Positions 1 through 64,000 of a stretch of 64,000 nt of DNA are shown here, piece after piece (positions within the stretch are counted from its first letter, which is position 1; each line of letters begins with the position of its first letter). The notes beneath the pieces are model-generated. The model was not told the DNA's origin. It saw only the letters and a program-made list of their open reading frames with translations, and searched no databases. The position numbers and the translations under genes were made by a program. This DNA is from Rhodanobacter sp. A1T4. GTDB lineage: Bacteria; Pseudomonadota; Gammaproteobacteria; Xanthomonadales; Rhodanobacteraceae. The stretch spans positions 186,001-250,000 of the forward strand of contig NZ_JACHCP010000004.1 in NCBI RefSeq assembly GCF_014207185.1, read 5' to 3'.

Positions 1-610
1 GCATGGCGCACTCGGCCACCGTCAGCTGATCCAGCGTCTTGCCGTAGTAATACTCCGCGGCTGCACCAACGCCATAAGCGCGATGTCCGAGAAACATCTT
101 GTTGAGATAGAGCTCGAGGATCTGGTCCTTGCTCAGCTCGTGCTCGATGCGCAGGGCGATGAAAATCTCGGTGAGCTTGCGCGAGTAGAGCTTTTCCGGA
201 CTGAGGAAGATGTTGCGCGCCACCTGCTGGGTAATCGTCGAGCCGCCAGGGCCCTTGTCACCGCCGGTTGCGATGACGTGCCAGCCGGCACGGGCAAGAC
301 CGTGCCAATCCACGCCAGGATGATGGTAAAAGTCGGCATCTTCAGCCGACAGCACCGCGTGCTTGAGCTGATCGGGAACATTGGCGATCGCTACCGGGAT
401 GCGCCGGGTCTCGCCGAAACTGGCGATCAATTTGCCGTCTGCGCTCAGCACACGCAGCGGTACCTGCATGTGGTAGTCCTTCAGAACGGCTACGGCTGGA
501 AGCCTTGGCGCGATCAACCAATACGCCACGCCAACCGCGATAACAGCAAGCAGCAGACCGGAAAAAGCCAGGATCAGAGCCCAGCGCAACAATCGCTTGA
601 GAATTCGCAT
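1..610 (-). CDS. mrcA: Penicillin-binding protein 1A, N-terminal part
   Basis: Bifunctional murein glycosyltransferase/transpeptidase of the inner membrane; only the first ~203 codons lie in the window and the gene runs off the left edge. After a short basic N-terminus there is one membrane anchor (about residues 9-31), then the family 51 glycosyltransferase domain with the catalytic-Glu motif EDADFYHHPGVDW, the conserved GGSTITQQVARN and ELYLNKMFLG. The ATG at 608-610 (complement) directly precedes the basic anchor and is the natural start. It is divergent from pilM, the arrangement common in pseudomonads and xanthomonads. The transpeptidase domain lies outside the window. Confidence 0.93.
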   Translation of the reverse strand, partial: MRILKRLLRWALILAFSGLLLAVIAVGVAYWLIAPRLPAVAVLKDYHMQVPLRVLSADGKLIASFGETRRIPVAIANVPDQLKHAVLSAEDADFYHHPGVDWHGLARAGWHVIATGGDKGPGGSTITQQVARNIFLSPEKLYSRKLTEIFIALRIEHELSKDQILELYLNKMFLGHRAYGVGAAAEYYYGKTLDQLTVAECAM

Positions 611-768
611 GGTGTGGGGATAGCGAGACCTGAGTCAAAACATGCCAGAGTATAGATGTAGCAATATCCCCGAATGAGCACGTCGCCGCCAAGCAAGGCG
701 CGCGCCAAACAAGGCAAGGTCGCAATTGTGGCGGACATCACGACAATTAGTTGAGAAAGTGCACGTAG

Positions 769-1919
<1,151 letters not shown>

Positions 1920-1920
<1 letters not shown>

Positions 1921-2564
1921 TGGCACACGTCAACCTACTTCCGCATCGTGCTGCTCGACGCAAGCAGCGCGAACGCGAGTTCTACATTCAATTGGGCGTC
2001 TCCTTTGCAGCGGCAATTGCATTTTTGCTGCTCTGGGGATGGTGGATGGGTGAGCGCATCGATAACCAGAACGATCGCAACACCATGCTGCAGAACGAGA
2101 TAACCCAGGTCGACGTGCGCATTGCCAAGATCAAGGATTTGGAAAAAGTGCGTGACCATCTGTTGGCGCGTAAGCAGATCATCGAACAGCTGCAGGCCGA
2201 TCGCTCGCAGATGGTCCACCTGTTCGACGAGCTGGTCAAAACGATCCCGTCCAGTGGGCGGCTCACGGGCATGAAGCAGGATGGCCAGTCGATGTCGCTC
2301 GATGGCGTGGCGCAGTCCAATGCCAGCGTCGCTGAGTACATGCGCAATATCGAAGCCTCTCCATGGCTGGGTCATACCGACCTTCGCAAGACCGAGAAAA
2401 GTGTGGAGGCAACGCGCATGCCTTACACATTTGGCTTGGATGTCGCGCTGAGTCGACCGAAACCCGATCAGGTGGATGACTCCAGTGCACCAGCTTCCGC
2501 AGGCTCTGCCGCCGCACCGGCCAAGTCAGCCAGTGTCCCTGCGACGGGAGGGGCGAAGCCATGA
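1920..2564 (+). CDS. pilN: Type IV pilus assembly protein PilN
   Basis: Inner-membrane, Fimbrial-assembly family protein (214 aa). It begins MAHVNLLPHRAARRKQRE, where the INLLP-type PilM-binding motif is conserved, followed by one transmembrane helix (about residues 21-43), a coiled coil (45-95) and a periplasmic alpha/beta domain. The C-terminus has an Ala/Pro/Ser-rich tail of about 30 residues. An upstream in-frame ATG at 1743 lies inside pilM and is rejected; 1920 overlaps the pilM stop and gives the conserved N-terminus. Its end overlaps pilO by 4 bp. Confidence 0.96.
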
Positions 2565-3226
2565 AGTTCTTCAATGACCTGCGTAATCTCGATCGCAACA
2601 ACGTCGGTGGCTGGCCGCAGTCGATCAAGATGTTCTTTACCGGACTGGTGTTTGCCGTCATCGTACTCATCGGCTGGTATACGTATATAAGCGGCCAGCA
2701 GGATACTTTGACGACGCTAGCCGGCAAGGAAGATCAGTTAAAGCAGGAGTTTTCGACCAAACAGGCCAAGGCCGTCAATCTGGAAGCGCTGCAACAGCAG
2801 CTCGACGAGATGCAGGACATGCTTCGTCAGCTGCTTCGTCAGCTGCCCGGCAAGACCGAAATGCCGGAATTGCTCGTCGATATCTCGCAGACCGCGCAGA
2901 GCGCCGGCTTGCAAACGGAACTATTTCAGCCGGGTCCGGAAACACCGAAGGATTTTTACGCGGAAAAGCCAATCACCTTGCGTATGACCGGCACCTATCA
3001 TCAGTTCGGTACCTTTATCAGCGGTGTGGCTTCGTTGCCACGGGTAGTGATTCTGACCTTGCACGATGTTTCGCTGACGCCGAAGGCAGCGTCGAAAGGG
3101 GGCGTAGCCAGCGATGGCCAGCTCGTCCTGCAGGGTACGGTCAAAACCTATCGTTACCTCGACGATGAAGAGAGCACCAGCACCATCAAGGCATCGGGCA
3201 ACACCCAGGCGGGAGGGCAGAAATGA
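2561..3226 (+). CDS. pilO: Type IV pilus assembly protein PilO
   Basis: Bitopic inner-membrane protein (221 aa) that heterodimerises with PilN in the alignment subcomplex. It has a short cytoplasmic N-terminus, one transmembrane segment at about residues 26-44, a heptad-rich helix (50-95; QLKQEFSTKQAKAV, LQQQLDEMQDMLRQLL) and the ferredoxin-like periplasmic PilO domain. It overlaps pilN and pilP by 4 bp each (ATGA). An extended tail of ~25 polar residues follows the core. Nothing unusual. Confidence 0.96.
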   Translation: MKFFNDLRNLDRNNVGGWPQSIKMFFTGLVFAVIVLIGWYTYISGQQDTLTTLAGKEDQLKQEFSTKQAKAVNLEALQQQLDEMQDMLRQLLRQLPGKTEMPELLVDISQTAQSAGLQTELFQPGPETPKDFYAEKPITLRMTGTYHQFGTFISGVASLPRVVILTLHDVSLTPKAASKGGVASDGQLVLQGTVKTYRYLDDEESTSTIKASGNTQAGGQK

Positions 3227-3756
3227 AAATGTTTGCTGCCATCAATCCGCTACGTGTTGTGCTGATGCTCGGGCTCGCCTTGGTTCTCAGTGGCTGCACG
3301 CGCGGCACCTCGGATTTACGCGACTGGATCGCGCAGGAAAAGGCCAAGAAGGGCGCGCCGATCACGCCGCTGCCGGTCATCAAGACTTTCGAGACATTCA
3401 AGTACGACGATCAGGACAAGCGCGATCCGTTCAGCCCGAGCTTGGCCGAAACCGAGCCGAGTTCCGGCAATAGTGGTCCGCGCCCAGATGCAAACCGCGC
3501 CAAGGAGCCGCTGGAAATGTTTTCGCTGGACAGCTTGAAGATGGTCGGTACGGTAGGCACCGGCGTCGGTACCGAAGTGCTTATCAAGGATCCGGGTGGA
3601 GTGATCCATCGTATCCACAAGGGTGAATACATGGGCCAGAACTACGGGCACGTCATCACCATAAGCGATGATCACATCGATCTGGTCGAGCTGGTATCTA
3701 ACGGTAATGGTGGCTGGATGGAACGTCCCGCCAGCATCGCCCTTGCCGGGCAATAG
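3223..3756 (+). CDS. pilP: Type IV pilus assembly lipoprotein PilP
   Basis: Inner-membrane lipoprotein (177 aa) that connects PilN/PilO with the secretin PilQ. The N-terminus is a lipoprotein signal with lipobox LSGC (Cys25). A disordered linker containing KRDPFSP, characteristic of PilP, leads into the beta-sandwich HR domain (LKMVGTVGTG, IHRIHKGEYMGQNYG). It overlaps pilO by 4 bp and is followed by pilQ after 19 bp. Confidence 0.96.
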   Translation: MKMFAAINPLRVVLMLGLALVLSGCTRGTSDLRDWIAQEKAKKGAPITPLPVIKTFETFKYDDQDKRDPFSPSLAETEPSSGNSGPRPDANRAKEPLEMFSLDSLKMVGTVGTGVGTEVLIKDPGGVIHRIHKGEYMGQNYGHVITISDDHIDLVELVSNGNGGWMERPASIALAGQ

Positions 3757-3775
3757 GAATACAGGGGCTGATGCT

Positions 3776-5977
3776 ATGACCAATCCAATCCAATCCTTTC
3801 GGGGCCGTGTCATGCGCCATGCGAGTCACTACGTATTGATAGGCTTGCTGCTTGCCAGCTCCGGCTGGGCCAGCACCGCTGTGGCAGCGGGCACCACGTT
3901 AAAGAACATCAGCTACCAAGCTTTGCCAGGTGGCAACGTCGAGCTGAAGATGGACTTCGGTAACGGACCTGTGCCGCAACCAAAGATATTTACGACAGGC
4001 AATCCGCCCCGTATAGCGGTTGACTTTGCCGACACTGATAACGCATCCGCACGGCATCTGAACATCGGGCAGGGTTCGACTTCGGGCGTCTCGGCGGTAA
4101 CCGCTGGCGGCCGCACTCGCGTCGTGGTCGAGCTGATGCGTGAATCGACCTACCGCACTCGCGTCGAAGGTCACAGCCTGCTGCTGACCATCAATAACGG
4201 CGCTGCGGATCAATCCGTCACCACGGTTGCCACCATCGATCCGTCCAAGGCGCTTCCTTCGTCGATGAATGGTCCGGCGATTTCCAATATCGATTTTCGC
4301 CGAGGCCCCAACGGTGAAGGTCGCGTACTGATCAGCTTCAGCGGTTCCGGTGCCAACGCCCAGATGACGCACAAGGGCGGCATGGTGCTGGTCAATATCG
4401 ATCACGCCAATCTGCCGGCCAACTTGGCGCAACGTCTGGATACGCTGGATTTTGCGACACCGGTGCAATCCATTGTCACCAAGGCGGCCATAGGTGGTGG
4501 CGCGCATATCGAAATCGCCGTAAAGGGTGACGCTGATACATCGGGTTATCAGACTTCCGATCAGTATGTGGTTGAGGTGTCGCCCAAGAAAACCGATGCC
4601 AAAACCGAAGCGTTGGCCAAGGCGGGTCAGGAGCCGGTTTATACCGGCAAACGGGCGACATTCAATTTTCAGGACATTCCCGTACGTTCGGCGCTGCAAC
4701 TGATCGCCGATGAATCCGGTCTCAATCTGGTCGCTTCGGATAGCGTCAGCGGTGGTGTCACGCTTCGCCTGGATAATGTGCCGTGGGATCAGGCTCTGGA
4801 TGTGATCTTGCGTGCCAAGAGCCTGGATAAGCGTCGCGATGGCAATGTCATCTGGATCGCGCCACAGGCTGAACTCGCAAAGTACGAGCAGGACATCGCC
4901 GATGCGAAGCTGAAGGCACAGGATACAGCTGAGCTGGTCACCGATTACGTGCCAATTAGCTACGGCAAAGCGTCTGATATAGCCAAGCTCTTGACTAGCG
5001 GCAGCTTGCAGTCAACCAGTGGCAGCGGCACCAGCAGCAGTCAGCATGGCTTTTTGTCGACGCGCGGCAGCGTCTCATTTGATATCCGTACCAATACGCT
5101 TTTGCTTAACGACACGCCCGAAAAAATCAAGCAATTGCGTGAACTGATTGCTGTTCTGGACAAGCCGGTTCAGCAAGTGCTCATCGAATCACGTCTCGTG
5201 GTCGCCAACGACTCATTCACCAGAGACCTTGGTGCCCAGTTGGGTGTAAGCGGCTCGCGTGCTATCGGTAACAAAAGTGTGATTGTGGGAGGAGGTATTC
5301 CAACCGTCACTGGCAACAGCAGTGAATACTTCAACAACGCGGCTGGCACGACTTATACAACGAATGGCCTCAACGTCAATTTGCCACTCACCAGCGCGGC
5401 GGGCAGCATTGGCGTGGGTATCATCGGCAAGAATTTTGCACTCGATCTGGAGCTGCAAGCAGCGCAGACCGAGGGCCGCAGCGAAGTGATTTCAAGCCCG
5501 CGTGTGATTACGGCAAACCAGCAAGAGGCAGTGATACGTCAGGGTCAGGAAATTGGCTATGTCACCTATCAGAATTCCGCAAGTGGCGGCGCTAGCACCG
5601 GCACGGCAACTGTGGCCTTCAAGGATGCCGTGTTGGAGCTCAAGGTGACTCCGACGATCACCGCGGATAACCGCATCTACCTGCTGATCAACGTGACCAA
5701 GGATGCACTCGCCGGCTACATTACGGTGCCTGGCAGTGGTCAAGTTCCTACCATCAATACAAGTTCAGTCAATACCTCCGCGCTGGTCGATAATGGACAG
5801 ACGGTGGTCTTGGGCGGCATCTATGAGATCAACAATTCCAACACGGTCACCAAAGTGCCGGGTTTGGGCGATATCCCTGGGATTGGTATTTTGTTTCGAA
5901 CTACGTCGCGCAGCAACACCAAGGCAGAACTGCTGATCTTTGTGACGCCGCGCATTCTTAGTGAGACCTTGCAGTAA
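3776..5977 (+). CDS. pilQ: Type IV pilus secretin PilQ
   Basis: Outer-membrane secretin through which the pilus is extruded (733 aa). The order is signal peptide (cleavage probably near AVAA, residue ~38), two AMIN domains that bind peptidoglycan (about 40-270), an STN/N0 domain (about 290-350, FNFQDIPVRSALQLIADESG), an N1 domain and the secretin barrel with VPGLGDIPGIGILFR near the end. I use the ATG at 3776; the longer in-frame 3668 start would lie within pilP. The Ser/Gly-rich loop at residues ~415-430 is usual for secretin inserts. Last gene of the operon. Confidence 0.96.
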   Translation: MTNPIQSFRGRVMRHASHYVLIGLLLASSGWASTAVAAGTTLKNISYQALPGGNVELKMDFGNGPVPQPKIFTTGNPPRIAVDFADTDNASARHLNIGQGSTSGVSAVTAGGRTRVVVELMRESTYRTRVEGHSLLLTINNGAADQSVTTVATIDPSKALPSSMNGPAISNIDFRRGPNGEGRVLISFSGSGANAQMTHKGGMVLVNIDHANLPANLAQRLDTLDFATPVQSIVTKAAIGGGAHIEIAVKGDADTSGYQTSDQYVVEVSPKKTDAKTEALAKAGQEPVYTGKRATFNFQDIPVRSALQLIADESGLNLVASDSVSGGVTLRLDNVPWDQALDVILRAKSLDKRRDGNVIWIAPQAELAKYEQDIADAKLKAQDTAELVTDYVPISYGKASDIAKLLTSGSLQSTSGSGTSSSQHGFLSTRGSVSFDIRTNTLLLNDTPEKIKQLRELIAVLDKPVQQVLIESRLVVANDSFTRDLGAQLGVSGSRAIGNKSVIVGGGIPTVTGNSSEYFNNAAGTTYTTNGLNVNLPLTSAAGSIGVGIIGKNFALDLELQAAQTEGRSEVISSPRVITANQQEAVIRQGQEIGYVTYQNSASGGASTGTATVAFKDAVLELKVTPTITADNRIYLLINVTKDALAGYITVPGSGQVPTINTSSVNTSALVDNGQTVVLGGIYEINNSNTVTKVPGLGDIPGIGILFRTTSRSNTKAELLIFVTPRILSETLQ

Positions 5978-5993
5978 GGCCTCAATGCGTTTG

Positions 5994-6025
5994 AAAAAGA
6001 GGCGGCTTAGGCCGCCTCTTTTTTT
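5994..6025 (+). terminator. Rho-independent terminator after pilQ
   Basis: GAGGCGGC and GCCGCCTC flank a 4-base TTAG loop; the left arm is preceded by A5 and the right followed by T7, so it can also work in reverse. It lies 17 bp after the pilQ stop and separates the pilus operon from moxR. Confidence 0.93.
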
Positions 6026-6156
6026 GCTGGAACCGTTACTTTTGTCGGTCGATTAAACTTACGACGAAGATGATGGTCTGAAGGGCACCGCTCAATGATG
6101 CATTCAATACCTCTCTATTGATTGACTATCGGGCCCGTTTTGGAAATGGAGTGAAC

Positions 6157-7152
6157 ATGGCTACAGTTGAAACTTCGTCGATTAGCCCACTGCAGCAAGC
6201 GTTTACGGTACTGCGCGAGGACTTGCAGCGGAGCATCATCGGGCAGCCGCATTTGATCGACTGTCTGCTCGTTGCCTTGCTGGCGGATGGGCATCTGCTG
6301 GTCGAGGGAGCCCCCGGTCTGGCCAAGACGACGGCAGTAAAAGCACTGGCGGCGCGGATCGAGGCGGATTTTCATCGAGTACAGTTCACCCCCGATCTGC
6401 TGCCTGCCGATCTCACCGGCACTGACGTGTTCCGCCCGCAAAGTGGCAGTTTCGAGTTCGAACGTGGCCCGCTGTTTCACAACATCGTGCTGGCGGATGA
6501 GATCAATCGTGCGCCGGCCAAGGTGCAGTCGGCGTTGCTTGAGGCAATGGCAGAGCAGCAGATCACCGTGGGTCGCAGCACCTGGCATTTACCTGAATTA
6601 TTCATGGTGATGGCAACCCAGAATCCCATCGAACAGGAGGGGACATTCGCTTTGCCCGAGGCCCAACTCGATCGTTTTCTGATGCACGTGACCATCGGCT
6701 ATCCCGATGCAGCGGCTGAACTGGCCATTCTCAGATTGGTGCGCGGGCAGGCCAGCCGTCGCGGTCAGGCGCCGGCAACGTCGCCTGCATTGCTGAGCCA
6801 GGCAGATGTCTTCGCCGCGAGGGAAGCGTCCATGGCGGTACACATGGCGCCGGCGTTGGAGGAATACCTGACACAGCTGGTGTTGGCGACGCGCGACGCT
6901 GGTCGTTATGGTCCGGAGCTGAAGCGCTGGATCGCCTGGGGCGGTAGCCCACGCGCTACCATTGCACTCGATCGCTGCTCGCGTGCCCGCGCTTGGTTGG
7001 CTGGTCGCGATTACGTTCTTCCAGAGGACGTGCACGGCATCGCACATGAGGTTTTGCGGCACCGTGTCTTGCTCAGTTATGAAGCCGAAGCCGAGGGCGT
7101 GCGTCCTGATCGCGTGATCGATCGTCTGTTGGATCTCGTGCCGCTGCCGTGA
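6157..7152 (+). CDS. MoxR-family AAA+ ATPase
   Basis: MoxR-type AAA+ chaperone-like ATPase (331 aa), cytoplasmic, usually acting with VWA-domain partners. Walker A is GAPGLAKTT (residues 51-59) and Walker B is VLADEINRAPAKVQSALLEA, followed by sensor 1 MATQNPIEQEGTF and the C-terminal lid domain. I chose ATG 6157 because GGAG lies six bases upstream; an earlier in-frame codon at 6118 lacks this. First gene of a six-gene unit (moxR, DUF58, DUF4381, two VWA genes, batD), each overlapping the next by 4-8 bp. Confidence 0.95.
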   Translation: MATVETSSISPLQQAFTVLREDLQRSIIGQPHLIDCLLVALLADGHLLVEGAPGLAKTTAVKALAARIEADFHRVQFTPDLLPADLTGTDVFRPQSGSFEFERGPLFHNIVLADEINRAPAKVQSALLEAMAEQQITVGRSTWHLPELFMVMATQNPIEQEGTFALPEAQLDRFLMHVTIGYPDAAAELAILRLVRGQASRRGQAPATSPALLSQADVFAAREASMAVHMAPALEEYLTQLVLATRDAGRYGPELKRWIAWGGSPRATIALDRCSRARAWLAGRDYVLPEDVHGIAHEVLRHRVLLSYEAEAEGVRPDRVIDRLLDLVPLP

Positions 7153-8081
7153 GTGCTGTGATGTTGCAATCGAACGATGGCGATGGTCGCACTCGGGTTT
7201 CACTGGCTGAGCTGATCGCGCTGCGCACACGAGTAGGACGTGCGAAGCTGGCAACACTGGTCAGTCGTTCAGCGCGAAGCGGTCAGCAGTCCAGCCGTTT
7301 ATACGGCCGCGGCATGGATTACGCCGAATCCCGTGTTTATCAGGCGGGTGACGATGTGCGTCGACTCGACTGGCGTCTCACTGCCCGAAGCGGAAAGCTG
7401 CACACCAAACTTTTTCAGGAAGATCGCGAGGGGTCATTGCTGATCCTCGTCGATACCCACGCCAGCATGCGCTTCGGCACACGGGTGCGATTCAAATCGG
7501 TGCAGGCGGCCAGATCAGCGGCATGTGCAGCGTGGTATGCAGCGCGTGCCGGTGAGTGGGTTGGCGTGATGGCGTTTGGTCAGGCTGATTCGCTACTGCG
7601 TCCACAGGCTGGACCTCGCGGCGCATTGGCCGTGTGTGGAGCGCTGGCAGAGTGGGATGCAAGGCCGACGTCCGATCGAACAGAATCACTGGCCGATGCA
7701 TTGATGCGTGCAAACCGTCTGCGCTGTGGTGCCAGTCGCGTGCTGTTGATCAGCGACGGATTCAGTGGCGACGTGTCCACGCGGCAGCGACTTCTGGATC
7801 TCAGCCGGCACACTGCTGTAAGTGTTCTGGTGGTTGCCGACGCGCTGGAACTTGCACTGGTGCCACCCGGTCGTTATCCGTTGGAACAGACGGGTGAGCG
7901 TACTGAAGTGATCCTGCAATCCGAGCGTCAGCGTCGCGATTTTCAGCGTGCCATCGGTGCCGGACCAGCGCGACTCGGCGAGTTGGCGCATTCGCTTGGC
8001 CTGCGCTGGGGCAATGTCGACACTACCGCTGATCCGTTCGATGTAGTGGTCGGTGTGCTTGGCGCCAGGAGATCGGCGTGA
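7149..8081 (+). CDS. DUF58 domain protein of the MoxR/Bat operon
   Basis: Protein of 310 aa with the DUF58 hallmark DDVRRLDWRLTARSGKLHTK (about residues 72-91), followed by a VWA-like fold starting ILVDTHASMRFG. The MIDAS-like motif DTHAS keeps the first Asp and last Ser of DxSxS but not the middle Ser. It has no clear membrane segment. The GTG start at 7149 overlaps the moxR stop (GTGA). DUF58 proteins sit next to MoxR and probably act as its VWA client or adaptor; the exact substrate is unknown. Confidence 0.92.
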   Translation: MSAVMLQSNDGDGRTRVSLAELIALRTRVGRAKLATLVSRSARSGQQSSRLYGRGMDYAESRVYQAGDDVRRLDWRLTARSGKLHTKLFQEDREGSLLILVDTHASMRFGTRVRFKSVQAARSAACAAWYAARAGEWVGVMAFGQADSLLRPQAGPRGALAVCGALAEWDARPTSDRTESLADALMRANRLRCGASRVLLISDGFSGDVSTRQRLLDLSRHTAVSVLVVADALELALVPPGRYPLEQTGERTEVILQSERQRRDFQRAIGAGPARLGELAHSLGLRWGNVDTTADPFDVVVGVLGARRSA

Positions 8082-8632
8082 TAACTCTTCCATCCGCATC
8101 ATCATCATCGACAGCAGCGGCAGCGCCGGGCCCGGTCTTGCGTGATATCCATTTGCCACCCGATCCATCATGGTGGCCACCTGCACCGGGCTGGTGGATG
8201 CTGGCGGGGCTTCTGCTCATGATAGCGGCGCTCTGCGCTTGGTTGTGGCGGCGATATCGTAGCCAGGCTCAAAAACGTGAGCGCGTGTTGGCTGAACTCG
8301 ATCAGCTGATGCAGCAGTACCAGCGAGACGGCGATCCGTCGGCGCTCGCGAGCGGTATGCATCAGCTGCTGCGTCGCGTCGCGCGCCGGCACGATGTACT
8401 CGCCGCGCAACAGCGAGGCAACGCATGGCGGCAAACGTTGGCGCGCGTTCCGGTCGATGCAGGGACGCTGGATCGGCTGATGGCGCTGGAGCAAGTGATT
8501 TACCGCGCGCCCGTACCGTTTGATCAAGCGGCTGCATCCGCGGCGGTTCGGCAATGGTTGCGACTGGCATTGAAGCCCACCAAATGGAAGCACGCTACGA
8601 GTGCACCGAGCAATGACGGAGCGCGGTCATGA
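8078..8632 (+). CDS. DUF4381 membrane protein
   Basis: Small inner-membrane protein (184 aa) with a low-complexity Ser/Ala/Pro N-terminus, the conserved LRDIHLPPDPSWWPPAPGWW segment and one transmembrane helix (about residues 35-55), then a basic cytoplasmic helical region. This matches the DUF4381 family found between DUF58 and BatA genes in Gammaproteobacteria. It uses a GTG start overlapping the previous stop and overlaps batA by 4 bp. No enzymatic motif is visible. Confidence 0.88.
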   Translation: MITLPSASSSSTAAAAPGPVLRDIHLPPDPSWWPPAPGWWMLAGLLLMIAALCAWLWRRYRSQAQKRERVLAELDQLMQQYQRDGDPSALASGMHQLLRRVARRHDVLAAQQRGNAWRQTLARVPVDAGTLDRLMALEQVIYRAPVPFDQAAASAAVRQWLRLALKPTKWKHATSAPSNDGARS

Positions 8633-9618
8633 CGACGTTCGCGTGGCCGTGGATCATCGTGCTGTTGCCGTTGCCCTGGTTGTTATGGCGCTGGCTGCGG
8701 CCGGTGGCGCCGGGGCAGGCCTTGCATCTGCCACAGCCGGGCATCCGGTTGGCGCAGGCGAACAGCCAGTCGGCAAAAAGTATCGGTCCGTGGCTGCTGG
8801 TGTTGGCCTGGTTGAGCCTGCTTGTTGCTGCCGCTCGGCCGCAGTGGATCGGGCCGCCAGAGGCACAGCAGCACAGCGGGCGCGCGTTGATGTTGGCAGT
8901 GGATTTGTCCGGGAGCATGCGTACCGAGGATATGCAGTTGGCAGGCCAGGCGGTCAGCCGTTTCGGTGCGGTCGAGGCGATTGCCGGCGACTTCATCAGT
9001 CGTCGGCGCGGCGATGAAATGGGTTTAATCTTGTTCGGCAGTCAGGCCTTTCTGGTGACGCCACTGACGTTTGATCTTTCCGCCGTGCGGGCGCAGCTCG
9101 AGGGTGCGACGGTAGGGCTGGCTGGCACGGAGACGGCTATTGGTGACGCGATCGCCGTGACCGTAAAGCGCCTGTCGGCATTGCCGCAGCAGGCGCGTGT
9201 GCTGGTGTTGCTTACCGATGGCGTGAACAATGCGGGTAGCATTGCGCCGCGCGAAGCGGCGCGTGCTGCCAAGGCCGCCGGTGTGCGTATTTACACTATC
9301 GGCATCGGCGCCACCCAGATGCGCGTCGCGGGACTTTTTGGCAGTCAACTGGTCAACCCGTCGGCCGATCTGGATGCCGACATGCTGACCACCATCGCCA
9401 ACGAAACCGGCGGGCGATTTTTTCGCGCTACCGACAGCAATGCGCTGGCCGATGCCTATCGCGCCATCAACGCACTGGAGCCGATGCCTCAACACGGACC
9501 GCCACTGCGACCACGGCATGAGTTGTTCCGCTGGCCGCTAGGCGTTGCAATTGCGCTTTTACTGATCGTGATCTTGCCCCGCCGGCTCAATGTAATGCGA
9601 GGCATCGCGCATGAATGA
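8629..9618 (+). CDS. batA: VWA-domain membrane protein BatA-like
   Basis: Inner-membrane protein (329 aa) with hydrophobic helices near residues 5-22 and 54-70, a periplasmic von Willebrand A domain (about 85-275) and a C-terminal helix (about 306-323). The MIDAS motif is intact: D92-L-S94-G-S96 in LMLAVDLSGSMRTEDM, with TLT/LTDG elements downstream (VLVLLTDGVNNAG). BatA proteins are associated with stress or oxygen tolerance in Bacteroides and Leptospira; the role here is inferred. It overlaps its neighbours by 4 and 8 bp. Confidence 0.92.
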   Translation: MTTFAWPWIIVLLPLPWLLWRWLRPVAPGQALHLPQPGIRLAQANSQSAKSIGPWLLVLAWLSLLVAAARPQWIGPPEAQQHSGRALMLAVDLSGSMRTEDMQLAGQAVSRFGAVEAIAGDFISRRRGDEMGLILFGSQAFLVTPLTFDLSAVRAQLEGATVGLAGTETAIGDAIAVTVKRLSALPQQARVLVLLTDGVNNAGSIAPREAARAAKAAGVRIYTIGIGATQMRVAGLFGSQLVNPSADLDADMLTTIANETGGRFFRATDSNALADAYRAINALEPMPQHGPPLRPRHELFRWPLGVAIALLLIVILPRRLNVMRGIAHE

Positions 9619-11626
9619 AGCGTTGCAACAGTTTCATTTTTTGCGACCACTGTGGCTCGTCGCGCTTGTCGCGCTGCCGCTGCTGTTCTGGTTCGGTATG
9701 CGGCGGAGTTCGGTGCCGCTTGAACTTTCCCGGTTGGTCGATGCCGAACTGTTGCCGCATCTGTTGCGTGGTCGCGCAGCCAATCGTTATATGCCAGCTG
9801 GTCTGTTCGCCGTGGGTTGGACACTATGCGCATTGGCGTTGGCCGGCCCGACCTGGAATCGTGTGGCGCAGCCGCTTTACGCCAGTCGAGCAGCCCAGGT
9901 CGTGGCGATATCGCTGTCGCAGCACATGCTGTCGCGCGACGTGGCACCGAGCCGGCTGGATCGAGCGCGCTACAAGGTGCATGACTTGCTGGCCAGCAAT
10001 CGAGATGGCCTTAACGCGTTGATCGGTTACGCGGGCGAGGCTTTCGTGGTGGCACCATTGACCGCCGATGCCAACAGCCTCGGCGATTTGCTCAATGCCA
10101 TGAGCCCCGACACCATGCCGGTGGACGGCAACGATGCGGCGCTGGCGATCCAGCGTGGCGCGGCGTTGATTCACGATGCCAATGTACCCGGCGGTTCGCT
10201 GGTATTGATTACCGATCAGGCCGATGCCGCCGCCGACGCGGCGGCTCGCGTGGCTGATGCCGCGGGTGTGCGGGTGTCGGTGCTCGGTGTGGGAACAGCG
10301 CAGGGTGGCCCGATACCCCAGGCCAGCGGCGGTTTTTTGCGCGATGAGCAGGATCGCATCGTTATGGCCGATCGCGATGATGCAGCGTTGGCGGCACTGG
10401 CTGCTGCGGGCGGTGGCCGCTACGCGCCGATGACGACGGATGCCGGCGACATCGATGCGTTGAAAAGCGAGCTGCGTGCCGGTCCGTCAATAGCCGCAGC
10501 CGGGCAAGTGGGTGACGAATGGCAGGATCGCGGTCCGTGGTTGCTGCTGCCGCTGCTGCTGGTTGTGGCGATGGCTTTCCGACGCGGTTGGCTGCTGTTG
10601 CTGCCGCTGATCCTGCTACCCATGCTGCCTGGTCGCGCCGAGGCTACCGACTGGCGCGACCTGTGGCAACGCCCAGATCAGCAGGCTGCGCAGACATTAC
10701 GTCAGGGTGGCCCGGCCAAACAGGCGCAGCAGCTTGCACGTGATCCCGCCTGGCGCGGTGCGGCCGACTATCGCGCAGCCGACTATGCTGCTGCCGCCAA
10801 AACTCTGCAGCCGCTGCCTGGCACAAACGCGGCGTACAACCGCGGCAACGCATTGGCCAAGCAGGGGCAATACAACGAGGCGATCGATGCCTACCAACAG
10901 GCGTTGAAAATCGATCCGGCCAACGCCGATGCAGCCGCGAATAAAAAGGCCGTCGAGGACTGGCTGAAACAGCAAAAGCAGCAGGACCAGAACCAGAAAA
11001 ACGAGAATCAGCAGAATAAAAACCAGCAGCAGAAGCAGGATTCGTCAAATTCGAAAAAGCCTGACAGTGATGGCAACCAAGGTCAGTCGAAGCCAGATCA
11101 AGAGGGAAAGGACGGCAAGTCCGATGCCTCACAAAAACCGGATCAAAAGCCAGCACCGGATGCCGGAAAGCCATCGGATAAATCGGGACAGAATGGCCAG
11201 CCTGATTCGCAGAAGCAGCCGTCGCAAGACCCATCCAAACTGGATCAGTCCAAGCCGGATCAATCCAAACCAGATCAAACGGGCGAGGATTCATCTGCAA
11301 AGAGCCAGTCCGCTGAGCAACCCAAGCCATTGACTCCACAGCAGCAAGCCGAGCAGAAGGCCAGTGCTGACAAGGCGCAGCAGGCTTTGCAGAAGCAGAT
11401 GGATCAGGCGCTGGCTGGCCAGTCCAAAGATCAGCAGAGCAAGTCGCCGCCAACCCATCAGCTCGGCGAGATGTCGAAAGACGATCCGGATTCCAAGTTG
11501 CCGGCCGATCTGCGACAGGCCATACAGCGTGTGCCGGATGATCCTGGCGCGTTGTTGCGACGGAAGTTTCAACTGGAATACGAGCAGCGCCACGGCGGCG
11601 TGCCGAACGAGGATGATCAACCGTGA
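9611..11626 (+). CDS. VWA plus TPR fusion protein (BatB/BatC-like)
   Basis: Protein of 671 aa. Two N-terminal membrane helices and a BatB-type VWA domain (about 95-285) are followed by two more helices (about 308-345), a TPR segment (AAYNRGNALAKQGQYNEAI and following, about 400-450) and a long Gln/Lys/Asp/Ser-rich low-complexity stretch (about 455-610). It therefore fuses what are separate BatB and BatC proteins in Bacteroides. The VWA MIDAS is degenerate: S101-L-S-Q-H105 stands where DxSxS is expected. ATG 9611 overlaps batA by 8 bp. Confidence 0.9.
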   Translation: MNEALQQFHFLRPLWLVALVALPLLFWFGMRRSSVPLELSRLVDAELLPHLLRGRAANRYMPAGLFAVGWTLCALALAGPTWNRVAQPLYASRAAQVVAISLSQHMLSRDVAPSRLDRARYKVHDLLASNRDGLNALIGYAGEAFVVAPLTADANSLGDLLNAMSPDTMPVDGNDAALAIQRGAALIHDANVPGGSLVLITDQADAAADAAARVADAAGVRVSVLGVGTAQGGPIPQASGGFLRDEQDRIVMADRDDAALAALAAAGGGRYAPMTTDAGDIDALKSELRAGPSIAAAGQVGDEWQDRGPWLLLPLLLVVAMAFRRGWLLLLPLILLPMLPGRAEATDWRDLWQRPDQQAAQTLRQGGPAKQAQQLARDPAWRGAADYRAADYAAAAKTLQPLPGTNAAYNRGNALAKQGQYNEAIDAYQQALKIDPANADAAANKKAVEDWLKQQKQQDQNQKNENQQNKNQQQKQDSSNSKKPDSDGNQGQSKPDQEGKDGKSDASQKPDQKPAPDAGKPSDKSGQNGQPDSQKQPSQDPSKLDQSKPDQSKPDQTGEDSSAKSQSAEQPKPLTPQQQAEQKASADKAQQALQKQMDQALAGQSKDQQSKSPPTHQLGEMSKDDPDSKLPADLRQAIQRVPDDPGALLRRKFQLEYEQRHGGVPNEDDQP

Positions 11627-13323
11627 TCTATCGACGACTCATTGCATGGTGCTTGCTCGCCTTGATGCTGATTCCGGCATTCGTCCATGCGGCCGACGTG
11701 CAGGCTACGCTGGATCGCAACAGTGTGGCGTTGGGTGAAACGGTGACGTTGAATCTGCGCATCCAAGGCGATGCCAGCAATCTCGCCATGCCCGATCTCG
11801 GCGTTTTGGGCAGCGACTTCGACATGCTAGGTACATCGCAAAACAGCAGCGTCAGCGTGATCAACGGTGCTGCGACGTCCGAGCTGACGTTGGGTGTGGT
11901 ATTGCGACCCCGCCATACCGGCACTTTGCAGATTCCCTCGCTTGATATTGCCGGAAGTCGAACGGCGCCCCTGCAACTGGAAGTAACGGCGGCGGATGCT
12001 TCGGATAATGTGGCCGCGCATCGTGATGTTTTCATGGAGTCGCAGGTCGAGCCGAATCAGGGCTATGTCGGCCAGCAGCTGAGCTACGTGGTGCGGTTGT
12101 TTTTCGCCACCACCATCAGCGATGGCTCGCTCGAAGCACCGCAACTCAATGGCATCCAGTTCAACAAGATCGGCGACGATACCAACTACTCGGTTGAGCG
12201 TGGTGGGCGTCAGTACCATGTACTGGAGCGGCGTTATGCGTTGATTCCACAGCATGCCGGTCGTGTCGAGATTCCCGCGCTGAATTTTCAGGGCGTGGCA
12301 ATCGATCCGGCGGACCCGGACAGTTTCTTCGGCGCGCGCAAACCGGTGTCGGCCAGGGCGCCCGCAGTAACGATCGACATCAAGCCGACGCCCGTCGACT
12401 GGGGCGGTACGGCGTGGCTGCCGGCACGCCAAATGAGTCTTACGCTGGATGGTTTGCCGGATGCGCAGACTCCGGTGCGCGTGGGCCAGCCGCTGAATCT
12501 CACGATGAACCTGCAGGCGACCGGCTTGCCAGCGGAGGCGCTGCCAACGCTCAGCATGCCGCCGCTGGATGGAGCAACGGCATATCCGGACAAACCGACC
12601 ACCACCAGCCGCAACGATGGCCCGTGGATCGTCGGCCAACGGCAGCAAGCCTTTGCGATCGTTCCCAACCGTATCGGTACGCTGACGATCCCCGCAACAA
12701 CGCTCAAGTGGTGGAACGTGTTGGCCGATCGCATGGAGGTTGCGCAGATTCCGGCGCACAGTTTTTCCGTGTTGCCAGCGAGTAGTGGTTCGGACGTCCA
12801 TACGGCCAATCCGACGACCGCAGCGATGCCAGCTTCAGCTCTCGCGCCAGTTACGTTAGCGAATGCACCAACGACACCATGGCGCTGGATCGCCATCGGC
12901 AGTATTACCTTGTGGTTGCTCAGCGTGATGGCATGGCTGATCTGGCGTCGCTATCAGCGTGAGCGTCCTGCATCGGTGGCGATTCCAAACGCGCCCAATG
13001 CATCGGCGCGCGAGCGTCAGCAAGCATTCCTCGTCGCCGCGCGCGGCAGCAATACGTCAGAGCAGGTGCGTAGCCTGCTGGCATGGGCACGCATCGAACG
13101 ACCGGCAATCCAGCACTTGGGCGACTTGACCGCATTGCTGGGCGATGAACAACAACGCGCGGCCATTGCAAGCTTGCAGCGGCAGCATTATGCCAGTGCA
13201 TCGATGTCGGGTAGTGATGCGCCATTGGCTGAAGTCTTCAAGCGTGGCTTTATCTGGCGTGTGGCCGACAAGGGCGATGAAGGCTCTGATCTGCCGCCGC
13301 TCTATCCCTTCAAACTGCATTGA
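11623..13323 (+). CDS. batD: BatD-like protein (oxygen tolerance domain)
   Basis: Secreted/membrane-anchored BatD family protein (566 aa): signal peptide to about residue 23 (VHA|ADV), several beta-sandwich repeats beginning [20 protein letters not shown], a membrane helix at about 425-447 ([20 protein letters not shown]) and a cytoplasmic tail. Probably a partner of the VWA proteins in the periplasm. GTG start overlapping the previous stop (GTGA). Its last 14 bases overlap the convergent macrodomain gene. Confidence 0.9.
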
Positions 13324-13831
13324 GCGCGCCTTGGAAAATCGCTCGCATGGCATCGCTGAAGCAGCACAAAGTAATGTCAATGGAAGCATCATGGGTCGGC
13401 TCATCGCACAGCGTGGCAGCGGCCACTGCCGCCGCCAACGTTGCCGGATAACCGTAAACACCGCAGCTGATTGCCGGGAACGCAATCGTGTGCAGCCGAT
13501 GTTCGCGCAGCAGACGCAGTGAGTTGCGATAGCAGTGGCTCAACAGCTCTGCTTCGTCGTGATCGCCGCCCTGCCAGATCGGTCCCACGGTGTGAATCAC
13601 GTAGCGCACTGGCAAATCGAAGCCCGGTGTGATGCGTACCTCGCCCGTCGGGCAACGCACACCCGGCGCGCTTTCCGGTAGTGCACGACAAGCGTTCAGT
13701 AATGCGGGTCCAGCCGCCCGGTGAATCGCGCCATCCACGCCACCTCCGCCGAGCAAGCCGGGATTGGCGGCGTTGACGATGGTGTCCACGCGTAGTTGGG
13801 TGATATCGGCGGTGACAACGGTGATGGGCAT
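13310..13831 (-). CDS. Macrodomain protein, O-acetyl-ADP-ribose deacetylase type
   Basis: Single macrodomain protein (173 aa) of the MacroD/YmdB class, which hydrolyses O-acetyl-ADP-ribose and may remove ADP-ribose from acidic residues. The start [16 protein letters not shown], the ADP-ribose loop [20 protein letters not shown] and the second loop [11 protein letters not shown] are canonical. Length matches the YmdB family. Divergent from marR with 56 bp between starts; its 3' end overlaps batD on the other strand by 14 bp. Confidence 0.94.
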
Positions 13832-13864
13832 GGCTTCGGTCCTAGCTGCGCCGTATGCTTCAAT

Positions 13865-13874
13865 CTCTGCAGAG
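13865..13874. promoter_or_regulatory. 10-bp palindrome before marR
   Basis: CTCTGCAGAG is a perfect palindrome located in the 56-bp divergent spacer, 14 bp upstream of the marR start. It could be a MarR half-site pair, but its GAGG end probably also serves as ribosome-binding site, and such a short palindrome can occur by chance. Confidence 0.25.
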
Positions 13875-13887
13875 GTTTTAAAAGCTC

Positions 13888-14346
13888 ATGGCGAAGACGG
13901 AAGATATCTCCTTCGGCTACCTGCTCAACGATGTGACCTTGCTGATTCGCAAGCATTTCGATCGGCGTGCCGTGAAGTTTGGACTTACCCGTGCCCAATG
14001 GCGCGCGGTCAAAGTGCTGTATCACCGTGAGGGTCTGCGGCAAACCGAGTTGGCTGAATTTCTCGAAATGGAACCTATTGCCGTAGGTCGGGTGATCGAT
14101 CGACTGCAGGCCGCTGGCTTCGTCGAACGTCGACCCGATCCGAAGGACCGCCGGGCCTGGCGCCTGCATACGACCGAACAGGCGCGTGGCGTTGTTGATG
14201 ATATGGAAGTTATCGGACGCGGCCTGCGCAAGGATGCCACCCGCAATATCGATTACGACGAGCTACAGCAGGCGCTGGCGGTGATCACCCGAATCAAGGA
14301 CAACCTGCTGGCGTTGGACCAGCTCACGGCCGACGCTGAAAAATGA
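13888..14346 (+). CDS. MarR-family transcriptional regulator
   Basis: Winged-helix regulator of 152 aa. The recognition-helix region LRQTELAEFLEMEPIAVGRV and the wing VERRPDPKDRRAWRLH are typical MarR; flanking helices form the dimerisation domain. It resembles the SlyA/HorB-like branch. ATG 13888 has AGAGG about nine bases upstream. It is divergent from the macrodomain gene; which genes it controls cannot be read from the sequence. Confidence 0.93.
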   Translation: MAKTEDISFGYLLNDVTLLIRKHFDRRAVKFGLTRAQWRAVKVLYHREGLRQTELAEFLEMEPIAVGRVIDRLQAAGFVERRPDPKDRRAWRLHTTEQARGVVDDMEVIGRGLRKDATRNIDYDELQQALAVITRIKDNLLALDQLTADAEK

Positions 14347-14513
14347 TTCTATGCGGAGCCTGGGCATGAATCCTTGTGCATTGGCGGACTGATTCGGGCT
14401 CATTGGTCGCAATGGCGATGACACATGCTGACGCCAGGCCCGTACTGTCTGCGGCATTGACTGCCTCTATGTGGATCTTGCGCCGCCCAGCCCGATGAAG
14501 ACGCTCGGATATC

Positions 14514-14547
14514 CAAAAGGAAACGGCCCGAAGGCCATTTCCTTTTG
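14514..14547 (-). terminator. Terminator for the M28 peptidase gene
   Basis: Interrupted hairpin CAAAAGGAAAcGGCC / GGCCaTTTCCTTTTG with a 4-base loop, lying 20 bp beyond the peptidase stop on the minus strand. Because the arms end in A-rich and T-rich runs it may also serve marR from the other side. Confidence 0.8.
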
Positions 14548-14566
14548 TGTGACTAGCGCCGCTGCA

Positions 14567-16003
14567 TTATTCGCCGGCGCCGTCTTTATTGAACGCATCA
14601 GGTGCCGAACCAAAATCGCCTTTGGCATTGGCTGCCATATATGCAAAGGACGCATACACGGCGACATTCTGCGCCAGTTCCCTGGGGTCGATTTTGTCCA
14701 GCGTGTCGTTGGCGTTGTGGTGATAGTCGAAGTACATGGTGCCGTCCTGTGTCAGCGAGAGCGCAGCCATGCCCTTGTCGTGCATCTGCGACAGATCCGA
14801 GCCGCCGCCACCGGGACGATTTTCATCGTACGCCACGCCAAGAGGAGCCAGCACGCCGGCGATCTGTGCAGTCGCTGCACGCGCTTCGGGCTTGACGCTG
14901 GCGCTCATCCGCCAGACCGGGCCGGAACCGAAATCGGATTCGGTGCCGAGCTGATGTTTCGCGACTTCGCTGGCATGCCTTGTTGCGTATTCTATGCCGC
15001 CATACAGGCCCATCTCCTCGTTGGCAAACGCAATCACGCGCACGGTGCGATCCGGCCGCTGCGGCATGTCATGGATCAGCTTGCCAGCGGCCATCGCGAT
15101 GGCCACGCCAGCGCCGTCGTCGATTGCGCCGGTGCCCAGATCCCACGAATCCAGATGACCACCGATATCGACGATCTGCTCGGGATGCTTCCGACCGGTG
15201 ATCTCGCCGATGACGTTGGCGCCAGTGAAGGTGCCGACGATGCCGCAATCCAGATCCAGCTTCACGCTGACCGGCTTGCCGTAGCCGAGCACGCGCTCAA
15301 GCTGGTCGGCATCGGGATTCGACAGCGCAGCCGCAGGAATCGCCTGTGCGGGATCTTTGAACATGGTGACGCCGGTATGCGGCGTGCGGCTATTCGCATC
15401 GGTGCCGGCCGAGCGCAGGATGAAAGCGGCTGCACCCTTGCGGGAAGCGATGGCCGGGCCGCCGGTGCGGATCGCCGAACCCATGCCGTAATCGTGGCCG
15501 TCCTTCTGCCGCGTCATGCGGAAACCGATGTAAACGATCTTGCCTTTCACACTGGCCGGATCGGCCGCCTTCAGTGCATCGAGGCTGTCAAATTTCACGA
15601 CTTCGGCAGTGAGGCCACCCTGCGGCGTTCCCGCGGAGAAGCCCAGCGCGGTCAGCGCCAGCGGCTGCGGGAACGGCGCGACGATGGCGCCGTGTTCGCT
15701 GCGGCGCTGCCATAGAGGATAGGTGACCGCCTCGGTATAGACCTTGTCGTAACCCAGCTCCTTGAACTTGGCGATCGCCCAGGCGCGTCCGCGCGCGTCG
15801 TTGACGCCGCCAGCAATGCGTGGACCGACCTCAGTGGTCAGCGAGGTGACAATCTTGTAGCCGGTGTCGTCGGTGAGCGCCTTGTCACGCAATTGTTCGG
15901 CCGCCTTTACAGTGGCGTCGGGAATTCGGGTATCGGTGGCGCTGGCATGACCAGCGTTTGCCAGCAGCAGGCTGGCAGCGAGAAAAGTGAGCGGAACGCG
16001 CAT
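14567..16003 (-). CDS. Secreted M28-family zinc aminopeptidase
   Basis: Exported metallopeptidase (478 aa): signal peptide to about residue 22 (GHA|SAT), a PA-domain insertion (about 120-250) and the M28 catalytic domain. Zinc-ligand motifs are GGHLDSWDLGTGAIDDGAG and NEEMGLYGG, with a late HHNANDTLDKID region supplying the last histidine. The overall pattern resembles plasma glutamate carboxypeptidase-like xanthomonad enzymes. Monocistronic, with its own terminator. Substrate specificity (aminopeptidase or dipeptidase) is not decided by the motifs. Confidence 0.93.
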   Translation of the reverse strand: MRVPLTFLAASLLLANAGHASATDTRIPDATVKAAEQLRDKALTDDTGYKIVTSLTTEVGPRIAGGVNDARGRAWAIAKFKELGYDKVYTEAVTYPLWQRRSEHGAIVAPFPQPLALTALGFSAGTPQGGLTAEVVKFDSLDALKAADPASVKGKIVYIGFRMTRQKDGHDYGMGSAIRTGGPAIASRKGAAAFILRSAGTDANSRTPHTGVTMFKDPAQAIPAAALSNPDADQLERVLGYGKPVSVKLDLDCGIVGTFTGANVIGEITGRKHPEQIVDIGGHLDSWDLGTGAIDDGAGVAIAMAAGKLIHDMPQRPDRTVRVIAFANEEMGLYGGIEYATRHASEVAKHQLGTESDFGSGPVWRMSASVKPEARAATAQIAGVLAPLGVAYDENRPGGGGSDLSQMHDKGMAALSLTQDGTMYFDYHHNANDTLDKIDPRELAQNVAVYASFAYMAANAKGDFGSAPDAFNKDGAGE

Positions 16004-16090
16004 GGTGAGTTTCCTGACGACAAACCCTGATTATGGGCCTAGACAGCTCCTGCGCTTGAGCCATAAGTCATACTGGCGATCGCAAATGAA

Positions 16091-16124
16091 GATGGCCGCG
16101 CATCCCTGCGAATGCGCGGCCATC
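16091..16124 (-). terminator. Strong hairpin after mscL
   Basis: 13-bp perfect stem GATGGCCGCGCAT / ATGCGCGGCCATC with an 8-base loop, 25 bp beyond the mscL stop on the minus strand and before the peptidase promoter region. The downstream run on the minus strand (CTTCATTTG) is only moderately T-rich. Confidence 0.7.
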
Positions 16125-16149
16125 GAGAAGCTTTTGAAATCAGTTCGGG

Positions 16150-16560
16150 TCAGGGTTTGCTTTTCAGCAAATCGCGAATCTCGGTGAGCAAGACAACGTC
16201 GGCTGTCGGTGCGGCTGGAGCCGCTTCCTCTTTCTTCTGCATCTTGTTGATCGCCTTGACCACCAGAAAAATCGCCGCGGCGATGATGAGGAAGGTGATG
16301 ACGGTGTTGATGAAGTCACCGTAGCCAATCGCCACTTCGGCAATCTTGTGCTTCGGATCGCTGTCATCGCCCGGTTTGAGCACCCATTTCAGCTGGCTGA
16401 AATCGATACCTCCAGTAATCAACCCGATGGGCGGCATGATGATTTTTTCGACCAGTGACGTGACGATCTTGCCGAACGCGGCACCGATCACCACACCAAC
16501 CGCCAGGTCAACGACACTGCCGCGCATGGCAAAAGCTTTGAATTCCTGCAACATACTCAT
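16150..16560 (-). CDS. mscL: Large-conductance mechanosensitive channel MscL
   Basis: Pentameric inner-membrane channel that opens on hypo-osmotic shock. At 136 aa it has the expected N-terminal helix and TM1 ([20 protein letters not shown]), periplasmic loop, TM2 ([19 protein letters not shown]) and C-terminal helix bundle ([10 protein letters not shown]). Start is ATG at 16560 with GGGGA upstream; an in-frame Met two codons later is an alternative. The periplasmic loop contains the common [14 protein letters not shown] stretch. Confidence 0.97.
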
Positions 16561-16642
16561 GCTTTTTCCCCAGGTTTCGGCCGAATGGCCAGTGGACTCT
16601 AACGCAACATGGTGAGTCCGCCCAGTGCAGCTGCGGAAGAGC

Positions 16643-17329
16643 TTAAACGACCCGGCTTACCAGCTCGGCAACGCCGACCAGCTCGGCATGAAAACTGTCG
16701 CCAGGCTGCAGTGCGGCAACACCCGCCGGCGTGCCGGTAAAGATCAGGTCGCCAGCTTTCAACTCGAACAGGGTGGAAAGCACGGCGATAATTTCCGGCA
16801 CGTTGTGCACCATTTCACCCAGCGTGGTGTGCTGACGCCGGGTGCCGTTGACGTGCAACTGCAACGTCGTCTGGCCGTCGATGGTGACGTCGGCTGCCGC
16901 ACGTAGAGCGGACACGGGGGCGGAGTGATCGAATGCCTTGGCCGTATCCCATGGGTTGCCCTTGGCTTTGGCTTGGGCCTGCAAATCGCGGCGGGTGAGG
17001 TCCAGGCCGACGCCGTAACCCCAGATCAGGGATGAAGACTGCGCGGGTGTCAGGTTGATACCACCAGCGCCAAGGGCCACCACCATTTCGACTTCGTGAT
17101 GCAAGTCGTTGGTGGCTTGCGGGTACGGTACGTCGGCGCCATCGCTGACGACTGCATCGGCCGGTTTGCAGAAAAAGATCGGCGTCGACTTGTCCACCGT
17201 TGAGCCCATTTCGCGTGCATGCTCGGCGTAGTTGCGACCGATGCAGAACACGCGGCGTACGGGGAAGCGTTGATTGCTGCCGATGATCGGCAGGGTGGTT
17301 ATCGCGGGAGCGGGAATGATGGTATTCAT
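16643..17329 (-). CDS. Fumarylacetoacetate hydrolase-family protein (YcgM-like)
   Basis: Single FAH-domain enzyme of 228 aa. Motifs: [26 protein letters not shown], the metal-binding [11 protein letters not shown], the [16 protein letters not shown] segment and [15 protein letters not shown]. This matches the short fumarylpyruvate hydrolase/oxaloacetate decarboxylase branch (YcgM, FAHD1) rather than true fumarylacetoacetase. The reading frame extends upstream to 17488, but the conserved N-terminus starts at the ATG at 17329, which I use. No aromatic degradation genes are adjacent, so an oxaloacetate-type role is possible. Confidence 0.93.
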
Positions 17330-17481
17330 GCCGCCAAGCGTAGCAAACCGGATCGGCGTCGTCGTGCAATAGCCGCACCGTATAGTGATTTTGACAGCAA
17401 GCGGGATATTCTGAACGAGCGTGACGTCGGCATGTCGATCCGCGGGCTTGCCATTCGTCGATCTAGCTATAGGCCTAGCGT

Positions 17482-17495
17482 ATGACATCTGTCAT
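17482..17495. promoter_or_regulatory. Inverted repeat upstream of efflux operon
   Basis: ATGACA-TC-TGTCAT is a perfect 6-bp dyad about 125 bp before the efflux adaptor start, in the 291-bp divergent spacer. Candidate operator; no regulator gene is adjacent. Confidence 0.35.
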
Positions 17496-17516
17496 CGATG
17501 ATGGCTGATGCTGCAC

Positions 17517-17541
17517 CCTGATCGCGCTGGGGGCGATCAGG
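17517..17541. repeat. 9-bp inverted repeat upstream of efflux operon
   Basis: CCTGATCGC and GCGATCAGG are separated by seven bases, 80 bp before the GTG of the adaptor gene. No T-run follows, so an operator or leader hairpin is more likely than a terminator. Confidence 0.4.
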
Positions 17542-17620
17542 CAATCTTGCATGCCACAGGTTTGCTGTCGCGAGCCTGCGTTCAACGCATCACCGGCAAC
17601 GCCGGGTTTGAGGAGTCAGG

Positions 17621-18883
17621 GTGAGCAACGCCGATCTGTTGAAGGAACTGCGCATCGATCGCAGTCAGCGCGAGGACCATGGAAACAAGGGTTCAGGCCG
17701 CTGGCTGTGGATCATCGGTGCGATCGTCATCGTGCTGGTGTTTATCGCCGCCGCGGGCTGGATGTTGCTGGGTCATCGCGCCATCGCGGTGCAAACGGCG
17801 GTCGCGGTCTTGCCCAGCAGCGAGAGCGAAGCGGGCGCGGTGTTGCAGGCCACCGGTTATGTCACCGCGCGGCGGCAGGCCACGGTGTCGGCACAGATCA
17901 CTGGCACGCTCACCGAGGTGCTGATCGAGGAAGGCGATCGGGTCAGGAAGGATCAGGTGCTGGCGCGACTGGACGACAGCGGCTATCGCGCGGCGTTGGA
18001 TTCGGCCAAGGCGGCTGCGGGTGCGGCGCATGCGCTGGTCGCGCAGTACCAGTCGCAGCTGGCGCAGAATCTCCGCGATGCCGATCGCGAGAAGAATCTT
18101 GCTGCGCAGGGCCTGGTTGCGACCCAGCTGGCCGAGCAGGCGCGCACGCTCGCGGATAGCACCCGCTCGCAGCTCGTCTCGCAGCAGCGGCAGGCAGTTT
18201 CGGCCGATGCGCAGGTGACCGAAGCGCAGGTCAATTTCGACTATTGCGTGGTACGCGCGCCGTTCGATGGCGTCATCACCACCAAGGATGCGCAGGTCGG
18301 TGAGATCATCTCGCCGTTCTCCGCCGGCGGCGGCTTCACCCGCACCGGCATCGGCACGATCGTGGACATGGAGTCACTGGAAGTCGATGTGGACGTCAAC
18401 GAAGCCTATATCGGCAAAGTGAAGGCGAACATGCCGGCCGAAGCGGTGCTGGACGCATACCCCGACTGGAAGATTCCCGCCCACGTGATCGCCATCGTGC
18501 CCACAGCCGATCGTGGCAAGGCGACCATCAAGGTGCGCGTGGCGCTGGAGCACAAGGATGCCCGCATCGTGCCCGATATGGGCGTGCGCGTGTCCTTTCT
18601 CGATGTAAAACCGCAAGCCACTACACAGGCACCACAAGGCGTGCTGGTGCCGGCCACGGCGATTGTGCAGCGCGATGGTCGCAGCGTGGTGTTCGTGCTT
18701 GACCGGGTGGCCTCGGGCCAGCGCGACAAAGTGCGGCAGCGCGCGGTGACCCCCGCGACGCAAGCCTATGGTGATCTGCGCCTGCTGCCGGCAGCGGTGG
18801 CGTCGGGCGACAGCGTGGTGATCGCGCCGCCGCCAGAGTTGCACGATGGTTCGGACATCGAGATCAAACCCGCATCACCCTGA
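17621..18883 (+). CDS. MacA/HlyD-type periplasmic efflux adaptor
   Basis: Membrane-fusion protein (420 aa) of a tripartite ABC exporter. A cytoplasmic start of ~27 residues precedes one transmembrane helix (about 28-50); then the first lipoyl half (GYVTARRQATVSAQITGTL), a coiled-coil hairpin (about 125-205), second lipoyl half (VNFDYCVVRAPFDGVITTKDA) and beta-barrel/membrane-proximal domains. GTG start with GGAG upstream. First gene of a four-gene operon with an ATPase and two FtsX-type permeases. No TolC-like gene is present in the window. Confidence 0.93.
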   Translation: MSNADLLKELRIDRSQREDHGNKGSGRWLWIIGAIVIVLVFIAAAGWMLLGHRAIAVQTAVAVLPSSESEAGAVLQATGYVTARRQATVSAQITGTLTEVLIEEGDRVRKDQVLARLDDSGYRAALDSAKAAAGAAHALVAQYQSQLAQNLRDADREKNLAAQGLVATQLAEQARTLADSTRSQLVSQQRQAVSADAQVTEAQVNFDYCVVRAPFDGVITTKDAQVGEIISPFSAGGGFTRTGIGTIVDMESLEVDVDVNEAYIGKVKANMPAEAVLDAYPDWKIPAHVIAIVPTADRGKATIKVRVALEHKDARIVPDMGVRVSFLDVKPQATTQAPQGVLVPATAIVQRDGRSVVFVLDRVASGQRDKVRQRAVTPATQAYGDLRLLPAAVASGDSVVIAPPPELHDGSDIEIKPASP

Positions 18884-18952
18884 CACTTATCGAAACGGCG
18901 CAGTTCGCCACAACGACCAAACATCACTACGGCATTCATCGGGAGAACGACC

Positions 18953-19639
18953 ATGGGCACATTGATCGACATCAAGGATCTGGCCAAGGTTTACGAGCGC
19001 GGCAAGCAGAAAGTCGAGGTGCTGCATCACGTCAACCTGGCGATTGCCGAGGGTGATTTTCTGGCGTTGATGGGGCCATCCGGTTCCGGCAAGACGACTC
19101 TGCTCAACCTGATCGGTGGGCTCGATACGCCGACTGCCGGAAGCATCACGGTTGGCGGTCAGCGCATCGATCAACTGGGTGGCGGCGCGCTGGCAAAATG
19201 GCGCGCGTCGAACGTCGGTTTCATTTTCCAGTTCTACAACCTTATGCCGATGCTGTCGGCACAACGCAATGTCGAATTGCCGCTACTGCTGACCAAGCTC
19301 TCCGGAGCACAACGGCGCAAAAATGCGGCGATTGCCTTGCAACTGGTGGGGCTGGCCGAGCGCGGTACACACAAGCCTGGCGAACTGTCTGGCGGACAAC
19401 AGCAACGTGTGGCGATCGCGCGTGCGATCGTGTCCGATCCCACCTTGCTGGTCTGCGACGAGCCGACCGGTGATCTGGATCGTCAATCGGCCGAGGATGT
19501 ACTCGGTCTGCTGCAGCAGCTCAATCGCGAACACGGCAAGACCATCGTGATGGTCACGCACGATCCGAAAGCTGCCGAATACGCCAGACATACCCTGCAT
19601 CTGGACAAGGGCACGCTGGTCGCACCGGCCATGGCGTAA
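18953..19639 (+). CDS. ABC transporter ATPase (MacB/LolD type)
   Basis: Stand-alone nucleotide-binding subunit (228 aa) with Walker [11 protein letters not shown]-loop QFYNLMPM, signature [14 protein letters not shown], Walker [13 protein letters not shown] and the H-switch MVTHD. This pattern belongs to the MacB/LolD/FtsE class that pairs with FtsX-like permeases. ATG 18953 has GGGAG upstream. It sits between the adaptor and the two permeases, so the unit is a MacB split into separate polypeptides. Confidence 0.95.
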
Positions 19640-19649
19640 GGAGAGGACG

Positions 19650-20816
19650 ATGAAATACTTTCATCTGATCTGGGCTGCGTTGTTCCGGCGCAAGACCCGC
19701 ACGATACTCACACTGGTGTCGATCATCGCTGCGTTTCTGCTGTTTGGCATGCTTGATGCGGTGCGTGTCTCATTCGCGGAAGCAGGCCAGTCGGCGAACG
19801 GTGCCGAGCGCCTGCAGACTGGCGCGCGGCTGTCTTTCATTCAGCCGCTGCCGCAATCACTTGGTGCGCAGATCGCCAAGGTCAATGGCGTCAAGGACGT
19901 GGCTTACGCAAACTGGTTCGGTGGGGCTTACCAGGATCCGCACAACCAGGTGTTCACCTTTGCGGTGAGCCCTAATTATCTCGACATCTATCCAGAAGTC
20001 GAAGTGGATCCCGCTCAGCGCAAGGCGTTCGATTCGACTCAGAACGGCATCCTCGCCGGCGAGACCATCGTCAAGAAATACGGTTGGAAAGTTGGTGACA
20101 AGATTCCGCTGCAGTCGCAGATTTTCCCGAACAAGGACGGCACCAAGAACTGGAATTTCGATCTGGTCGGCGTCATGCGGTCCAAGGATGCGAAAGCCTT
20201 CCAGAGTCAGATGATCGTCATGCACTGGAAGACCTTCGACGAGACCACTCCGAAGGGCTACAACGGCGGTATGGTTGGCTGGTATATAAGCCGCGTCAAT
20301 GACATGAATCAGTCCGATCGTATCGCCAAGGCGATCGATGCGTTGTCGGCCAACTCCGATCACGAGACGAAAACCCAGACCGAGCAGGCAGCGACCGCAA
20401 ACTGGATCAAGCAGATGGCCGACATCGGCCTGATCGTGACCTCGATCATGGGTGCCGTGTTCTTCACCCTGGTGCTGTTGACCGGCAACACGATGATGCA
20501 GGCGGTGCGTGAACGCACTTCCGAGCTGGCGGTGCTCAAGACGATCGGTTTCTCCAGCACCAGCGTGCTGATGATGGTGCTGGCCGAGTCGGTAATGCTG
20601 CTGTTGCTCGGTGGTGTGATCGGGCTTGGCCTGGTCAGCCTGTTCGCCCCGATCATGTCCTCGCAAAGCGGCGGAATGATCACTCACACAAGTGTTGGCG
20701 CCGGCAGCTGGGCGCTGGGTATCACCCTGGCCGTGGCGATCGGGCTGGTGATTGGAATCTTGCCCGCGTGGCGTGCGATGCGCCTCAACATTGTCGATGC
20801 ACTGGCCGGACGCTGA
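19650..20816 (+). CDS. FtsX/MacB-type ABC permease, subunit 1
   Basis: Permease of 388 aa: one N-terminal transmembrane helix (about 17-37), a large periplasmic MacB-type domain (about 40-260) and three C-terminal helices (about 270-375) with the FtsX signature RERTSELAVLKTIGFS. ATG 19650 has GGAGAGG upstream and follows the ATPase by 10 bp. Four-helix topology is as in MacB without its ATPase. It probably pairs with the following permease. Confidence 0.93.
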   Translation: MKYFHLIWAALFRRKTRTILTLVSIIAAFLLFGMLDAVRVSFAEAGQSANGAERLQTGARLSFIQPLPQSLGAQIAKVNGVKDVAYANWFGGAYQDPHNQVFTFAVSPNYLDIYPEVEVDPAQRKAFDSTQNGILAGETIVKKYGWKVGDKIPLQSQIFPNKDGTKNWNFDLVGVMRSKDAKAFQSQMIVMHWKTFDETTPKGYNGGMVGWYISRVNDMNQSDRIAKAIDALSANSDHETKTQTEQAATANWIKQMADIGLIVTSIMGAVFFTLVLLTGNTMMQAVRERTSELAVLKTIGFSSTSVLMMVLAESVMLLLLGGVIGLGLVSLFAPIMSSQSGGMITHTSVGAGSWALGITLAVAIGLVIGILPAWRAMRLNIVDALAGR

Positions 20817-20827
20817 GGAGAAGCACA

Positions 20828-22147
20828 ATGAATTTTTTGATCGGTCTGGTGACCTTCGTTGCTGTCATCATCGGCGTGGTGGTGTTTCTGGGCTTGCCCT
20901 GGCCGGGCATGCTGGTCCTGCTGGTTCTGCTGGCCTTGTGGATGGTGCTGACTCGGCGCGGCCAGCAGACATGGTCCGTGACCGCTGTCGGGGTCAGCAC
21001 GCTGCCGCAGCGGCTGGGTTCCTCCGCCGTGATCGTGATCGGCATTGCCGGTGTGGTCGCCGTGCTGGTCGCGATGCTGGCAATGGCTGATGGTTACCGC
21101 GAAACCCTGCGCCGCACGGGTTCCGACGATACCGCGATCGTGCTTCGTGGCGGGTCGGCGGCGGAAGTTTCGTCGGTGCTTGATCGCGACAGCACGCTGG
21201 TGATCGCGCAGGCGCCTGGCATCGCCAGGGACGACCGAGGTAAGCCGATTGCCTCGCCGGAACTTGTAGTTGCCGCCAATCTGCCGATGAAGGGTGGCGA
21301 CCCGGAGAAGGATGTCGGTAGCGTGCAATTGCGCGGCGTCGGCGACGAGGCATGGAAGCTGCGCACCAACGCGAAAATCATCGCGGGGCGCAAATTCGAG
21401 CCGGGCAAGTACGAACTGGTTGCCGGCAAGGGCGCAGAGCACCAGTTTGCCGGTCTCGAACCGGGAAAGCAGATCAAGCTGGGCAATCAGACTTGGACGG
21501 TCACCGGCATCTTCGCCTCGAACGATGCAATGGATTCCGAGTTGTGGGCGGATGCGGGCATTGTCGGTCCAGCCTATCGGCGCGGCTCCAGCATGACGAC
21601 CGTGTTCGTGAGGCTTACCGGACCGGCTGCTTTCGATCAGTTCAAGGCTGCGCTGTCCTCCGATCCGCGGCTGCAGACGGATGTGTCGACGACGCTTGAC
21701 TATTTCAGCAAGCAGTCCGAAGGCACCACGAAGGCCATCACCATCATCGGCATCGTGGTCGGCGCGATCATGGCAATCGGTGCGGTATTCGGTGCACTGA
21801 ACACGATGTTCGCTGCAGTAGCCACCCGTGCCCGTGAGATTGCGACACTGCGGGCGATCGGCTTCCGCGGCCTGCCGGTAGTCATGGCGATCATGCTCGA
21901 AACGATGCTGCTCGCGTTGATTGGCGGCGCGCTCGGCGGACTCATTGCGTGGCTGATATTCAACGGCTACACCGCGTCCACGCTGGCTGCCGGTACCACC
22001 GGTCAGCTCACCTTCGAGTTCAATGTCGCGCCGCAGGTGCTCTGGACCGGGCTGAAATGGGCATTGGCCATCGGTTTCGTTGGCGGCCTGTTTCCGGCCG
22101 TACGTGCCGCCCGTTTGCCCGTGACGACGGCCTTGCGCGAGCTGTGA
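20828..22147 (+). CDS. FtsX/MacB-type ABC permease, subunit 2
   Basis: Permease of 439 aa, longer than its neighbour because of an additional pair of hydrophobic segments at the N-terminus (about 3-45) before the usual helix (about 70-90). The periplasmic domain follows, then three C-terminal helices with TRAREIATLRAIGFRGLPV. The frame is open from 20768, but ATG 20828 follows GGAG and comes 11 bp after the first permease. Sequence similarity to subunit 1 is limited outside the FtsX signature. Confidence 0.92.
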   Translation: MNFLIGLVTFVAVIIGVVVFLGLPWPGMLVLLVLLALWMVLTRRGQQTWSVTAVGVSTLPQRLGSSAVIVIGIAGVVAVLVAMLAMADGYRETLRRTGSDDTAIVLRGGSAAEVSSVLDRDSTLVIAQAPGIARDDRGKPIASPELVVAANLPMKGGDPEKDVGSVQLRGVGDEAWKLRTNAKIIAGRKFEPGKYELVAGKGAEHQFAGLEPGKQIKLGNQTWTVTGIFASNDAMDSELWADAGIVGPAYRRGSSMTTVFVRLTGPAAFDQFKAALSSDPRLQTDVSTTLDYFSKQSEGTTKAITIIGIVVGAIMAIGAVFGALNTMFAAVATRAREIATLRAIGFRGLPVVMAIMLETMLLALIGGALGGLIAWLIFNGYTASTLAAGTTGQLTFEFNVAPQVLWTGLKWALAIGFVGGLFPAVRAARLPVTTALREL

Positions 22148-22173
22148 TCGAGTCGTGCTGTGATTGAATTATC

Positions 22174-22204
22174 GAAGCATGGATAAATAGCTTATCCGTG
22201 CTTC
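22174..22204. terminator. Hairpin between convergent efflux and MFS genes
   Basis: GAAGCATGGATAA / TTATCCGTGCTTC, a 13-bp stem with one G-U pair (plus-strand RNA) and a 5-base loop, lies between two convergent genes. There is no long T-run, so it is a weaker candidate than the one after pilQ. Confidence 0.5.
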
Positions 22205-22232
22205 ATGCTGGGCATGGATAAGCCGCATCGGA

Positions 22233-23672
22233 TCAACGGCGGCTCACTGCCGGCGCGCCGACAGCGGTGGTCGTCTTGGTGCTGCCCAGCGCCAGCGATA
22301 GCAGGGCTGTCAAAAGCAATACAGCGATATTGCAGTACAGACCTGTGCTGAAGGCATGGGTGTAGGCATGGGCGTCGTCATGACCGCCCAAGGCACTGTA
22401 GAAAACCCCGCCGATGATGGCCACGCCAAGTGCGGCACTGATTTGCAGCACGGTAATCACCATGCCGGAGGCCAGCCCGGCATGACGGCTGTCCATGCCG
22501 CCGATGACGATCTTGATCAGCGATGGCAAACCGATGCCGTAGCCTAGCCCGGCAATAAGCAGGCCGGATATCAGCCCCAGCGTTGGCGATCCGTTTTGTA
22601 CGGAGGTCACCGTCAAGCCGAATCCAAGCGCTTGCGCGACGAGGGACATGGTCAGTGCGCGTGTACCGAATCGTTCTACTGCCCTGGCCGAGCCCAGCGA
22701 CGCCAGAAAAAAGCCAACGGTAAATGGCACGGTGGCGATGCCGGTCTGTAACGCATTGTGATGCAGTCCATCTTCCAGATAAGCGGCGAATGTCAGGAAG
22801 AACGCCGAGATCATGTAGAAGCACAGTGTGATGACCAGCCCGAGCACGAAATCGTTGCCACGCAACAAGCTCACATCGACCAGCGGTGCACCGCCATGGC
22901 TTGCGATCCGAATCTCGTAGCGAACGAACGCTACAAAGGCCAGCAGCGACGTGCCAAGCATGACAAACGTCCACATCGGCCAGCCCTGTTCGCGGCCTTC
23001 GACCAGCGGATAGACCAGCAGACCAAGCGCCAGCGACAGCAGTGCAACGCCGCCCAGATCCAGGCGTTGCGCCTGGGTAGCGCGCGACTCGCGTAACAGC
23101 AGGCTGCCGCCGATGATCGCGGCAATACCTACCGGCAGGTTGACCAGGAAAATCAATTGCCAGCCGAAGCCCCAGAGATGGCTGGATACCAGTACGCCGC
23201 CGAGCAGCTGGCCGAGCGTCGCAGCGATGCCGAAGGTAGCGGTATACAGGCCCAGTGCGCGCGGTTGCTCGGCGGTGGGAAACATCACCCGGATCGAGGC
23301 GAGCACCTGAGGCGCCATGGCTGCGGCGGTAATGCCTTGCAGCATGCGTCCGGCGATCAGTGCTGTGGGTGACCAAGCCAGTCCGCACAGCATCGAGGCC
23401 AGGGTGAAGCCGCTGATGCCACTCAGGAACAGACGTCGCCGTCCGAACAGATCGCCCAATCGTCCGCCACTGATCAGGAAAACGGCATAGGTCGCCGCAT
23501 AGGCGGAAATTACAAACTGCACTTGCGCGGGTGTCGCATGCAGATCAGTACGTATCGCCGGCAGCGCCACATTCACGATGAAAAAATCGAGCGACGGCAG
23601 AAAGGCACCGGCGAGGAGTATGGGGAGCGCCAGCCAGCGACGTGGATCGCCCGTCGCGTCTTGCGTCGTCAT
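22233..23672 (-). CDS. DHA2-family MFS drug exporter
   Basis: Major facilitator of 479 aa with 14 predicted helices, the DHA2/QacA layout. Motif A appears as SGGRLGDLFGRRRLFL and motif D1/C regions (LPSLDFFIVNVALPAI) are typical. Earlier in-frame Met codons exist at 23708 and 23693; I prefer ATG 23672 because GAGG lies eight bases upstream. It follows the tautomerase gene on the same strand and is close to a LysR regulator; export of a small toxic compound is likely but unproven. Confidence 0.92.
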   Translation of the reverse strand: MTTQDATGDPRRWLALPILLAGAFLPSLDFFIVNVALPAIRTDLHATPAQVQFVISAYAATYAVFLISGGRLGDLFGRRRLFLSGISGFTLASMLCGLAWSPTALIAGRMLQGITAAAMAPQVLASIRVMFPTAEQPRALGLYTATFGIAATLGQLLGGVLVSSHLWGFGWQLIFLVNLPVGIAAIIGGSLLLRESRATQAQRLDLGGVALLSLALGLLVYPLVEGREQGWPMWTFVMLGTSLLAFVAFVRYEIRIASHGGAPLVDVSLLRGNDFVLGLVITLCFYMISAFFLTFAAYLEDGLHHNALQTGIATVPFTVGFFLASLGSARAVERFGTRALTMSLVAQALGFGLTVTSVQNGSPTLGLISGLLIAGLGYGIGLPSLIKIVIGGMDSRHAGLASGMVITVLQISAALGVAIIGGVFYSALGGHDDAHAYTHAFSTGLYCNIAVLLLTALLSLALGSTKTTTAVGAPAVSRR

Positions 23673-23714
23673 TGCGTTTGCCTCAATTGACATGGCCTGA
23701 AGTGACATGAGAGA

Positions 23715-24095
23715 TCAGGCGTATTGCGCCACGCCGTGACCGAATGACCAGTTTTCCCTGGCCACTTCGACCAGGTTGATGAAGACATCATCCGGACGTA
23801 CGCCAGGCACCTGTTCAAGCAAGTTCACTATGCGGCGGTACAGCGCCTGCTTCTGTTCGAGCTTCCGCGTCTGGCTCACGACGAGCTGGATGATCAGCAG
23901 TTCGTCACTGCGCGCCATATCGAGATAGTCGGGGCTATAGACGAAGTTTTCCTCGTCGTGCTCGCTGATCGTCATGAAAAAATCGCGCGGCGGCACGTCG
24001 AATGTTTCGCGCAGGGCGAGCTGGACTGCATTGAGTATTGCCTTGCGATAAGCGGCTGATTTGCCGCGGCGCATCGAGATTCGGGTCAGGGGCAT
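23715..24095 (-). CDS. Tautomerase-superfamily protein
   Basis: Protein of 126 aa starting MPLTRISMRRGKSAAYRKAI; after Met removal the N-terminal Pro would be the catalytic base of the 4-OT/MIF superfamily. The length and the DDVFINLVEVARENWSFG C-terminus match the Tautomerase_2 group. Divergent from the LysR gene and followed by the MFS exporter, suggesting one regulated unit. Physiological substrate unknown. Confidence 0.9.
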   Translation of the reverse strand: MPLTRISMRRGKSAAYRKAILNAVQLALRETFDVPPRDFFMTISEHDEENFVYSPDYLDMARSDELLIIQLVVSQTRKLEQKQALYRRIVNLLEQVPGVRPDDVFINLVEVARENWSFGHGVAQYA

Positions 24096-24136
24096 GGGCG
24101 CGAGGCATCAATAGGGGGTGGCAGCCATGCTAGTCC

Positions 24137-24177
24137 TGCTATATGATAAGTAAAACTCATTAATAGATATTTCAGTC
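24137..24177. promoter_or_regulatory. AT-rich divergent control region
   Basis: The 82-bp spacer between the tautomerase and LysR starts contains an AT-rich core with ATGA (24143-24146) and TCAT (24157-24160) as a spaced dyad and TATATGAT. This is the usual place for a LysR-type operator; the exact box cannot be fixed by eye. Confidence 0.35.
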
Positions 24178-25053
24178 ATGATTAATGAAAATAGTTTGAC
24201 AGCGCGACCACTCGACCTCGATGCAGTGCAGGCTTTCGTCCTGGTGGCGGATCTCAGCAGCTTTACCCGGGCTGCCGAAGCACTGGACACAACCCAGTCC
24301 GCCGTCAGCCTGAAGCTGAAGCGATTGGAGGAGCGGTTGGGGCAGCGCCTGCTTGAACGCACTCCGCGACGGGTGCGGCTGTCTGCCGAAGGCGCGGAGT
24401 TTCTCGATGCCGCACGTGATTTGCTCAGTGCACACACGCGAGCGCTGAGTGGCCGTGCCGGCGCGCGCATGAGTCTGCGGATCGGTATCAGCGATCAATC
24501 TGCCGGTACGGATTTGCCGATCTTGCTGGCAAAGGTCGGCGCCTATGACCGTTCGCTGCGCATCGAGGTGCGCATCGGAGCATCTCATGGTTTGTTGACC
24601 GCGTACGACGGCGGTGAGTTGGACGCGGTCATCGCCTGTCGCGATGGCGAGCGTCGTGATGGGGAACGTTTGTTCATTGAGCCGTATGACTGGTTTGCGT
24701 TACCGGACTGGGAGCAGCCAGCGGGTGAGCCGCTGCGTATTGCGTCGTTGTCCTCACCGTGCACGGTACGCGCGCAGGCGTTGAAGTCGCTTGACGACGC
24801 AGGTGTGGCCTGGAGCGAGGTCTTTGTCGGTGGCGGCTTATCTGCGGTCAGCGCAGCCGTTTCTGCAGGTCTGGCGGTGGCACCGCTTACCCGCCGCATG
24901 TGCCCACCACGTGCGGTCGAAATCGGTAGCCGGCTTGGTCTGCCGTTGCTGCCACCGATCGAGATCGCGCTGTATACCCGCGCGAGCGAACCGCGTACAT
25001 GCGAGGCGATCCGGATTCTGGTGGCGGCATTGCGGGCGGCTATCGTGGGTTAG
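24178..25053 (+). CDS. LysR-family transcriptional regulator
   Basis: Regulator of 291 aa with an N-terminal winged helix-turn-helix (about residues 14-72: FTRAAEALDTTQSAVSLKLK) and a C-terminal periplasmic-binding-like co-inducer domain. Divergent from the tautomerase-MFS genes, the classic arrangement for a LysR activator of that unit. ATG 24178; no strong ribosome-binding site, and an upstream alternative is not seen. Inducer unknown. Confidence 0.94.
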   Translation: MINENSLTARPLDLDAVQAFVLVADLSSFTRAAEALDTTQSAVSLKLKRLEERLGQRLLERTPRRVRLSAEGAEFLDAARDLLSAHTRALSGRAGARMSLRIGISDQSAGTDLPILLAKVGAYDRSLRIEVRIGASHGLLTAYDGGELDAVIACRDGERRDGERLFIEPYDWFALPDWEQPAGEPLRIASLSSPCTVRAQALKSLDDAGVAWSEVFVGGGLSAVSAAVSAGLAVAPLTRRMCPPRAVEIGSRLGLPLLPPIEIALYTRASEPRTCEAIRILVAALRAAIVG

Positions 25054-25093
25054 TTGTCGGGCAACGCCCTACTTCAACACGAGCCATGGCACT

Positions 25094-26011
25094 TCATGCG
25101 TGCCGACGTTGACGAGCGAAGGTGATGACTCCGACGCCCAGCAGAATGATCGCCATGCCGGCGAGGTCGTACGGTCCTACGTGTTCACCGACCAGCAGCA
25201 GGCCGAACAGCACCGCAACCGGTGGGTTGACGTAGGCATAGCTGGTCGCCAGTGCCGGCCGCACGTGCTTGAGCACATACAGGTAAGCACTGAAGGCGAT
25301 GATCGAGCCGAATACGATCAGGTAGCCCGTTGCCAGCGTTGCGCGTTCGGTGGGATGTGCCGGTAGCCGTTCGCCAGCCAGCAATGCCACGATGATCAAG
25401 GCCACGCTCGCGCACAACATCTGCGCGGCGGTGTTCATCGGACCTTGTGGCATGTCCTGCCGCTTGCTCCATACCGAGCCGAACGCCCAGCACATGGCCG
25501 CCAACAGCAACGCCGCCGCACCCAGACGCGAGGCTGACAATCCATTGCCCAGGTTCAGCACGACGACGCCAATAAAGCCGATCGCCAAGCCAAGGCCTTC
25601 GCGTCGCGTCGGGTGTTCGCCATAAAGGCTCGAAAACAGAGCGGCAAATAGCGGCATGCTGGCCACCGCAACCGCCGCGATACCGGAACTTACGCGTTGC
25701 TCGGCGAAACACACCATGCCGTTGCCAAAGCCCAGCAACAGTACGCCGGTGATCGCTGCATTGCGCCACTGTCGCGCGCTGGGGGCCGTGATGCCGCGCA
25801 ACCGCAGAAAGCCGAAAAGCAGCACGCCCGCAATCAGAAAACGCACGCCGGCGAGCAGAAACGGCGGATAGCTTTCCAACGCGTAACGGATCCCCAGATA
25901 GGTCGATCCCCAGATGATGTACAGCGCAAACAGCGATAGCGGAATCAGCAGGCGCGGGTTGGTCAGCGGCCGCGGCATATCGGCCGCGGCGGGGGCGGAG
26001 CTATCGGACAT
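25094..26011 (-). CDS. yedA: EamA/DMT-family exporter (YedA-like)
   Basis: Drug/metabolite transporter with ten helices in two EamA repeats (305 aa). LFALYIIWGSTYLGIRYALE and the second-repeat GSIIAFSAYLYVLKHVRP are characteristic of YedA. The frame is open to 26134, but ATG 26011 gives the normal short N-terminus. Convergent with the LysR gene. Substrate unknown; relatives export amino acids or metabolites. Confidence 0.92.
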   Translation of the reverse strand: MSDSSAPAAADMPRPLTNPRLLIPLSLFALYIIWGSTYLGIRYALESYPPFLLAGVRFLIAGVLLFGFLRLRGITAPSARQWRNAAITGVLLLGFGNGMVCFAEQRVSSGIAAVAVASMPLFAALFSSLYGEHPTRREGLGLAIGFIGVVVLNLGNGLSASRLGAAALLLAAMCWAFGSVWSKRQDMPQGPMNTAAQMLCASVALIIVALLAGERLPAHPTERATLATGYLIVFGSIIAFSAYLYVLKHVRPALATSYAYVNPPVAVLFGLLLVGEHVGPYDLAGMAIILLGVGVITFARQRRHA

Positions 26012-26355
26012 GGATGAATGCACAAACCGGAAAAGGGGTAGCGGAATTATCCGCGAGTCGACTGGCCGCGGCGAGTACTCGCGCTGACTTTTCCCGGTGT
26101 AGGCACGGCGCGTTCGCGGGCTAGTGGCTCGCACCAGCGTCTGGCGCCACAGCGCCAGCGGCCATTAATCCGTCCGGCATGATCACTGTGGGATTGCTGC
26201 GTACGTTGTCGTATCGCGCGCAACTTTTGGATGGCTCAGTTGGATGCCCTAATTCCGCGGCCACGTCGCTTTAGATTCGGCCGGTAGCGTCGATTATCCG
26301 GATCATGCGAAGGGAACACGTACGATCACAGCAGATATCGCCGGGGCAGGTGTGT
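26012..26355. other. 344-bp gap without a confident gene
   Basis: No frame in this stretch has recognisable protein content. It lies between the start of the EamA gene and the end of the small membrane protein gene, both on the minus strand, so it should hold the EamA promoter. No hairpin with a T-run was found. Confidence 0.6.
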
Positions 26356-26610
26356 TCAATGCGTAACAGGACGGCCGCGCTGTACGACCACGAACTCGCC
26401 TTCCAGTACTTCCGGTTTGTGGCTGGCATGCGTCGTGGTCGAGTTCACGCGCGCACTGCCTTGCTTCCAGCGACGCAAGGCGAGAAGCAGGACGCCGCCG
26501 ACCAACAACACGCTGACAACGACTAGTCCAAAGACCAGCAGCACGCCGATCACCGCCACGCCGATCAGTAACGAAAGGGCGCGGGCCAGCGGGTTGCGCG
26601 GATGACGCAT
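26356..26610 (-). CDS. Small membrane protein with VLEGEF tail
   Basis: Predicted protein of 84 aa (91 if the earlier Met at 26631 is used). A basic start MRHPRNPLARALS leads to one or two hydrophobic helices (about residues 11-43), a basic stop-transfer LRRWKQ and a polar tail with VLEGEFVVV. Small proteins with this layout and an I/V-x-GE-(Y/F) tail are common unannotated inner-membrane proteins in Gammaproteobacteria. Divergent from the Rieske gene. Neither start has a good ribosome-binding site, so the N-terminus is uncertain; function unknown. Confidence 0.65.
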   Translation of the reverse strand: MRHPRNPLARALSLLIGVAVIGVLLVFGLVVVSVLLVGGVLLLALRRWKQGSARVNSTTTHASHKPEVLEGEFVVVQRGRPVTH

Positions 26611-26650
26611 GGTGGGCAGGGAGACGTGCATGTGTTAAAAATCCGTGTGG

Positions 26651-26656
26651 TAAAAT
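26651..26656 (+). promoter_or_regulatory. Candidate -10 box for the Rieske gene
   Basis: TAAAAT matches the sigma70 -10 consensus at five of six positions. It supports a transcript that begins near 26662 and hence the downstream ATG at 26710 rather than the one at 26659. No clear -35 was seen. Confidence 0.35.
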
Positions 26657-26709
26657 CAATGACTTACGAGCATAACGATGGGGCCAATGCGCCCACGAGG
26701 CAAGTGCCG

Positions 26710-27066
26710 ATGGATACAGTGACTTCCGCCATTTCCCCGTCCATGCAGGCGATATGCCGGTTGGATGACATTCCCGATGGTGGCGCCATGGCGGTTGAGG
26801 TCATGCTGGCCCATGGCGAGGACAGTGTCATCCTGATGCGGCAAGGTAGCCAGGTCCAGTGCTACCTCAATATCTGCCCGCACGCTGGACGCCAGCTCGA
26901 TTACGCGCCTGGCAAATTTCTACTCCAGGATCAGACGTTGATCTGTGCGGTGCATGGCGCCAGCTTCAACAAGACCGACGGGCTATGCATTGCCGGTCCC
27001 TGCAAAGGTGATTCGCTGCGATCAGTGGTGGTGCGTATGCAGGGTGACGAGATCTTTCTCGCATAG
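26710..27066 (+). CDS. Rieske [2Fe-2S] ferredoxin-like protein
   Basis: Single Rieske domain protein of about 118 aa. The two cluster motifs are C-P-H (ICPHAGRQLDY) and C-x2-H (CAVHGASFNKTDGLCIAG), giving two Cys and two His ligands. The domain is like the small ferredoxin components (NirD/BphF type) with no partner oxygenase nearby. I chose ATG 26710 because GAGG precedes it by ten bases; in-frame starts at 26659 and 26602 would add 17 and 36 residues. Electron partner unknown. Confidence 0.88.
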   Translation: MDTVTSAISPSMQAICRLDDIPDGGAMAVEVMLAHGEDSVILMRQGSQVQCYLNICPHAGRQLDYAPGKFLLQDQTLICAVHGASFNKTDGLCIAGPCKGDSLRSVVVRMQGDEIFLA

Positions 27067-27120
27067 AGCGCTGGAACCGAGCGCACGCATTCGTCCGGCG
27101 GCATCAATCGGCGAGCGTAC

Positions 27121-29058
27121 TCATCGAAACATCAGGTTTATCACCACCAGCGTAACCACCAGCACCAGCAGGGTCAGCGGAATGCCAACGCGCAGGAAGT
27201 CCTTGCCACGATAACCGCCGGGACCGGTAACCATCATCAGCGCAGGATGGCCAGAGCTGAGCAGAAAAGTATTCGACGACGACACCGCGACGATCAGCGC
27301 GTAAGCCGACGGGTTGCCGCCGGTAGCAACGGCTACGCTGATCGCCACCGGGACCATCATCACCGTGGCACCGACGTTGGACATCACCTGCGAAAACAGC
27401 AGGGTGAGGATTGCCAGCGATGCCTGCAAAATGTAAGGCGAAGCGTTGCCCAGGTGTTGCAGAACGACCTGTGCCACCCATGCCGCGGTGCCGGTGGAAT
27501 CCATCGACCAGCCCAGAGGGATCAGGCAGGCGGTGACGAAAATCGTTTTCCAGTTGACTGCCTTGTACGCCTCGTCCATGTTCAGCACGCCGGTCAGCAG
27601 CATGCCGATCGCGCCGGTCATCATGGCCACTGACAGATCGAGCTGGGTGAACAGCGCCAGGCACTTGGCCAGCACGAAGAAGCCGACCGCCTGCCAGATC
27701 TTGCCCGGTCGCTGCTCCTCTTTCGGGATGTCGGTGACGACGACCAGATCCTTGTCTTCCGATGCCAGCGACAGATCGCGCCAGTTGCTGTGCAAGACCA
27801 TGGTGTCGCCGGCGCGCAGCGTGACGGTGCGCACGTCCTCGCGAAACACCTGCTCGCCACGCGTCACCGCCAGCACCGAAATACCAAAGCGCTTGCGCAG
27901 GCGCAGATCACCGATGGTCTGCTTGATGAAACGCGAGCTGGGTGGAATCACCACCTCGGAAATGCCAGCACGGGTCGGGTTGAACAACTCGCCCAGCTGG
28001 CGCATCCGCGTCGACAAGCGGCACAGCTGATTGTTGGCAAACTGGGTCAGCTGTTCGCGCGGGCCAAGCACGCCAAGCACCGAGCCAACCCAGATCACGT
28101 GATCCACCGGCGGCGCCATGCGCGCATCGTTACCGCTCTTGATCGCCAGGATCATCGGCGAGTCGTGCAGCTGTTCGACTTCGCCGATGCTCATGCCCAC
28201 GAGAGGGCTTTCCGCGGTGACAGTGAGCTCGGCGGTTTCGCCACCGATGCCATAGGTCTCGGCAAAGTAGCTTTCGGTGCGGCCGGGCGTCACCTTCAGC
28301 CGTTCGTCCTCGTGACCGGGCAGCAGCTTGCGGCCGAAGAAATAGAAATACAGCACGCCGATCACGGCCAGCGTAAGGCCCACCGGCGTCACGCTGAAGA
28401 GGCCGAACTTCGGGATTGTATGCGCGCCTGGCAGCAGGTTGGCGTTGGCGCTGGCGATCAGATCGTTCAGCACAATCAGCGGCGAGTTGGCGATCAGCGT
28501 GGTGTTGGTGGCCGTCAAAATGCAGAACGCCATCGGCAGCAGCAGGCGCGACAACGGCACGCCGGTGCGCGCGGATAGCCGGCTGCTCACCGGGATCATC
28601 AGTGCTGCCAACGCCTGGCTGGGGATGATCGCGCTGAACAGGCTGGCGACCATGTTGATGACCAGGCCCAGGCGCGATTCCACGCCGCGCGCCATGCGCA
28701 TCACGAAGCGCGCGGTAAGGTTCAGCACACCGGCACGGTCGAGGCCTTCGCCCATGATCATGATGGCAATGATCGCGATCACCGCGTTGCCGGCGAAGCC
28801 GTTGAACACGCGCTCAGAAGGGATCAGGCCGGTCAGGCCGATGGTTACCACGACCAGCAGCGCCACCATGTCGGCACGAATCCACTCGAGTACCAGCATC
28901 AGCATGGTGAAACCCACCAGGCCGAGCACCAGCATCATGTCGGGGGTAAGCGTGAGCCCCACTAGCTGACGTTCCGCAAGGGTGGCTGGCAACGGTCGAT
29001 AGGAGTGGGCAGTGGAAGCTTCACGCTGCGTCGATTCGTCCCTGTCTGGATCGCGCAA
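27121..29058 (-). CDS. SLC13/CitT-type permease with two RCK_C (TrkA-C) domains
   Basis: Inner-membrane permease of 645 aa. An N-terminal half of about six helices is followed by two cytoplasmic TrkA-C domains (about 265-350 and 365-445, with GISEVVIPPSSRFI and VTLRAGDTMVLHS) and a second membrane half ending FLRVGIPLTLLVLVVTLVVI. This architecture occurs in the sodium/sulfate-anion group (YfbS, SAC1-like). Substrate could be sulfate or a carboxylate. The first 38 residues are polar, and an internal start at the MM pair (28938) is possible. Confidence 0.9.
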   Translation of the reverse strand: MRDPDRDESTQREASTAHSYRPLPATLAERQLVGLTLTPDMMLVLGLVGFTMLMLVLEWIRADMVALLVVVTIGLTGLIPSERVFNGFAGNAVIAIIAIMIMGEGLDRAGVLNLTARFVMRMARGVESRLGLVINMVASLFSAIIPSQALAALMIPVSSRLSARTGVPLSRLLLPMAFCILTATNTTLIANSPLIVLNDLIASANANLLPGAHTIPKFGLFSVTPVGLTLAVIGVLYFYFFGRKLLPGHEDERLKVTPGRTESYFAETYGIGGETAELTVTAESPLVGMSIGEVEQLHDSPMILAIKSGNDARMAPPVDHVIWVGSVLGVLGPREQLTQFANNQLCRLSTRMRQLGELFNPTRAGISEVVIPPSSRFIKQTIGDLRLRKRFGISVLAVTRGEQVFREDVRTVTLRAGDTMVLHSNWRDLSLASEDKDLVVVTDIPKEEQRPGKIWQAVGFFVLAKCLALFTQLDLSVAMMTGAIGMLLTGVLNMDEAYKAVNWKTIFVTACLIPLGWSMDSTGTAAWVAQVVLQHLGNASPYILQASLAILTLLFSQVMSNVGATVMMVPVAISVAVATGGNPSAYALIVAVSSSNTFLLSSGHPALMMVTGPGGYRGKDFLRVGIPLTLLVLVVTLVVINLMFR

Positions 29059-29102
29059 GTATAAGCGGGCCAGCCTGACTGCTGTGCATTGATATCATCG
29101 CT

Positions 29103-29122
29103 AGATTCGTTGCAACGAATCT
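29103..29122. promoter_or_regulatory. 20-bp perfect palindrome between trmB and the SLC13-type gene
   Basis: AGATTCGTTG followed directly by CAACGAATCT. It lies 10 bp beyond the trmB stop and 45 bp before the permease start on the same strand, so it may be an operator of the permease or a terminator hairpin of trmB. There is no T-run on the minus side. Confidence 0.55.
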
Positions 29123-29132
29123 TTCCGCGCGC

Positions 29133-29846
29133 TTAGCGTGTGCGGTACAGTAGATCCCACACGCCATGGCCTAGCTTCAGGCCGCGTCGCTCGAAATGGG
29201 TTTCGATGCGCCACGCCGGTTTCTCGGCGTACTCACCGGGCGCAATGGCGTTGCGCCAGTCGGGCGCGGCCTCCATCACTTCGAGCATGTGCTCGGCGTA
29301 GGCCTGCCAGTCGGTGGCCAGATGCAGCAGTCCGTTGGGTGCCATGCGCGAGGCGAGCAGGGCAACGAACCCGGGCTGGATCAGCCGGCGCTTGTTATGA
29401 CGTTTCTTGTGCCATGGGTCGGGAAACCAGATACGCGCCTCGGCCAACGTGCCGGGTGCGATCGCGTGCTCGAGCACTTCCACCGCATCGTGCTTGTACA
29501 GGCGCACATTGTTGGCATCGCGCGCGGCCAATGCATTCATCAGTCGACCGACGCCGGGGCCGTGTACTTCAATGCCGATGAAGTCGCGCGTCTGGTCGTG
29601 CTCGCTGGCCCAGGCCAGCGCCTCGCCGTTGCCGAAACCGATTTCCAGCACGAGTGGGGCTTCGCGGCTGAAGTTCGCGTGGAAGTCATGGGGTACGGTG
29701 CGATAGTCGATCCCGTAACGCGACCAGTGGGCCTCGAATGCATGCTGCTGCGCGGGCGTCATGCGGCCTTCGCGCAATACAAAGCTGCGGATACGGCGCA
29801 TGTAGTCGGGGCTTTGTGCATCGTCCTGTTTTTGCATGTCGCTCAT
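29133..29846 (-). CDS. trmB: tRNA (guanine-N7-)-methyltransferase TrmB
   Basis: SAM-dependent enzyme making m7G46 in tRNA (237 aa). SAM motif [13 protein letters not shown], the conserved [17 protein letters not shown] and the C-terminal [20 protein letters not shown] are diagnostic. The frame extends upstream to 29954, but ATG 29846 (MSDMQKQDD) gives the usual length. Located upstream of the SLC13-type gene, probably transcribed separately. Confidence 0.96.
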
Positions 29847-30088
29847 GACGGCGTGTCTCGGTAAGGCGAAGATGGAGAATGGTGGAGCAGATCGATATCG
29901 GTGTGGCTGATGACGGCAGCGCAATGGTTGTCTGGGCGGGTTCATCGCGCTCATCGCGAAGACACATGCGTGATCCGAGCGTGTCTATTGTAGTGGTCGA
30001 CATGAGATTCGCCGATGCCGTGCACTCTCGCGGCAGACGACTCGGGATTGAGCGCCCCGTCGAATAGACAATCTTTGCAACAACAGAG

Positions 30089-30110
30089 GCCCGGCATGCT
30101 CGGGCTTTTG
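30089..30110 (-). terminator. Possible terminator after the DUF6600 gene
   Basis: GCCCG / CGGGC hairpin with a 7-base loop, 21 bp beyond the DUF6600 stop. On the plus strand it is followed by TTTT; on the minus strand only by CTCTGTTGTTG, so its efficiency for the minus-strand gene is doubtful. Confidence 0.4.
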
Positions 30111-30130
30111 AGGGGCGTCACGTATGGCCG

Positions 30131-32425
30131 TCAGTGCTGGTCTTCCCTGCTGGGTGCTTGTCTGGGTTCGGCATGTTGTGGTGCCGCACGCTGCGGCGGT
30201 GCAGTCGTCTGTGGCTGCGGTCTTTGCTGCTGTTGTTGCATTTGCTGCATCTGCATCTGGCGTTGCTGCATCTGTTGTTGCATTTGTGCCTGCATTTGTT
30301 GGCGCTGTTCCATCTGCTGCATTTGCTGCTGTTCCTGTGGGCGGTTGAACTCACGCGGAGCAACGTTGTTTTCCGGGCGTTGAAACTGCGGCGGCGGGTT
30401 GTTGCTTGGCACCGGTTGATTGATTAACGATGCTTGCCGGATCTGCGGCACCTGCGGCAGGGTTGATGTACGTCGATCGTTTGCGCGCGACGGATTGTCG
30501 TTGCTGTTGGAGATGCTGCTTCCTCGCGGATGCGCAAAGCGTGCAGAGGGCAGCTCCCCCTGACGGGTCTGGATAACGTTGTTGGGCACAGTGCCGTTTT
30601 GAACCTGGCCAGCTTGCGTGGCCGGGTTATTTCCATATGGAACGTTCTGCGGGGCATTGTCCCGGCTTGTTATCGCCGGTACGTTCTGGATGACGTTGGA
30701 CGTCGGCGGAAGATGGCGCAGCGCATTGCCGAACGATCGTGGATTACTTTGCACGTCGCGGCCGTTGGCTGCCGGTGTAACGTCGCTCTGATCCACAACA
30801 GGTCCGTTGCCAAAGTGTTGGCTCAGTACTTTGACATTCGAACCAGGCCGGGCGTTGACGGTAGGCGAACCAGCACGCTGTGAACCTGCCAGGTTTTTAG
30901 GTGCCCCGGTACCGCGGCTAAATGCTGCCGCGGGTGGTGCCTGCCGCGCCACTACATTGCGCTGAAATCCGCCGAGCGGCAGCGAACGCGCATGTTCACT
31001 GCGCGGTCCTGCCGCGTCTACGGCAGGACGCAGAACCGATCCGCTCGTCAAAACCGGTACGTCGGCTACCCGGCGTGGGTCGACGTGCAGCAGTTGGCTC
31101 CGCACATTTAGGCCACCGGCAAAGACCGTGCTCGGAACCGCCGTCAATCCACGTGGCGCGGCGCGGTTCACGTACTGCTCGCCGCGCAGCGGTGTGCCGT
31201 TGCGGTAGTGACCATACTGATTACTTATGTTGTTGAGGATCGTGGTGCGGTTGTTATTGATCACGCGGATATTGGTGATGTTGATGTTGCTGTAATAGCG
31301 CCGACTGCTGCGGTACCACGGGTTGTAAATTTCACCCGGACCGAGCGGAAACCAGCCGATCGGATGGATAGGTCCGGCACCGCCCGGGCTCACATAGCCG
31401 GGGTGCCCACCGCCCCAGCTACCGTCACCGACGAAGGCGACCAGTGCGGGTGCATAGATCGGGCGCACGCCGATCGGTCCGGGGATCCAGCCCCAGCCGC
31501 GGTGTGTATGCGCCCAGCGGCCGTAGTGATAAGGCGCGAAGCCCCAACGCGAATTATCGATCCAGCTCCAGCCCCACGGCATGATGTAAGCCCAGCTGCC
31601 ATCTTGATAAGGAGCCCAGTTGCTGTCGACGTTGGACGGATACCAGACGGCGCCGTAGTCGCTATCCGAATTCCAGTCGCCGTATTGGGCGAGGTCTTGA
31701 TAACCGACAACGTCATCGGAAACATACTGGGTGGCGGAAGGTTGCGCGTACTGGCGATCACGATCGCTGCACCATGCATCAAAGGCATCGCCACCGCTGA
31801 TGTCGGTGATCGTTCCGTTGATGAGGCCGGAATCGTAAAAACGATAGCTGTGTCCAGCGTTGATGGGACGCTGCGCGCTGTTTTCGCCATAGACGGTAGC
31901 ATCGCCATCCAGCGCAGTGACTTCGGTGCTCTGGCCACTGCCATCTATGTCTACCCGGAAAATGCCGGGCTGATCGAGCACGAGCGCTACGGTCGGCGTG
32001 TCGATCTCGTAGCTTTGGCCTGGATCGAGCGAGCGTACGCTGATGTTGAGCGAGCCCTGGGTCAGTTCAATCTGCGCCAGCTGGTCGTTCAAATTCAGCA
32101 GGCCGAAGTCGGTCTGGCTGGCGATGCGCAGTGTGCCACCACCCAGCTCCAGTTCGGCACGGGTGTCCTGCCCGGTCGACAAACGATCACCTGTCGTCAG
32201 TGGGCGGTTGATGCTGGCATCGCTCCACTCCTTGGCGCCGGCCGGCAAAAAGCCCAGGTCGCCTTCCATATACGACAATCGCGCCACGCGGCTGGGTGGA
32301 TCGACCGCCGTGTAGTCGCTCGCCGACTGGGCTTGCGCCAAGGCGACGGATGCGCCCAGCAGCAAAACGGCCAGCGGCTGCCAATAGGGACGCAAGGAAA
32401 ACCGTTCTTTCGTATACACACGCAT
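30131..32425 (-). CDS. Secreted FecR/DUF6600 protein with M/Q-rich tail
   Basis: Exported protein of 764 aa. Signal peptide to about residue 33 (VALAQAQSA), then a FecR-like beta domain (about 45-195) and the Trp-rich DUF6600 region (about 225-360: repeated W-x-P/W-x-W with WGWSWIDNSRWGFAPYHYGRW). The second half is a low-complexity Asn/Pro/Gln/Arg-rich stretch ending in a nearly pure Met/Gln segment. Start ATG 32425 has GGAG upstream; the open frame to 32527 is rejected. Probably periplasmic or cell-surface; no function is established for the family to my knowledge. Confidence 0.88.
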   Translation of the reverse strand: MRVYTKERFSLRPYWQPLAVLLLGASVALAQAQSASDYTAVDPPSRVARLSYMEGDLGFLPAGAKEWSDASINRPLTTGDRLSTGQDTRAELELGGGTLRIASQTDFGLLNLNDQLAQIELTQGSLNISVRSLDPGQSYEIDTPTVALVLDQPGIFRVDIDGSGQSTEVTALDGDATVYGENSAQRPINAGHSYRFYDSGLINGTITDISGGDAFDAWCSDRDRQYAQPSATQYVSDDVVGYQDLAQYGDWNSDSDYGAVWYPSNVDSNWAPYQDGSWAYIMPWGWSWIDNSRWGFAPYHYGRWAHTHRGWGWIPGPIGVRPIYAPALVAFVGDGSWGGGHPGYVSPGGAGPIHPIGWFPLGPGEIYNPWYRSSRRYYSNINITNIRVINNNRTTILNNISNQYGHYRNGTPLRGEQYVNRAAPRGLTAVPSTVFAGGLNVRSQLLHVDPRRVADVPVLTSGSVLRPAVDAAGPRSEHARSLPLGGFQRNVVARQAPPAAAFSRGTGAPKNLAGSQRAGSPTVNARPGSNVKVLSQHFGNGPVVDQSDVTPAANGRDVQSNPRSFGNALRHLPPTSNVIQNVPAITSRDNAPQNVPYGNNPATQAGQVQNGTVPNNVIQTRQGELPSARFAHPRGSSISNSNDNPSRANDRRTSTLPQVPQIRQASLINQPVPSNNPPPQFQRPENNVAPREFNRPQEQQQMQQMEQRQQMQAQMQQQMQQRQMQMQQMQQQQQRPQPQTTAPPQRAAPQHAEPRQAPSREDQH
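30220..30340 (-). repeat. Low-complexity CAG/ATG repeat coding an M/Q tail
   Basis: On the minus strand this stretch is an irregular run of CAG/CAA and ATG codons encoding about 40 residues of Met and Gln with few Arg, Ala and Glu. The repeat is degenerate at the DNA level, so length variation by slippage is plausible between strains. Confidence 0.85.
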
Positions 32426-32729
32426 GGTGCTCTCCGAACACAGTAGGTGCGACGATAGCCGCGTAACGAATACAACGGCCGGTCCTGTTTCAACGCAACG
32501 AGCACTGATCGCCCGATTAATGTGCACGGCCGGATTATGTGCACGGCAGGGCCTAGCCTGTACGTGGCTTTATCCACGGCGCCTCATGCTCGTTCAGCCA
32601 GCCGCTACCTGCGATTTACCCGCCGTTTGGCCGCGGGTGGTTGCACGCCATTTTGTCGTTGCGGAAATAAATTCGTCGTGCCATGCAGTTCCCACCGTTC
32701 GTATCCCGGGTTACCATCGCCCGGCCGAC
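32426..32729. other. Spacer between the DUF6600 gene and tRNA-Gly
   Basis: About 300 bp with no recognisable gene. It must contain the minus-strand DUF6600 promoter and the plus-strand tRNA promoter. A 10-base direct repeat TGTGCACGGC occurs at 32521 and 32538. Nothing else stands out. Confidence 0.6.
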
Positions 32730-32803
32730 GCGGGTGTAGCTCAATGGTAGAGCTGTAGCTTCCCAAGCTACTGACGAGGGTTCGATTCCCTTCACCCGCT
32801 CCA
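32730..32803 (+). tRNA. tRNA-Gly (anticodon CCC)
   Basis: A 74-nt cloverleaf with acceptor GCGGGTG / CACCCGC, D arm GCTC...GAGC, anticodon stem GTAGC / GCTAC with loop TTCCCAA (anticodon CCC), T loop TTCGATT and encoded CCA end (32801-32803). Reads GGG codons. Only 34 bp separate it from the next gene. Confidence 0.97.
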
Positions 32804-32837
32804 CTCCCTCGATTCTCACGAGCAGCGCCGCCGCCAG

Positions 32838-33305
32838 ATGACCGATCTGATCAAGTCCAGCCCCATTATTCTGGGCTGGCGCGAGCGGCTGGCATTGCCC
32901 GAGCTGGGCATCGGTCTGCTCAAGGCCAAGCTCGATACCGGCGCGCGCAGTAGCTCGCTGCATGTCGACACGCTGGAGACGTTTCAGCGAAGCGGTGAGA
33001 CATGGCTGCGCTTCACGCTGAATGTCCGGCGTCGACATCCGTTCGAAATCAGCTGCGAAGCACCTGCACTGGATCGTCGTATCGTGACCGATACTGGCGG
33101 GCGACGCACCGAGCGCTGGTTTATTCGCACGCAGGTCACATTGGCCGGGCAGTCTTTCAGCGTCGACGTCAACCTCACCGACCGTCGACATATGCTGTTT
33201 CCTCTGTTGCTCGGTCGCAGCGCCCTGGTGGGGCGGTTTGCGGTAGATCCGGCGCTTTCCTATACCCAGTCACGACCATCCTTGGTCGCTACGGACTCTC
33301 CATGA
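32838..33305 (+). CDS. rimB: RimB-like retropepsin-type ATP-dependent zinc protease
   Basis: Small aspartic-protease-like protein (155 aa) of the family adjacent to RimK. The active-site region [12 protein letters not shown] carries the DTGA motif and [13 protein letters not shown] the second conserved block. In Pseudomonas the RimA/RimB/RimK system adjusts glutamate tails on ribosomal protein S6, with RimB acting as the protease. It starts 34 bp after tRNA-Gly without an obvious promoter and overlaps rimK by 4 bp (ATGA). Confidence 0.9.
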
Positions 33306-34183
33306 AAATTGCGATTCTGTCGCGCAACTCCCGTCTCTATTCGACCCGGCGACTGATCGAGGCAGCGCGCGAGCGTGGCCATGTGGTGCGCGTGCTCGAC
33401 CCGCTGCGCTGCTATGTGCGTATCGCCCCCAACGACGTTGCCATTCGCTACAAGGGCAAGGACGTGCGCGACATCGACGCAGTGATTCCACGCATCGGCA
33501 CGTCCAGCACGTTTTACGGCACAGCGGTGCTGCGCCAGTTCGAGATGATGGGGGTCTATACGCCCAATCCGTCCGACGCCGTGTTGCGCGCCCGGGACAA
33601 ATTGCGCTGTCTGCAGATACTCTCGTCGCAGGGGCTCGACATGCCGGTGACGGTGTTCGGGGACAACCCCGACGATACCAACGACGTGCTGGCGATGCTG
33701 GGCGATCCGCCGCACGTCATCAAGCTCAATGAAGGCAGCCAGGGCACCGGCGTGGTGCTGGCTGAAAAGCGCAGCGCTTCGCAGAGTGTGGTGGAGGCAT
33801 TCCGCGGCCTATATGCCAATTTCCTGGTGCAGGAATTCATCGCCGAAGCCAAAGGCAGTGACCTGCGCTGTTTCGTCGTTGGCAAAAAAGTCGTGGCTGC
33901 CATGCAACGCGTCGCCAGCCCCGGCGAATTCCGCGCCAACCTGCACCGTGGTGGTAGCGCGATCAAGGCGAGCCTGAGTGCGGAAGAAAAGCGTATCGCC
34001 ATCCGCGCAGCCGGTGCCTTGGGGCTTGGAATCGCCGGCGTCGATCTGCTGCGTTCGAACCGCGGTCCGCTACTGCTGGAAGTGAATGCGTCGCCCGGAC
34101 TTGAGGGTATCGAAGCAGCCTCGGGCATCGATGTATCCGGCGAGATCATTCGGCATTTGGAAAAGCAAATGCGCAAACATTGA
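33302..34183 (+). CDS. rimK: Ribosomal protein S6 glutamate ligase RimK
   Basis: ATP-grasp ligase (293 aa) adding glutamates to the C-terminus of S6. Begins [21 protein letters not shown]-grasp elements include [37 protein letters not shown] and the metal/ATP site [19 protein letters not shown]. Length and start match E. coli RimK closely. Translation probably depends on rimB because of the ATGA overlap; the open frame upstream of 33302 is a shadow of rimB. Confidence 0.96.
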
Positions 34184-34237
34184 ACTGAAGTTAGTCGGTA
34201 TCGGGTCATTACGAAAGGCATAGTACGAACATCTTCG

Positions 34238-34265
34238 TTGACAGAGCCTCGTGATCAGCTATAGC
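34238..34265 (+). promoter_or_regulatory. Sigma70-type promoter for the secreted-protein gene
   Basis: A perfect TTGACA (34238-34243), 16-bp spacer and TATAGC (34260-34265). The start codon at 34336 would be about 65 nt downstream of the transcription start. Confidence 0.5.
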
Positions 34266-34335
34266 ATCATTTACAGGGAGATCTTGCGGCATGTATCCCG
34301 TTGCGGGATACGGCATGATCTGCAGGGAGCAGGGG

Positions 34336-34824
34336 ATGAAATTCAACGCACTTGTATTGACAGCAGTTGTGGGTGCACTGTTGCTTCCGGCTTGGGCTAC
34401 CCGTGTGGACGCAACAGAGCCTGCGGTGAAGGCGGCTAACAAGGACGACTTGATTGCAGCGTCTGCGGCGGTACACAAGCAGATGGTTCCTGGTGGGCGC
34501 TACGAGTTTGTGACGCCTGCAGAGCGCGATGTGGTGGATGCCAAACTGGGTGACATGCAGTCGCTGTTCGACAAGTACGGGACAGTGGCTACCATGAATC
34601 AGGATTCGAAAATTCAACTATTCAATGATCAGGAATCGGTCAATGCGATTCTGACCAATCGCGATGGAGATCGACGGATCTGCAAATCGGTAGCCCCGAC
34701 CGGCTCTCTCATTCCGAAGACAACCTGTCATACCTATGGGGAAATCGAGAGGTCTCATCGTGATAGCCAGAAATACTTGCAAGATAATCTTCTGCATATG
34801 CCGCAGCTGAAACATGGCGGCTGA
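34336..34824 (+). CDS. Small secreted protein with paired-Cys TGS motif
   Basis: Exported protein of 162 aa, family unnamed to me. Signal peptide to about residue 26 (MKFNALVLTAVVGALLLPAW...). The mature part is charged; its C-terminus has RICKSVAPTGSLIPKTTCHT followed by helical YGEIERSHRDSQKYLQDN. I recall similar C-x(n)-TGSxI-x(n)-C tails in small xanthomonad secreted proteins. ATG 34336 follows GGAGCAGGGG. An earlier Met at 34291 lacks a signal peptide context. It precedes the BlaI/M56 pair by 65 bp and may be linked to it. Confidence 0.75.
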   Translation: MKFNALVLTAVVGALLLPAWATRVDATEPAVKAANKDDLIAASAAVHKQMVPGGRYEFVTPAERDVVDAKLGDMQSLFDKYGTVATMNQDSKIQLFNDQESVNAILTNRDGDRRICKSVAPTGSLIPKTTCHTYGEIERSHRDSQKYLQDNLLHMPQLKHGG

Positions 34825-34889
34825 ACGTTTTTACTGTCTCACTATGATCTTGAAGAGGGTCGCGCTGACTGTATCGACGGAGTAACGAC

Positions 34890-35285
34890 ATGAAAGTACG
34901 ATCCTCCGGGCCTCTCAGGCCCAGTGAAGCGGAATTGCGAATCCTGCATGTTTTATGGGCACGCGACGCATGCACGGTTCGCGATGTGCATGATGTTCTT
35001 CACGCAGATGACGGCACCGGTTACACCACGGCGTTGAAGTTGCTGCAAGTCATGCATGGCAAGGGACTGGTGGAGCGCGATGACTCTCAGCGTGCACATG
35101 TCTATCGTGCTGCTATCAGTAAAGAACGGACCCAGAAAAAATTTCTGATTGACTTGGTGCAGCGAGTGTTCGATGGCTCGTCTTCGCAGTTGGTATTACA
35201 TGCGTTAGGCAGCCAGCGCACCAGCCGTGAGGAGTTGCGCGAAATACGGGCTTTGCTAAACAAACTCGACAAGGACGCGCCGTAA
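34890..35285 (+). CDS. BlaI/MecI/CopY-family repressor
   Basis: Winged-helix repressor of 131 aa: PSEAELRILHVLWARDACTV (helix 1-2), TTALKLLQVMHGKGLVERDD (recognition helix and wing) and a C-terminal dimerisation region. Family members are released by proteolysis triggered by a cognate M56 sensor, which is exactly the next gene; the TAA overlaps its ATG by one base. ATG 34890 has GGAG upstream. No beta-lactamase gene is adjacent, so the target is unclear. Confidence 0.94.
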   Translation: MKVRSSGPLRPSEAELRILHVLWARDACTVRDVHDVLHADDGTGYTTALKLLQVMHGKGLVERDDSQRAHVYRAAISKERTQKKFLIDLVQRVFDGSSSQLVLHALGSQRTSREELREIRALLNKLDKDAP

Positions 35286-37003
35286 TGGAAATGCCGTCTT
35301 TTGTAGCCGCGGGTATGGAGATTATCGGCTGGGCACTCGTGCACTTTATCTGGCAATGCAGTCTTCTTGGTTTGCTGTACGCGATAGCAAGAAAAGTTGT
35401 GTCTCGCGGCGAAGCGCGTTATCGCTTGGGAATGATGACGCTATTCATGCTGGCTATATGTCCCTTGCTGACGATATGGCAGATGCTGCGAGTGCTGCTA
35501 CCTTCGGTAGATACAACGACGGGGTCGGTTACATCGGATCTGGTAGGTGCGGGCTTGGTAGCAAATGCCACTCCATCTGCAGGCATTGCAATGAATGCGC
35601 TATTGCCTTGGCTTGTATTGGTGTGGCTTTTAGGCGTCTGTATTTTGTCACTGCGCGCCTGGCGCCAGTGGCGAGGACTCAATGCGCTAGTAGGTAAGGC
35701 CGAATCACTGCCCTTTTGGCAGTCTTGCGTCACTGACATGGCAAAACGCTTCGGGTTGAGTCGTCATGTGAGAGTGCTCTGCAGTCATGACATCGACACG
35801 CCAGCGCTGATTGGTTGGTTAAAGCCAGTTATCGTATTGCCGATGGCTGTGACATTGAATTTTCCGGCTACGCAGATCGAGTTGATCTTTGCTCACGAAC
35901 TCTCGCACTTGCGGCGATGGGATCCCCTCGCCAATTTGTTTCAGGTGATGCTGGAGACACTACATTTTTACCATCCCGTGGTGCACTGGATTTCGCAAGA
36001 CGTTCGGAACGAGCGCGAAATTTGCTGCGATCGACTTGCAATCGCGATCACTGGAGGTAGCCGTCATCAATTCGCTACGGCACTGGCTGAGCTGGGAGGG
36101 TTGCAGGAACAACGCGGAATGCTGCTACTTCCAGCCAACGGTGGCGTATTGCTGGATCGCGTGCAGCATATAATGCTCCCAGATCATGGGGGCGCTCGTG
36201 TGGGCAAGTCTGCCCGGTTTGCGGCCATGCTCCTTGCTGCTGTGCTTGTTGCAACGATGGTCCGGCTTGAATGGACACAGGCGCAGATCCAGCAAAGCCT
36301 TTCAGCATCTTTGCAGCGATTGAATACGATATTCGAACATCAGAGACTGCCACTTGAAAGATCGGTCGGTGCATTTCACTTGTCTGACCTTGTTCCTCAA
36401 CGTGTCAAGGTCCTGCGGCCTGTGGCACCAGGCACGCCACACCTGGCCCAAATTGATTCTGCGAGTTTGTTGCCAGCCGTCACGATTGCTGTTGGCGCAA
36501 TCGCGTTACCACGTCCGGTCCAGGTGCAGATTCTCGATCTGGTGCACAGCCATAACGAATTGCCCATTCGTATAGCCAATCAGGCCTCTGCTCTTGCGGC
36601 ACCAAGTCCTGTACTTATTCGCCGTCCGATTTACCCTCAAGATGCAGTTATAGGGGGCGTGGAAGGGAAGGTAACGGTTGAATTCAATATTGCCAGCGAT
36701 GGGAGTGTGCAGAACCTCAGCGTGATCAACGCCAAGCCCGCGGGGGTGTTCGATCAAGCGGCGGAACGGGCAATGCGTGGATGGAAATACGCAGTCAGTG
36801 AAGGTGTGTCGCCTCAGCGTCTGTACCGTCAGGTCTTCGCATTTTCGCTGAATGCATCGCGCGCCATGGGACCCGTATCAACAAATATGCCAGTGGGTAC
36901 TGAAGTCCTCGCGCGAGTGGGTTGTCAAACTCCTACTGGCACTCATATCTGTCGTTGGCCGGAAAGCAACGAATCAAAGAGGTTGGCAGAGCCGCAGCCT
37001 TGA
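35285..37003 (+). CDS. M56 metallopeptidase sensor fused to a TonB C-terminal domain
   Basis: BlaR1/MecR1-like membrane protein of 572 aa. Helices near residues 12-32, 45-65 and 105-125 precede the M56 zinc-protease domain with HELSHLRRWDPLANL (HExxH) and ICCDRLA; a further helix lies at about 313-330. Instead of a beta-lactam sensor domain the C-terminus carries a TonB-C/energy-transducer domain (about 435-530: YPQDAVIGGVEGKVTVEFNI, GWKYAVSEG). The tail ends GCQTPTGTHICRW. Forms a two-gene unit with the BlaI repressor. The signal sensed is unknown. Confidence 0.92.
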   Translation: MEMPSFVAAGMEIIGWALVHFIWQCSLLGLLYAIARKVVSRGEARYRLGMMTLFMLAICPLLTIWQMLRVLLPSVDTTTGSVTSDLVGAGLVANATPSAGIAMNALLPWLVLVWLLGVCILSLRAWRQWRGLNALVGKAESLPFWQSCVTDMAKRFGLSRHVRVLCSHDIDTPALIGWLKPVIVLPMAVTLNFPATQIELIFAHELSHLRRWDPLANLFQVMLETLHFYHPVVHWISQDVRNEREICCDRLAIAITGGSRHQFATALAELGGLQEQRGMLLLPANGGVLLDRVQHIMLPDHGGARVGKSARFAAMLLAAVLVATMVRLEWTQAQIQQSLSASLQRLNTIFEHQRLPLERSVGAFHLSDLVPQRVKVLRPVAPGTPHLAQIDSASLLPAVTIAVGAIALPRPVQVQILDLVHSHNELPIRIANQASALAAPSPVLIRRPIYPQDAVIGGVEGKVTVEFNIASDGSVQNLSVINAKPAGVFDQAAERAMRGWKYAVSEGVSPQRLYRQVFAFSLNASRAMGPVSTNMPVGTEVLARVGCQTPTGTHICRWPESNESKRLAEPQP

Positions 37004-37348
37004 TTTAAAGGGAAAAATGGACGTTCTATCCAGATCTTGCCAAGGCTTCCGGGTCGGAACACTCGACCACGCGCCGGTTAACCCCTCCATAACTCTCTAC
37101 CATTTATAACATCTCCACCGGTTATCGGCTTGATGTTACGGCTTGCCAAGGCTCGTGATTGCTGATGATGGTGTCGGGACGATAGCTTGGGCTCAGGTGT
37201 GGCGACGGCGAGTCGTGCATCTGGGCCTTTTTCTTGTCCGTACGACGTCCGATTCAGTTTCGCGTGGTAATTGGCGGGATTCCCCGCACCAAGCTTGTTA
37301 AGCTTGCAGCCTCAGCCGTTCCGTGCAACGGCTGCGTAGGAGTGATAC
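37004..37348. other. 345-bp spacer before the response regulator
   Basis: No coding frame with recognisable content. Near its right end are two adjacent dyads, CAAGCTT-GTT-AAGCTTG (37290-37306) and CAGCCGTT-N6-AACGGCTG (37313-37334), just before the response-regulator start. Confidence 0.6.
37313..37334. repeat. 8-bp inverted repeat in the response-regulator leader
   Basis: CAGCCGTT and AACGGCTG, six bases apart, ending 14 bp before the ATG. In the mRNA this would place a hairpin next to the ribosome-binding site; as DNA it might be a binding site. Confidence 0.45.
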
Positions 37349-38035
37349 ATGCGCGTTCTGGTGATCGAAGACAACAGCGATATCGCGACCAACATCGGCG
37401 ATTATCTGGAAGACCGCGGCCATGTGGTCGATTTCGCCGGCGACGGTGTCACCGGCTTGCATCTGGCAGTGGTGCACGATTTCGACGTCATCGTGCTGGA
37501 CCTCACCTTGCCCGGCATGGACGGGTTGGAAGTGGCGCGCAAGCTGCGCCATGAAGCGCACAAGCAGACGCCGATCCTGATGCTGACGGCGCGTGATGCG
37601 CTGGAACAGAAGCTGATCGGTTTCGAATCCGGCGCCGACGACTACATGACCAAGCCGTTTGCGCTGCAGGAAATCGCGGCGCGACTCGAAGTGCTGGCGC
37701 GTCGCGGTAAAGGCCCGCAGAGCCGTGTGCTTAAAGTGGCTGACCTCACGTTCAACCTCGATACGCTGACGGTGAATCGCGAAGGCAAGTCGATCCAGCT
37801 CAACCCGATCGGCCTGAAGTTGCTGCAGGCGCTGATGGAGGCCAGTCCGTCGGTGGTAACAAGACAGGATTTGGAGCAACGTGTGTGGGGTGAGGAGTTG
37901 CCCGATAGCGACTCTTTGCGCGTGCATATCCATGGCTTACGCGCGGCGATCGACAAGCCGTTCGAGAAGCCTTTGATTCACACGCGGCACGGCATTGGCT
38001 ATCGGATGGTCGAGCCGGATGCAGTCCAGGCGTAA
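37349..38035 (+). CDS. OmpR/PhoP-family response regulator
   Basis: Two-component response regulator (228 aa): receiver domain with acidic pair E7-D8, phospho-acceptor D51 (VIVLDLTLPGMDGL), Thr and Lys switch residues (LMLTARD, YMTKPF), then a winged-helix DNA-binding domain (about 130-225) ending HTRHGIGYRMVEP. ATG 37349 has GTAGGAG upstream. Overlaps the kinase gene by 17 bp. Target genes unknown; the glycolipid-type operon starts 1.8 kb downstream on the same strand. Confidence 0.95.
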   Translation: MRVLVIEDNSDIATNIGDYLEDRGHVVDFAGDGVTGLHLAVVHDFDVIVLDLTLPGMDGLEVARKLRHEAHKQTPILMLTARDALEQKLIGFESGADDYMTKPFALQEIAARLEVLARRGKGPQSRVLKVADLTFNLDTLTVNREGKSIQLNPIGLKLLQALMEASPSVVTRQDLEQRVWGEELPDSDSLRVHIHGLRAAIDKPFEKPLIHTRHGIGYRMVEPDAVQA

Positions 38036-39302
38036 GCTTCGCTTTCGATTGATTGTCTCGTTCGCGCTGTTTGGCTTCGGCCTCAGCGCGCTCTTTGCCG
38101 TGGCGGCGTTGTACGTGCGCGCCAAGGTAGAAAATCAGCTTATCAACGACAGTTTGCAGAACGATACGGATCAGGCAGTTGATCAGATCATCGCGCATCC
38201 TGATCAGCAAGCGCACTCCGAATTGCTCGAAGCCTGGTTCAAAAGCGATCGTACGATCTACAAGATGCCACTGGCCTGGCAGGACCTGGGTACGGGAGTT
38301 CATGACATCCAGGAAACGGATACTAGTGGCAAGGCCAGACACTACAAGCTCGCCGTCCGGCGCAAGAACGGCATCATCGGTTTTACCCGATATGACATCA
38401 GTCGCGAAGATCTAGGTAAGCGGCAGCTGATCACGTCCCTCATCGGTGCGGTGATTATTTTCAGCCTGCTCTCGTTGGGCATTGGCCTGTGGCTCTCGCG
38501 CAAAGTTCTCAAACCTGTCACTGAACTCGCGCATCGCCTGCGCGGTTTTCGCAAGGCCGGCAAGGCCGAGCCACTGGCAGTGCATTTCGCCGATGACGAA
38601 GTGGGCGAGCTGGCGCATGCGTTGGACGAATACTCCGAACGACTTACCGCGATGGTCGAGCGCGATCGCGAATTCAATTCGGACGTAAGCCATGAGCTGC
38701 GTACGCCGTTGGCAGTGATCGCCAGCACGACGGAACTGCTGCAGGGCTCGCCTGACCTCAGTGAAAAAATCAGCGAACGCCTGAAGCGCATTGAACGTGC
38801 ATCTCGTCAGGCGACCGAGCTGATCGAAGCCCTGCTTTTGCTGTCCCGTGCCGAACGGCGCGGGCCGACGCGTGGCGAAACCACCGAGGTGGGCAAGGTG
38901 GCCTCTGACGTGATCGAGAGCCAGCGGCCGCAGATGCGCGGCAAGCCGATTGAGATTGAATTGATCGTCAATGCCCCTGTGACCGTCAATGCGCCGGCGT
39001 CGGTGTTATCGGTGGCGCTCACCAACCTGATTGGCAATGCGATCAAGTACACGCTGGAAGGCAGCGTGCGCGTCGAGGTCGGCAAAGGCCGTATCGAAGT
39101 GATCGATACCGGTCCCGGCATCAAGCCGGAGGACGCCGAGCGGCTTTTCCAGCGCGGCGTACGTGGCGAAGGCGCAGGCGGCAGCGGTGCGGGTCTCGGT
39201 CTGGCGATTGTGCGCCGGTTGTGCGAACTCTACGGTTGGGACGTATCGATGCGTCCGCGCAGTGATGCCAACGGCGCGATTGCCTGCATCGTTTTCAAAT
39301 AG
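38019..39302 (+). CDS. Sensor histidine kinase
   Basis: Membrane sensor kinase of 427 aa: TM1 at about residues 10-33, a short periplasmic domain of about 100 residues, TM2 at about 137-160, HAMP, HisKA with FNSDVSHELRTPLAVIAS (phospho-acceptor H225) and HATPase_c (NLIGNAIKY, IDTGPGI, GSGAGLGLAIVRRL). I use ATG 38019 (MQSRRKLRFRL), which overlaps the regulator gene; a start at 37995 is also open. The domain order matches the PhoQ/ColS-like class. Confidence 0.93.
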   Translation: MQSRRKLRFRLIVSFALFGFGLSALFAVAALYVRAKVENQLINDSLQNDTDQAVDQIIAHPDQQAHSELLEAWFKSDRTIYKMPLAWQDLGTGVHDIQETDTSGKARHYKLAVRRKNGIIGFTRYDISREDLGKRQLITSLIGAVIIFSLLSLGIGLWLSRKVLKPVTELAHRLRGFRKAGKAEPLAVHFADDEVGELAHALDEYSERLTAMVERDREFNSDVSHELRTPLAVIASTTELLQGSPDLSEKISERLKRIERASRQATELIEALLLLSRAERRGPTRGETTEVGKVASDVIESQRPQMRGKPIEIELIVNAPVTVNAPASVLSVALTNLIGNAIKYTLEGSVRVEVGKGRIEVIDTGPGIKPEDAERLFQRGVRGEGAGGSGAGLGLAIVRRLCELYGWDVSMRPRSDANGAIACIVFK

Positions 39303-39865
39303 TGTTTCACGCTGCCGGCCGCGCAAGGCGGTCGGGGTTCGTAATGTCGAGTGCCGCACAAGAACGGTACGAAATATTGCTGCATCGCACAATATGTGAC
39401 CGACCGCACGTAGTGCGGGTGGACATGAGTGGAGTGAGTGTTGACACTCGCTATCAAAGACGGATGGTTTCTTGTCCCGGCATAGCATCGAAAGTGGGTG
39501 TTCATTTGCTATCAGGCTTTCGGTGAGATGTCTTTCCATTTAGGTGATTTGATCGGCAGATCCACTGCTGGTGATGGTTCTCCTTTAAATATCCGGATTT
39601 CCTGAAGATCCGGAAATAAAACAACGTTAGAGACGATTTAAGTGTCGCCACACCGGCCACGCGATGGATTCGTGCGCCTTGTTGAATCAGCAGCACAAGG
39701 AACTACGAAGGCAGGTGCAGTGGCGAATACCGGGATTCCATATAACCAGATCGCAACGAGATAACCGAGGGCCGATGCAGGTGATGTGCAGCGATACAGG
39801 ATCGTCGTGACTGCACGTTCGATCGAATGGGTACGGCTGAGCAGACATCGAAGGAAGGATGTGAG
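39303..39865. other. 563-bp leader region upstream of the NRPS operon
   Basis: No convincing gene. The stretch is more AT-rich than its surroundings, contains a near-perfect 9-bp dyad (39433-39452), two copies of ATCCGGA (39591 and 39608) and a -10-like TATAAC (39741-39746). It is the probable control region of the NRPS operon, or the remains of something lost. Confidence 0.55.
39433..39452. repeat. 9-bp inverted repeat in the NRPS leader
   Basis: AGTGAGTGT-TG-ACACTCGCT with one mismatch, 413 bp before the NRPS start. No T-run follows. Candidate regulator site or late terminator element of the kinase gene. Confidence 0.4.
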
Positions 39866-42800
39866 ATGAATGAGTACGAGGATGTTTCGTTACCGTTGAC
39901 CACAGCGCAACGTGGTCTGTGGGTCGGCCAGAAAATTGCGGCCGCCGATACCACCATGAATATTGCCGAGGCGGTCGAAATCTGCGGTCCGGTGGATCCT
40001 GCACTATTCCAGCGGGCGCTGTCGCAGGTGACCTGCGAAGCGGACACCCTGCGTGTTTGCATCGTCGAACAGAACGGCAAGCCGAGGCAGATCATCCGGC
40101 CGATCTACCAAGGTGAGTTTCCGTTCATTGACGCCAGTCACGAGGCCGATCCGGAGGCCGCCGCAAAAGCCTGGATGAACGACGAAATCATCCGGCCGGT
40201 CGACCTCGCGCACGATGCGTTGTGGGTGAGTGCGCTGATCAAGCTCGCCGATGACCGTTACTACTGGTACCAGCGCGCGCATCATGCGGTGTACGACGGT
40301 TATAGCGGCGGCATGGTTGCGCGCCGGGTGGCCGAGCTCTATACGGCCTACGCGGAGGGGTGCGAGCCAGCGCCGAGTGGATTCGGTTCGCTGCATACCC
40401 TGATCGAGGGCGAGGCCGTTTATCGAGACTCAGATCGCTTCCGTCGCGACCGCGAATACTGGAAAGAGCAGCTCGCCCAGTTGCCCGAGGCGGTTACCTT
40501 GTCGCGTAACACTCGTCGGCGCAGCATGGGTGGTCTGCTGCGCAGTATCGGTCATCTCTCAGTCGAGACGACACAGCGTCTGGGTGAGCTGGGCAAGCTT
40601 ACGGCGGCGAGCTTGCCGCAAGTACTGATCGGCCTGGTCGCTGCCTACTATCACCGCGCTACCGGTGCCAACGACCTGGTCATGGGCATGCCGGTTTCCG
40701 GACGCATCAATGCCACTCTGCGTAGTGCACCCGGAATGGTTGCAAACGCGGTAAGCATTCGCCTGTTCTTTACGCCAGAAATGACGGCGGCAGAGCTATT
40801 TGCGCAAGTGTCGAAGACCGTGCGGCAGTCGTTGCGGCACCAGCAGTACCGCTATGAGGATTTGCGCCGCGACCTTGGCCTGATCAGCGAAGGCCAGCAC
40901 ATTGCCTGGCTCGGTGTGAACATCGAACCGTTCGACTATCAGCTCAACTTCGCCGGTGCAAGTTCCATCGCGCACAACATGTCCAATGGCTCGGCGGAAG
41001 ATCTCACGGTCTTCGTCTACGACCGTGGCAACGATAGCCCGTTGCGCTTCGATTTCGACGCCAACCCCGCTCTGTATTCGATGGCCGAACTTGACGAACA
41101 CCGGCGTCGACTGGTGCGCCTGATCGAAGCCGTGTTGGCCGATCCGACACAGCCGCTGCGGCAGATCGACATACTTGGCGAAGAAGAGCGCCAGCGCCTG
41201 CTGGTCGACTGGAACGACACGGCGGCGCCGTTGTCCGACCAGCGCCTGCCAGCACTGGTCGCGCGTCATGCGCGGCTGACCCCGCAAGCGCCGGCGGTGG
41301 TATTCGAAAACAACGTCATCAGCTATCGCGAACTGCATGCACGCAGCGTCAGTCAGGCCCGCCAGTTGCTCGCCGATGGCGTGGAGCCGGGTGACGTAGT
41401 AGCGGTGGCCTTGCCGCGCAGCGAGCAACTGCTGGTTGTGCTGCTGGCGATCATGCGGACCGGCGCGGCGTATCTGCCGATCGATCTGGACAGCCCGGCT
41501 GAGCGTACGGCGCTGGTGCTGGCCGATGCGTCGCCGATCGTGCTGATCGCCCAGCCCGAAATGCACGCGCGTTTTGCTCTCGGTGGCTTGCTGCTGCTGG
41601 TGCCGGAAGAACTGGATACATCGTCAGGCGAAACGCTATCTGGCGAGACCTTGTACGAGCCTGATCTCAGCGTAGCGGAAAGCACGGCGTATGTGCTCTA
41701 CACCTCAGGTTCCACCGGCCGGCCCAAGGGTGTGGAAGTCACTCATCGCAATCTGGGCAATTTCCTGCAAGGTATGCAGGATCAGCTTAGGCCGGTGGCA
41801 AGCGATCGCTTTTTGGCTGTGACTACGGTGATCTTCGATATTGCCGGACTCGAACTGTATCTGCCGCTCACCGTTGGCGCGCAAGTGGTGATGGCCAGTT
41901 GCGAAGCAGTGCGCAATCCACCACTGCTGGCGCAGCTTATTCAACGCAGCGGTGCCACCCACGTGCAGGCCACGCCATCGTTGTGGCGCGTGCTTCTGAC
42001 GAGTGCGGAAACGAAACTGGACGGCGTGCATGCACTGGTGGGTGGTGAAGCGCTCAGTGCGGAACTGGCTGGCCGCCTGCAGCGTCATGCTGCGCGTGTC
42101 ACGCAGTTCTACGGCCCGACTGAAACCACCGTATGGTCGACGGCATTCGAACTGGGCAGCCTCGACCAGGCGCCGCCATCGATTGGCCGGCCCATCCTCA
42201 ACACCCGGCTCTATGTGCTCAATGAAGATCGCCAGCCCGTGCTGACCGGTGCGATTGGCGAGCTGTATATCGGCGGCGCCGGTGTCGCCAAGGGTTATCT
42301 CAATCGTCCACAACTTACCGAGGAGCGTTTCCCGGCAGACCCATTCGTGGCCGATGGCAGCCGGATGTATCGCACCGGCGATCTGGTGCGCTGGAGCGAT
42401 GATGGCTTGCTGAGTTTCATCGGGCGCGCGGATGGTCAGGTGAAAGTCCGCGGCCATCGCGTCGAGTTGGGTGAAATCGAAGCCCAACTGCTCGAGCACG
42501 TCGCCATCACGGCGGCCGCCGTTGCCGCGCATTGCGATGCGGAAGGCATCGTCACGCTAGCCGGTTATCTGGTGGTGGCGGCTGGCGCCACCATCGATAC
42601 CGATGCTGTGCGTGTCTATCTGTCCAGCCGATTGCCGGAATACATGATGCCGGCCAGCTTCATGCTGCTTGATGCGTTACCCCTGACACCGAACGGCAAG
42701 TTGGACCGCAAGGCATTGCCGCAGCCCGAGCGGCAATCCCGCGCGGCTTATGTCGAGCCGGTGACCCAGATCGAGCAGAAACTGGCGGCGTTGTGGCAGC

Positions 42801-43924
42801 AGATTCTTGGGCTGGAGCGAGTGGGTCTGCACGATAATTTTTTCGAGATCGGTGGCGATTCACTGAGCGCGGCAGAAATGCTTGCGCGCTTCCCCGAGCA
42901 TTTTTCCATGGAGTTGCCGCTAAGCAGCTTGTTCGAGGCCTCCACCATTGCTGGTTTGGCCGGCTATCTGCAGCGTGCGGATAGCCTGAGTGACCCGCTG
43001 GGTTCATTGCTGCCGCTGCGTCTGTCGCAACAGCAGCGGCCGCTGTTCTGTATCCACCCGGTGGTCGGTATCAGCTGGGGCTACGCCAACATGCTGCGCC
43101 ATCTGGACGGCAAGCTGCCAGTCTATGGTCTGCAATCGCATGGCCTGCGTGGCAAGACGTCGTTGCCTGAAAGCATCGAGGAAATGGCGGCGGATTATCT
43201 GGTGCAGATACGGCGCAAACAGCCGCATGGGCCGTATCGTCTGCTGGGCTGGTCGCTGGGCGGCCTGATTGCGCACGCCATCGCGGCACAGCTGCAAGCT
43301 CAGGGCGAGCACGTGGAATGCCTGGCGATGATGGATTCGTATCCCTTCGTTACCGATGATGCGCAGGCGTGCAGTGACGAAGCGCTCGAGGTCCAGGCGA
43401 TTCTGCACTTCCTCGGCTTCCATCAATTGGCCAGAGACAATCCGCCCGCAAACATGGATGCGTTGAGCGATGCGCTATGCCGCGAATACGACGTGTTTTC
43501 GGTGCCGCTGGTGCAGGAGATCATGAAGAGTGACCCGCAGCTGATTGATCACGTATCGGCGGTGACCCGCAATAATCTGCGGCTGGCCCGGCAATACGTG
43601 CCACAGCTGATCGATGCCGACTTGCTGTTCTTCCATGCCACCGCCAATGAACCGGTTGAGCTGGACGGATTGCTGCAATACCACCCGCGGGCGTGGCGGT
43701 CGTTTGTGGGCGGCCGGATCGAGACACACGAGATCGATTGCCATCATCAGAACATGCTGGAAGCCGGGCCGGCGGCACAGATCGGTGGCCTATTGCAGCA
43801 AAAGCTGACGGCTTTGCACGCAGCGAAGTCGGCGCTGCCAACCCTGCTGCGCCAGGCTGTCGTGCCAGAGCCCATGAAGACGGTCGATCGCGAAATGGCC
43901 GATCTGGGGGCGGTTTGTGTCTGA
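39866..43924 (+). CDS. Single-module NRPS (C-A-T-TE), predicted glycine-specific
   Basis: Non-ribosomal peptide synthetase of 1352 aa, EntF-like in layout. Condensation domain about 6-440 with HHAVYDG (H139-H140, D144-G145); adenylation about 455-960 with YTSGSTGRPKG and FDIAGLELYL (F657-D658); thiolation domain with GGDS (S999 carries phosphopantetheine); thioesterase about 1060-1300 with GWSLGG (S1130). Aligning to the ten GrsA pocket positions I read D-I-L-Q-V-G-F-V-W-K, close to the known glycine code. The N-terminal C domain should accept an acyl or hydroxyacyl donor. ATG 39866 has AAGGA upstream. First gene of the operon. Confidence 0.93.
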   Translation: MNEYEDVSLPLTTAQRGLWVGQKIAAADTTMNIAEAVEICGPVDPALFQRALSQVTCEADTLRVCIVEQNGKPRQIIRPIYQGEFPFIDASHEADPEAAAKAWMNDEIIRPVDLAHDALWVSALIKLADDRYYWYQRAHHAVYDGYSGGMVARRVAELYTAYAEGCEPAPSGFGSLHTLIEGEAVYRDSDRFRRDREYWKEQLAQLPEAVTLSRNTRRRSMGGLLRSIGHLSVETTQRLGELGKLTAASLPQVLIGLVAAYYHRATGANDLVMGMPVSGRINATLRSAPGMVANAVSIRLFFTPEMTAAELFAQVSKTVRQSLRHQQYRYEDLRRDLGLISEGQHIAWLGVNIEPFDYQLNFAGASSIAHNMSNGSAEDLTVFVYDRGNDSPLRFDFDANPALYSMAELDEHRRRLVRLIEAVLADPTQPLRQIDILGEEERQRLLVDWNDTAAPLSDQRLPALVARHARLTPQAPAVVFENNVISYRELHARSVSQARQLLADGVEPGDVVAVALPRSEQLLVVLLAIMRTGAAYLPIDLDSPAERTALVLADASPIVLIAQPEMHARFALGGLLLLVPEELDTSSGETLSGETLYEPDLSVAESTAYVLYTSGSTGRPKGVEVTHRNLGNFLQGMQDQLRPVASDRFLAVTTVIFDIAGLELYLPLTVGAQVVMASCEAVRNPPLLAQLIQRSGATHVQATPSLWRVLLTSAETKLDGVHALVGGEALSAELAGRLQRHAARVTQFYGPTETTVWSTAFELGSLDQAPPSIGRPILNTRLYVLNEDRQPVLTGAIGELYIGGAGVAKGYLNRPQLTEERFPADPFVADGSRMYRTGDLVRWSDDGLLSFIGRADGQVKVRGHRVELGEIEAQLLEHVAITAAAVAAHCDAEGIVTLAGYLVVAAGATIDTDAVRVYLSSRLPEYMMPASFMLLDALPLTPNGKLDRKALPQPERQSRAAYVEPVTQIEQKLAALWQQILGLERVGLHDNFFEIGGDSLSAAEMLARFPEHFSMELPLSSLFEASTIAGLAGYLQRADSLSDPLGSLLPLRLSQQQRPLFCIHPVVGISWGYANMLRHLDGKLPVYGLQSHGLRGKTSLPESIEEMAADYLVQIRRKQPHGPYRLLGWSLGGLIAHAIAAQLQAQGEHVECLAMMDSYPFVTDDAQACSDEALEVQAILHFLGFHQLARDNPPANMDALSDALCREYDVFSVPLVQEIMKSDPQLIDHVSAVTRNNLRLARQYVPQLIDADLLFFHATANEPVELDGLLQYHPRAWRSFVGGRIETHEIDCHHQNMLEAGPAAQIGGLLQQKLTALHAAKSALPTLLRQAVVPEPMKTVDREMADLGAVCV

Positions 43925-45269
43925 TCTGAAGGGCATACGCGCACCTATCGCGATCTTTACCATCGGCACGCAGGGCGATATACGGCCTTGCGTAGCTCTG
44001 GGGCAGGGCTTGCAGCGCGCTGGCTATCCGGTGCGCATCGTCACCAGCGATAATTTTGCCGAGCTGGTTCGTGGCGCCGGGCTGGAGTTTTTCCCGCTGA
44101 CCAGCAATTTCCAGACACTGCTGGAGGCCGATCGTAGCATTGCCGATCAGGGGCTGAATATGCGCGCGATGGCGCGTACCTTCCGCGACTGTTTTGCGGA
44201 TTGGGCCACCCACTGGGTTGAGGAGGGCATGGCCGCGAGCGATGGCGCTGGCCTGTTGATCGGCGTCGGCAACAGCACCTTGCTGGCGCAATCGCTGGCC
44301 CAGCGGCGCGGCCTGCCGTTCGTGCGCGCGCAGTTACAACCGCTGACGCCATCGAAAATTCTGCCGCCGATGGTGCTCGCTGGTACTCGCAGCCAATTGC
44401 CCGGTGCATTGAGCATGGGCGCCTACCATCTGCTGCGCTTGCTGGTGTGGCAGGTGATGCGCCCGGCGATCAACGGCATCGTCCGGCCTCAGCTTGGTGT
44501 GCGCGGCTATCCCTGGTATGGGCCGTATTTCAATGAAGGCGAGGCGCGCGGCCGGGTGATTTATGGTTTCAGCCAGCACGTGCTGCCACGACCGGCCGAT
44601 TGGCCAGGCACGGCACAGGTGGCCGGCTACTGGTTTCTCGACCAACCGCAATGGCAGCCATCGGATGCCTTGCGCGATTTCCTCGATGCCGGCCCCAAGC
44701 CGGTGTATATCGGCTTCGGCAGCATGGTTAGCAGCGATGCCGTGGGATTCACCAGGAAAATACTCGATGGCGTGCGCAAGAGTGGTCAGCGTGCCGTGCT
44801 GGCCACCGGTTGGGGCGGCCTGGATGGCGCCGACGGTGCGCAGGACGGGCAGACTTTCTTTCTGCGCCATGCGCCACACGACCAGCTGTTTCCGCTGATG
44901 TCGGCTGCCGTGCATCACGGTGGTGCAGGCACCACGGCTGCCGCCGCGCGGGCGGGCATTCCCTCGGTGATCGTACCGTTCTATGGCGATCAGCCGTTCT
45001 GGGCGCGCTGTCTCAACCGTCAGGGTGTGGCACCGCCCGCGCTGGATCGGCTGAACCTGAGCGCGGACGCCCTGGCAAGCGCCTTGGTGGCCACGCAACA
45101 GCCGTCGATCCAGCAGGCCGCGACAGCGCTTGGACAGGCTGTCCGCGCCGAAGATGGCGTGGCCGCAGCGGTGCGCTATCTACAGGCCTGGGGCTTGCTG
45201 GATGTATCGGCAGAAGCTTTGTCCAGTGCGACGACCGCGGCCTATGCGCCGGTGCGGAGCGCGGCGTGA
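43917..45269 (+). CDS. GT1-family glycosyltransferase (RhlB/sterol-glucosyltransferase type)
   Basis: Two-domain GT-B glycosyltransferase of 450 aa. The N-terminal FTIGTQGDIRPCVALGQGL matches the lipid-glycosyltransferase group (RhlB, sterol glucosyltransferases); the C-terminal nucleotide-sugar motif is HHGGAGTTAAAARAGIPSVI followed by PFYGDQPFWA. Acceptors in this group are usually hydroxylated lipids. GTG start at 43917 overlaps the NRPS end by 8 bp, so expression is coupled. Sugar donor (UDP-glucose or dTDP-rhamnose) cannot be decided by eye. Confidence 0.9.
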   Translation: MSDLKGIRAPIAIFTIGTQGDIRPCVALGQGLQRAGYPVRIVTSDNFAELVRGAGLEFFPLTSNFQTLLEADRSIADQGLNMRAMARTFRDCFADWATHWVEEGMAASDGAGLLIGVGNSTLLAQSLAQRRGLPFVRAQLQPLTPSKILPPMVLAGTRSQLPGALSMGAYHLLRLLVWQVMRPAINGIVRPQLGVRGYPWYGPYFNEGEARGRVIYGFSQHVLPRPADWPGTAQVAGYWFLDQPQWQPSDALRDFLDAGPKPVYIGFGSMVSSDAVGFTRKILDGVRKSGQRAVLATGWGGLDGADGAQDGQTFFLRHAPHDQLFPLMSAAVHHGGAGTTAAAARAGIPSVIVPFYGDQPFWARCLNRQGVAPPALDRLNLSADALASALVATQQPSIQQAATALGQAVRAEDGVAAAVRYLQAWGLLDVSAEALSSATTAAYAPVRSAA

Positions 45270-47533
45270 AATGGGGCTGGTCCCACCTGCTCGGCGGCAT
45301 CGGCGTGGCGGCGGTCGTGCTTGGCAAAGCGGCATGCAGCCGCAAGCCCAAGTCGCGCAGCCTGCAGCAACGCCTGGCTATGTTGCCCTGCACGGGTGCA
45401 CCGGTAGCCGATGCGGTCACGATCCGCTGGAATGAACACCAGATACCTTTTATCGAAGCGTCCAGCGACAACGATCTGATGGTTGCGCTGGGTGTGGTGC
45501 ATGCGCATCTGCGGCTGGGCCAGATCGAACTGATGCGGCGTATCGCCTATGGCCGTGTCGCGGAGATGATTGGTCCACTCGGCATCGAGGTGGATCGTTC
45601 ATTGCGCCTGTTCGATGTCGGTCGCGCCGTGCCACAGATGCTGGCCGCGCTGTCGTCGGAAGATCGGCAACTGGCTGAGAGCTTCGTCGCCGGCATCAAT
45701 CATGTGCTGCTCGACGGCGGCGAGAAGCCCCCCGAGTTCAAGCTGCTCAACATGCGTGTCGAACCTTGGACGCTGACGGATCTGCTCACCTTCGGCCGGC
45801 TGGCCTCCGCAGATATCGGCTGGCTGGTCTGGCTACGGTTGTTGCCGTTGCGCGAGCGATTGGCGCCCGATGTGTGGGCCGCGTTGTGGCCGCGCTTGCT
45901 GGCCGGAGAGATGCCGGCGACGGCCGCCGCCAGCGAGCGCGATCTGGCCGGCCGGGCGATCACCGCGATGCTGCGCAGCGGCAGCAACTCCGCTGCTATT
46001 GCAGCGCACCGCAGCCGCAGCGGCGCGGCGATGATTGCCAGCGATCCGCACCTGCCGCTGAGTCTGCCCAATGCCTGGCTGATTGCCGGAATGCATTCGC
46101 CCGGGTTTCACTGTGTGGGCCTGATGATGCCGGGACTGCCGTTCCTGCTGCTTGGTCGCAATCGCTGGATCGCCTGGGGTGGCACCAGCCTGCATGCGCA
46201 AGGCAGCGATCTGTTCGATGTGTCCGACGTGCCTTCGGCGGCGATGCGCGAACGCACTGAGACGGTTCATGTACGTGGCGCACGCACGCGCCGGTTGCGC
46301 TTGCGCGAGAGTGAGTTTGGGCCGATCGTTTCCGATGGCGCGCTGTTGTCCTCAGGGCAGACCCTGGCCATGCGCTGGGTCGGTCATCGCCCCAGCAGCG
46401 AGTTGAGTGCCATGCTCGGCGTGGCGCGTGCGCGCGACTGGGACTCATGGAGTCAGGCCTTGCGCAGTTACGGCGTATCCGGTGCCAATCTGGTGTTTGC
46501 CGGCAGCGATGGGCGGGTAGCGCATGTGCTGGCGGCGCATTTGCCCCGGCGCCCGCTGCAGCCGCCGACGGATCTGGTGTTGCCGACGCAGGCTGCTTCG
46601 CACTGGGAACAGATCGCCGATATCACGGCGATGCCGCTCCGGTTCGATCCGCCGGAAGGCTTCGTCGCTTCGGCCAACGAGCCGCCGCGCGGCGGTGATT
46701 TTCCCGTGGGTTATTTCTTCGCACCGCCCGATCGCGCCGAGCGTCTGGCGACCTTGCTGGGTGGGGATAAGCTGCTCGACGTTGACGATCTGCGCCGGTT
46801 GCAACGCGACGTCGCCGGGTCCGGCAGCCTTCGTATGCGCGATCTGCTGCTGACGGCGCTGCCCTTGCTCCCACGCGCGGCCGCATCGCAGCGTTTGCGT
46901 GAGGTGTTGCGACAATGGAATGGCGACTATGCCGCCGATTCGGCCGGTGCACTGGCTTTTGAACTGTTGCTGGCCGGCGTGGCAAAGCGTTTGAGCAACA
47001 AGCGCTATCTGGGTGCCTACCAGACCGTGTGGATGACCCAGCGTCTGTTGCGACAGGATTTCGCTGCGCTACCCGACGCGGTGCTGCGCCGTGCGGTTGA
47101 ACGCGCTTTGCCGGCCGCGGCACGGCAGTTGGGCCGCTACGCACGCTGGGGTGCGATGCATCGGATCCGCTTGAAGCATCCGCTTGGCTATTTACCCGGT
47201 CTCGGGCGTTTTTTCAATGCGCCGCCGTTCGCGGCGGAGGGTGGCAACAACACCGTGCACAAAAGCGGGCACTCGTTGAGCGGCGGAGAGCACGAGGCCA
47301 GCTTCGGTTCCTGTGCGCGGCACATCTCCGATCTGTCCGATCTGGACGCCAACGATTTCGTGCTGCTGGGCGGTCAGGATGGCTGGGCGGGCAGTGCCAA
47401 CTATCTCGATCAAGCGGCGCTTTGGCAGCGCGGAGATTACATCCGGGTGCCGATGCGCCCGGAAAGTGTGCGTGCCGCTTTCACTCATATCACGGTATTG
47501 CAGGCGGCACTGATGCCGGTACCTGCGCCATGA
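45266..47533 (+). CDS. S45-family Ntn-hydrolase (penicillin amidase/AHL acylase-like)
   Basis: Exported amidase of 755 aa. The N-terminus has a basic residue and hydrophobic segment (about 7-24), then an alpha-chain region (TIRWNEHQIPFIEASSDNDL), a spacer and the predicted self-cleavage site G239-S240-N241, where S240 would become the N-terminal nucleophile of the beta chain; ASDPHLPLSLPNAWLIAGM follows as in other S45 enzymes, and GGNNTVHKSG later. GTG 45266 overlaps the preceding stop (GTGA). Relatives cleave acyl-amide bonds (PvdQ, AHL acylases, penicillin G acylase). Confidence 0.9.
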   Translation: MKWGWSHLLGGIGVAAVVLGKAACSRKPKSRSLQQRLAMLPCTGAPVADAVTIRWNEHQIPFIEASSDNDLMVALGVVHAHLRLGQIELMRRIAYGRVAEMIGPLGIEVDRSLRLFDVGRAVPQMLAALSSEDRQLAESFVAGINHVLLDGGEKPPEFKLLNMRVEPWTLTDLLTFGRLASADIGWLVWLRLLPLRERLAPDVWAALWPRLLAGEMPATAAASERDLAGRAITAMLRSGSNSAAIAAHRSRSGAAMIASDPHLPLSLPNAWLIAGMHSPGFHCVGLMMPGLPFLLLGRNRWIAWGGTSLHAQGSDLFDVSDVPSAAMRERTETVHVRGARTRRLRLRESEFGPIVSDGALLSSGQTLAMRWVGHRPSSELSAMLGVARARDWDSWSQALRSYGVSGANLVFAGSDGRVAHVLAAHLPRRPLQPPTDLVLPTQAASHWEQIADITAMPLRFDPPEGFVASANEPPRGGDFPVGYFFAPPDRAERLATLLGGDKLLDVDDLRRLQRDVAGSGSLRMRDLLLTALPLLPRAAASQRLREVLRQWNGDYAADSAGALAFELLLAGVAKRLSNKRYLGAYQTVWMTQRLLRQDFAALPDAVLRRAVERALPAAARQLGRYARWGAMHRIRLKHPLGYLPGLGRFFNAPPFAAEGGNNTVHKSGHSLSGGEHEASFGSCARHISDLSDLDANDFVLLGGQDGWAGSANYLDQAALWQRGDYIRVPMRPESVRAAFTHITVLQAALMPVPAP

Positions 47534-48495
47534 AAAGTTTCGGCCTGATCTTCGTGCTTTATCAGCCGTCCGGAGAGTTTCTGCATAACTTGCAGAAAGC
47601 GCGTGCCATCTGCGACAACGTCATAGCCGTCGACAACTCGCCCGAGGCGGACATGCGTTTGCACGAGCGGCTGTGCGGTCAAGGCATGCAGGTACTCTAC
47701 AACTACAACGACGGCGGGCTTGCCGGAGCCTACAACAAGGGCGCCCAGTTGCTGCTGGCACAGCAGTGCGAGGTGATCTTTCTGCTGGATCAGGATTCAG
47801 ATATCGACGCATCGTTCTTCAGCAAGATGATGCATGCCTGCGAAGCATTGGGCACGGATACCTTCCTGGTCGGTCCGAAAATCCACGAGATCAACCTGCA
47901 GAAGTGCATGCCGGTGATACCGCCCGGCAAGCGTTTCCCCAAGCCCTTGCGCATCGACAATCAGACCGAAGGAATGTTCCCCACGCTGTTCATCATCTCC
48001 TCCGGCTCGGCCATTTCGGCGCAGGCCTACCGTAAACTCGGCGCGTTCAGAGAAGACTATTTCATCGAGTACATCGACATCGAATACAGCTTGCGCGCAT
48101 CCAGTCAGGGTGTGCCGGTATACATGAATGCTGCGGTGATGATGCGCCAGACCGCTGGCGACATCGAGCAACATGGCAAGTTGTACACCACCAACCATGT
48201 GGCATGGCGGCGCTACTACCGCGCACGCAACGGAGTGCATTGCCTGCGCTTGTACCGGGCGCATTGGGGGCTGCACTGGTTGAGCGGATTGCTGGCTATC
48301 CATCAGGGCTACTGCGTACTGCTGTTCGAGCCGCAGAAACTGCGCAAGATCGTCGCAATAGCCTGCGGGTATATCGATGGGCTCCTGGGCAGGCTCGGCA
48401 CGTTCGAACAACGACACCCGCGAATCGCCGCTTTCTGCAAGAAACCGGCGCGCAAGCACGCGCCGGTCAGTTCTGCCGCTGCGGCTGAATCGTGA
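47530..48495 (+). CDS. GT2-family glycosyltransferase, rhamnosyltransferase (RhlC-like)
   Basis: GT-A fold transferase of 321 aa. IAVDNSPEADMRLHERLCGQ, NDGGLAGAYNKG and the metal site FLLDQDSDID are typical of the L-rhamnosyltransferase group containing RhlC and RfbF; FIISSGSAIS, YFIEYIDIEYSLRA and the RRYYRARNG segment align in order with RhlC as I remember it. ATG 47530 overlaps the acylase stop by 4 bp. Probably adds a deoxyhexose to the product begun by the NRPS and the GT1 enzyme. Confidence 0.92.
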   Translation: MKSFGLIFVLYQPSGEFLHNLQKARAICDNVIAVDNSPEADMRLHERLCGQGMQVLYNYNDGGLAGAYNKGAQLLLAQQCEVIFLLDQDSDIDASFFSKMMHACEALGTDTFLVGPKIHEINLQKCMPVIPPGKRFPKPLRIDNQTEGMFPTLFIISSGSAISAQAYRKLGAFREDYFIEYIDIEYSLRASSQGVPVYMNAAVMMRQTAGDIEQHGKLYTTNHVAWRRYYRARNGVHCLRLYRAHWGLHWLSGLLAIHQGYCVLLFEPQKLRKIVAIACGYIDGLLGRLGTFEQRHPRIAAFCKKPARKHAPVSSAAAAES

Positions 48496-48590
48496 GCACG
48501 ATGAAAAGAAAGCTTGCCAACCTCGAGTACTTGATCGAAAGCAAGATCGCTTTCGTCATCTGCCTGCAAGAAACGATTGCCGCAGAATAG
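48492..48590 (+). CDS. Possible 32-aa coupled small gene at the operon end
   Basis: GTG at 48492 overlaps the GT2 stop as GTGA, the same linkage used twice earlier in this operon. The product would be 32 aa: a basic start, NLEYLIESKI, a short hydrophobic FVICL and the end QETIAAE, closed by TAG. An in-frame ATG at 48501 is an alternative start. It may be a real small protein or the first part of a longer gene interrupted by amber codons (see the next entry). No family recognised. Confidence 0.4.
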   Translation: MSTMKRKLANLEYLIESKIAFVICLQETIAAE

Positions 48591-48617
48591 CTGCGTGCGT
48601 CGCTGGAGCGGGTGTAG

Positions 48618-48772
48618 CTTTCCGTGCCGCATTCGCTTGTGAGCAGCGAACGCGGCACGCTTTACTACGAACCGGATAAGACGGGTGCGATTCCGTTACG
48701 CGTCGTCCAGCGCGAGGCTATGGACGAAGCCGCCGATGATGTTTGCGCGCGGCAGTATCAGGTCGAATCGGT
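48618..48772 (+). pseudogene. Coding-like frame continuing after two amber codons
   Basis: In the same frame as the 32-aa gene, after TAG at 48588 and TAG at 48615, the sequence reads as plausible protein: SSERGTLYYEPDKTG, IPLRVVQREAMDEAADD and CARQYQVESVQ. Beyond 48773 the frame runs antisense into ilvE and loses that character. If both TAG were CAG the whole stretch would be one protein of about 93 residues. I read it as a decayed or truncated gene; an independent gene starting at GTG 48624 cannot be excluded. Confidence 0.35.
48624..48658. repeat. 14-bp inverted repeat near the ilvE 3' side
   Basis: GTGCCGCATTCGCT and AGCGAACGCGGCAC with a 7-base loop; the single mismatch is a G-U pair on the minus strand. 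It lies 115 bp beyond the ilvE stop and 34 bp beyond the small peptide frame. No strong T-run on either side, so terminator function is uncertain. Confidence 0.5.
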
Positions 48773-49690
48773 TCAGACCGGCTCGAGCCAGCCCCAGCGA
48801 TCGTTGGTGCGGCCATCGAACAGGCCGAAGAACAGTTCCTGCAAGCGACGGGTCACGCGACCGGCCTTGCCTGCGCCGACCTGCTTGCCGTCAACCGAGC
48901 GGATAGGCGTGATCTCGGCCGCGGTGCCACACATCAGGATCTCGTCGGCAAGATAGAGGTATTCACGCGGGATATCGCGCTCGACCACTTCAATGCCATC
49001 TTCGCGGGCCAATGTCTTCAACGTATCGCGGGTGATGCCCGCCAGGATCGATGCGCTGGCCGGCGTGGTGTGCAGCACACCGTCGAATACCAGGAACAGG
49101 TTTTCCCCGGCGCCTTCGCTCAGCAGGCCGGTGGAAGCCAGCGCGATGCCTTCACCAAAACCCAGCCGGCGCGCTTCGCGGGCGATCAGTTGACCCGACA
49201 GATAATTGCCGCCGGCCTTGGCGCCTGCCGGGATGGTGTTGGGCGCGAAACGCTGCCAGCTCGAGACGCAGGCATCGATGCCGTTTTCCAGCGCTTCGGC
49301 ACCAAGGTAAGGACCCATCGGCCAAGCGGCTACCGCCACATCGATCGGCGTTTCGGCGGACAGGCCAAAGCCACCCAGTCCACGATAAGCGACCGGTCGC
49401 AGATACGCCGCGCCCAGCTCGTTTTTCTTGATCACATCACGGCAGGCCGCGGCCAGCTCATCGGCAGTATGTGGCAGCACCATGTCGTAAATGCGTGCCG
49501 ACTGGTAAAGCCGATTCAGATGGTCGGTTAGTCGGAAAATGGCTGCGCCGTCGGGCGTCGCATAGCTACGGATGCCTTCGAATACGGACGAACCGTAATG
49601 CAGCGCATGCGACATCACATGGGTGGTCGCTTCCTGCCAAGGTTTGATCTTGCCGTTCTGCCAGATCCATTCCGGGTACTGCTGCGCCAT
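48773..49690 (-). CDS. ilvE: Branched-chain-amino-acid aminotransferase IlvE
   Basis: PLP-dependent fold-type IV transaminase (305 aa) interconverting Leu, Ile and Val with their 2-oxo acids. Conserved blocks: HALHYGSSVFEGIRSY, YLRPVAYRG, AKAGGNYLSGQLIAREA (which should hold the PLP lysine), GLLSEGAGENLFLV and EILMCGTAAEITPI. The frame is open to 49816; ATG 49690 (MAQQYPEWIW) has GGAG upstream and is the family start. Likely monocistronic. Confidence 0.96.
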   Translation of the reverse strand: MAQQYPEWIWQNGKIKPWQEATTHVMSHALHYGSSVFEGIRSYATPDGAAIFRLTDHLNRLYQSARIYDMVLPHTADELAAACRDVIKKNELGAAYLRPVAYRGLGGFGLSAETPIDVAVAAWPMGPYLGAEALENGIDACVSSWQRFAPNTIPAGAKAGGNYLSGQLIAREARRLGFGEGIALASTGLLSEGAGENLFLVFDGVLHTTPASASILAGITRDTLKTLAREDGIEVVERDIPREYLYLADEILMCGTAAEITPIRSVDGKQVGAGKAGRVTRRLQELFFGLFDGRTNDRWGWLEPV

Positions 49691-49788
49691 GACGGTTCTC
49701 CAATGGGGACCGCGCATGATAGCTGCTGAGTGGTTGTACGGCATGTGTATGGCACGGTGAACTGAGCCAGCGGCCAGATCGGTCCGCC

Positions 49789-50385
49789 TCAGTCGGCATT
49801 GCGTAGCCACAGGCAACCTGAGCGGCGCACGATGCCGTAACGCAGTTCTCGTGGGTTACCACTGCCGTCGTTGCCGGCCAGATGCAGGACCAACTGGTTA
49901 CCAGAGACAGGTGCCTCGGCAGCGTTATCTGTCGTCGACGGATCGCTGTTGCCAGTCGGCGAAGCGTCGGCATTGTCGGGCGGCCCGGCGTCCAGCAGCG
50001 GTTGCTGCATCAATGCACTGAGCGCGCGAATGTCGGCAACGGCGGCGCTACCGCCGTAGCCATTCCAAAGCATCAGCCCCGCCATGCGGTTTGCGTTGTG
50101 GTTGGCGAAGGCATCGATCACGCTCTGCCGCAATTCGTTGAAGGTTCCGGCGCAGAGAACCGGCGGTGGCTCAGCCGGTGCGGAGGCAATCGTTGCGGTA
50201 TGGGTGACGTCATCACTGGGTTTGGCCGCAGCATGTACCGTGGTGGCCTGCATGGCGGCGCAGGTCTGGTCGGTAAACAGCGCATTGCCGTTCGCGCCGA
50301 TGCAGCGATGAATATCAGTCTGCGCCCTGCCGGGCATGGCCCAGAGAATCAGAACGAACCACAGCAATGTTGTCAGCAGGCGCAT
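49789..50385 (-). CDS. Secreted DUF4124-like protein
   Basis: Exported protein of 198 aa. Signal peptide to about residue 22 (MPGRAQ|TD), then HRCIGANGNALFTDQTCAA, which resembles the DUF4124 pattern (YKC-x-G-x-TVYSDxPC) seen in many xanthomonad proteins. The C-terminal part is Asp/Ser/Pro-rich with a conserved-looking RELRYGIVRRSGCLWLRN ending. Four Cys are present. ATG 50385; the open frame beyond it is a shadow of metF. It is the gene after metF on the same strand, 22 bp away, so co-transcription is likely. Function unknown. Confidence 0.75.
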   Translation of the reverse strand: MRLLTTLLWFVLILWAMPGRAQTDIHRCIGANGNALFTDQTCAAMQATTVHAAAKPSDDVTHTATIASAPAEPPPVLCAGTFNELRQSVIDAFANHNANRMAGLMLWNGYGGSAAVADIRALSALMQQPLLDAGPPDNADASPTGNSDPSTTDNAAEAPVSGNQLVLHLAGNDGSGNPRELRYGIVRRSGCLWLRNAD

Positions 50386-50407
50386 GGCAACAGCATAGCC
50401 GCTCGGT

Positions 50408-51232
50408 TCAAACCAGTTGATGCAGCACCGACTGGGTCGCTTTGGCGCGGTTGAGCGTGTAGAAATGCAGTCCCGGCGCGCCGCCGTCGAGCAGGCGGCG
50501 GCACAGCTGTGCGACGACTTCGGCGCCGAGCGCTCGCACCGACTCGGCATCGTCGCCGTGAGCCTGCATACGCTTGGCGATCCAGCGCGGAATTTCGGCA
50601 CCGCACATTTCCGAGAATCGCCGCAATTGGCTGTAGTTGGCGATCGGCATGATGCCCGGCACGATCGGCACGTTCACACCCAGCTTGCCGGCATCGTCAA
50701 TGAAGCGGAAATAGGCATCGGCGTTGAAGAAGTATTGGGTGATGGCACCATCGGCGCCAGCATCGACCTTGGCCTTGAAGTGCTGCAGGTCCTTCAACGC
50801 GTTGTCCGCCTGCGGGTGGGTTTCAGGGTAGGCAGCTACTTCGATATGGAAATGATCACCACTGTGCTGACGGATGAAAGCCACCAGTTCGACGGCATAG
50901 CGGAAATCGCCCGGAGTCGCCATGCCGGAAGGCAGATCACCGCGAAGCGCGACAATGCGTCGATAGCCGGCTGCCCGGTATTCGTCCAGCAGAGCACCCA
51001 GTTCGGCGCGTGTTCCACCTACGCAGGACAGATGGGGTGCCACCGAGAGCCCATGCACCTTATTGAGATGCTGCACGGTTTCGCTGGTGTAGCTCAAAGT
51101 TGAACCGCCAGCGCCGAAAGTTACGGAGGCGTACTCGGGCTGGTGCGCCTTCAACAGCTGAGCGGCACGATCCATCTGTGCACGCTGTTCGTCAGTCTTG
51201 GGTGGAAAGAATTCAAAGCTGATCGCCGGCAT
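50408..51232 (-). CDS. metF: 5,10-methylenetetrahydrofolate reductase MetF
   Basis: FAD-dependent enzyme producing 5-methyl-THF for methionine synthesis (274 aa). Begins MPAISFEFFPPKTDEQRA; VTFGAGGSTLSYT, HLSCVGG, ALRGDLPSG and GADGAITQYFFNADAYFRF are family motifs. ATG 51232 preferred over the preceding GTG codon (51235). It has its own -10-like box upstream and is separated from ahcY by a terminator and another gene. Confidence 0.96.
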   Translation of the reverse strand: MPAISFEFFPPKTDEQRAQMDRAAQLLKAHQPEYASVTFGAGGSTLSYTSETVQHLNKVHGLSVAPHLSCVGGTRAELGALLDEYRAAGYRRIVALRGDLPSGMATPGDFRYAVELVAFIRQHSGDHFHIEVAAYPETHPQADNALKDLQHFKAKVDAGADGAITQYFFNADAYFRFIDDAGKLGVNVPIVPGIMPIANYSQLRRFSEMCGAEIPRWIAKRMQAHGDDAESVRALGAEVVAQLCRRLLDGGAPGLHFYTLNRAKATQSVLHQLV

Positions 51233-51262
51233 CACGTCGTGTCCAGATGGTGCAATGGGCTA

Positions 51263-51268
51263 AGTATA
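51263..51268 (-). promoter_or_regulatory. Candidate -10 box for metF
   Basis: TATACT on the minus strand, 30 bp before the metF start, five of six matches to the consensus. A convincing -35 was not found. Confidence 0.35.
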
Positions 51269-51392
51269 TATCTCTTATTCGCGATAGAGCGATATGGTTT
51301 GTGTGGGCTTTTCGCTAGCGGCTTTAAATAGGGGGCGCAGTGCTGCAAATAAGCGCACGCCGAGACATCGCTGCTTCGACGTGCACCGACTA

Positions 51393-51917
51393 TCAGCTCT
51401 TTGTAACGCCGTGCAGGGCGCCGATGTGACGCTTGACGATCAACACGGTCTCGGCTGCAAAGGCTTTCAGATCGGCGTTCTGCCCGGTCTTGGCTTCCTT
51501 GGCGAAAGCAGCACCGTCCAATGCATGAATGGTCTTCATCTCGGCGATGTAGGCATCGTCAAAAGCCTTGCCGGACAAGGCGTTGAGCTTGGCTACCCGT
51601 GTGGTGAAATCGGCATTCAGATCCGTTGGGAAGTCGTCGCCATTGGACGAGGCGATCGACTTCAACTTGCTGCCGACCAGTTCATGATCGTGTACCTCGG
51701 TATGGGCCTGGTCCTTGACGTCCTGCGCCTGGGCCTTGTCTTCGGCGACCTTGCTTGCGGCCACTTCAAACATGCCGCCCTGCGACACCTTCGCTACGAA
51801 GGCCTGGTCGCTTTTCGATAATGCGGGAGTATCCGCCAGCGCTGCTGCACTTGCGGTCAAACCAACGGCCAAAGCTAGGCCAGGCAGCAGTGGGAGTTTA
51901 TTTTGCGATGTGCGCAT
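51393..51917 (-). CDS. Secreted DUF4142 protein
   Basis: Periplasmic or surface protein (174 aa) with signal peptide to about residue 29 (ALADTPA). The mature helical domain SKSDQAFVAKVSQGGMFEVA, KDQAHTEVHDHELVGSKLKS and FDDAYIAEMKTIHALDGAAF is the DUF4142 four-helix, ferritin-like pattern. Family function is unestablished; members are often stress-related. ATG 51917 has GGAAAAG upstream. Lies between ahcY and metF but is isolated from ahcY by a terminator. Confidence 0.9.
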   Translation of the reverse strand: MRTSQNKLPLLPGLALAVGLTASAAALADTPALSKSDQAFVAKVSQGGMFEVAASKVAEDKAQAQDVKDQAHTEVHDHELVGSKLKSIASSNGDDFPTDLNADFTTRVAKLNALSGKAFDDAYIAEMKTIHALDGAAFAKEAKTGQNADLKAFAAETVLIVKRHIGALHGVTKS

Positions 51918-52087
51918 GGTCTTTTCCTGTCGGCAATGGAGGAGGGTCATGGAGTGCTGGAGCCGATAAAGCACCAGGCACAGCATTATTCGCACCGGAT
52001 ACGTGAAAAGCGCAGCAGCGTGACGCTATGGCATCGAGCCGCTGGGTGCACGTTCTTCTTGGAGGGCCATCCGATGACCGCGCGCAA

Positions 52088-52116
52088 TAAAAAAGCCCGC
52101 CTTCGCAGGCGGGCTT
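52088..52116 (-). terminator. Rho-independent terminator of ahcY
   Basis: On the minus strand AAGCCCGCC / GGCGGGCTT with a 6-base loop, followed by a run of T. It begins 26 bp after the ahcY stop. Strong candidate. Confidence 0.93.
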
Positions 52117-52141
52117 CGTATCTTTCCAACTGCGGGAGAGA

Positions 52142-53572
<1,431 letters not shown>

Positions 53573-53613
53573 GGATTGTCTCCGGTTAGTGCGAACGAAT
53601 TCGCGTGTGGTAA

Positions 53614-53729
53614 CCGGGCGCCGTTGTGAAACTTGCCGCACCGAGCCTGGCCGTTCTGAGTGTTTGCACCGTGGTGCAGACGTTGCGGATGAAGCCGCAT
53701 TCACGAACGGTCGCAGCGCCCCTCGGCGG
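53614..53729 (-). ncRNA. SAH riboswitch in the ahcY leader
   Basis: On the minus strand, reading from 53729, the leader has CCGCCGAGGGGCGCTGCGAC, then a variable hairpin, GGCCAGGCTCGG and finally CAACGGCGCCC. The order CGAGG-GCGCTGC, then CTCGG (pairing with CCGAG), then GGCGCC (pairing with the GGCGC segment as a pseudoknot) is the SAH-riboswitch consensus as I know it. It lies 41 bp before the ahcY ATG. Known class: ON-switch for SAH recycling genes in Proteobacteria. Confidence 0.88.
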
Positions 53730-53745
53730 ACAGGGGAAAGAATTG

Positions 53746-53751
53746 ATTATA
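53746..53751 (-). promoter_or_regulatory. -10 box of the ahcY promoter
   Basis: TATAAT (perfect consensus on the minus strand) located so that transcription would begin about 10 nt before the riboswitch. The -35 region is not well conserved. Confidence 0.6.
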
Positions 53752-53809
53752 GCTGACCACAGCGCCGCGTTGGATTGGTAGTCTTGGAGCCAACTGAACG
53801 GAGCCGTCC

Positions 53810-56551
53810 ATGCCAGAAACCCGCGAAACCGAATCCTTACCGCATGACGGTCCCCTACACGAAGACGTCAACCGGCTTGGCACACTGGTTGGCCTGATGC
53901 TGGCCGAACAGGGTGGTGAGGCCTTCTACCAGCGGGTGGAGTCGGTGCGTCAGGCCGCGATACGACGCCGTCGCGAGGGTAACTCGGTGGTGGCGCTCGC
54001 CGATACGCTGGCTGGCCTGCAGGCCGACGATGCGGAGGCACTCGCGCGTGCCTTTGCCAGTTATTTTCAAGCGGTGAACATTGCTGAACGCGTTCACCGC
54101 ATCCGCCGTCGACGTGAATACCAGCGTGATGGCACGTTGCCGCAGCCCGAGTCGCTGCTCGATGTTTTGACGCATCTCAAGGATCAGGGTGTCAACGCGG
54201 ACGAGTTGCTGGAATGGCTCGACCGCCTGCAGGTGGAACCGGTATTCACCGCGCATCCCACCGAAGCGGTGCGTCGTTCGCTGCTGGAAAAGGAGCAGGC
54301 GATCGTGCGAGCGCTGGTCGATAACTTCGACCCCACCCGCACGCCGCAGGAGCGACACGAGGACGATGACCGCATCTATATGGCGCTGTCGTCTGGCTGG
54401 CAAACCGCCGAAGCCTCACCGGTCAGTCCGACTGTGCAGGACGAACACCACCACGTCGGGTTCTATCTGGCCAATCCGATCTATCGCATCGTGCCGGCGC
54501 TGTATGAATCACTGGCCCAGGCGTTGAAGACCATCTACGACGTCGCGGTACCGCTGCCGCAGCTGCTCAGTTTTGCGACGTGGGTCGGCGGTGACATGGA
54601 CGGCAACCCCAACGTGGGTGCCGCCACCATCGGCGCGAGTCTGGCAACCCAGCGTGCGCATGTGCTGGAACATTACGTCGAAGATATTTCGACGCTGGCT
54701 CGCCTGTTGAGCCAGACCGATCAGCGCGTACACGTGGACGAGGTACTGTCGCAGCGCCTGGCCGACTACCGTCAGCGCTTTCCGAAGGCTGCAGCAAGCA
54801 TCCGCCCGCGGCACGCGGACATGCCATACCGCTGCCTCCTGACACTGATGGGCGCGCGGCTGCGGGCGACCGAAGACGATGTGCATCTGGAAGGTTATAC
54901 GTCCGTTGACGAGTTGCAGGACGATCTCGAAATCATCGCTCGCAGCCTGGTGGATCATCACGGCGTACACGCGGGTGCCTATGCGGTAAAGCGGCTGATT
55001 CGGCGCGTGCGTACCTTCGGTTTCCATCTGGCGCGGCTGGACGTCCGCCAGGATTCGCGTGTGCACGATGAAGCCCTGTCAGCATTGTTCAGCGATCCGG
55101 ACTGGCTCTCGCGGGACGTGGCCGATCGCGTCGAGCGACTGCAGCCATTCGCCAGCGGCGAGCGTGTGTTCGCGATGAGTGGAGACGCCAATGCGAAGAC
55201 GCTGCACGATGTCTTCGCGACGCTGCATGATGCACGTACACGTTATGGCACCGATGCCATCGGGCTTTACATCATCAGCATGGCCCGCTCTGCTGCCGAC
55301 GTGTTGGCGGTGCTGGCGCTGGCTCGTTATGGTGGGCTAGGTCATTCGGTCCAAGCCGATCAGGGACGGGAAGCGAATGCAGAAAGCGTTGTGCCGCTGG
55401 ACATCGCGCCACTTTTCGAAACTGTTGATGATTTGAAAAATGCGCCGGCGACGTTGCGCGCACTGCTCGACGATCCGCTGTATCGCCAGCATCTCAGCGC
55501 GCGTGGCAATCAGCAGTGGGTGATGCTCGGTTATTCGGATAGTGGCAAGGATGCCGGCACGCTGGCTTCGCGCTGGGGACTGCAGCGCGCGCAGGTGGAA
55601 CTGCTGGAACTGGCCCAGGCTGCCGGCATTCGGTTGGCGTTTTTTCACGGTCGCGGTGGCTCGGCGAGCCGCGGCGGTGCGCGGATCACGCCGGCATTGA
55701 TGTCGTCGCCGCGTGGGTCGGTCGCTGGCGTATTGCGGGTGACCGAACAGGGCGAAGTCATCCATCGCAAGTACGGCATTCGTGCATTGGCGTTGCGGAA
55801 TCTCGAGCAAACCGTCGGCGCCGTGTTGCGCGCCAGCCTGCGCCCGCGCGAAACCGAGCAGCGCGAAGAACAATGGGTTCAAATGATGGACCAGCTTTCC
55901 ATCAATAGCCGCAAGGCCTATCGCCAGCTGGTCGATCGCGAGCATTTCGTCGACTACTTCCGTACTGCTACGCCAATTGACGTGATCGAACGGATGACTC
56001 TTGGGTCACGTCCGGCCAGTCGGCGCAGCATGCGCGGCGTGCAGGATCTACGCGCAATCCCCTGGGTGTTTGCGTGGACGCAGTGCCGCTCGATCATCAC
56101 CGGTTGGTACGGTCTGGGTTCGGCGCTGGAATACGGTGTCACCGAATTCGGCGAAGACGCGCTCGGCGAGATGGCGCGTGACTGGCCGTTCTTCGCCAAC
56201 TTGCTGGACGACGTGGAAATGGTGTTGGCCAAGTGCGATCTGGATATCGCCGAAGCGTTTTCGAAACTCGCCGGCCCGTTGCACGAGCCATTTTTCGCGC
56301 TGATCCGTGGCGAGTTCGAACGCACCTGTTACTGGCTGCTCAAACTCAAGCGCAGCGACCAACTGTTACAGGGCGATCCGCGTCTGGCGTTGTCGATCCG
56401 CCTGCGCAATCCCTACGTCGATCCGATGAGCCTGCTGCAAGTGGATCTACTTCGCCGCTGGCGAGACGGGGGCGCCACCGACGACAACCTGCTCGCCGCG
56501 TTGGTGGCCTGCGTCAACGGCGTATCCCAGGGGCTGCAGAATACCGGTTGA
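53810..56551 (+). CDS. ppc: Phosphoenolpyruvate carboxylase
   Basis: Anaplerotic enzyme making oxaloacetate from PEP and bicarbonate (913 aa, normal for bacteria). Signature blocks: VFTAHPTEAVRRS (catalytic His), the glycine-rich GYSDSGKDAG and FFHGRGGSASRGG, and a C-terminal ending LQNTG as in E. coli Ppc. ATG 53810 follows GGAG. Divergent from ahcY. Nothing unusual. Confidence 0.97.
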   Translation: MPETRETESLPHDGPLHEDVNRLGTLVGLMLAEQGGEAFYQRVESVRQAAIRRRREGNSVVALADTLAGLQADDAEALARAFASYFQAVNIAERVHRIRRRREYQRDGTLPQPESLLDVLTHLKDQGVNADELLEWLDRLQVEPVFTAHPTEAVRRSLLEKEQAIVRALVDNFDPTRTPQERHEDDDRIYMALSSGWQTAEASPVSPTVQDEHHHVGFYLANPIYRIVPALYESLAQALKTIYDVAVPLPQLLSFATWVGGDMDGNPNVGAATIGASLATQRAHVLEHYVEDISTLARLLSQTDQRVHVDEVLSQRLADYRQRFPKAAASIRPRHADMPYRCLLTLMGARLRATEDDVHLEGYTSVDELQDDLEIIARSLVDHHGVHAGAYAVKRLIRRVRTFGFHLARLDVRQDSRVHDEALSALFSDPDWLSRDVADRVERLQPFASGERVFAMSGDANAKTLHDVFATLHDARTRYGTDAIGLYIISMARSAADVLAVLALARYGGLGHSVQADQGREANAESVVPLDIAPLFETVDDLKNAPATLRALLDDPLYRQHLSARGNQQWVMLGYSDSGKDAGTLASRWGLQRAQVELLELAQAAGIRLAFFHGRGGSASRGGARITPALMSSPRGSVAGVLRVTEQGEVIHRKYGIRALALRNLEQTVGAVLRASLRPRETEQREEQWVQMMDQLSINSRKAYRQLVDREHFVDYFRTATPIDVIERMTLGSRPASRRSMRGVQDLRAIPWVFAWTQCRSIITGWYGLGSALEYGVTEFGEDALGEMARDWPFFANLLDDVEMVLAKCDLDIAEAFSKLAGPLHEPFFALIRGEFERTCYWLLKLKRSDQLLQGDPRLALSIRLRNPYVDPMSLLQVDLLRRWRDGGATDDNLLAALVACVNGVSQGLQNTG

Positions 56552-56770
56552 TCATTTGTCGCCCCGGCATTCCATGAGCGGGCAAGTGGTTCGAGAAATT
56601 GCTCGCTAGACACATGTTTCTTGAACCCGATCGGCAACAGCCAGTTCAGTGCCACCGTAACGTTCGGTAACGATGAGGGTCGCATCACCTTGCGACTGGC
56701 GCTGCGGCGTACTGCGTACGACTGGCGTACCGGGTGCTCAGCTTCCTCGAGCGCTTTGCGCGCTGTTTGA

Positions 56771-58135
56771 TCAGAGCAGCGGCTTGCCGGTGGCCTGCGG
56801 CAGCTGCACGCCGAGCAGCTTGGCCAGGGTCGGTGCGATGTCGCGCATGTCGATCTGGCCGAGTGACTTGCCAGCCGGTATGCCGGGGCCGGCGATCAGG
56901 AAGGTCGCGTTCATTTCCGGATGCTGGCGCAGATAGCCGTGGGTGCCCAGTTCCTGCGGTGCGCCGACCAGCGGGGAAAGCGGACTGCTGGCGCTCTCGT
57001 AGCCGAGCTTCATGCCGACATAGAACGAGGCCTGCGGATTGCCGCCTTGTTCGGCGATCTCTTTCGCATCGAGGATGCGCTCGATGCCGAGCTGCGGATC
57101 GGCAGCAAGTTTGTCCAGCAGCGCACGTACCCGTGCCTGCAATGCCTTGTCTTCCGGATGGTGCAGCACGATCGCATAGGAGCCACCGTTCGGCCACGGT
57201 GTGGCTTGCCAGTCGGTCACGGTCGGCTTCGTTGCCGGCTGGCCCTGCGTGGGCTTGGCCAGCGTGATCAAGCCGGCCTGGATGAACGGCTGGAACAGGT
57301 TGACGTCGTGCTGCACGGATGCGAAACCATGGTCGGAGACGATCACGACCACGGTGTGCGGATCGCTCTGAGTTACCGCGCGACGCAGCTGCCCAATGAC
57401 CTGGTCGAGTCGGCTCAGGTCCGCATTCGCCCGCGCGCTGCCAGGGCCGTATTCGTGTTCGACGGAATCGAGCGAGTTGAGGTGAAGGGTCAGCAACTGC
57501 GGATGTTTGTGTTGCCAGATCCAGGCGGCGTATTCGGCGCGGCGCGCGTCGTCCTCGGCGGTATAGGACTTTACTTGCGGGTAGACACCCAATGCCTGGT
57601 CGGCCTCGTCCAGCAGGCCAGGCGTGGAAACCGCGCGCAGCAGCTTGCGGTCGTCATCGGCACCAGAGCGCCACAGCTCCGGCAGGTTGTAATCAATCGG
57701 TGCGCCGACGCTCACCGGCCACATCAGGCTGGCCGTCTTGCCGCCCTTGTCGTGCACGGCCTGCCACAAGGTGGTGACATGGATGTCCTGTGCGTACCAG
57801 TTCCAGCCGTGATCGTTTTTCCACTCGGGGTCGAAGGCGTAGTTCGAGTAAATGCCGTGCACCGCTGGCGCCACGCCGGTGACCAGGGTGGTATGGCTCG
57901 GATACGTGACGGTTGGCGTTACACCGGTAACACCGGTGGCATAGCTGCCCTCGTGCAGGAAGGCGCTTAGTGCCGGCAAGTTCAGCCCACGCTGTTTGGC
58001 TTGCAACACATCATTGGCGCGCAGGCCGTCGATCGACACCATCAGCACGGGAGCATCGGCGATGGCAGCGGTGCTGACGGCAACACCGACAACGGCGAGC
58101 AGGGGCAGAAGACGGCGATGGCAGCGTAGATGCAT
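56771..58135 (-). CDS. Secreted alkaline phosphatase-superfamily phosphodiesterase
   Basis: Exported type I phosphodiesterase/nucleotide pyrophosphatase-like protein (454 aa). Signal peptide to about residue 26; metal-site motifs VLMVSIDGLRAND, the nucleophile region VTYPSHTTLVTGVAP (Thr), HLNSLDSVEHEYGPGS, VSDHGFASVQHDV and the late GTHGYLRQHPEMNATF. ENPP-like order is kept. The frame is open beyond 58135, but that ATG gives the signal peptide. Substrate unknown (nucleotides or phosphodiesters). Confidence 0.92.
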   Translation of the reverse strand: MHLRCHRRLLPLLAVVGVAVSTAAIADAPVLMVSIDGLRANDVLQAKQRGLNLPALSAFLHEGSYATGVTGVTPTVTYPSHTTLVTGVAPAVHGIYSNYAFDPEWKNDHGWNWYAQDIHVTTLWQAVHDKGGKTASLMWPVSVGAPIDYNLPELWRSGADDDRKLLRAVSTPGLLDEADQALGVYPQVKSYTAEDDARRAEYAAWIWQHKHPQLLTLHLNSLDSVEHEYGPGSARANADLSRLDQVIGQLRRAVTQSDPHTVVVIVSDHGFASVQHDVNLFQPFIQAGLITLAKPTQGQPATKPTVTDWQATPWPNGGSYAIVLHHPEDKALQARVRALLDKLAADPQLGIERILDAKEIAEQGGNPQASFYVGMKLGYESASSPLSPLVGAPQELGTHGYLRQHPEMNATFLIAGPGIPAGKSLGQIDMRDIAPTLAKLLGVQLPQATGKPLL

Positions 58136-58251
58136 GTGAATTCCGTGACGGGTGGTCAGATTGCCGGCTCGCATAGTGTGCGCACACGGCCAAACGGCTA
58201 TTGCATCAAACGCATGTGACAAGGCGGTGAAGCTACGTTGCTTTGGCGTCT

Positions 58252-60186
<1,935 letters not shown>

Positions 60187-60277
60187 CCGCCTATTGTAAC
60201 GGTGCGAGTGACCTTGCATTCGGAAAGCGGGCGAAACTTTCCCAGCTCTTTGCTTGACCCATCTTAGGAAAAAAATA

Positions 60278-60306
60278 TTGCCGTAAGTTTCCCAAGAATC
60301 TACAAT
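60278..60306 (+). promoter_or_regulatory. Promoter of the Fic gene
   Basis: TTGCCG (60278-60283), 17-bp spacer, TACAAT (60301-60306; five of six consensus matches). The start codon is 27 bp after the -10. Confidence 0.55.
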
Positions 60307-60321
60307 CGCGACGTTGGGAAA
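60288..60321. promoter_or_regulatory. Inverted repeat flanking the Fic -10 box
   Basis: TTTCCCAA (60288-60295) and TTGGGAAA (60314-60321) form a perfect 8-bp dyad with the -10 box between the arms; a third copy TTTCCCA lies at 60238-60244. Candidate operator; the Fic protein itself has a C-terminal winged-helix-like region. Confidence 0.5.
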
Positions 60322-60332
60322 GGGAGACCGCC

Positions 60333-61496
60333 ATGGAACGAAAGACTGGTGATTACGTGGAAGGCAGTCTTTCCGGCAGCCACTACCAGGCCTTCGTGCC
60401 GCAGGCCTTGCCGCCGGAACCGGCCCTCGTCTACACCCCTCCACTGATCGCTCAGCTCGAGCGCGCCAATCAGGCGCTCGGCCGCCTCGACGGCATTACC
60501 CTGATGCTTCCCGACCCGGCCCTGTTCCTTTATCAGTACGTGCGCAAAGAGGCGTTGCTATCCTCGCAGATCGAAGGGACCCAGTCCTCGCTGTCTGACC
60601 TGCTGCTCTACGAACTGGCCGAAGCGCCGGGTGTACCCATCGACGACGTTGAAGAGGTCTCCAACTATGTTGCCGCGCTAGCGCATGGTTTGAAGCGCCT
60701 GCGCGAGGATAACTTTCCGCTCTCGCTGCGATTGATTCGGGAGATCCATGGTGTGCTGCTTCGTGGTGGGCGCGGCGCTGGCAAAGACCCGGGCGAATTC
60801 CGCACCAGTCAGAACTGGATCGGCGGCAAATCACCGGTGCTGGCCACTTTTGTGCCGCCACCGCCATCGCATCTGACCGAATGCCTGCACGCCTTCGAGA
60901 GCTTCCTGCACGCCGATCGCGACGCCATGCCACCGCTGATCAAGGCTGCGCTAGCGCATCTGCAGTTCGAGACCATCCACCCGTTCAACGACGGCAATGG
61001 CCGCGTGGGACGTCTGCTGATCGCGCTGATCCTTTGCACCGAAGGCGTGTTGCGAGAGCCCTCGCTGTATCTCAGCCTCTACTTCAAGACGCGCCGTCAG
61101 CAGTATTACCAGCAACTCGATGCCGTGCGCCGCAGCGGTGACTGGGAAGCGTGGTTGCTGTTTTTCCTGAAAGGTGTGGAAACCACGTCGCAACAGGCGG
61201 TGGATACTGCCCAGCGTATCCTGGCCCTTTTTGCCGAAGACCGTGAAAAAGTGCGCGGGTTGGGCCGACGCGCAGGTAATGCATTGCAGGTATTCGAGCA
61301 GTTCGTGCGTCGACCAATACTGGACGCGCCGACCATCCACAAGACGCTCAGCGTAGCCGCGCCCACCGTGCGCTCGGCCATCGCCGCACTGCATGATCTG
61401 GGTCTGCTTAACGAAATCACTGGTCAGCGTCGCAACCGCATCTGGATCTACCAGAGCTATTACGCGTTACTCAGCGAAGGGACCGCGCCGCTGTGA
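60333..61496 (+). CDS. Fic-family protein with N-terminal inhibitory motif and C-terminal winged helix
   Basis: Fic protein of 387 aa, expected to AMPylate target proteins. The core motif HPFNDGNGRVGR (HPFx(D/N)GNGR) is intact with catalytic His. The N-terminal Fic_N region contains SSQIEGTQSS, matching the inhibitory [S/T]xxxE[G/N] motif, so this is a class II self-inhibited Fic. The last ~70 residues (APTIHKTLSVAAPTVRSAIA, LLNEITGQRRNRIWIY) look like a winged helix. ATG 60333 follows AGGGAG. Its stop overlaps a small downstream gene by 4 bp. Confidence 0.94.
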   Translation: MERKTGDYVEGSLSGSHYQAFVPQALPPEPALVYTPPLIAQLERANQALGRLDGITLMLPDPALFLYQYVRKEALLSSQIEGTQSSLSDLLLYELAEAPGVPIDDVEEVSNYVAALAHGLKRLREDNFPLSLRLIREIHGVLLRGGRGAGKDPGEFRTSQNWIGGKSPVLATFVPPPPSHLTECLHAFESFLHADRDAMPPLIKAALAHLQFETIHPFNDGNGRVGRLLIALILCTEGVLREPSLYLSLYFKTRRQQYYQQLDAVRRSGDWEAWLLFFLKGVETTSQQAVDTAQRILALFAEDREKVRGLGRRAGNALQVFEQFVRRPILDAPTIHKTLSVAAPTVRSAIAALHDLGLLNEITGQRRNRIWIYQSYYALLSEGTAPL

Positions 61497-61618
61497 GCTG
61501 CTCAGCTTACCGTTTCGCCGACTACAAGAATCACGTGATCGACCTGTTGTGCCGCGTCACCCGCGTCAGCGTGGAAACTCAGCGCATAGTCGAGGCGATG
61601 CGGGAATTGCCACGATGA
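61493..61618 (+). CDS. 41-aa small gene coupled to Fic
   Basis: GTG at 61493 overlaps the Fic stop (GTGA) and the TGA of this frame overlaps the next ATG (ATGA), so it fills the gap exactly. The product is 41 aa, basic and helical: YRFADYKNHVIDLLCRVTR, then VSVETQRIVEAMRELP. Codons are mostly GC-ending like the neighbours (about three quarters by my count), consistent with a true gene. No family recognised. Confidence 0.55.
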   Translation: MSCSAYRFADYKNHVIDLLCRVTRVSVETQRIVEAMRELPR

Positions 61619-62163
61619 CCGCCTTCCGCTGCACTGCCAAACTGCTCAAGGCCATGAAAGCCAAGCCAGTAGCCGAGCCCGCGCCGCCAATGAACCGGCT
61701 GGGCGAATGGACGGCCAATCTGATTCAAGTCGGGCGCATCCAGTTGGTGCTGGCGGTGAGCGAGCCGACCCGTTTTGCGGTGGTTCTGGATGCGGCGCCG
61801 TATGCGACGGTGACCGAGCGTTTCAGCCAGGCGTTGTTCAAAGCGCTGCTGAATCTGGATATTCCGGCCGACATGGCAGCGGCGGAGGCCGAGGCGGTCA
61901 GGCCGCTGCAGCTGGCGAAAAGCAATTCGAACTCGGTACTCGGAACGCTCAATCAGTTTGCGTTTCAGATCGAAAGCTATGTCTGGCACGGCAGTGCGAA
62001 TTCCGCCGCCGAGCTGACCCGGTTGCTAGCCGACACGGTGGTGATCCAGCCAAAGCACATTGGGTTTCCTGCCCATCGGGTGCGGGAAGCTTTTGGCCTG
62101 CCGTCGGGCGACCATCGTGAGTGGATGGGCTCACTACCGCCGGCGGGAACGGTATTGCATTAA
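61615..62163 (+). CDS. Hypothetical protein, DUF6933-like
   Basis: Cytoplasmic protein of 182 aa without signal or membrane segment. The N-terminal pattern FRCTAKLLKAMKAKP, then LGEWTANLIQVGRIQLVLAV and FAVVLDA resembles the DUF6933 family as I recall it (C-T-x-KLL, LGDWYANLL, QLVLFVNE). The C-terminal half has VLGTLNQFAFQIES. ATG 61615 overlaps the 41-aa gene by 4 bp; the longer open frame from 61393 is a shadow of the Fic gene. Function unknown; co-transcribed with Fic. Confidence 0.75.
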   Translation: MTAFRCTAKLLKAMKAKPVAEPAPPMNRLGEWTANLIQVGRIQLVLAVSEPTRFAVVLDAAPYATVTERFSQALFKALLNLDIPADMAAAEAEAVRPLQLAKSNSNSVLGTLNQFAFQIESYVWHGSANSAAELTRLLADTVVIQPKHIGFPAHRVREAFGLPSGDHREWMGSLPPAGTVLH

Positions 62164-62388
62164 AGCCCTGCGGGAGAAACCTTCAAGAGCCCTTTTGTCA
62201 GCTGCAGCCCTACGCTGTTACACGGGTCTGGCCGGCGCTGTCTGTTCAGATTGCTTTCGGCAGAAGATTATATCTAACATGGACTTAACTGATCTATCTA
62301 AGATATTGCTTCTGGATATTGCGCGCGCTTGCCTATACAGTTGCGTCACGCGGGAATTTGCCGCGGTTCCTTCAGTGGGGAAGCCACG

Positions 62389-63606
62389 TTGTCCATCGCA
62401 TCCGAAAAATCAGGCCAGTTGTTGAATCGGCTGCGGGGAATGATTGCGGCGTCGGCATTTGTTGCCCTCGCCATCGTTTCCAGTGTGGTTCATGCTGGGG
62501 GCTACGGCGCCATCGTCATCGATGCGACCACCGGCAAGGTCGTGGAGTCGGTCAATCCCGATGAGCAGATCCATCCTGCCTCGCTGACCAAGATGATGAC
62601 GCTTTACCTGACCTTTCAGGCGCTGCAAAGTGGCAAGCTGCAGATCGATCAGCAGATGCCTGTCTCAGCCTGGGCGGCCAACAAGGCGCCAACCAAGCTC
62701 GGGCTGCGTAACGGACAAACCGTCTCGGTACAGGACTGCATCCTGGGCATGGTGACTAAATCGGCCAATGATGCAGCCACGGTCATGGCCGAAGGCCTCG
62801 GCGGTTCCGAAGCCCACTTCGCCGAAATGATGACCGCACAAGCGCGCCTCCTTGGCATGGCAGACACGAACTTCAATAACGCCTCGGGGCTCCCCGATCC
62901 TGATCAGCTGACCACGGCGAACGACATGGTGAAGCTGGCCATGGCGCTGTATCGCGACTTTCCGCAGGACTCGCATTACTTCGCGACCAAGGAATTCGTC
63001 TTCCGGGGTCAGCTGGTGCGTGGCCACAATCACCTGATGGATCGCTATCCGGGCATGGATGGGCTGAAAACCGGTTTCACCGATGCCTCGGGCTTCAATC
63101 TCGCGTCGACTGCTGTCAGGGACGGCCACCGCCTTTTCGGCGTGGTGCTGGGTAGCCGCACCGCGGCCATGCGTGATCAGCTGATGGCTCGCCTGCTGGA
63201 CGATGGTTTTGAGAATCAGCAGACACCCGCCGTGCTGGTCGCCCAGGCGGCCGGCGTGAGGGAGAGCGCGGCGCTGAAGGTGCTGGCTGCGTTGTCGCCC
63301 ATCGCCACGGCGCAGGCCGATACCTTGCCAGCGACGCGGCCGATGCCGAGGCGTAACCACCGCAACATCAAGAATGCTCCTGTTGTTGCCGTTGCTCGGC
63401 GTGATCGCCACAACGGAAAGGGTGCTCCTGTTGTCCTCGCTCGTCGTGATCGTCACAACAGTAAGAGTGCCCCAGTTGTTGCCCGTCGTGCCGGCACATG
63501 CCCACGTCCTGGCGCGCATGCCGGCACCTGCCCACACCGCAGTCGGGCGACGAAACTCGCTGACCGAACCGGTAGCAAGAAACCGCCAAGTTTGGCCCCC
63601 GCGTGA
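62389..63606 (+). CDS. dacA: D-alanyl-D-alanine carboxypeptidase (S11) with repeated basic tail
   Basis: Periplasmic penicillin-binding protein of the PBP5/6 type, trimming pentapeptides of peptidoglycan (405 aa with the start used). Active-site motifs are SLTKM (SxxK), S-A-N in TKSANDAATVM and KTG in DGLKTGFTDASG. After the catalytic domain the usual C-terminal amphipathic anchor is not seen; instead there are Arg/His/Asn-rich near-repeats. I chose TTG 62389, seven bases after GGGGA, since it gives a basic n-region before the signal helix; ATG 62440 lacks one. Confidence 0.85.
   Translation: MSIASEKSGQLLNRLRGMIAASAFVALAIVSSVVHAGGYGAIVIDATTGKVVESVNPDEQIHPASLTKMMTLYLTFQALQSGKLQIDQQMPVSAWAANKAPTKLGLRNGQTVSVQDCILGMVTKSANDAATVMAEGLGGSEAHFAEMMTAQARLLGMADTNFNNASGLPDPDQLTTANDMVKLAMALYRDFPQDSHYFATKEFVFRGQLVRGHNHLMDRYPGMDGLKTGFTDASGFNLASTAVRDGHRLFGVVLGSRTAAMRDQLMARLLDDGFENQQTPAVLVAQAAGVRESAALKVLAALSPIATAQADTLPATRPMPRRNHRNIKNAPVVAVARRDRHNGKGAPVVLARRDRHNSKSAPVVARRAGTCPRPGAHAGTCPHRSRATKLADRTGSKKPPSLAPA
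63349..63489 (+). repeat. Tandem repeats encoding RRxRHNxKxAPVV units
   Basis: Three consecutive units of 14-16 codons at the end of the carboxypeptidase gene: RRNHRNIKNAPVVAVA, RRDRHNGKGAPVVLA and RRDRHNSKSAPVVA, followed by a degenerate RRAGTCP. Part of the intra-gene repeat is visible at DNA level (CGTGATCG.CACAAC). Confidence 0.8.
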
Positions 63607-63674
63607 GCAGATAATCGTCGGCTTCGTGTCGATTGCAGCCGGATAGGATGATCGAATTCAGAAGGCTGAAATAA

Positions 63675-63706
63675 CAAAAACCCCGCGGGCAACCGCGGGG
63701 TTTTTG
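63675..63706. terminator. Bidirectional terminator between dacA and metK
   Basis: CAAAAACCCCGCGG / CCGCGGGGTTTTTG, a perfect 14-bp stem with a GCAA loop. A-run before and T-run after allow termination of both convergent genes. Confidence 0.95.
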
Positions 63707-63729
63707 TTTGGCCAGTTCGGCAACAGCGA

Positions 63730-64000
63730 TTACTTGCGGCGGGCGTCCGCGGCTTTCTTGTCCAGACCGCTGTCGGCGCGCAGGGCGTCGGCCTTGTCGG
63801 TCTTCTCCCACGAGAACGTGGTGTAGCTTTCGCCGTTGGCACCCTTGACCAGCTGCGGGATGCGGCCGAAGTGGCCATTGCTGGCGGTCTGCTGGTACAT
63901 CGGGTGGATCAGATCGAGCATCTTGATGATGCCGTACGGACGCAGGTCGAAATGCTTGCGGATCAGCTTCTCGATCTTGTCGTCGCCGATCTTGCCTGTG
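63730..64000 (-). CDS. metK: S-adenosylmethionine synthetase, C-terminal part
   Basis: The last ~89 codons of MetK; the gene continues beyond the right edge. Visible sequence includes [34 protein letters not shown] and [16 protein letters not shown], which match the C-terminal domain of bacterial SAM synthetases. It ends with a short Ala/Arg/Lys tail and TAA (63730-63732). It makes SAM from methionine and ATP. Its promoter lies outside the window. Confidence 0.95.

Follow-up and report, generated by a model that had tools for sequence, protein, structure and literature searches.

A four-gene NRPS-glycosyltransferase-amidase operon that probably makes a glycosylated N-acyl-glycine

The window analysed here, a stretch of 64,000 nucleotides from Rhodanobacter sp. 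A1T4, holds four genes in tandem on the plus strand: an NRPS gene (39866-43924) whose long ORF encodes a one-module C-A-PCP-TE protein, a GT1 glycosyltransferase gene with a GTG start (43917-45269), an S45 amidase gene, also with a GTG start (45266-47533), and a GT2 glycosyltransferase gene that begins at an ATGA junction (47530-48495). The successive overlaps are 8 bp (43917-43924), 4 bp, and 4 bp, Pfam domains were found in the products, and the run of overlapping plus-strand genes described in an earlier note on this DNA is intact. The NRPS start at 39866 has AAGGAAGG directly ahead of it, and an in-frame ATG at 39827 provides an alternative start upstream. A promoter scan returned no (0) sigma-70-like sites. 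When compared with two relatives, all four genes gave low dN/dS values (0.11-0.27), which indicates constrained proteins rather than chance ORFs; all four are under purifying selection. A chance grouping of the genes was ruled out by the conserved neighbourhoods in family genomes. On reading the ORFs by eye we agreed that MbtH, PPTase, and transporter genes are absent from the unit; elsewhere in the genome there is one MbtH match, outside the operon, and there are two ACPS-superfamily matches, with no PPTase gene contiguous with the operon.

The left border of the insertion site is a sensor histidine kinase gene (37995-39302, plus strand), found in 44 of the 45 genus genomes, and the right flank begins with a branched-chain aminotransferase-like gene (ilvE; 48773-49816, minus strand), recognised by an Aminotran_4 match of 145 bits, its ORF end, and synteny. 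Farther out lie a response regulator gene (37349-38035, plus strand), which is 92-97% identical in the eight related loci keeping this flank and which, judged by its distribution, is not part of the pathway, and on the other side a metF-like gene (50408-51235, minus strand), syntenic with L038, L149, L150, L152, and L159-L162. Among the 38 sister genomes with the histidine kinase and ilvE on one contig, the matches to these two genes were separated by 114-485 bp in every case, as against 9605 bp in the window, and the site had no room for the operon in any of the 38 scorable genomes.

The earlier note had placed the operon end at 48590, which proved to be the stop of a 32-aa ORF running from 48492, the front part of a broken fifth gene; the surplus of 95 bp arose because the remnant of a PapA2-type (condensation-superfamily) acyltransferase gene (48492-48772, plus strand) begins at the GT2 end. 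This remnant has in-frame stops and has lost most of the gene, and in tblastn it gave 46-57 bits to nine intact relatives, compared with a maximum of 24.6 bits in 200 mononucleotide shuffles; the 32-aa ORF (48492-48590) was ruled out as a separate gene on the basis of the tblastn matches. An intact PapA2-type gene lies 3′ of GT2 in L038, L039, L149, L150, L154, and L159-L162. Two genomes of a related genus carry a six-gene version, NRPS-GT1-amidase-PapA1-GT2-PapA2, relative to which the window operon is without PapA1 and has PapA2 reduced to the broken piece. The PapA1 copies matched the PapA5 model at 37-45 bits (cut-off 396), and the PapA2 type matched condensation-domain models only. Mycobacterial glycopeptidolipid clusters combine an NRPS product, glycosyltransferases, and PapA acyltransferases, and the six-gene relatives likewise have an NRPS, glycosyltransferases, and PapA-like acyltransferases, but here the NRPS has one module, the PapA5 score is weak, and in the window PapA1 is absent and PapA2 broken. 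With PapA1 and most of PapA2 lost, the operon might be decaying, so that the finished product is no longer made, a reading with which the in-frame stops of the remnant and the lack of room at the site in the 38 sister genomes would agree. We regard it as very unlikely, given that the four remaining genes are open with dN/dS of 0.11-0.27, that L151 and L152 share the reduced gene set of the window, and that the active-site motifs of the NRPS and the amidase are intact.

Within the NRPS, Pfam placed the C domain at 39890-41203 (Condensation, 240 bits), the A domain at 41261-42301 (AMP-binding, 273 bits), the PCP domain at 42776-42970 (PP-binding, 58 bits), and the TE domain at 43037-43762 (Thioesterase, 108 bits), all on the plus strand and with intact motifs at the active sites. 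The A-domain code, DILQVGFVWK, is of the glycine type: seven of the nine visible positions are identical to those of 5u89 (D I L Q V G L I W, vs D I L Q V G F V W in the window), which we take to be the glycine module of DhbF, and the other two are V/I and F/L pairs. Five relatives have the code DILW.GLVLK, unlike that of the window, so the cassette is not everywhere bound to glycine. The top PDB matches of the C domain were 7c1k (303 bits), CDA synthetase I (216 bits), ObiF1 (200 bits), and EntF (179 bits), followed after a wide gap by Txo2 (121 bits). The first four are, we assume, starter C domains, 7c1k being presumably a fatty-acyl one, and by this ranking of scores against PDB C domains alone we assign the window C domain to the starter type. 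Over most of its length the NRPS also resembles EntF and MxcG (704 and 769 bits to the respective models, both far below the cut-offs), and aryl acids are the substrates of EntF-type starter C domains; the product could thus be a glycosylated aryl- or other acyl-glycine, a non-lipid compound acting as a small signal or resembling a siderophore. This alternative appears unlikely, as the C domain reached 303 bits to 7c1k and just 179 to EntF, the ORFs read in the unit include no aryl-acid genes, and the PapA-like acyltransferases of the fuller clusters suggest a lipid.

In the GT1 protein Pfam recognised an N domain and a C domain of the GT1 type (39 and 41 bits, respectively). The solved structures closest to it were sterol 3-beta-glucosyltransferase, at 163 bits, and GtfB, at 115 bits; a solved rhamnosyltransferase gave just 23 bits. 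The GT2 protein matched Glycos_transf_2 in Pfam (27 bits) and the NCBIfam rhamnosyltransferase model TIGR01556 at 163.3 bits, short of the cut-off of 200.55, and a PDB search with it returned no solved relative. In rhamnolipid synthesis RhlB (GT1) and RhlC (GT2) act in turn on a hydroxyacyl lipid. The window likewise has a GT1 followed by a GT2, the latter with its below-cut-off match to TIGR01556, but its aglycone would come from an NRPS and the ORFs read in the unit include no RhlA.

A gene-neighbourhood comparison of the kind suggested earlier did not refute the idea of a common pathway: the NRPS adjoined GT1 in each of the 19 family genomes whose GT1 is close to that of the window (E<=1e-70), and the same clusters contained GT2 in 12 cases and the amidase in five. 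The NRPS-GT1 pair was also found in two order-mates (G175 and G061), in two Xanthomonas species (X. pisi and X. prunicola), and in Nitrospirillum, Zhongshania, and Spongiibacter, with the order NRPS-GT1-PPTase in the last two. In X. euvesicatoria (L055) an interrupted NRPS lies beside GT1, and this locus was left out of the NRPS tree, a quick tree with long branches whose gain and loss counts are a rough guide. Of 15 inspected loci, the 11 whose GT1 relatives reach just 31-38% identity had no such NRPS nearby, and the link to the NRPS is thus valid for the close GT1 subfamily only; in the class sample of 369 genomes, GT1 matched the window alone.

The NRPS-GT genes of Alcanivorax borkumensis make its glycine-glucolipid. 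Pairs of a "short NRPS + glycosyltransferase" were described from X. albilineans and A. borkumensis by Royer et al. 2013 (PMC3849588), who predicted a product of glycine, a beta-hydroxy acid, and a sugar. The word "undescribed" in the earlier note was therefore wrong for the NRPS-GT core, but its proposal of an acyl-glycine glycolipid is backed by the starter-type C domain, the glycine-type code, the conserved NRPS-GT1 pair, and the matching architecture and product prediction already published. According to the same report, X. albilineans XALc_0364/0365 and XALc_1145/1144 include single-module C-A-PCP-TE enzymes with starter-clade C domains, as in the window; XALc_0364 has a glycine signature, like the window A domain; and the 3′ end of the NRPS gene is shared with the glycosyltransferase gene over 4 or 8 bp, compared with 8 bp here (PMC3849588). 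The amidase, GT2, and PapA genes of the window or its relatives go unmentioned for these pairs in the available text of the report, and the Xanthomonas loci of our comparison set have, in their place, an Acyl_transf_3 protein adjoining GT1. The A. borkumensis pair, ABO_1784 (NRPS) and ABO_1783 (GT), has, by its published description, the same two gene types as that of the window; the PPTase gene ABO_1782 is contiguous with it (PMC3849588), the order that recurs in Zhongshania and Spongiibacter, whereas the window unit is without a PPTase and has GT2 and the amidase. The Rouxiella glucoselipid operon (PMC12299268) was set aside as a relative; the available description lists acyltransferase and phosphatase genes and mentions no NRPS.

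The amidase matched Penicil_amidase in Pfam at 514.7 bits, its nucleophile is Ser240 (codon 45983-45985), the residue at which the solved beta chains begin, and the catalytic Ser, Asn, and Arg aligned in all nine homologues. By these features it is classed as an S45 penicillin-amidase-family Ntn hydrolase, sharing family and catalytic Ser/Asn/Arg with the penicillin acylases, PvdQ, and D-succinylase, and a hydrophobic stretch at its N-terminus makes export likely. Its nearest solved relatives are D-succinylase and glutaryl acylases, none a lipid acylase. Identity with PvdQ was ruled out (34.7 bits vs an equivalog cut-off of 950), and in most of the cases inspected, members of this subfamily adjoin either NRPS-GT1 or GH3 genes. 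Orthologues of at least 54% identity were present in five of the 233 host-family genomes, each adjoining GT1 (were the amidase distributed independently of GT1, the probability would be 2.1e-6, a value that ignores shared ancestry). The Nitrospirillum copy (58%) shares its strand with GT1 and lies ~11 kb past it. Three of four distant relatives (39-46%; L176, L177, and L178, not L173) stand directly before a gene of the GH3 family, whose enzymes form acyl-amino-acid amides, and both copies in the class sample (2 of 368 other genomes) adjoin GH3 genes. These GH3-adjacent copies, together with a Zhongshania copy on a separate contig with neither NRPS nor GH3 adjoining, led us to drop the notion that the subfamily is confined to the NRPS-GT1 cluster. 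The amidase is absent from 14 of the 19 family clusters, and no relative above 31% identity was found in four Xanthomonas genomes or Spongiibacter; it is thus dispensable for the core product. We conclude from its distribution that the amidase is a genuine partner of the NRPS-GT1 cluster and no stray gene.

S45 enzymes can work in the synthetic direction, and the amidase might accordingly serve in acyl transfer or editing instead of release, replacing the lost PapA acyltransferases by shifting an acyl chain to a different group, or removing mis-acylated products. In three loci (the window, L151, and L152) the amidase occurs with PapA1 and PapA2 missing or broken, and five g13 genomes have PapA1 and no amidase, but L149 and L150 carry the amidase alongside both PapA genes, so the two are not simple alternatives; we consider this role rather unlikely. 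On balance we favour a pathway, read from gene content, in which the operon makes a glycosylated N-acyl-glycine (a glycine-glycolipid) and the amidase hydrolyses the acyl-glycine amide. The C domain would couple PCP-bound glycine with a fatty acyl thioester, probably 3-hydroxy, the TE would free the acyl-glycine, GT1 would add a first hexose to the acyl hydroxyl, glucose more likely than rhamnose, and GT2 would add a second sugar; relatives with fuller operons probably add acyl chains through two PapA-type enzymes. In line with the earlier suggestion, we infer a maturing or trimming role for the amidase: probably exported, it would hydrolyse the acyl-glycine amide, so that the glycine form could undergo turnover or yield a free-acid glycolipid. 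Counting against glycine removal, a 2023 study of A. borkumensis, whose lipid is glucosyl-tetra(3-hydroxyacyl)-glycine, found, by its available text, no glycine-free glucolipid and doubted the existence of such a form (PMC10684412). More tentatively, this S45 subfamily may possibly be a dedicated hydrolase of enzymatically made acyl-amino-acid amides, paired with glycine-loading NRPS-GT1 operons or with GH3 synthetases in a make-and-break arrangement; here it would cut glycine off a cell-bound glycolipid and so release a surfactant. A 2019 review lists, in its available part, the glycolipid-releasing enzyme as unknown (PMC6669457); such an amidase, if real, would correspond to the releasing activity that had at one time been postulated for Alcanivorax.

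The probable product, a sugar-capped fatty-acid-glycine surfactant, belongs to a type that had been predicted before for Xanthomonas and Alcanivorax; new are the partner amidase, which may remove glycine, and the decayed acyltransferase remnant at the operon end. Our search of open-licence literature found no report of amidase or PapA parts joined to NRPS-GT1 clusters and nothing on penicillin amidase with GH3 and acyl-amino acids. The published two-gene cassette prediction (glycine, hydroxy acid, and sugar) is extended to a six-gene pathway, and the amidase, GH3-coupled elsewhere, is a concrete candidate for undoing acyl-amino-acid amides. The natural variants, with and without the acyltransferases, the amidase, and the second glycosyltransferase, and with an empty site in sister species, form a comparative set for glycine-glycolipid biosynthesis.

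The operon of interest consists of four genes on the + strand of an essentially complete genome (5.08 Mb): an NRPS (39866-43924), followed by a GT1 glycosyltransferase (43917-45269), an S45 amidase (45266-47533), and a GT2 glycosyltransferase (47530-48495). The genes overlap successively by 8, 4, and 4 bp and agree with the earlier note, whose domain assignments were upheld by domain searches. Each gene is under purifying selection, with dN/dS values of 0.17-0.27 versus related locus L151 and 0.11-0.18 versus L149, at dS values (0.85-1.75) that are near saturation. A fifth, broken gene overlaps GT2 by 4 bp (48492-48772) and was recognized by its similarity to nine intact PapA2-type acyltransferases; it matches their first 70-110 residues at 46-57 bits, versus 24.6 bits for the best of 200 mononucleotide shuffles, contains in-frame stops, and runs into the 3' end of ilvE (48773). 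This remnant accounts for the earlier end coordinate of 48590. PapA2 is a loose name, as these proteins match condensation-domain models only and are 26-29% identical to PapA1, the other PapA-type protein of fuller clusters, which reaches the PapA5 model weakly. The window has no room for PapA1 because the amidase and GT2 genes overlap. Across 45 genomes of the genus, the sensor kinase gene of the left flank is present in 44 and ilvE in 45. The gap between the matched stretches is 114-485 bp in 38/38 sister genomes with both genes on one contig (six others were unscorable) versus 9605 bp in the window. Of 233 genomes of the family searched for GT1, 19 had a match at E<=1e-70, that of the window being the only one from its genus. 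Because the sister sites are empty and no other GT1 was found, this species is the only operon carrier seen in the sampled genus.

The C domain of the NRPS was compared to PDB entries, and the highest scores were obtained for 7c1k (303 bits), CDA synthetase I (216), ObiF1 (200), and EntF (179), which we take to be starter-type domains, whereas those for the presumed elongation domains of Txo2 (121) and LgrA (46) were much lower. The HHxxxDG, GGDS, and GxSxG motifs are all intact. The ten-position A-domain code, set by eye on the GrsA scheme, is DILQVGFVWK. The top PDB match across the code region, 5u89 (nine visible positions, D I L Q V G L I W), is presumably the glycine module of DhbF, the bacillibactin synthetase; over the whole A domain LgrA outscores 5u89, but its code differs. 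DILQ-type codes are found in 21 of the 26 full-length NRPSs scored, the window included, and DILW.GLVLK in five (L153 and L155-L158, genus g7), where it would indicate a specificity other than the glycine type. Those five loci lack GT2, amidase, and PapA genes. Several g7 loci have ABC/MFP/outer-membrane efflux genes nearby, as judged by reading, with one ABC ATPase checked against Pfam. Glucose would be favored as the first sugar because the nearest solved GT1 relatives, a sterol glucosyltransferase and GtfB, presumably use UDP-glucose as donor. The genome contains one MbtH match, two ACPS-superfamily matches, and a strong RmlD-family match (302 bits; this family also matches in all 14 control genomes), so a PPTase and perhaps dTDP-rhamnose are available.

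Conserved-neighbor analysis, which the earlier note had named as a possible refutation, did not refute its idea: when all 19 family GT1 loci were compared by tblastn, the NRPS adjoined GT1 in 19/19, GT2 in 12, the amidase in 5, PapA1 in 7, and intact PapA2 in 9, with the remnant in the window. The GT1 of three loci (G398, G296, and G275) has an internal stop. Two clusters from one genus (L149 and L150) have the order NRPS-GT1-amidase-PapA1-GT2-PapA2 and, like the window operon, are flanked by a two-component system and ilvE-metF. Five genomes of another genus (L038 and L159-L162) carry NRPS-GT1-PapA1-GT2-PapA2 at the site shared with the window. Locus L152 contains NRPS-GT1-amidase-GT2 with two-component genes and metF, and L151 has the identical reduced gene set. 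The simplest reading is an ancestral six-gene operon with losses afterwards; shuffling of operon genes between lineages is a possible alternative, and a quick NRPS tree requires three changes for the amidase, two for PapA1, four for GT2, and three for PapA2. We conclude that the operon is real and constrained, and that it is probably a glycine-glycolipid operon, in which the NRPS-GT1 core is conserved while the accessory genes vary.

The earlier description of the operon as undescribed does not hold for this core or its product class, both of which were already foreseen in print. Royer et al. 2013 (PMC3849588) describe a short NRPS with a starter C domain and glycine signature overlapping a glycosyltransferase gene in X. 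albilineans, like genes in A. borkumensis (ABO_1784/ABO_1783 with PPTase ABO_1782), and a foreseen product of glycine joined to a beta-hydroxy acid and sugar. In two other reports, a glycine-free form was not found (PMC10684412) and the pathway was described as not elucidated (PMC10710537). Relative to the open-license literature searched, four features are new: the amidase, the PapA components, the acyltransferase remnant, and the unoccupied sites of the sister species. Genetic proof in Alcanivorax reportedly came later.

The amidase was found at 54% identity or above in 5 of the 233 family genomes, in every case within the NRPS-GT1 operon; the chance of this 5/5 co-occurrence is 2.1e-6 if independent of GT1, ignoring shared ancestry. 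Remaining family matches (E<=1e-30) are at 34% or less. A search of 21 genomes that carry the NRPS-GT1 pair, including 14 family members, detected the amidase in Nitrospirillum (58%) and Zhongshania (43%); the 14 family members, Spongiibacter, and four genomes of Xanthomonas type gave no match above 31%. The Nitrospirillum gene is on the contig and strand of GT1, ∼11 kb beyond it. The intervening DNA encodes two RND pumps (the second identified by reading), another GT1, an MFS transporter, and a LysR protein. The GT1 frame there (L054 10016-12511, with L172) extends to 831 aa, and the cluster takes a far more extensive form in this genome. In the Zhongshania draft assembly, the amidase is on a separate contig and adjoins glutamine synthetase III. 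Among 368 other genomes of the class, two have the amidase at 41-42%, and its stop is overlapped by the presumed start of a downstream GH3-family gene by 1 bp (L176, amidase 6974-9190, GH3 5424-6974) and 4 bp (L177, 7595-9841 and 6057-7598). The sole plasmid match, from Indioceanicola profundi (45.6%; L178, 8851-11196), has a GH3 gene 13 bp downstream (11210-12742), recognized because its product is 48% identical to the GH3 protein of L176. This two-gene unit, overlapping or 13 bp apart, thus recurs in two Gammaproteobacteria and one Alphaproteobacterium. GH3 enzymes make acyl-amino-acid amides. The amidase is thus paired with a maker of such amides in three of four outside cases, the five operons, and Nitrospirillum, and this coupling is the best ground for suggesting that it may cleave acyl-amino-acid amides. 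The Ser, Asn, and Arg residues, presumed catalytic by analogy within the amidase family, are aligned in 9/9 homologs, and a short hydrophobic N terminus is conserved, which would fit export.

Genome contigs were also scanned with a GT1 alignment and, among the best 80 of 569 matches, NRPS-GT1 pairs were found in X. pisi, X. prunicola, X. euvesicatoria, Nitrospirillum amazonense, Zhongshania, and Spongiibacter. The X. euvesicatoria NRPS (L055) is interrupted, giving two tblastn pieces, as is the adjacent acyltransferase (positions about 8155-8170 and 11789); other Xanthomonas records have intact copies. No NRPS was found in the stretch compared for Marinomonas (L058), and Agrobacterium vitis (L059) has just an NRPS-like stretch (35% identity) at a distance of ∼8 kb, on the margin of the locus; its GT1 relative adjoins a LuxR-type autoinducer-binding regulator gene (8932-9771). 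Zhongshania and Spongiibacter share the order sulfotransferase-NRPS-GT1-PPTase (sulfotransferase-family genes at L057 4282-5271 and L060 4399-5382, respectively), and a sulfated product is conceivable from this arrangement. In an order-wide search with 15 loci opened, the four with GT1 identities of at least 51% all have an NRPS, and none was found near the 11 GT1 relatives of 31-38% identity; the NRPS link is absent from more distant GT1 proteins. The cluster of one order-mate (G175) is close to that of Xanthomonas, with an acyltransferase 88.7% identical to that of X. pisi (L053). A class sample of 369 genomes yielded GT1 at E<=1e-50 in the window alone, and the cassette is therefore rare. 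Elsewhere in the window (34890-37003), a short regulator gene immediately precedes one for a membrane protein that has a metalloprotease-like region and terminates in a TonB-like stretch; by reading, the two resemble a BlaI/BlaR1 pair.
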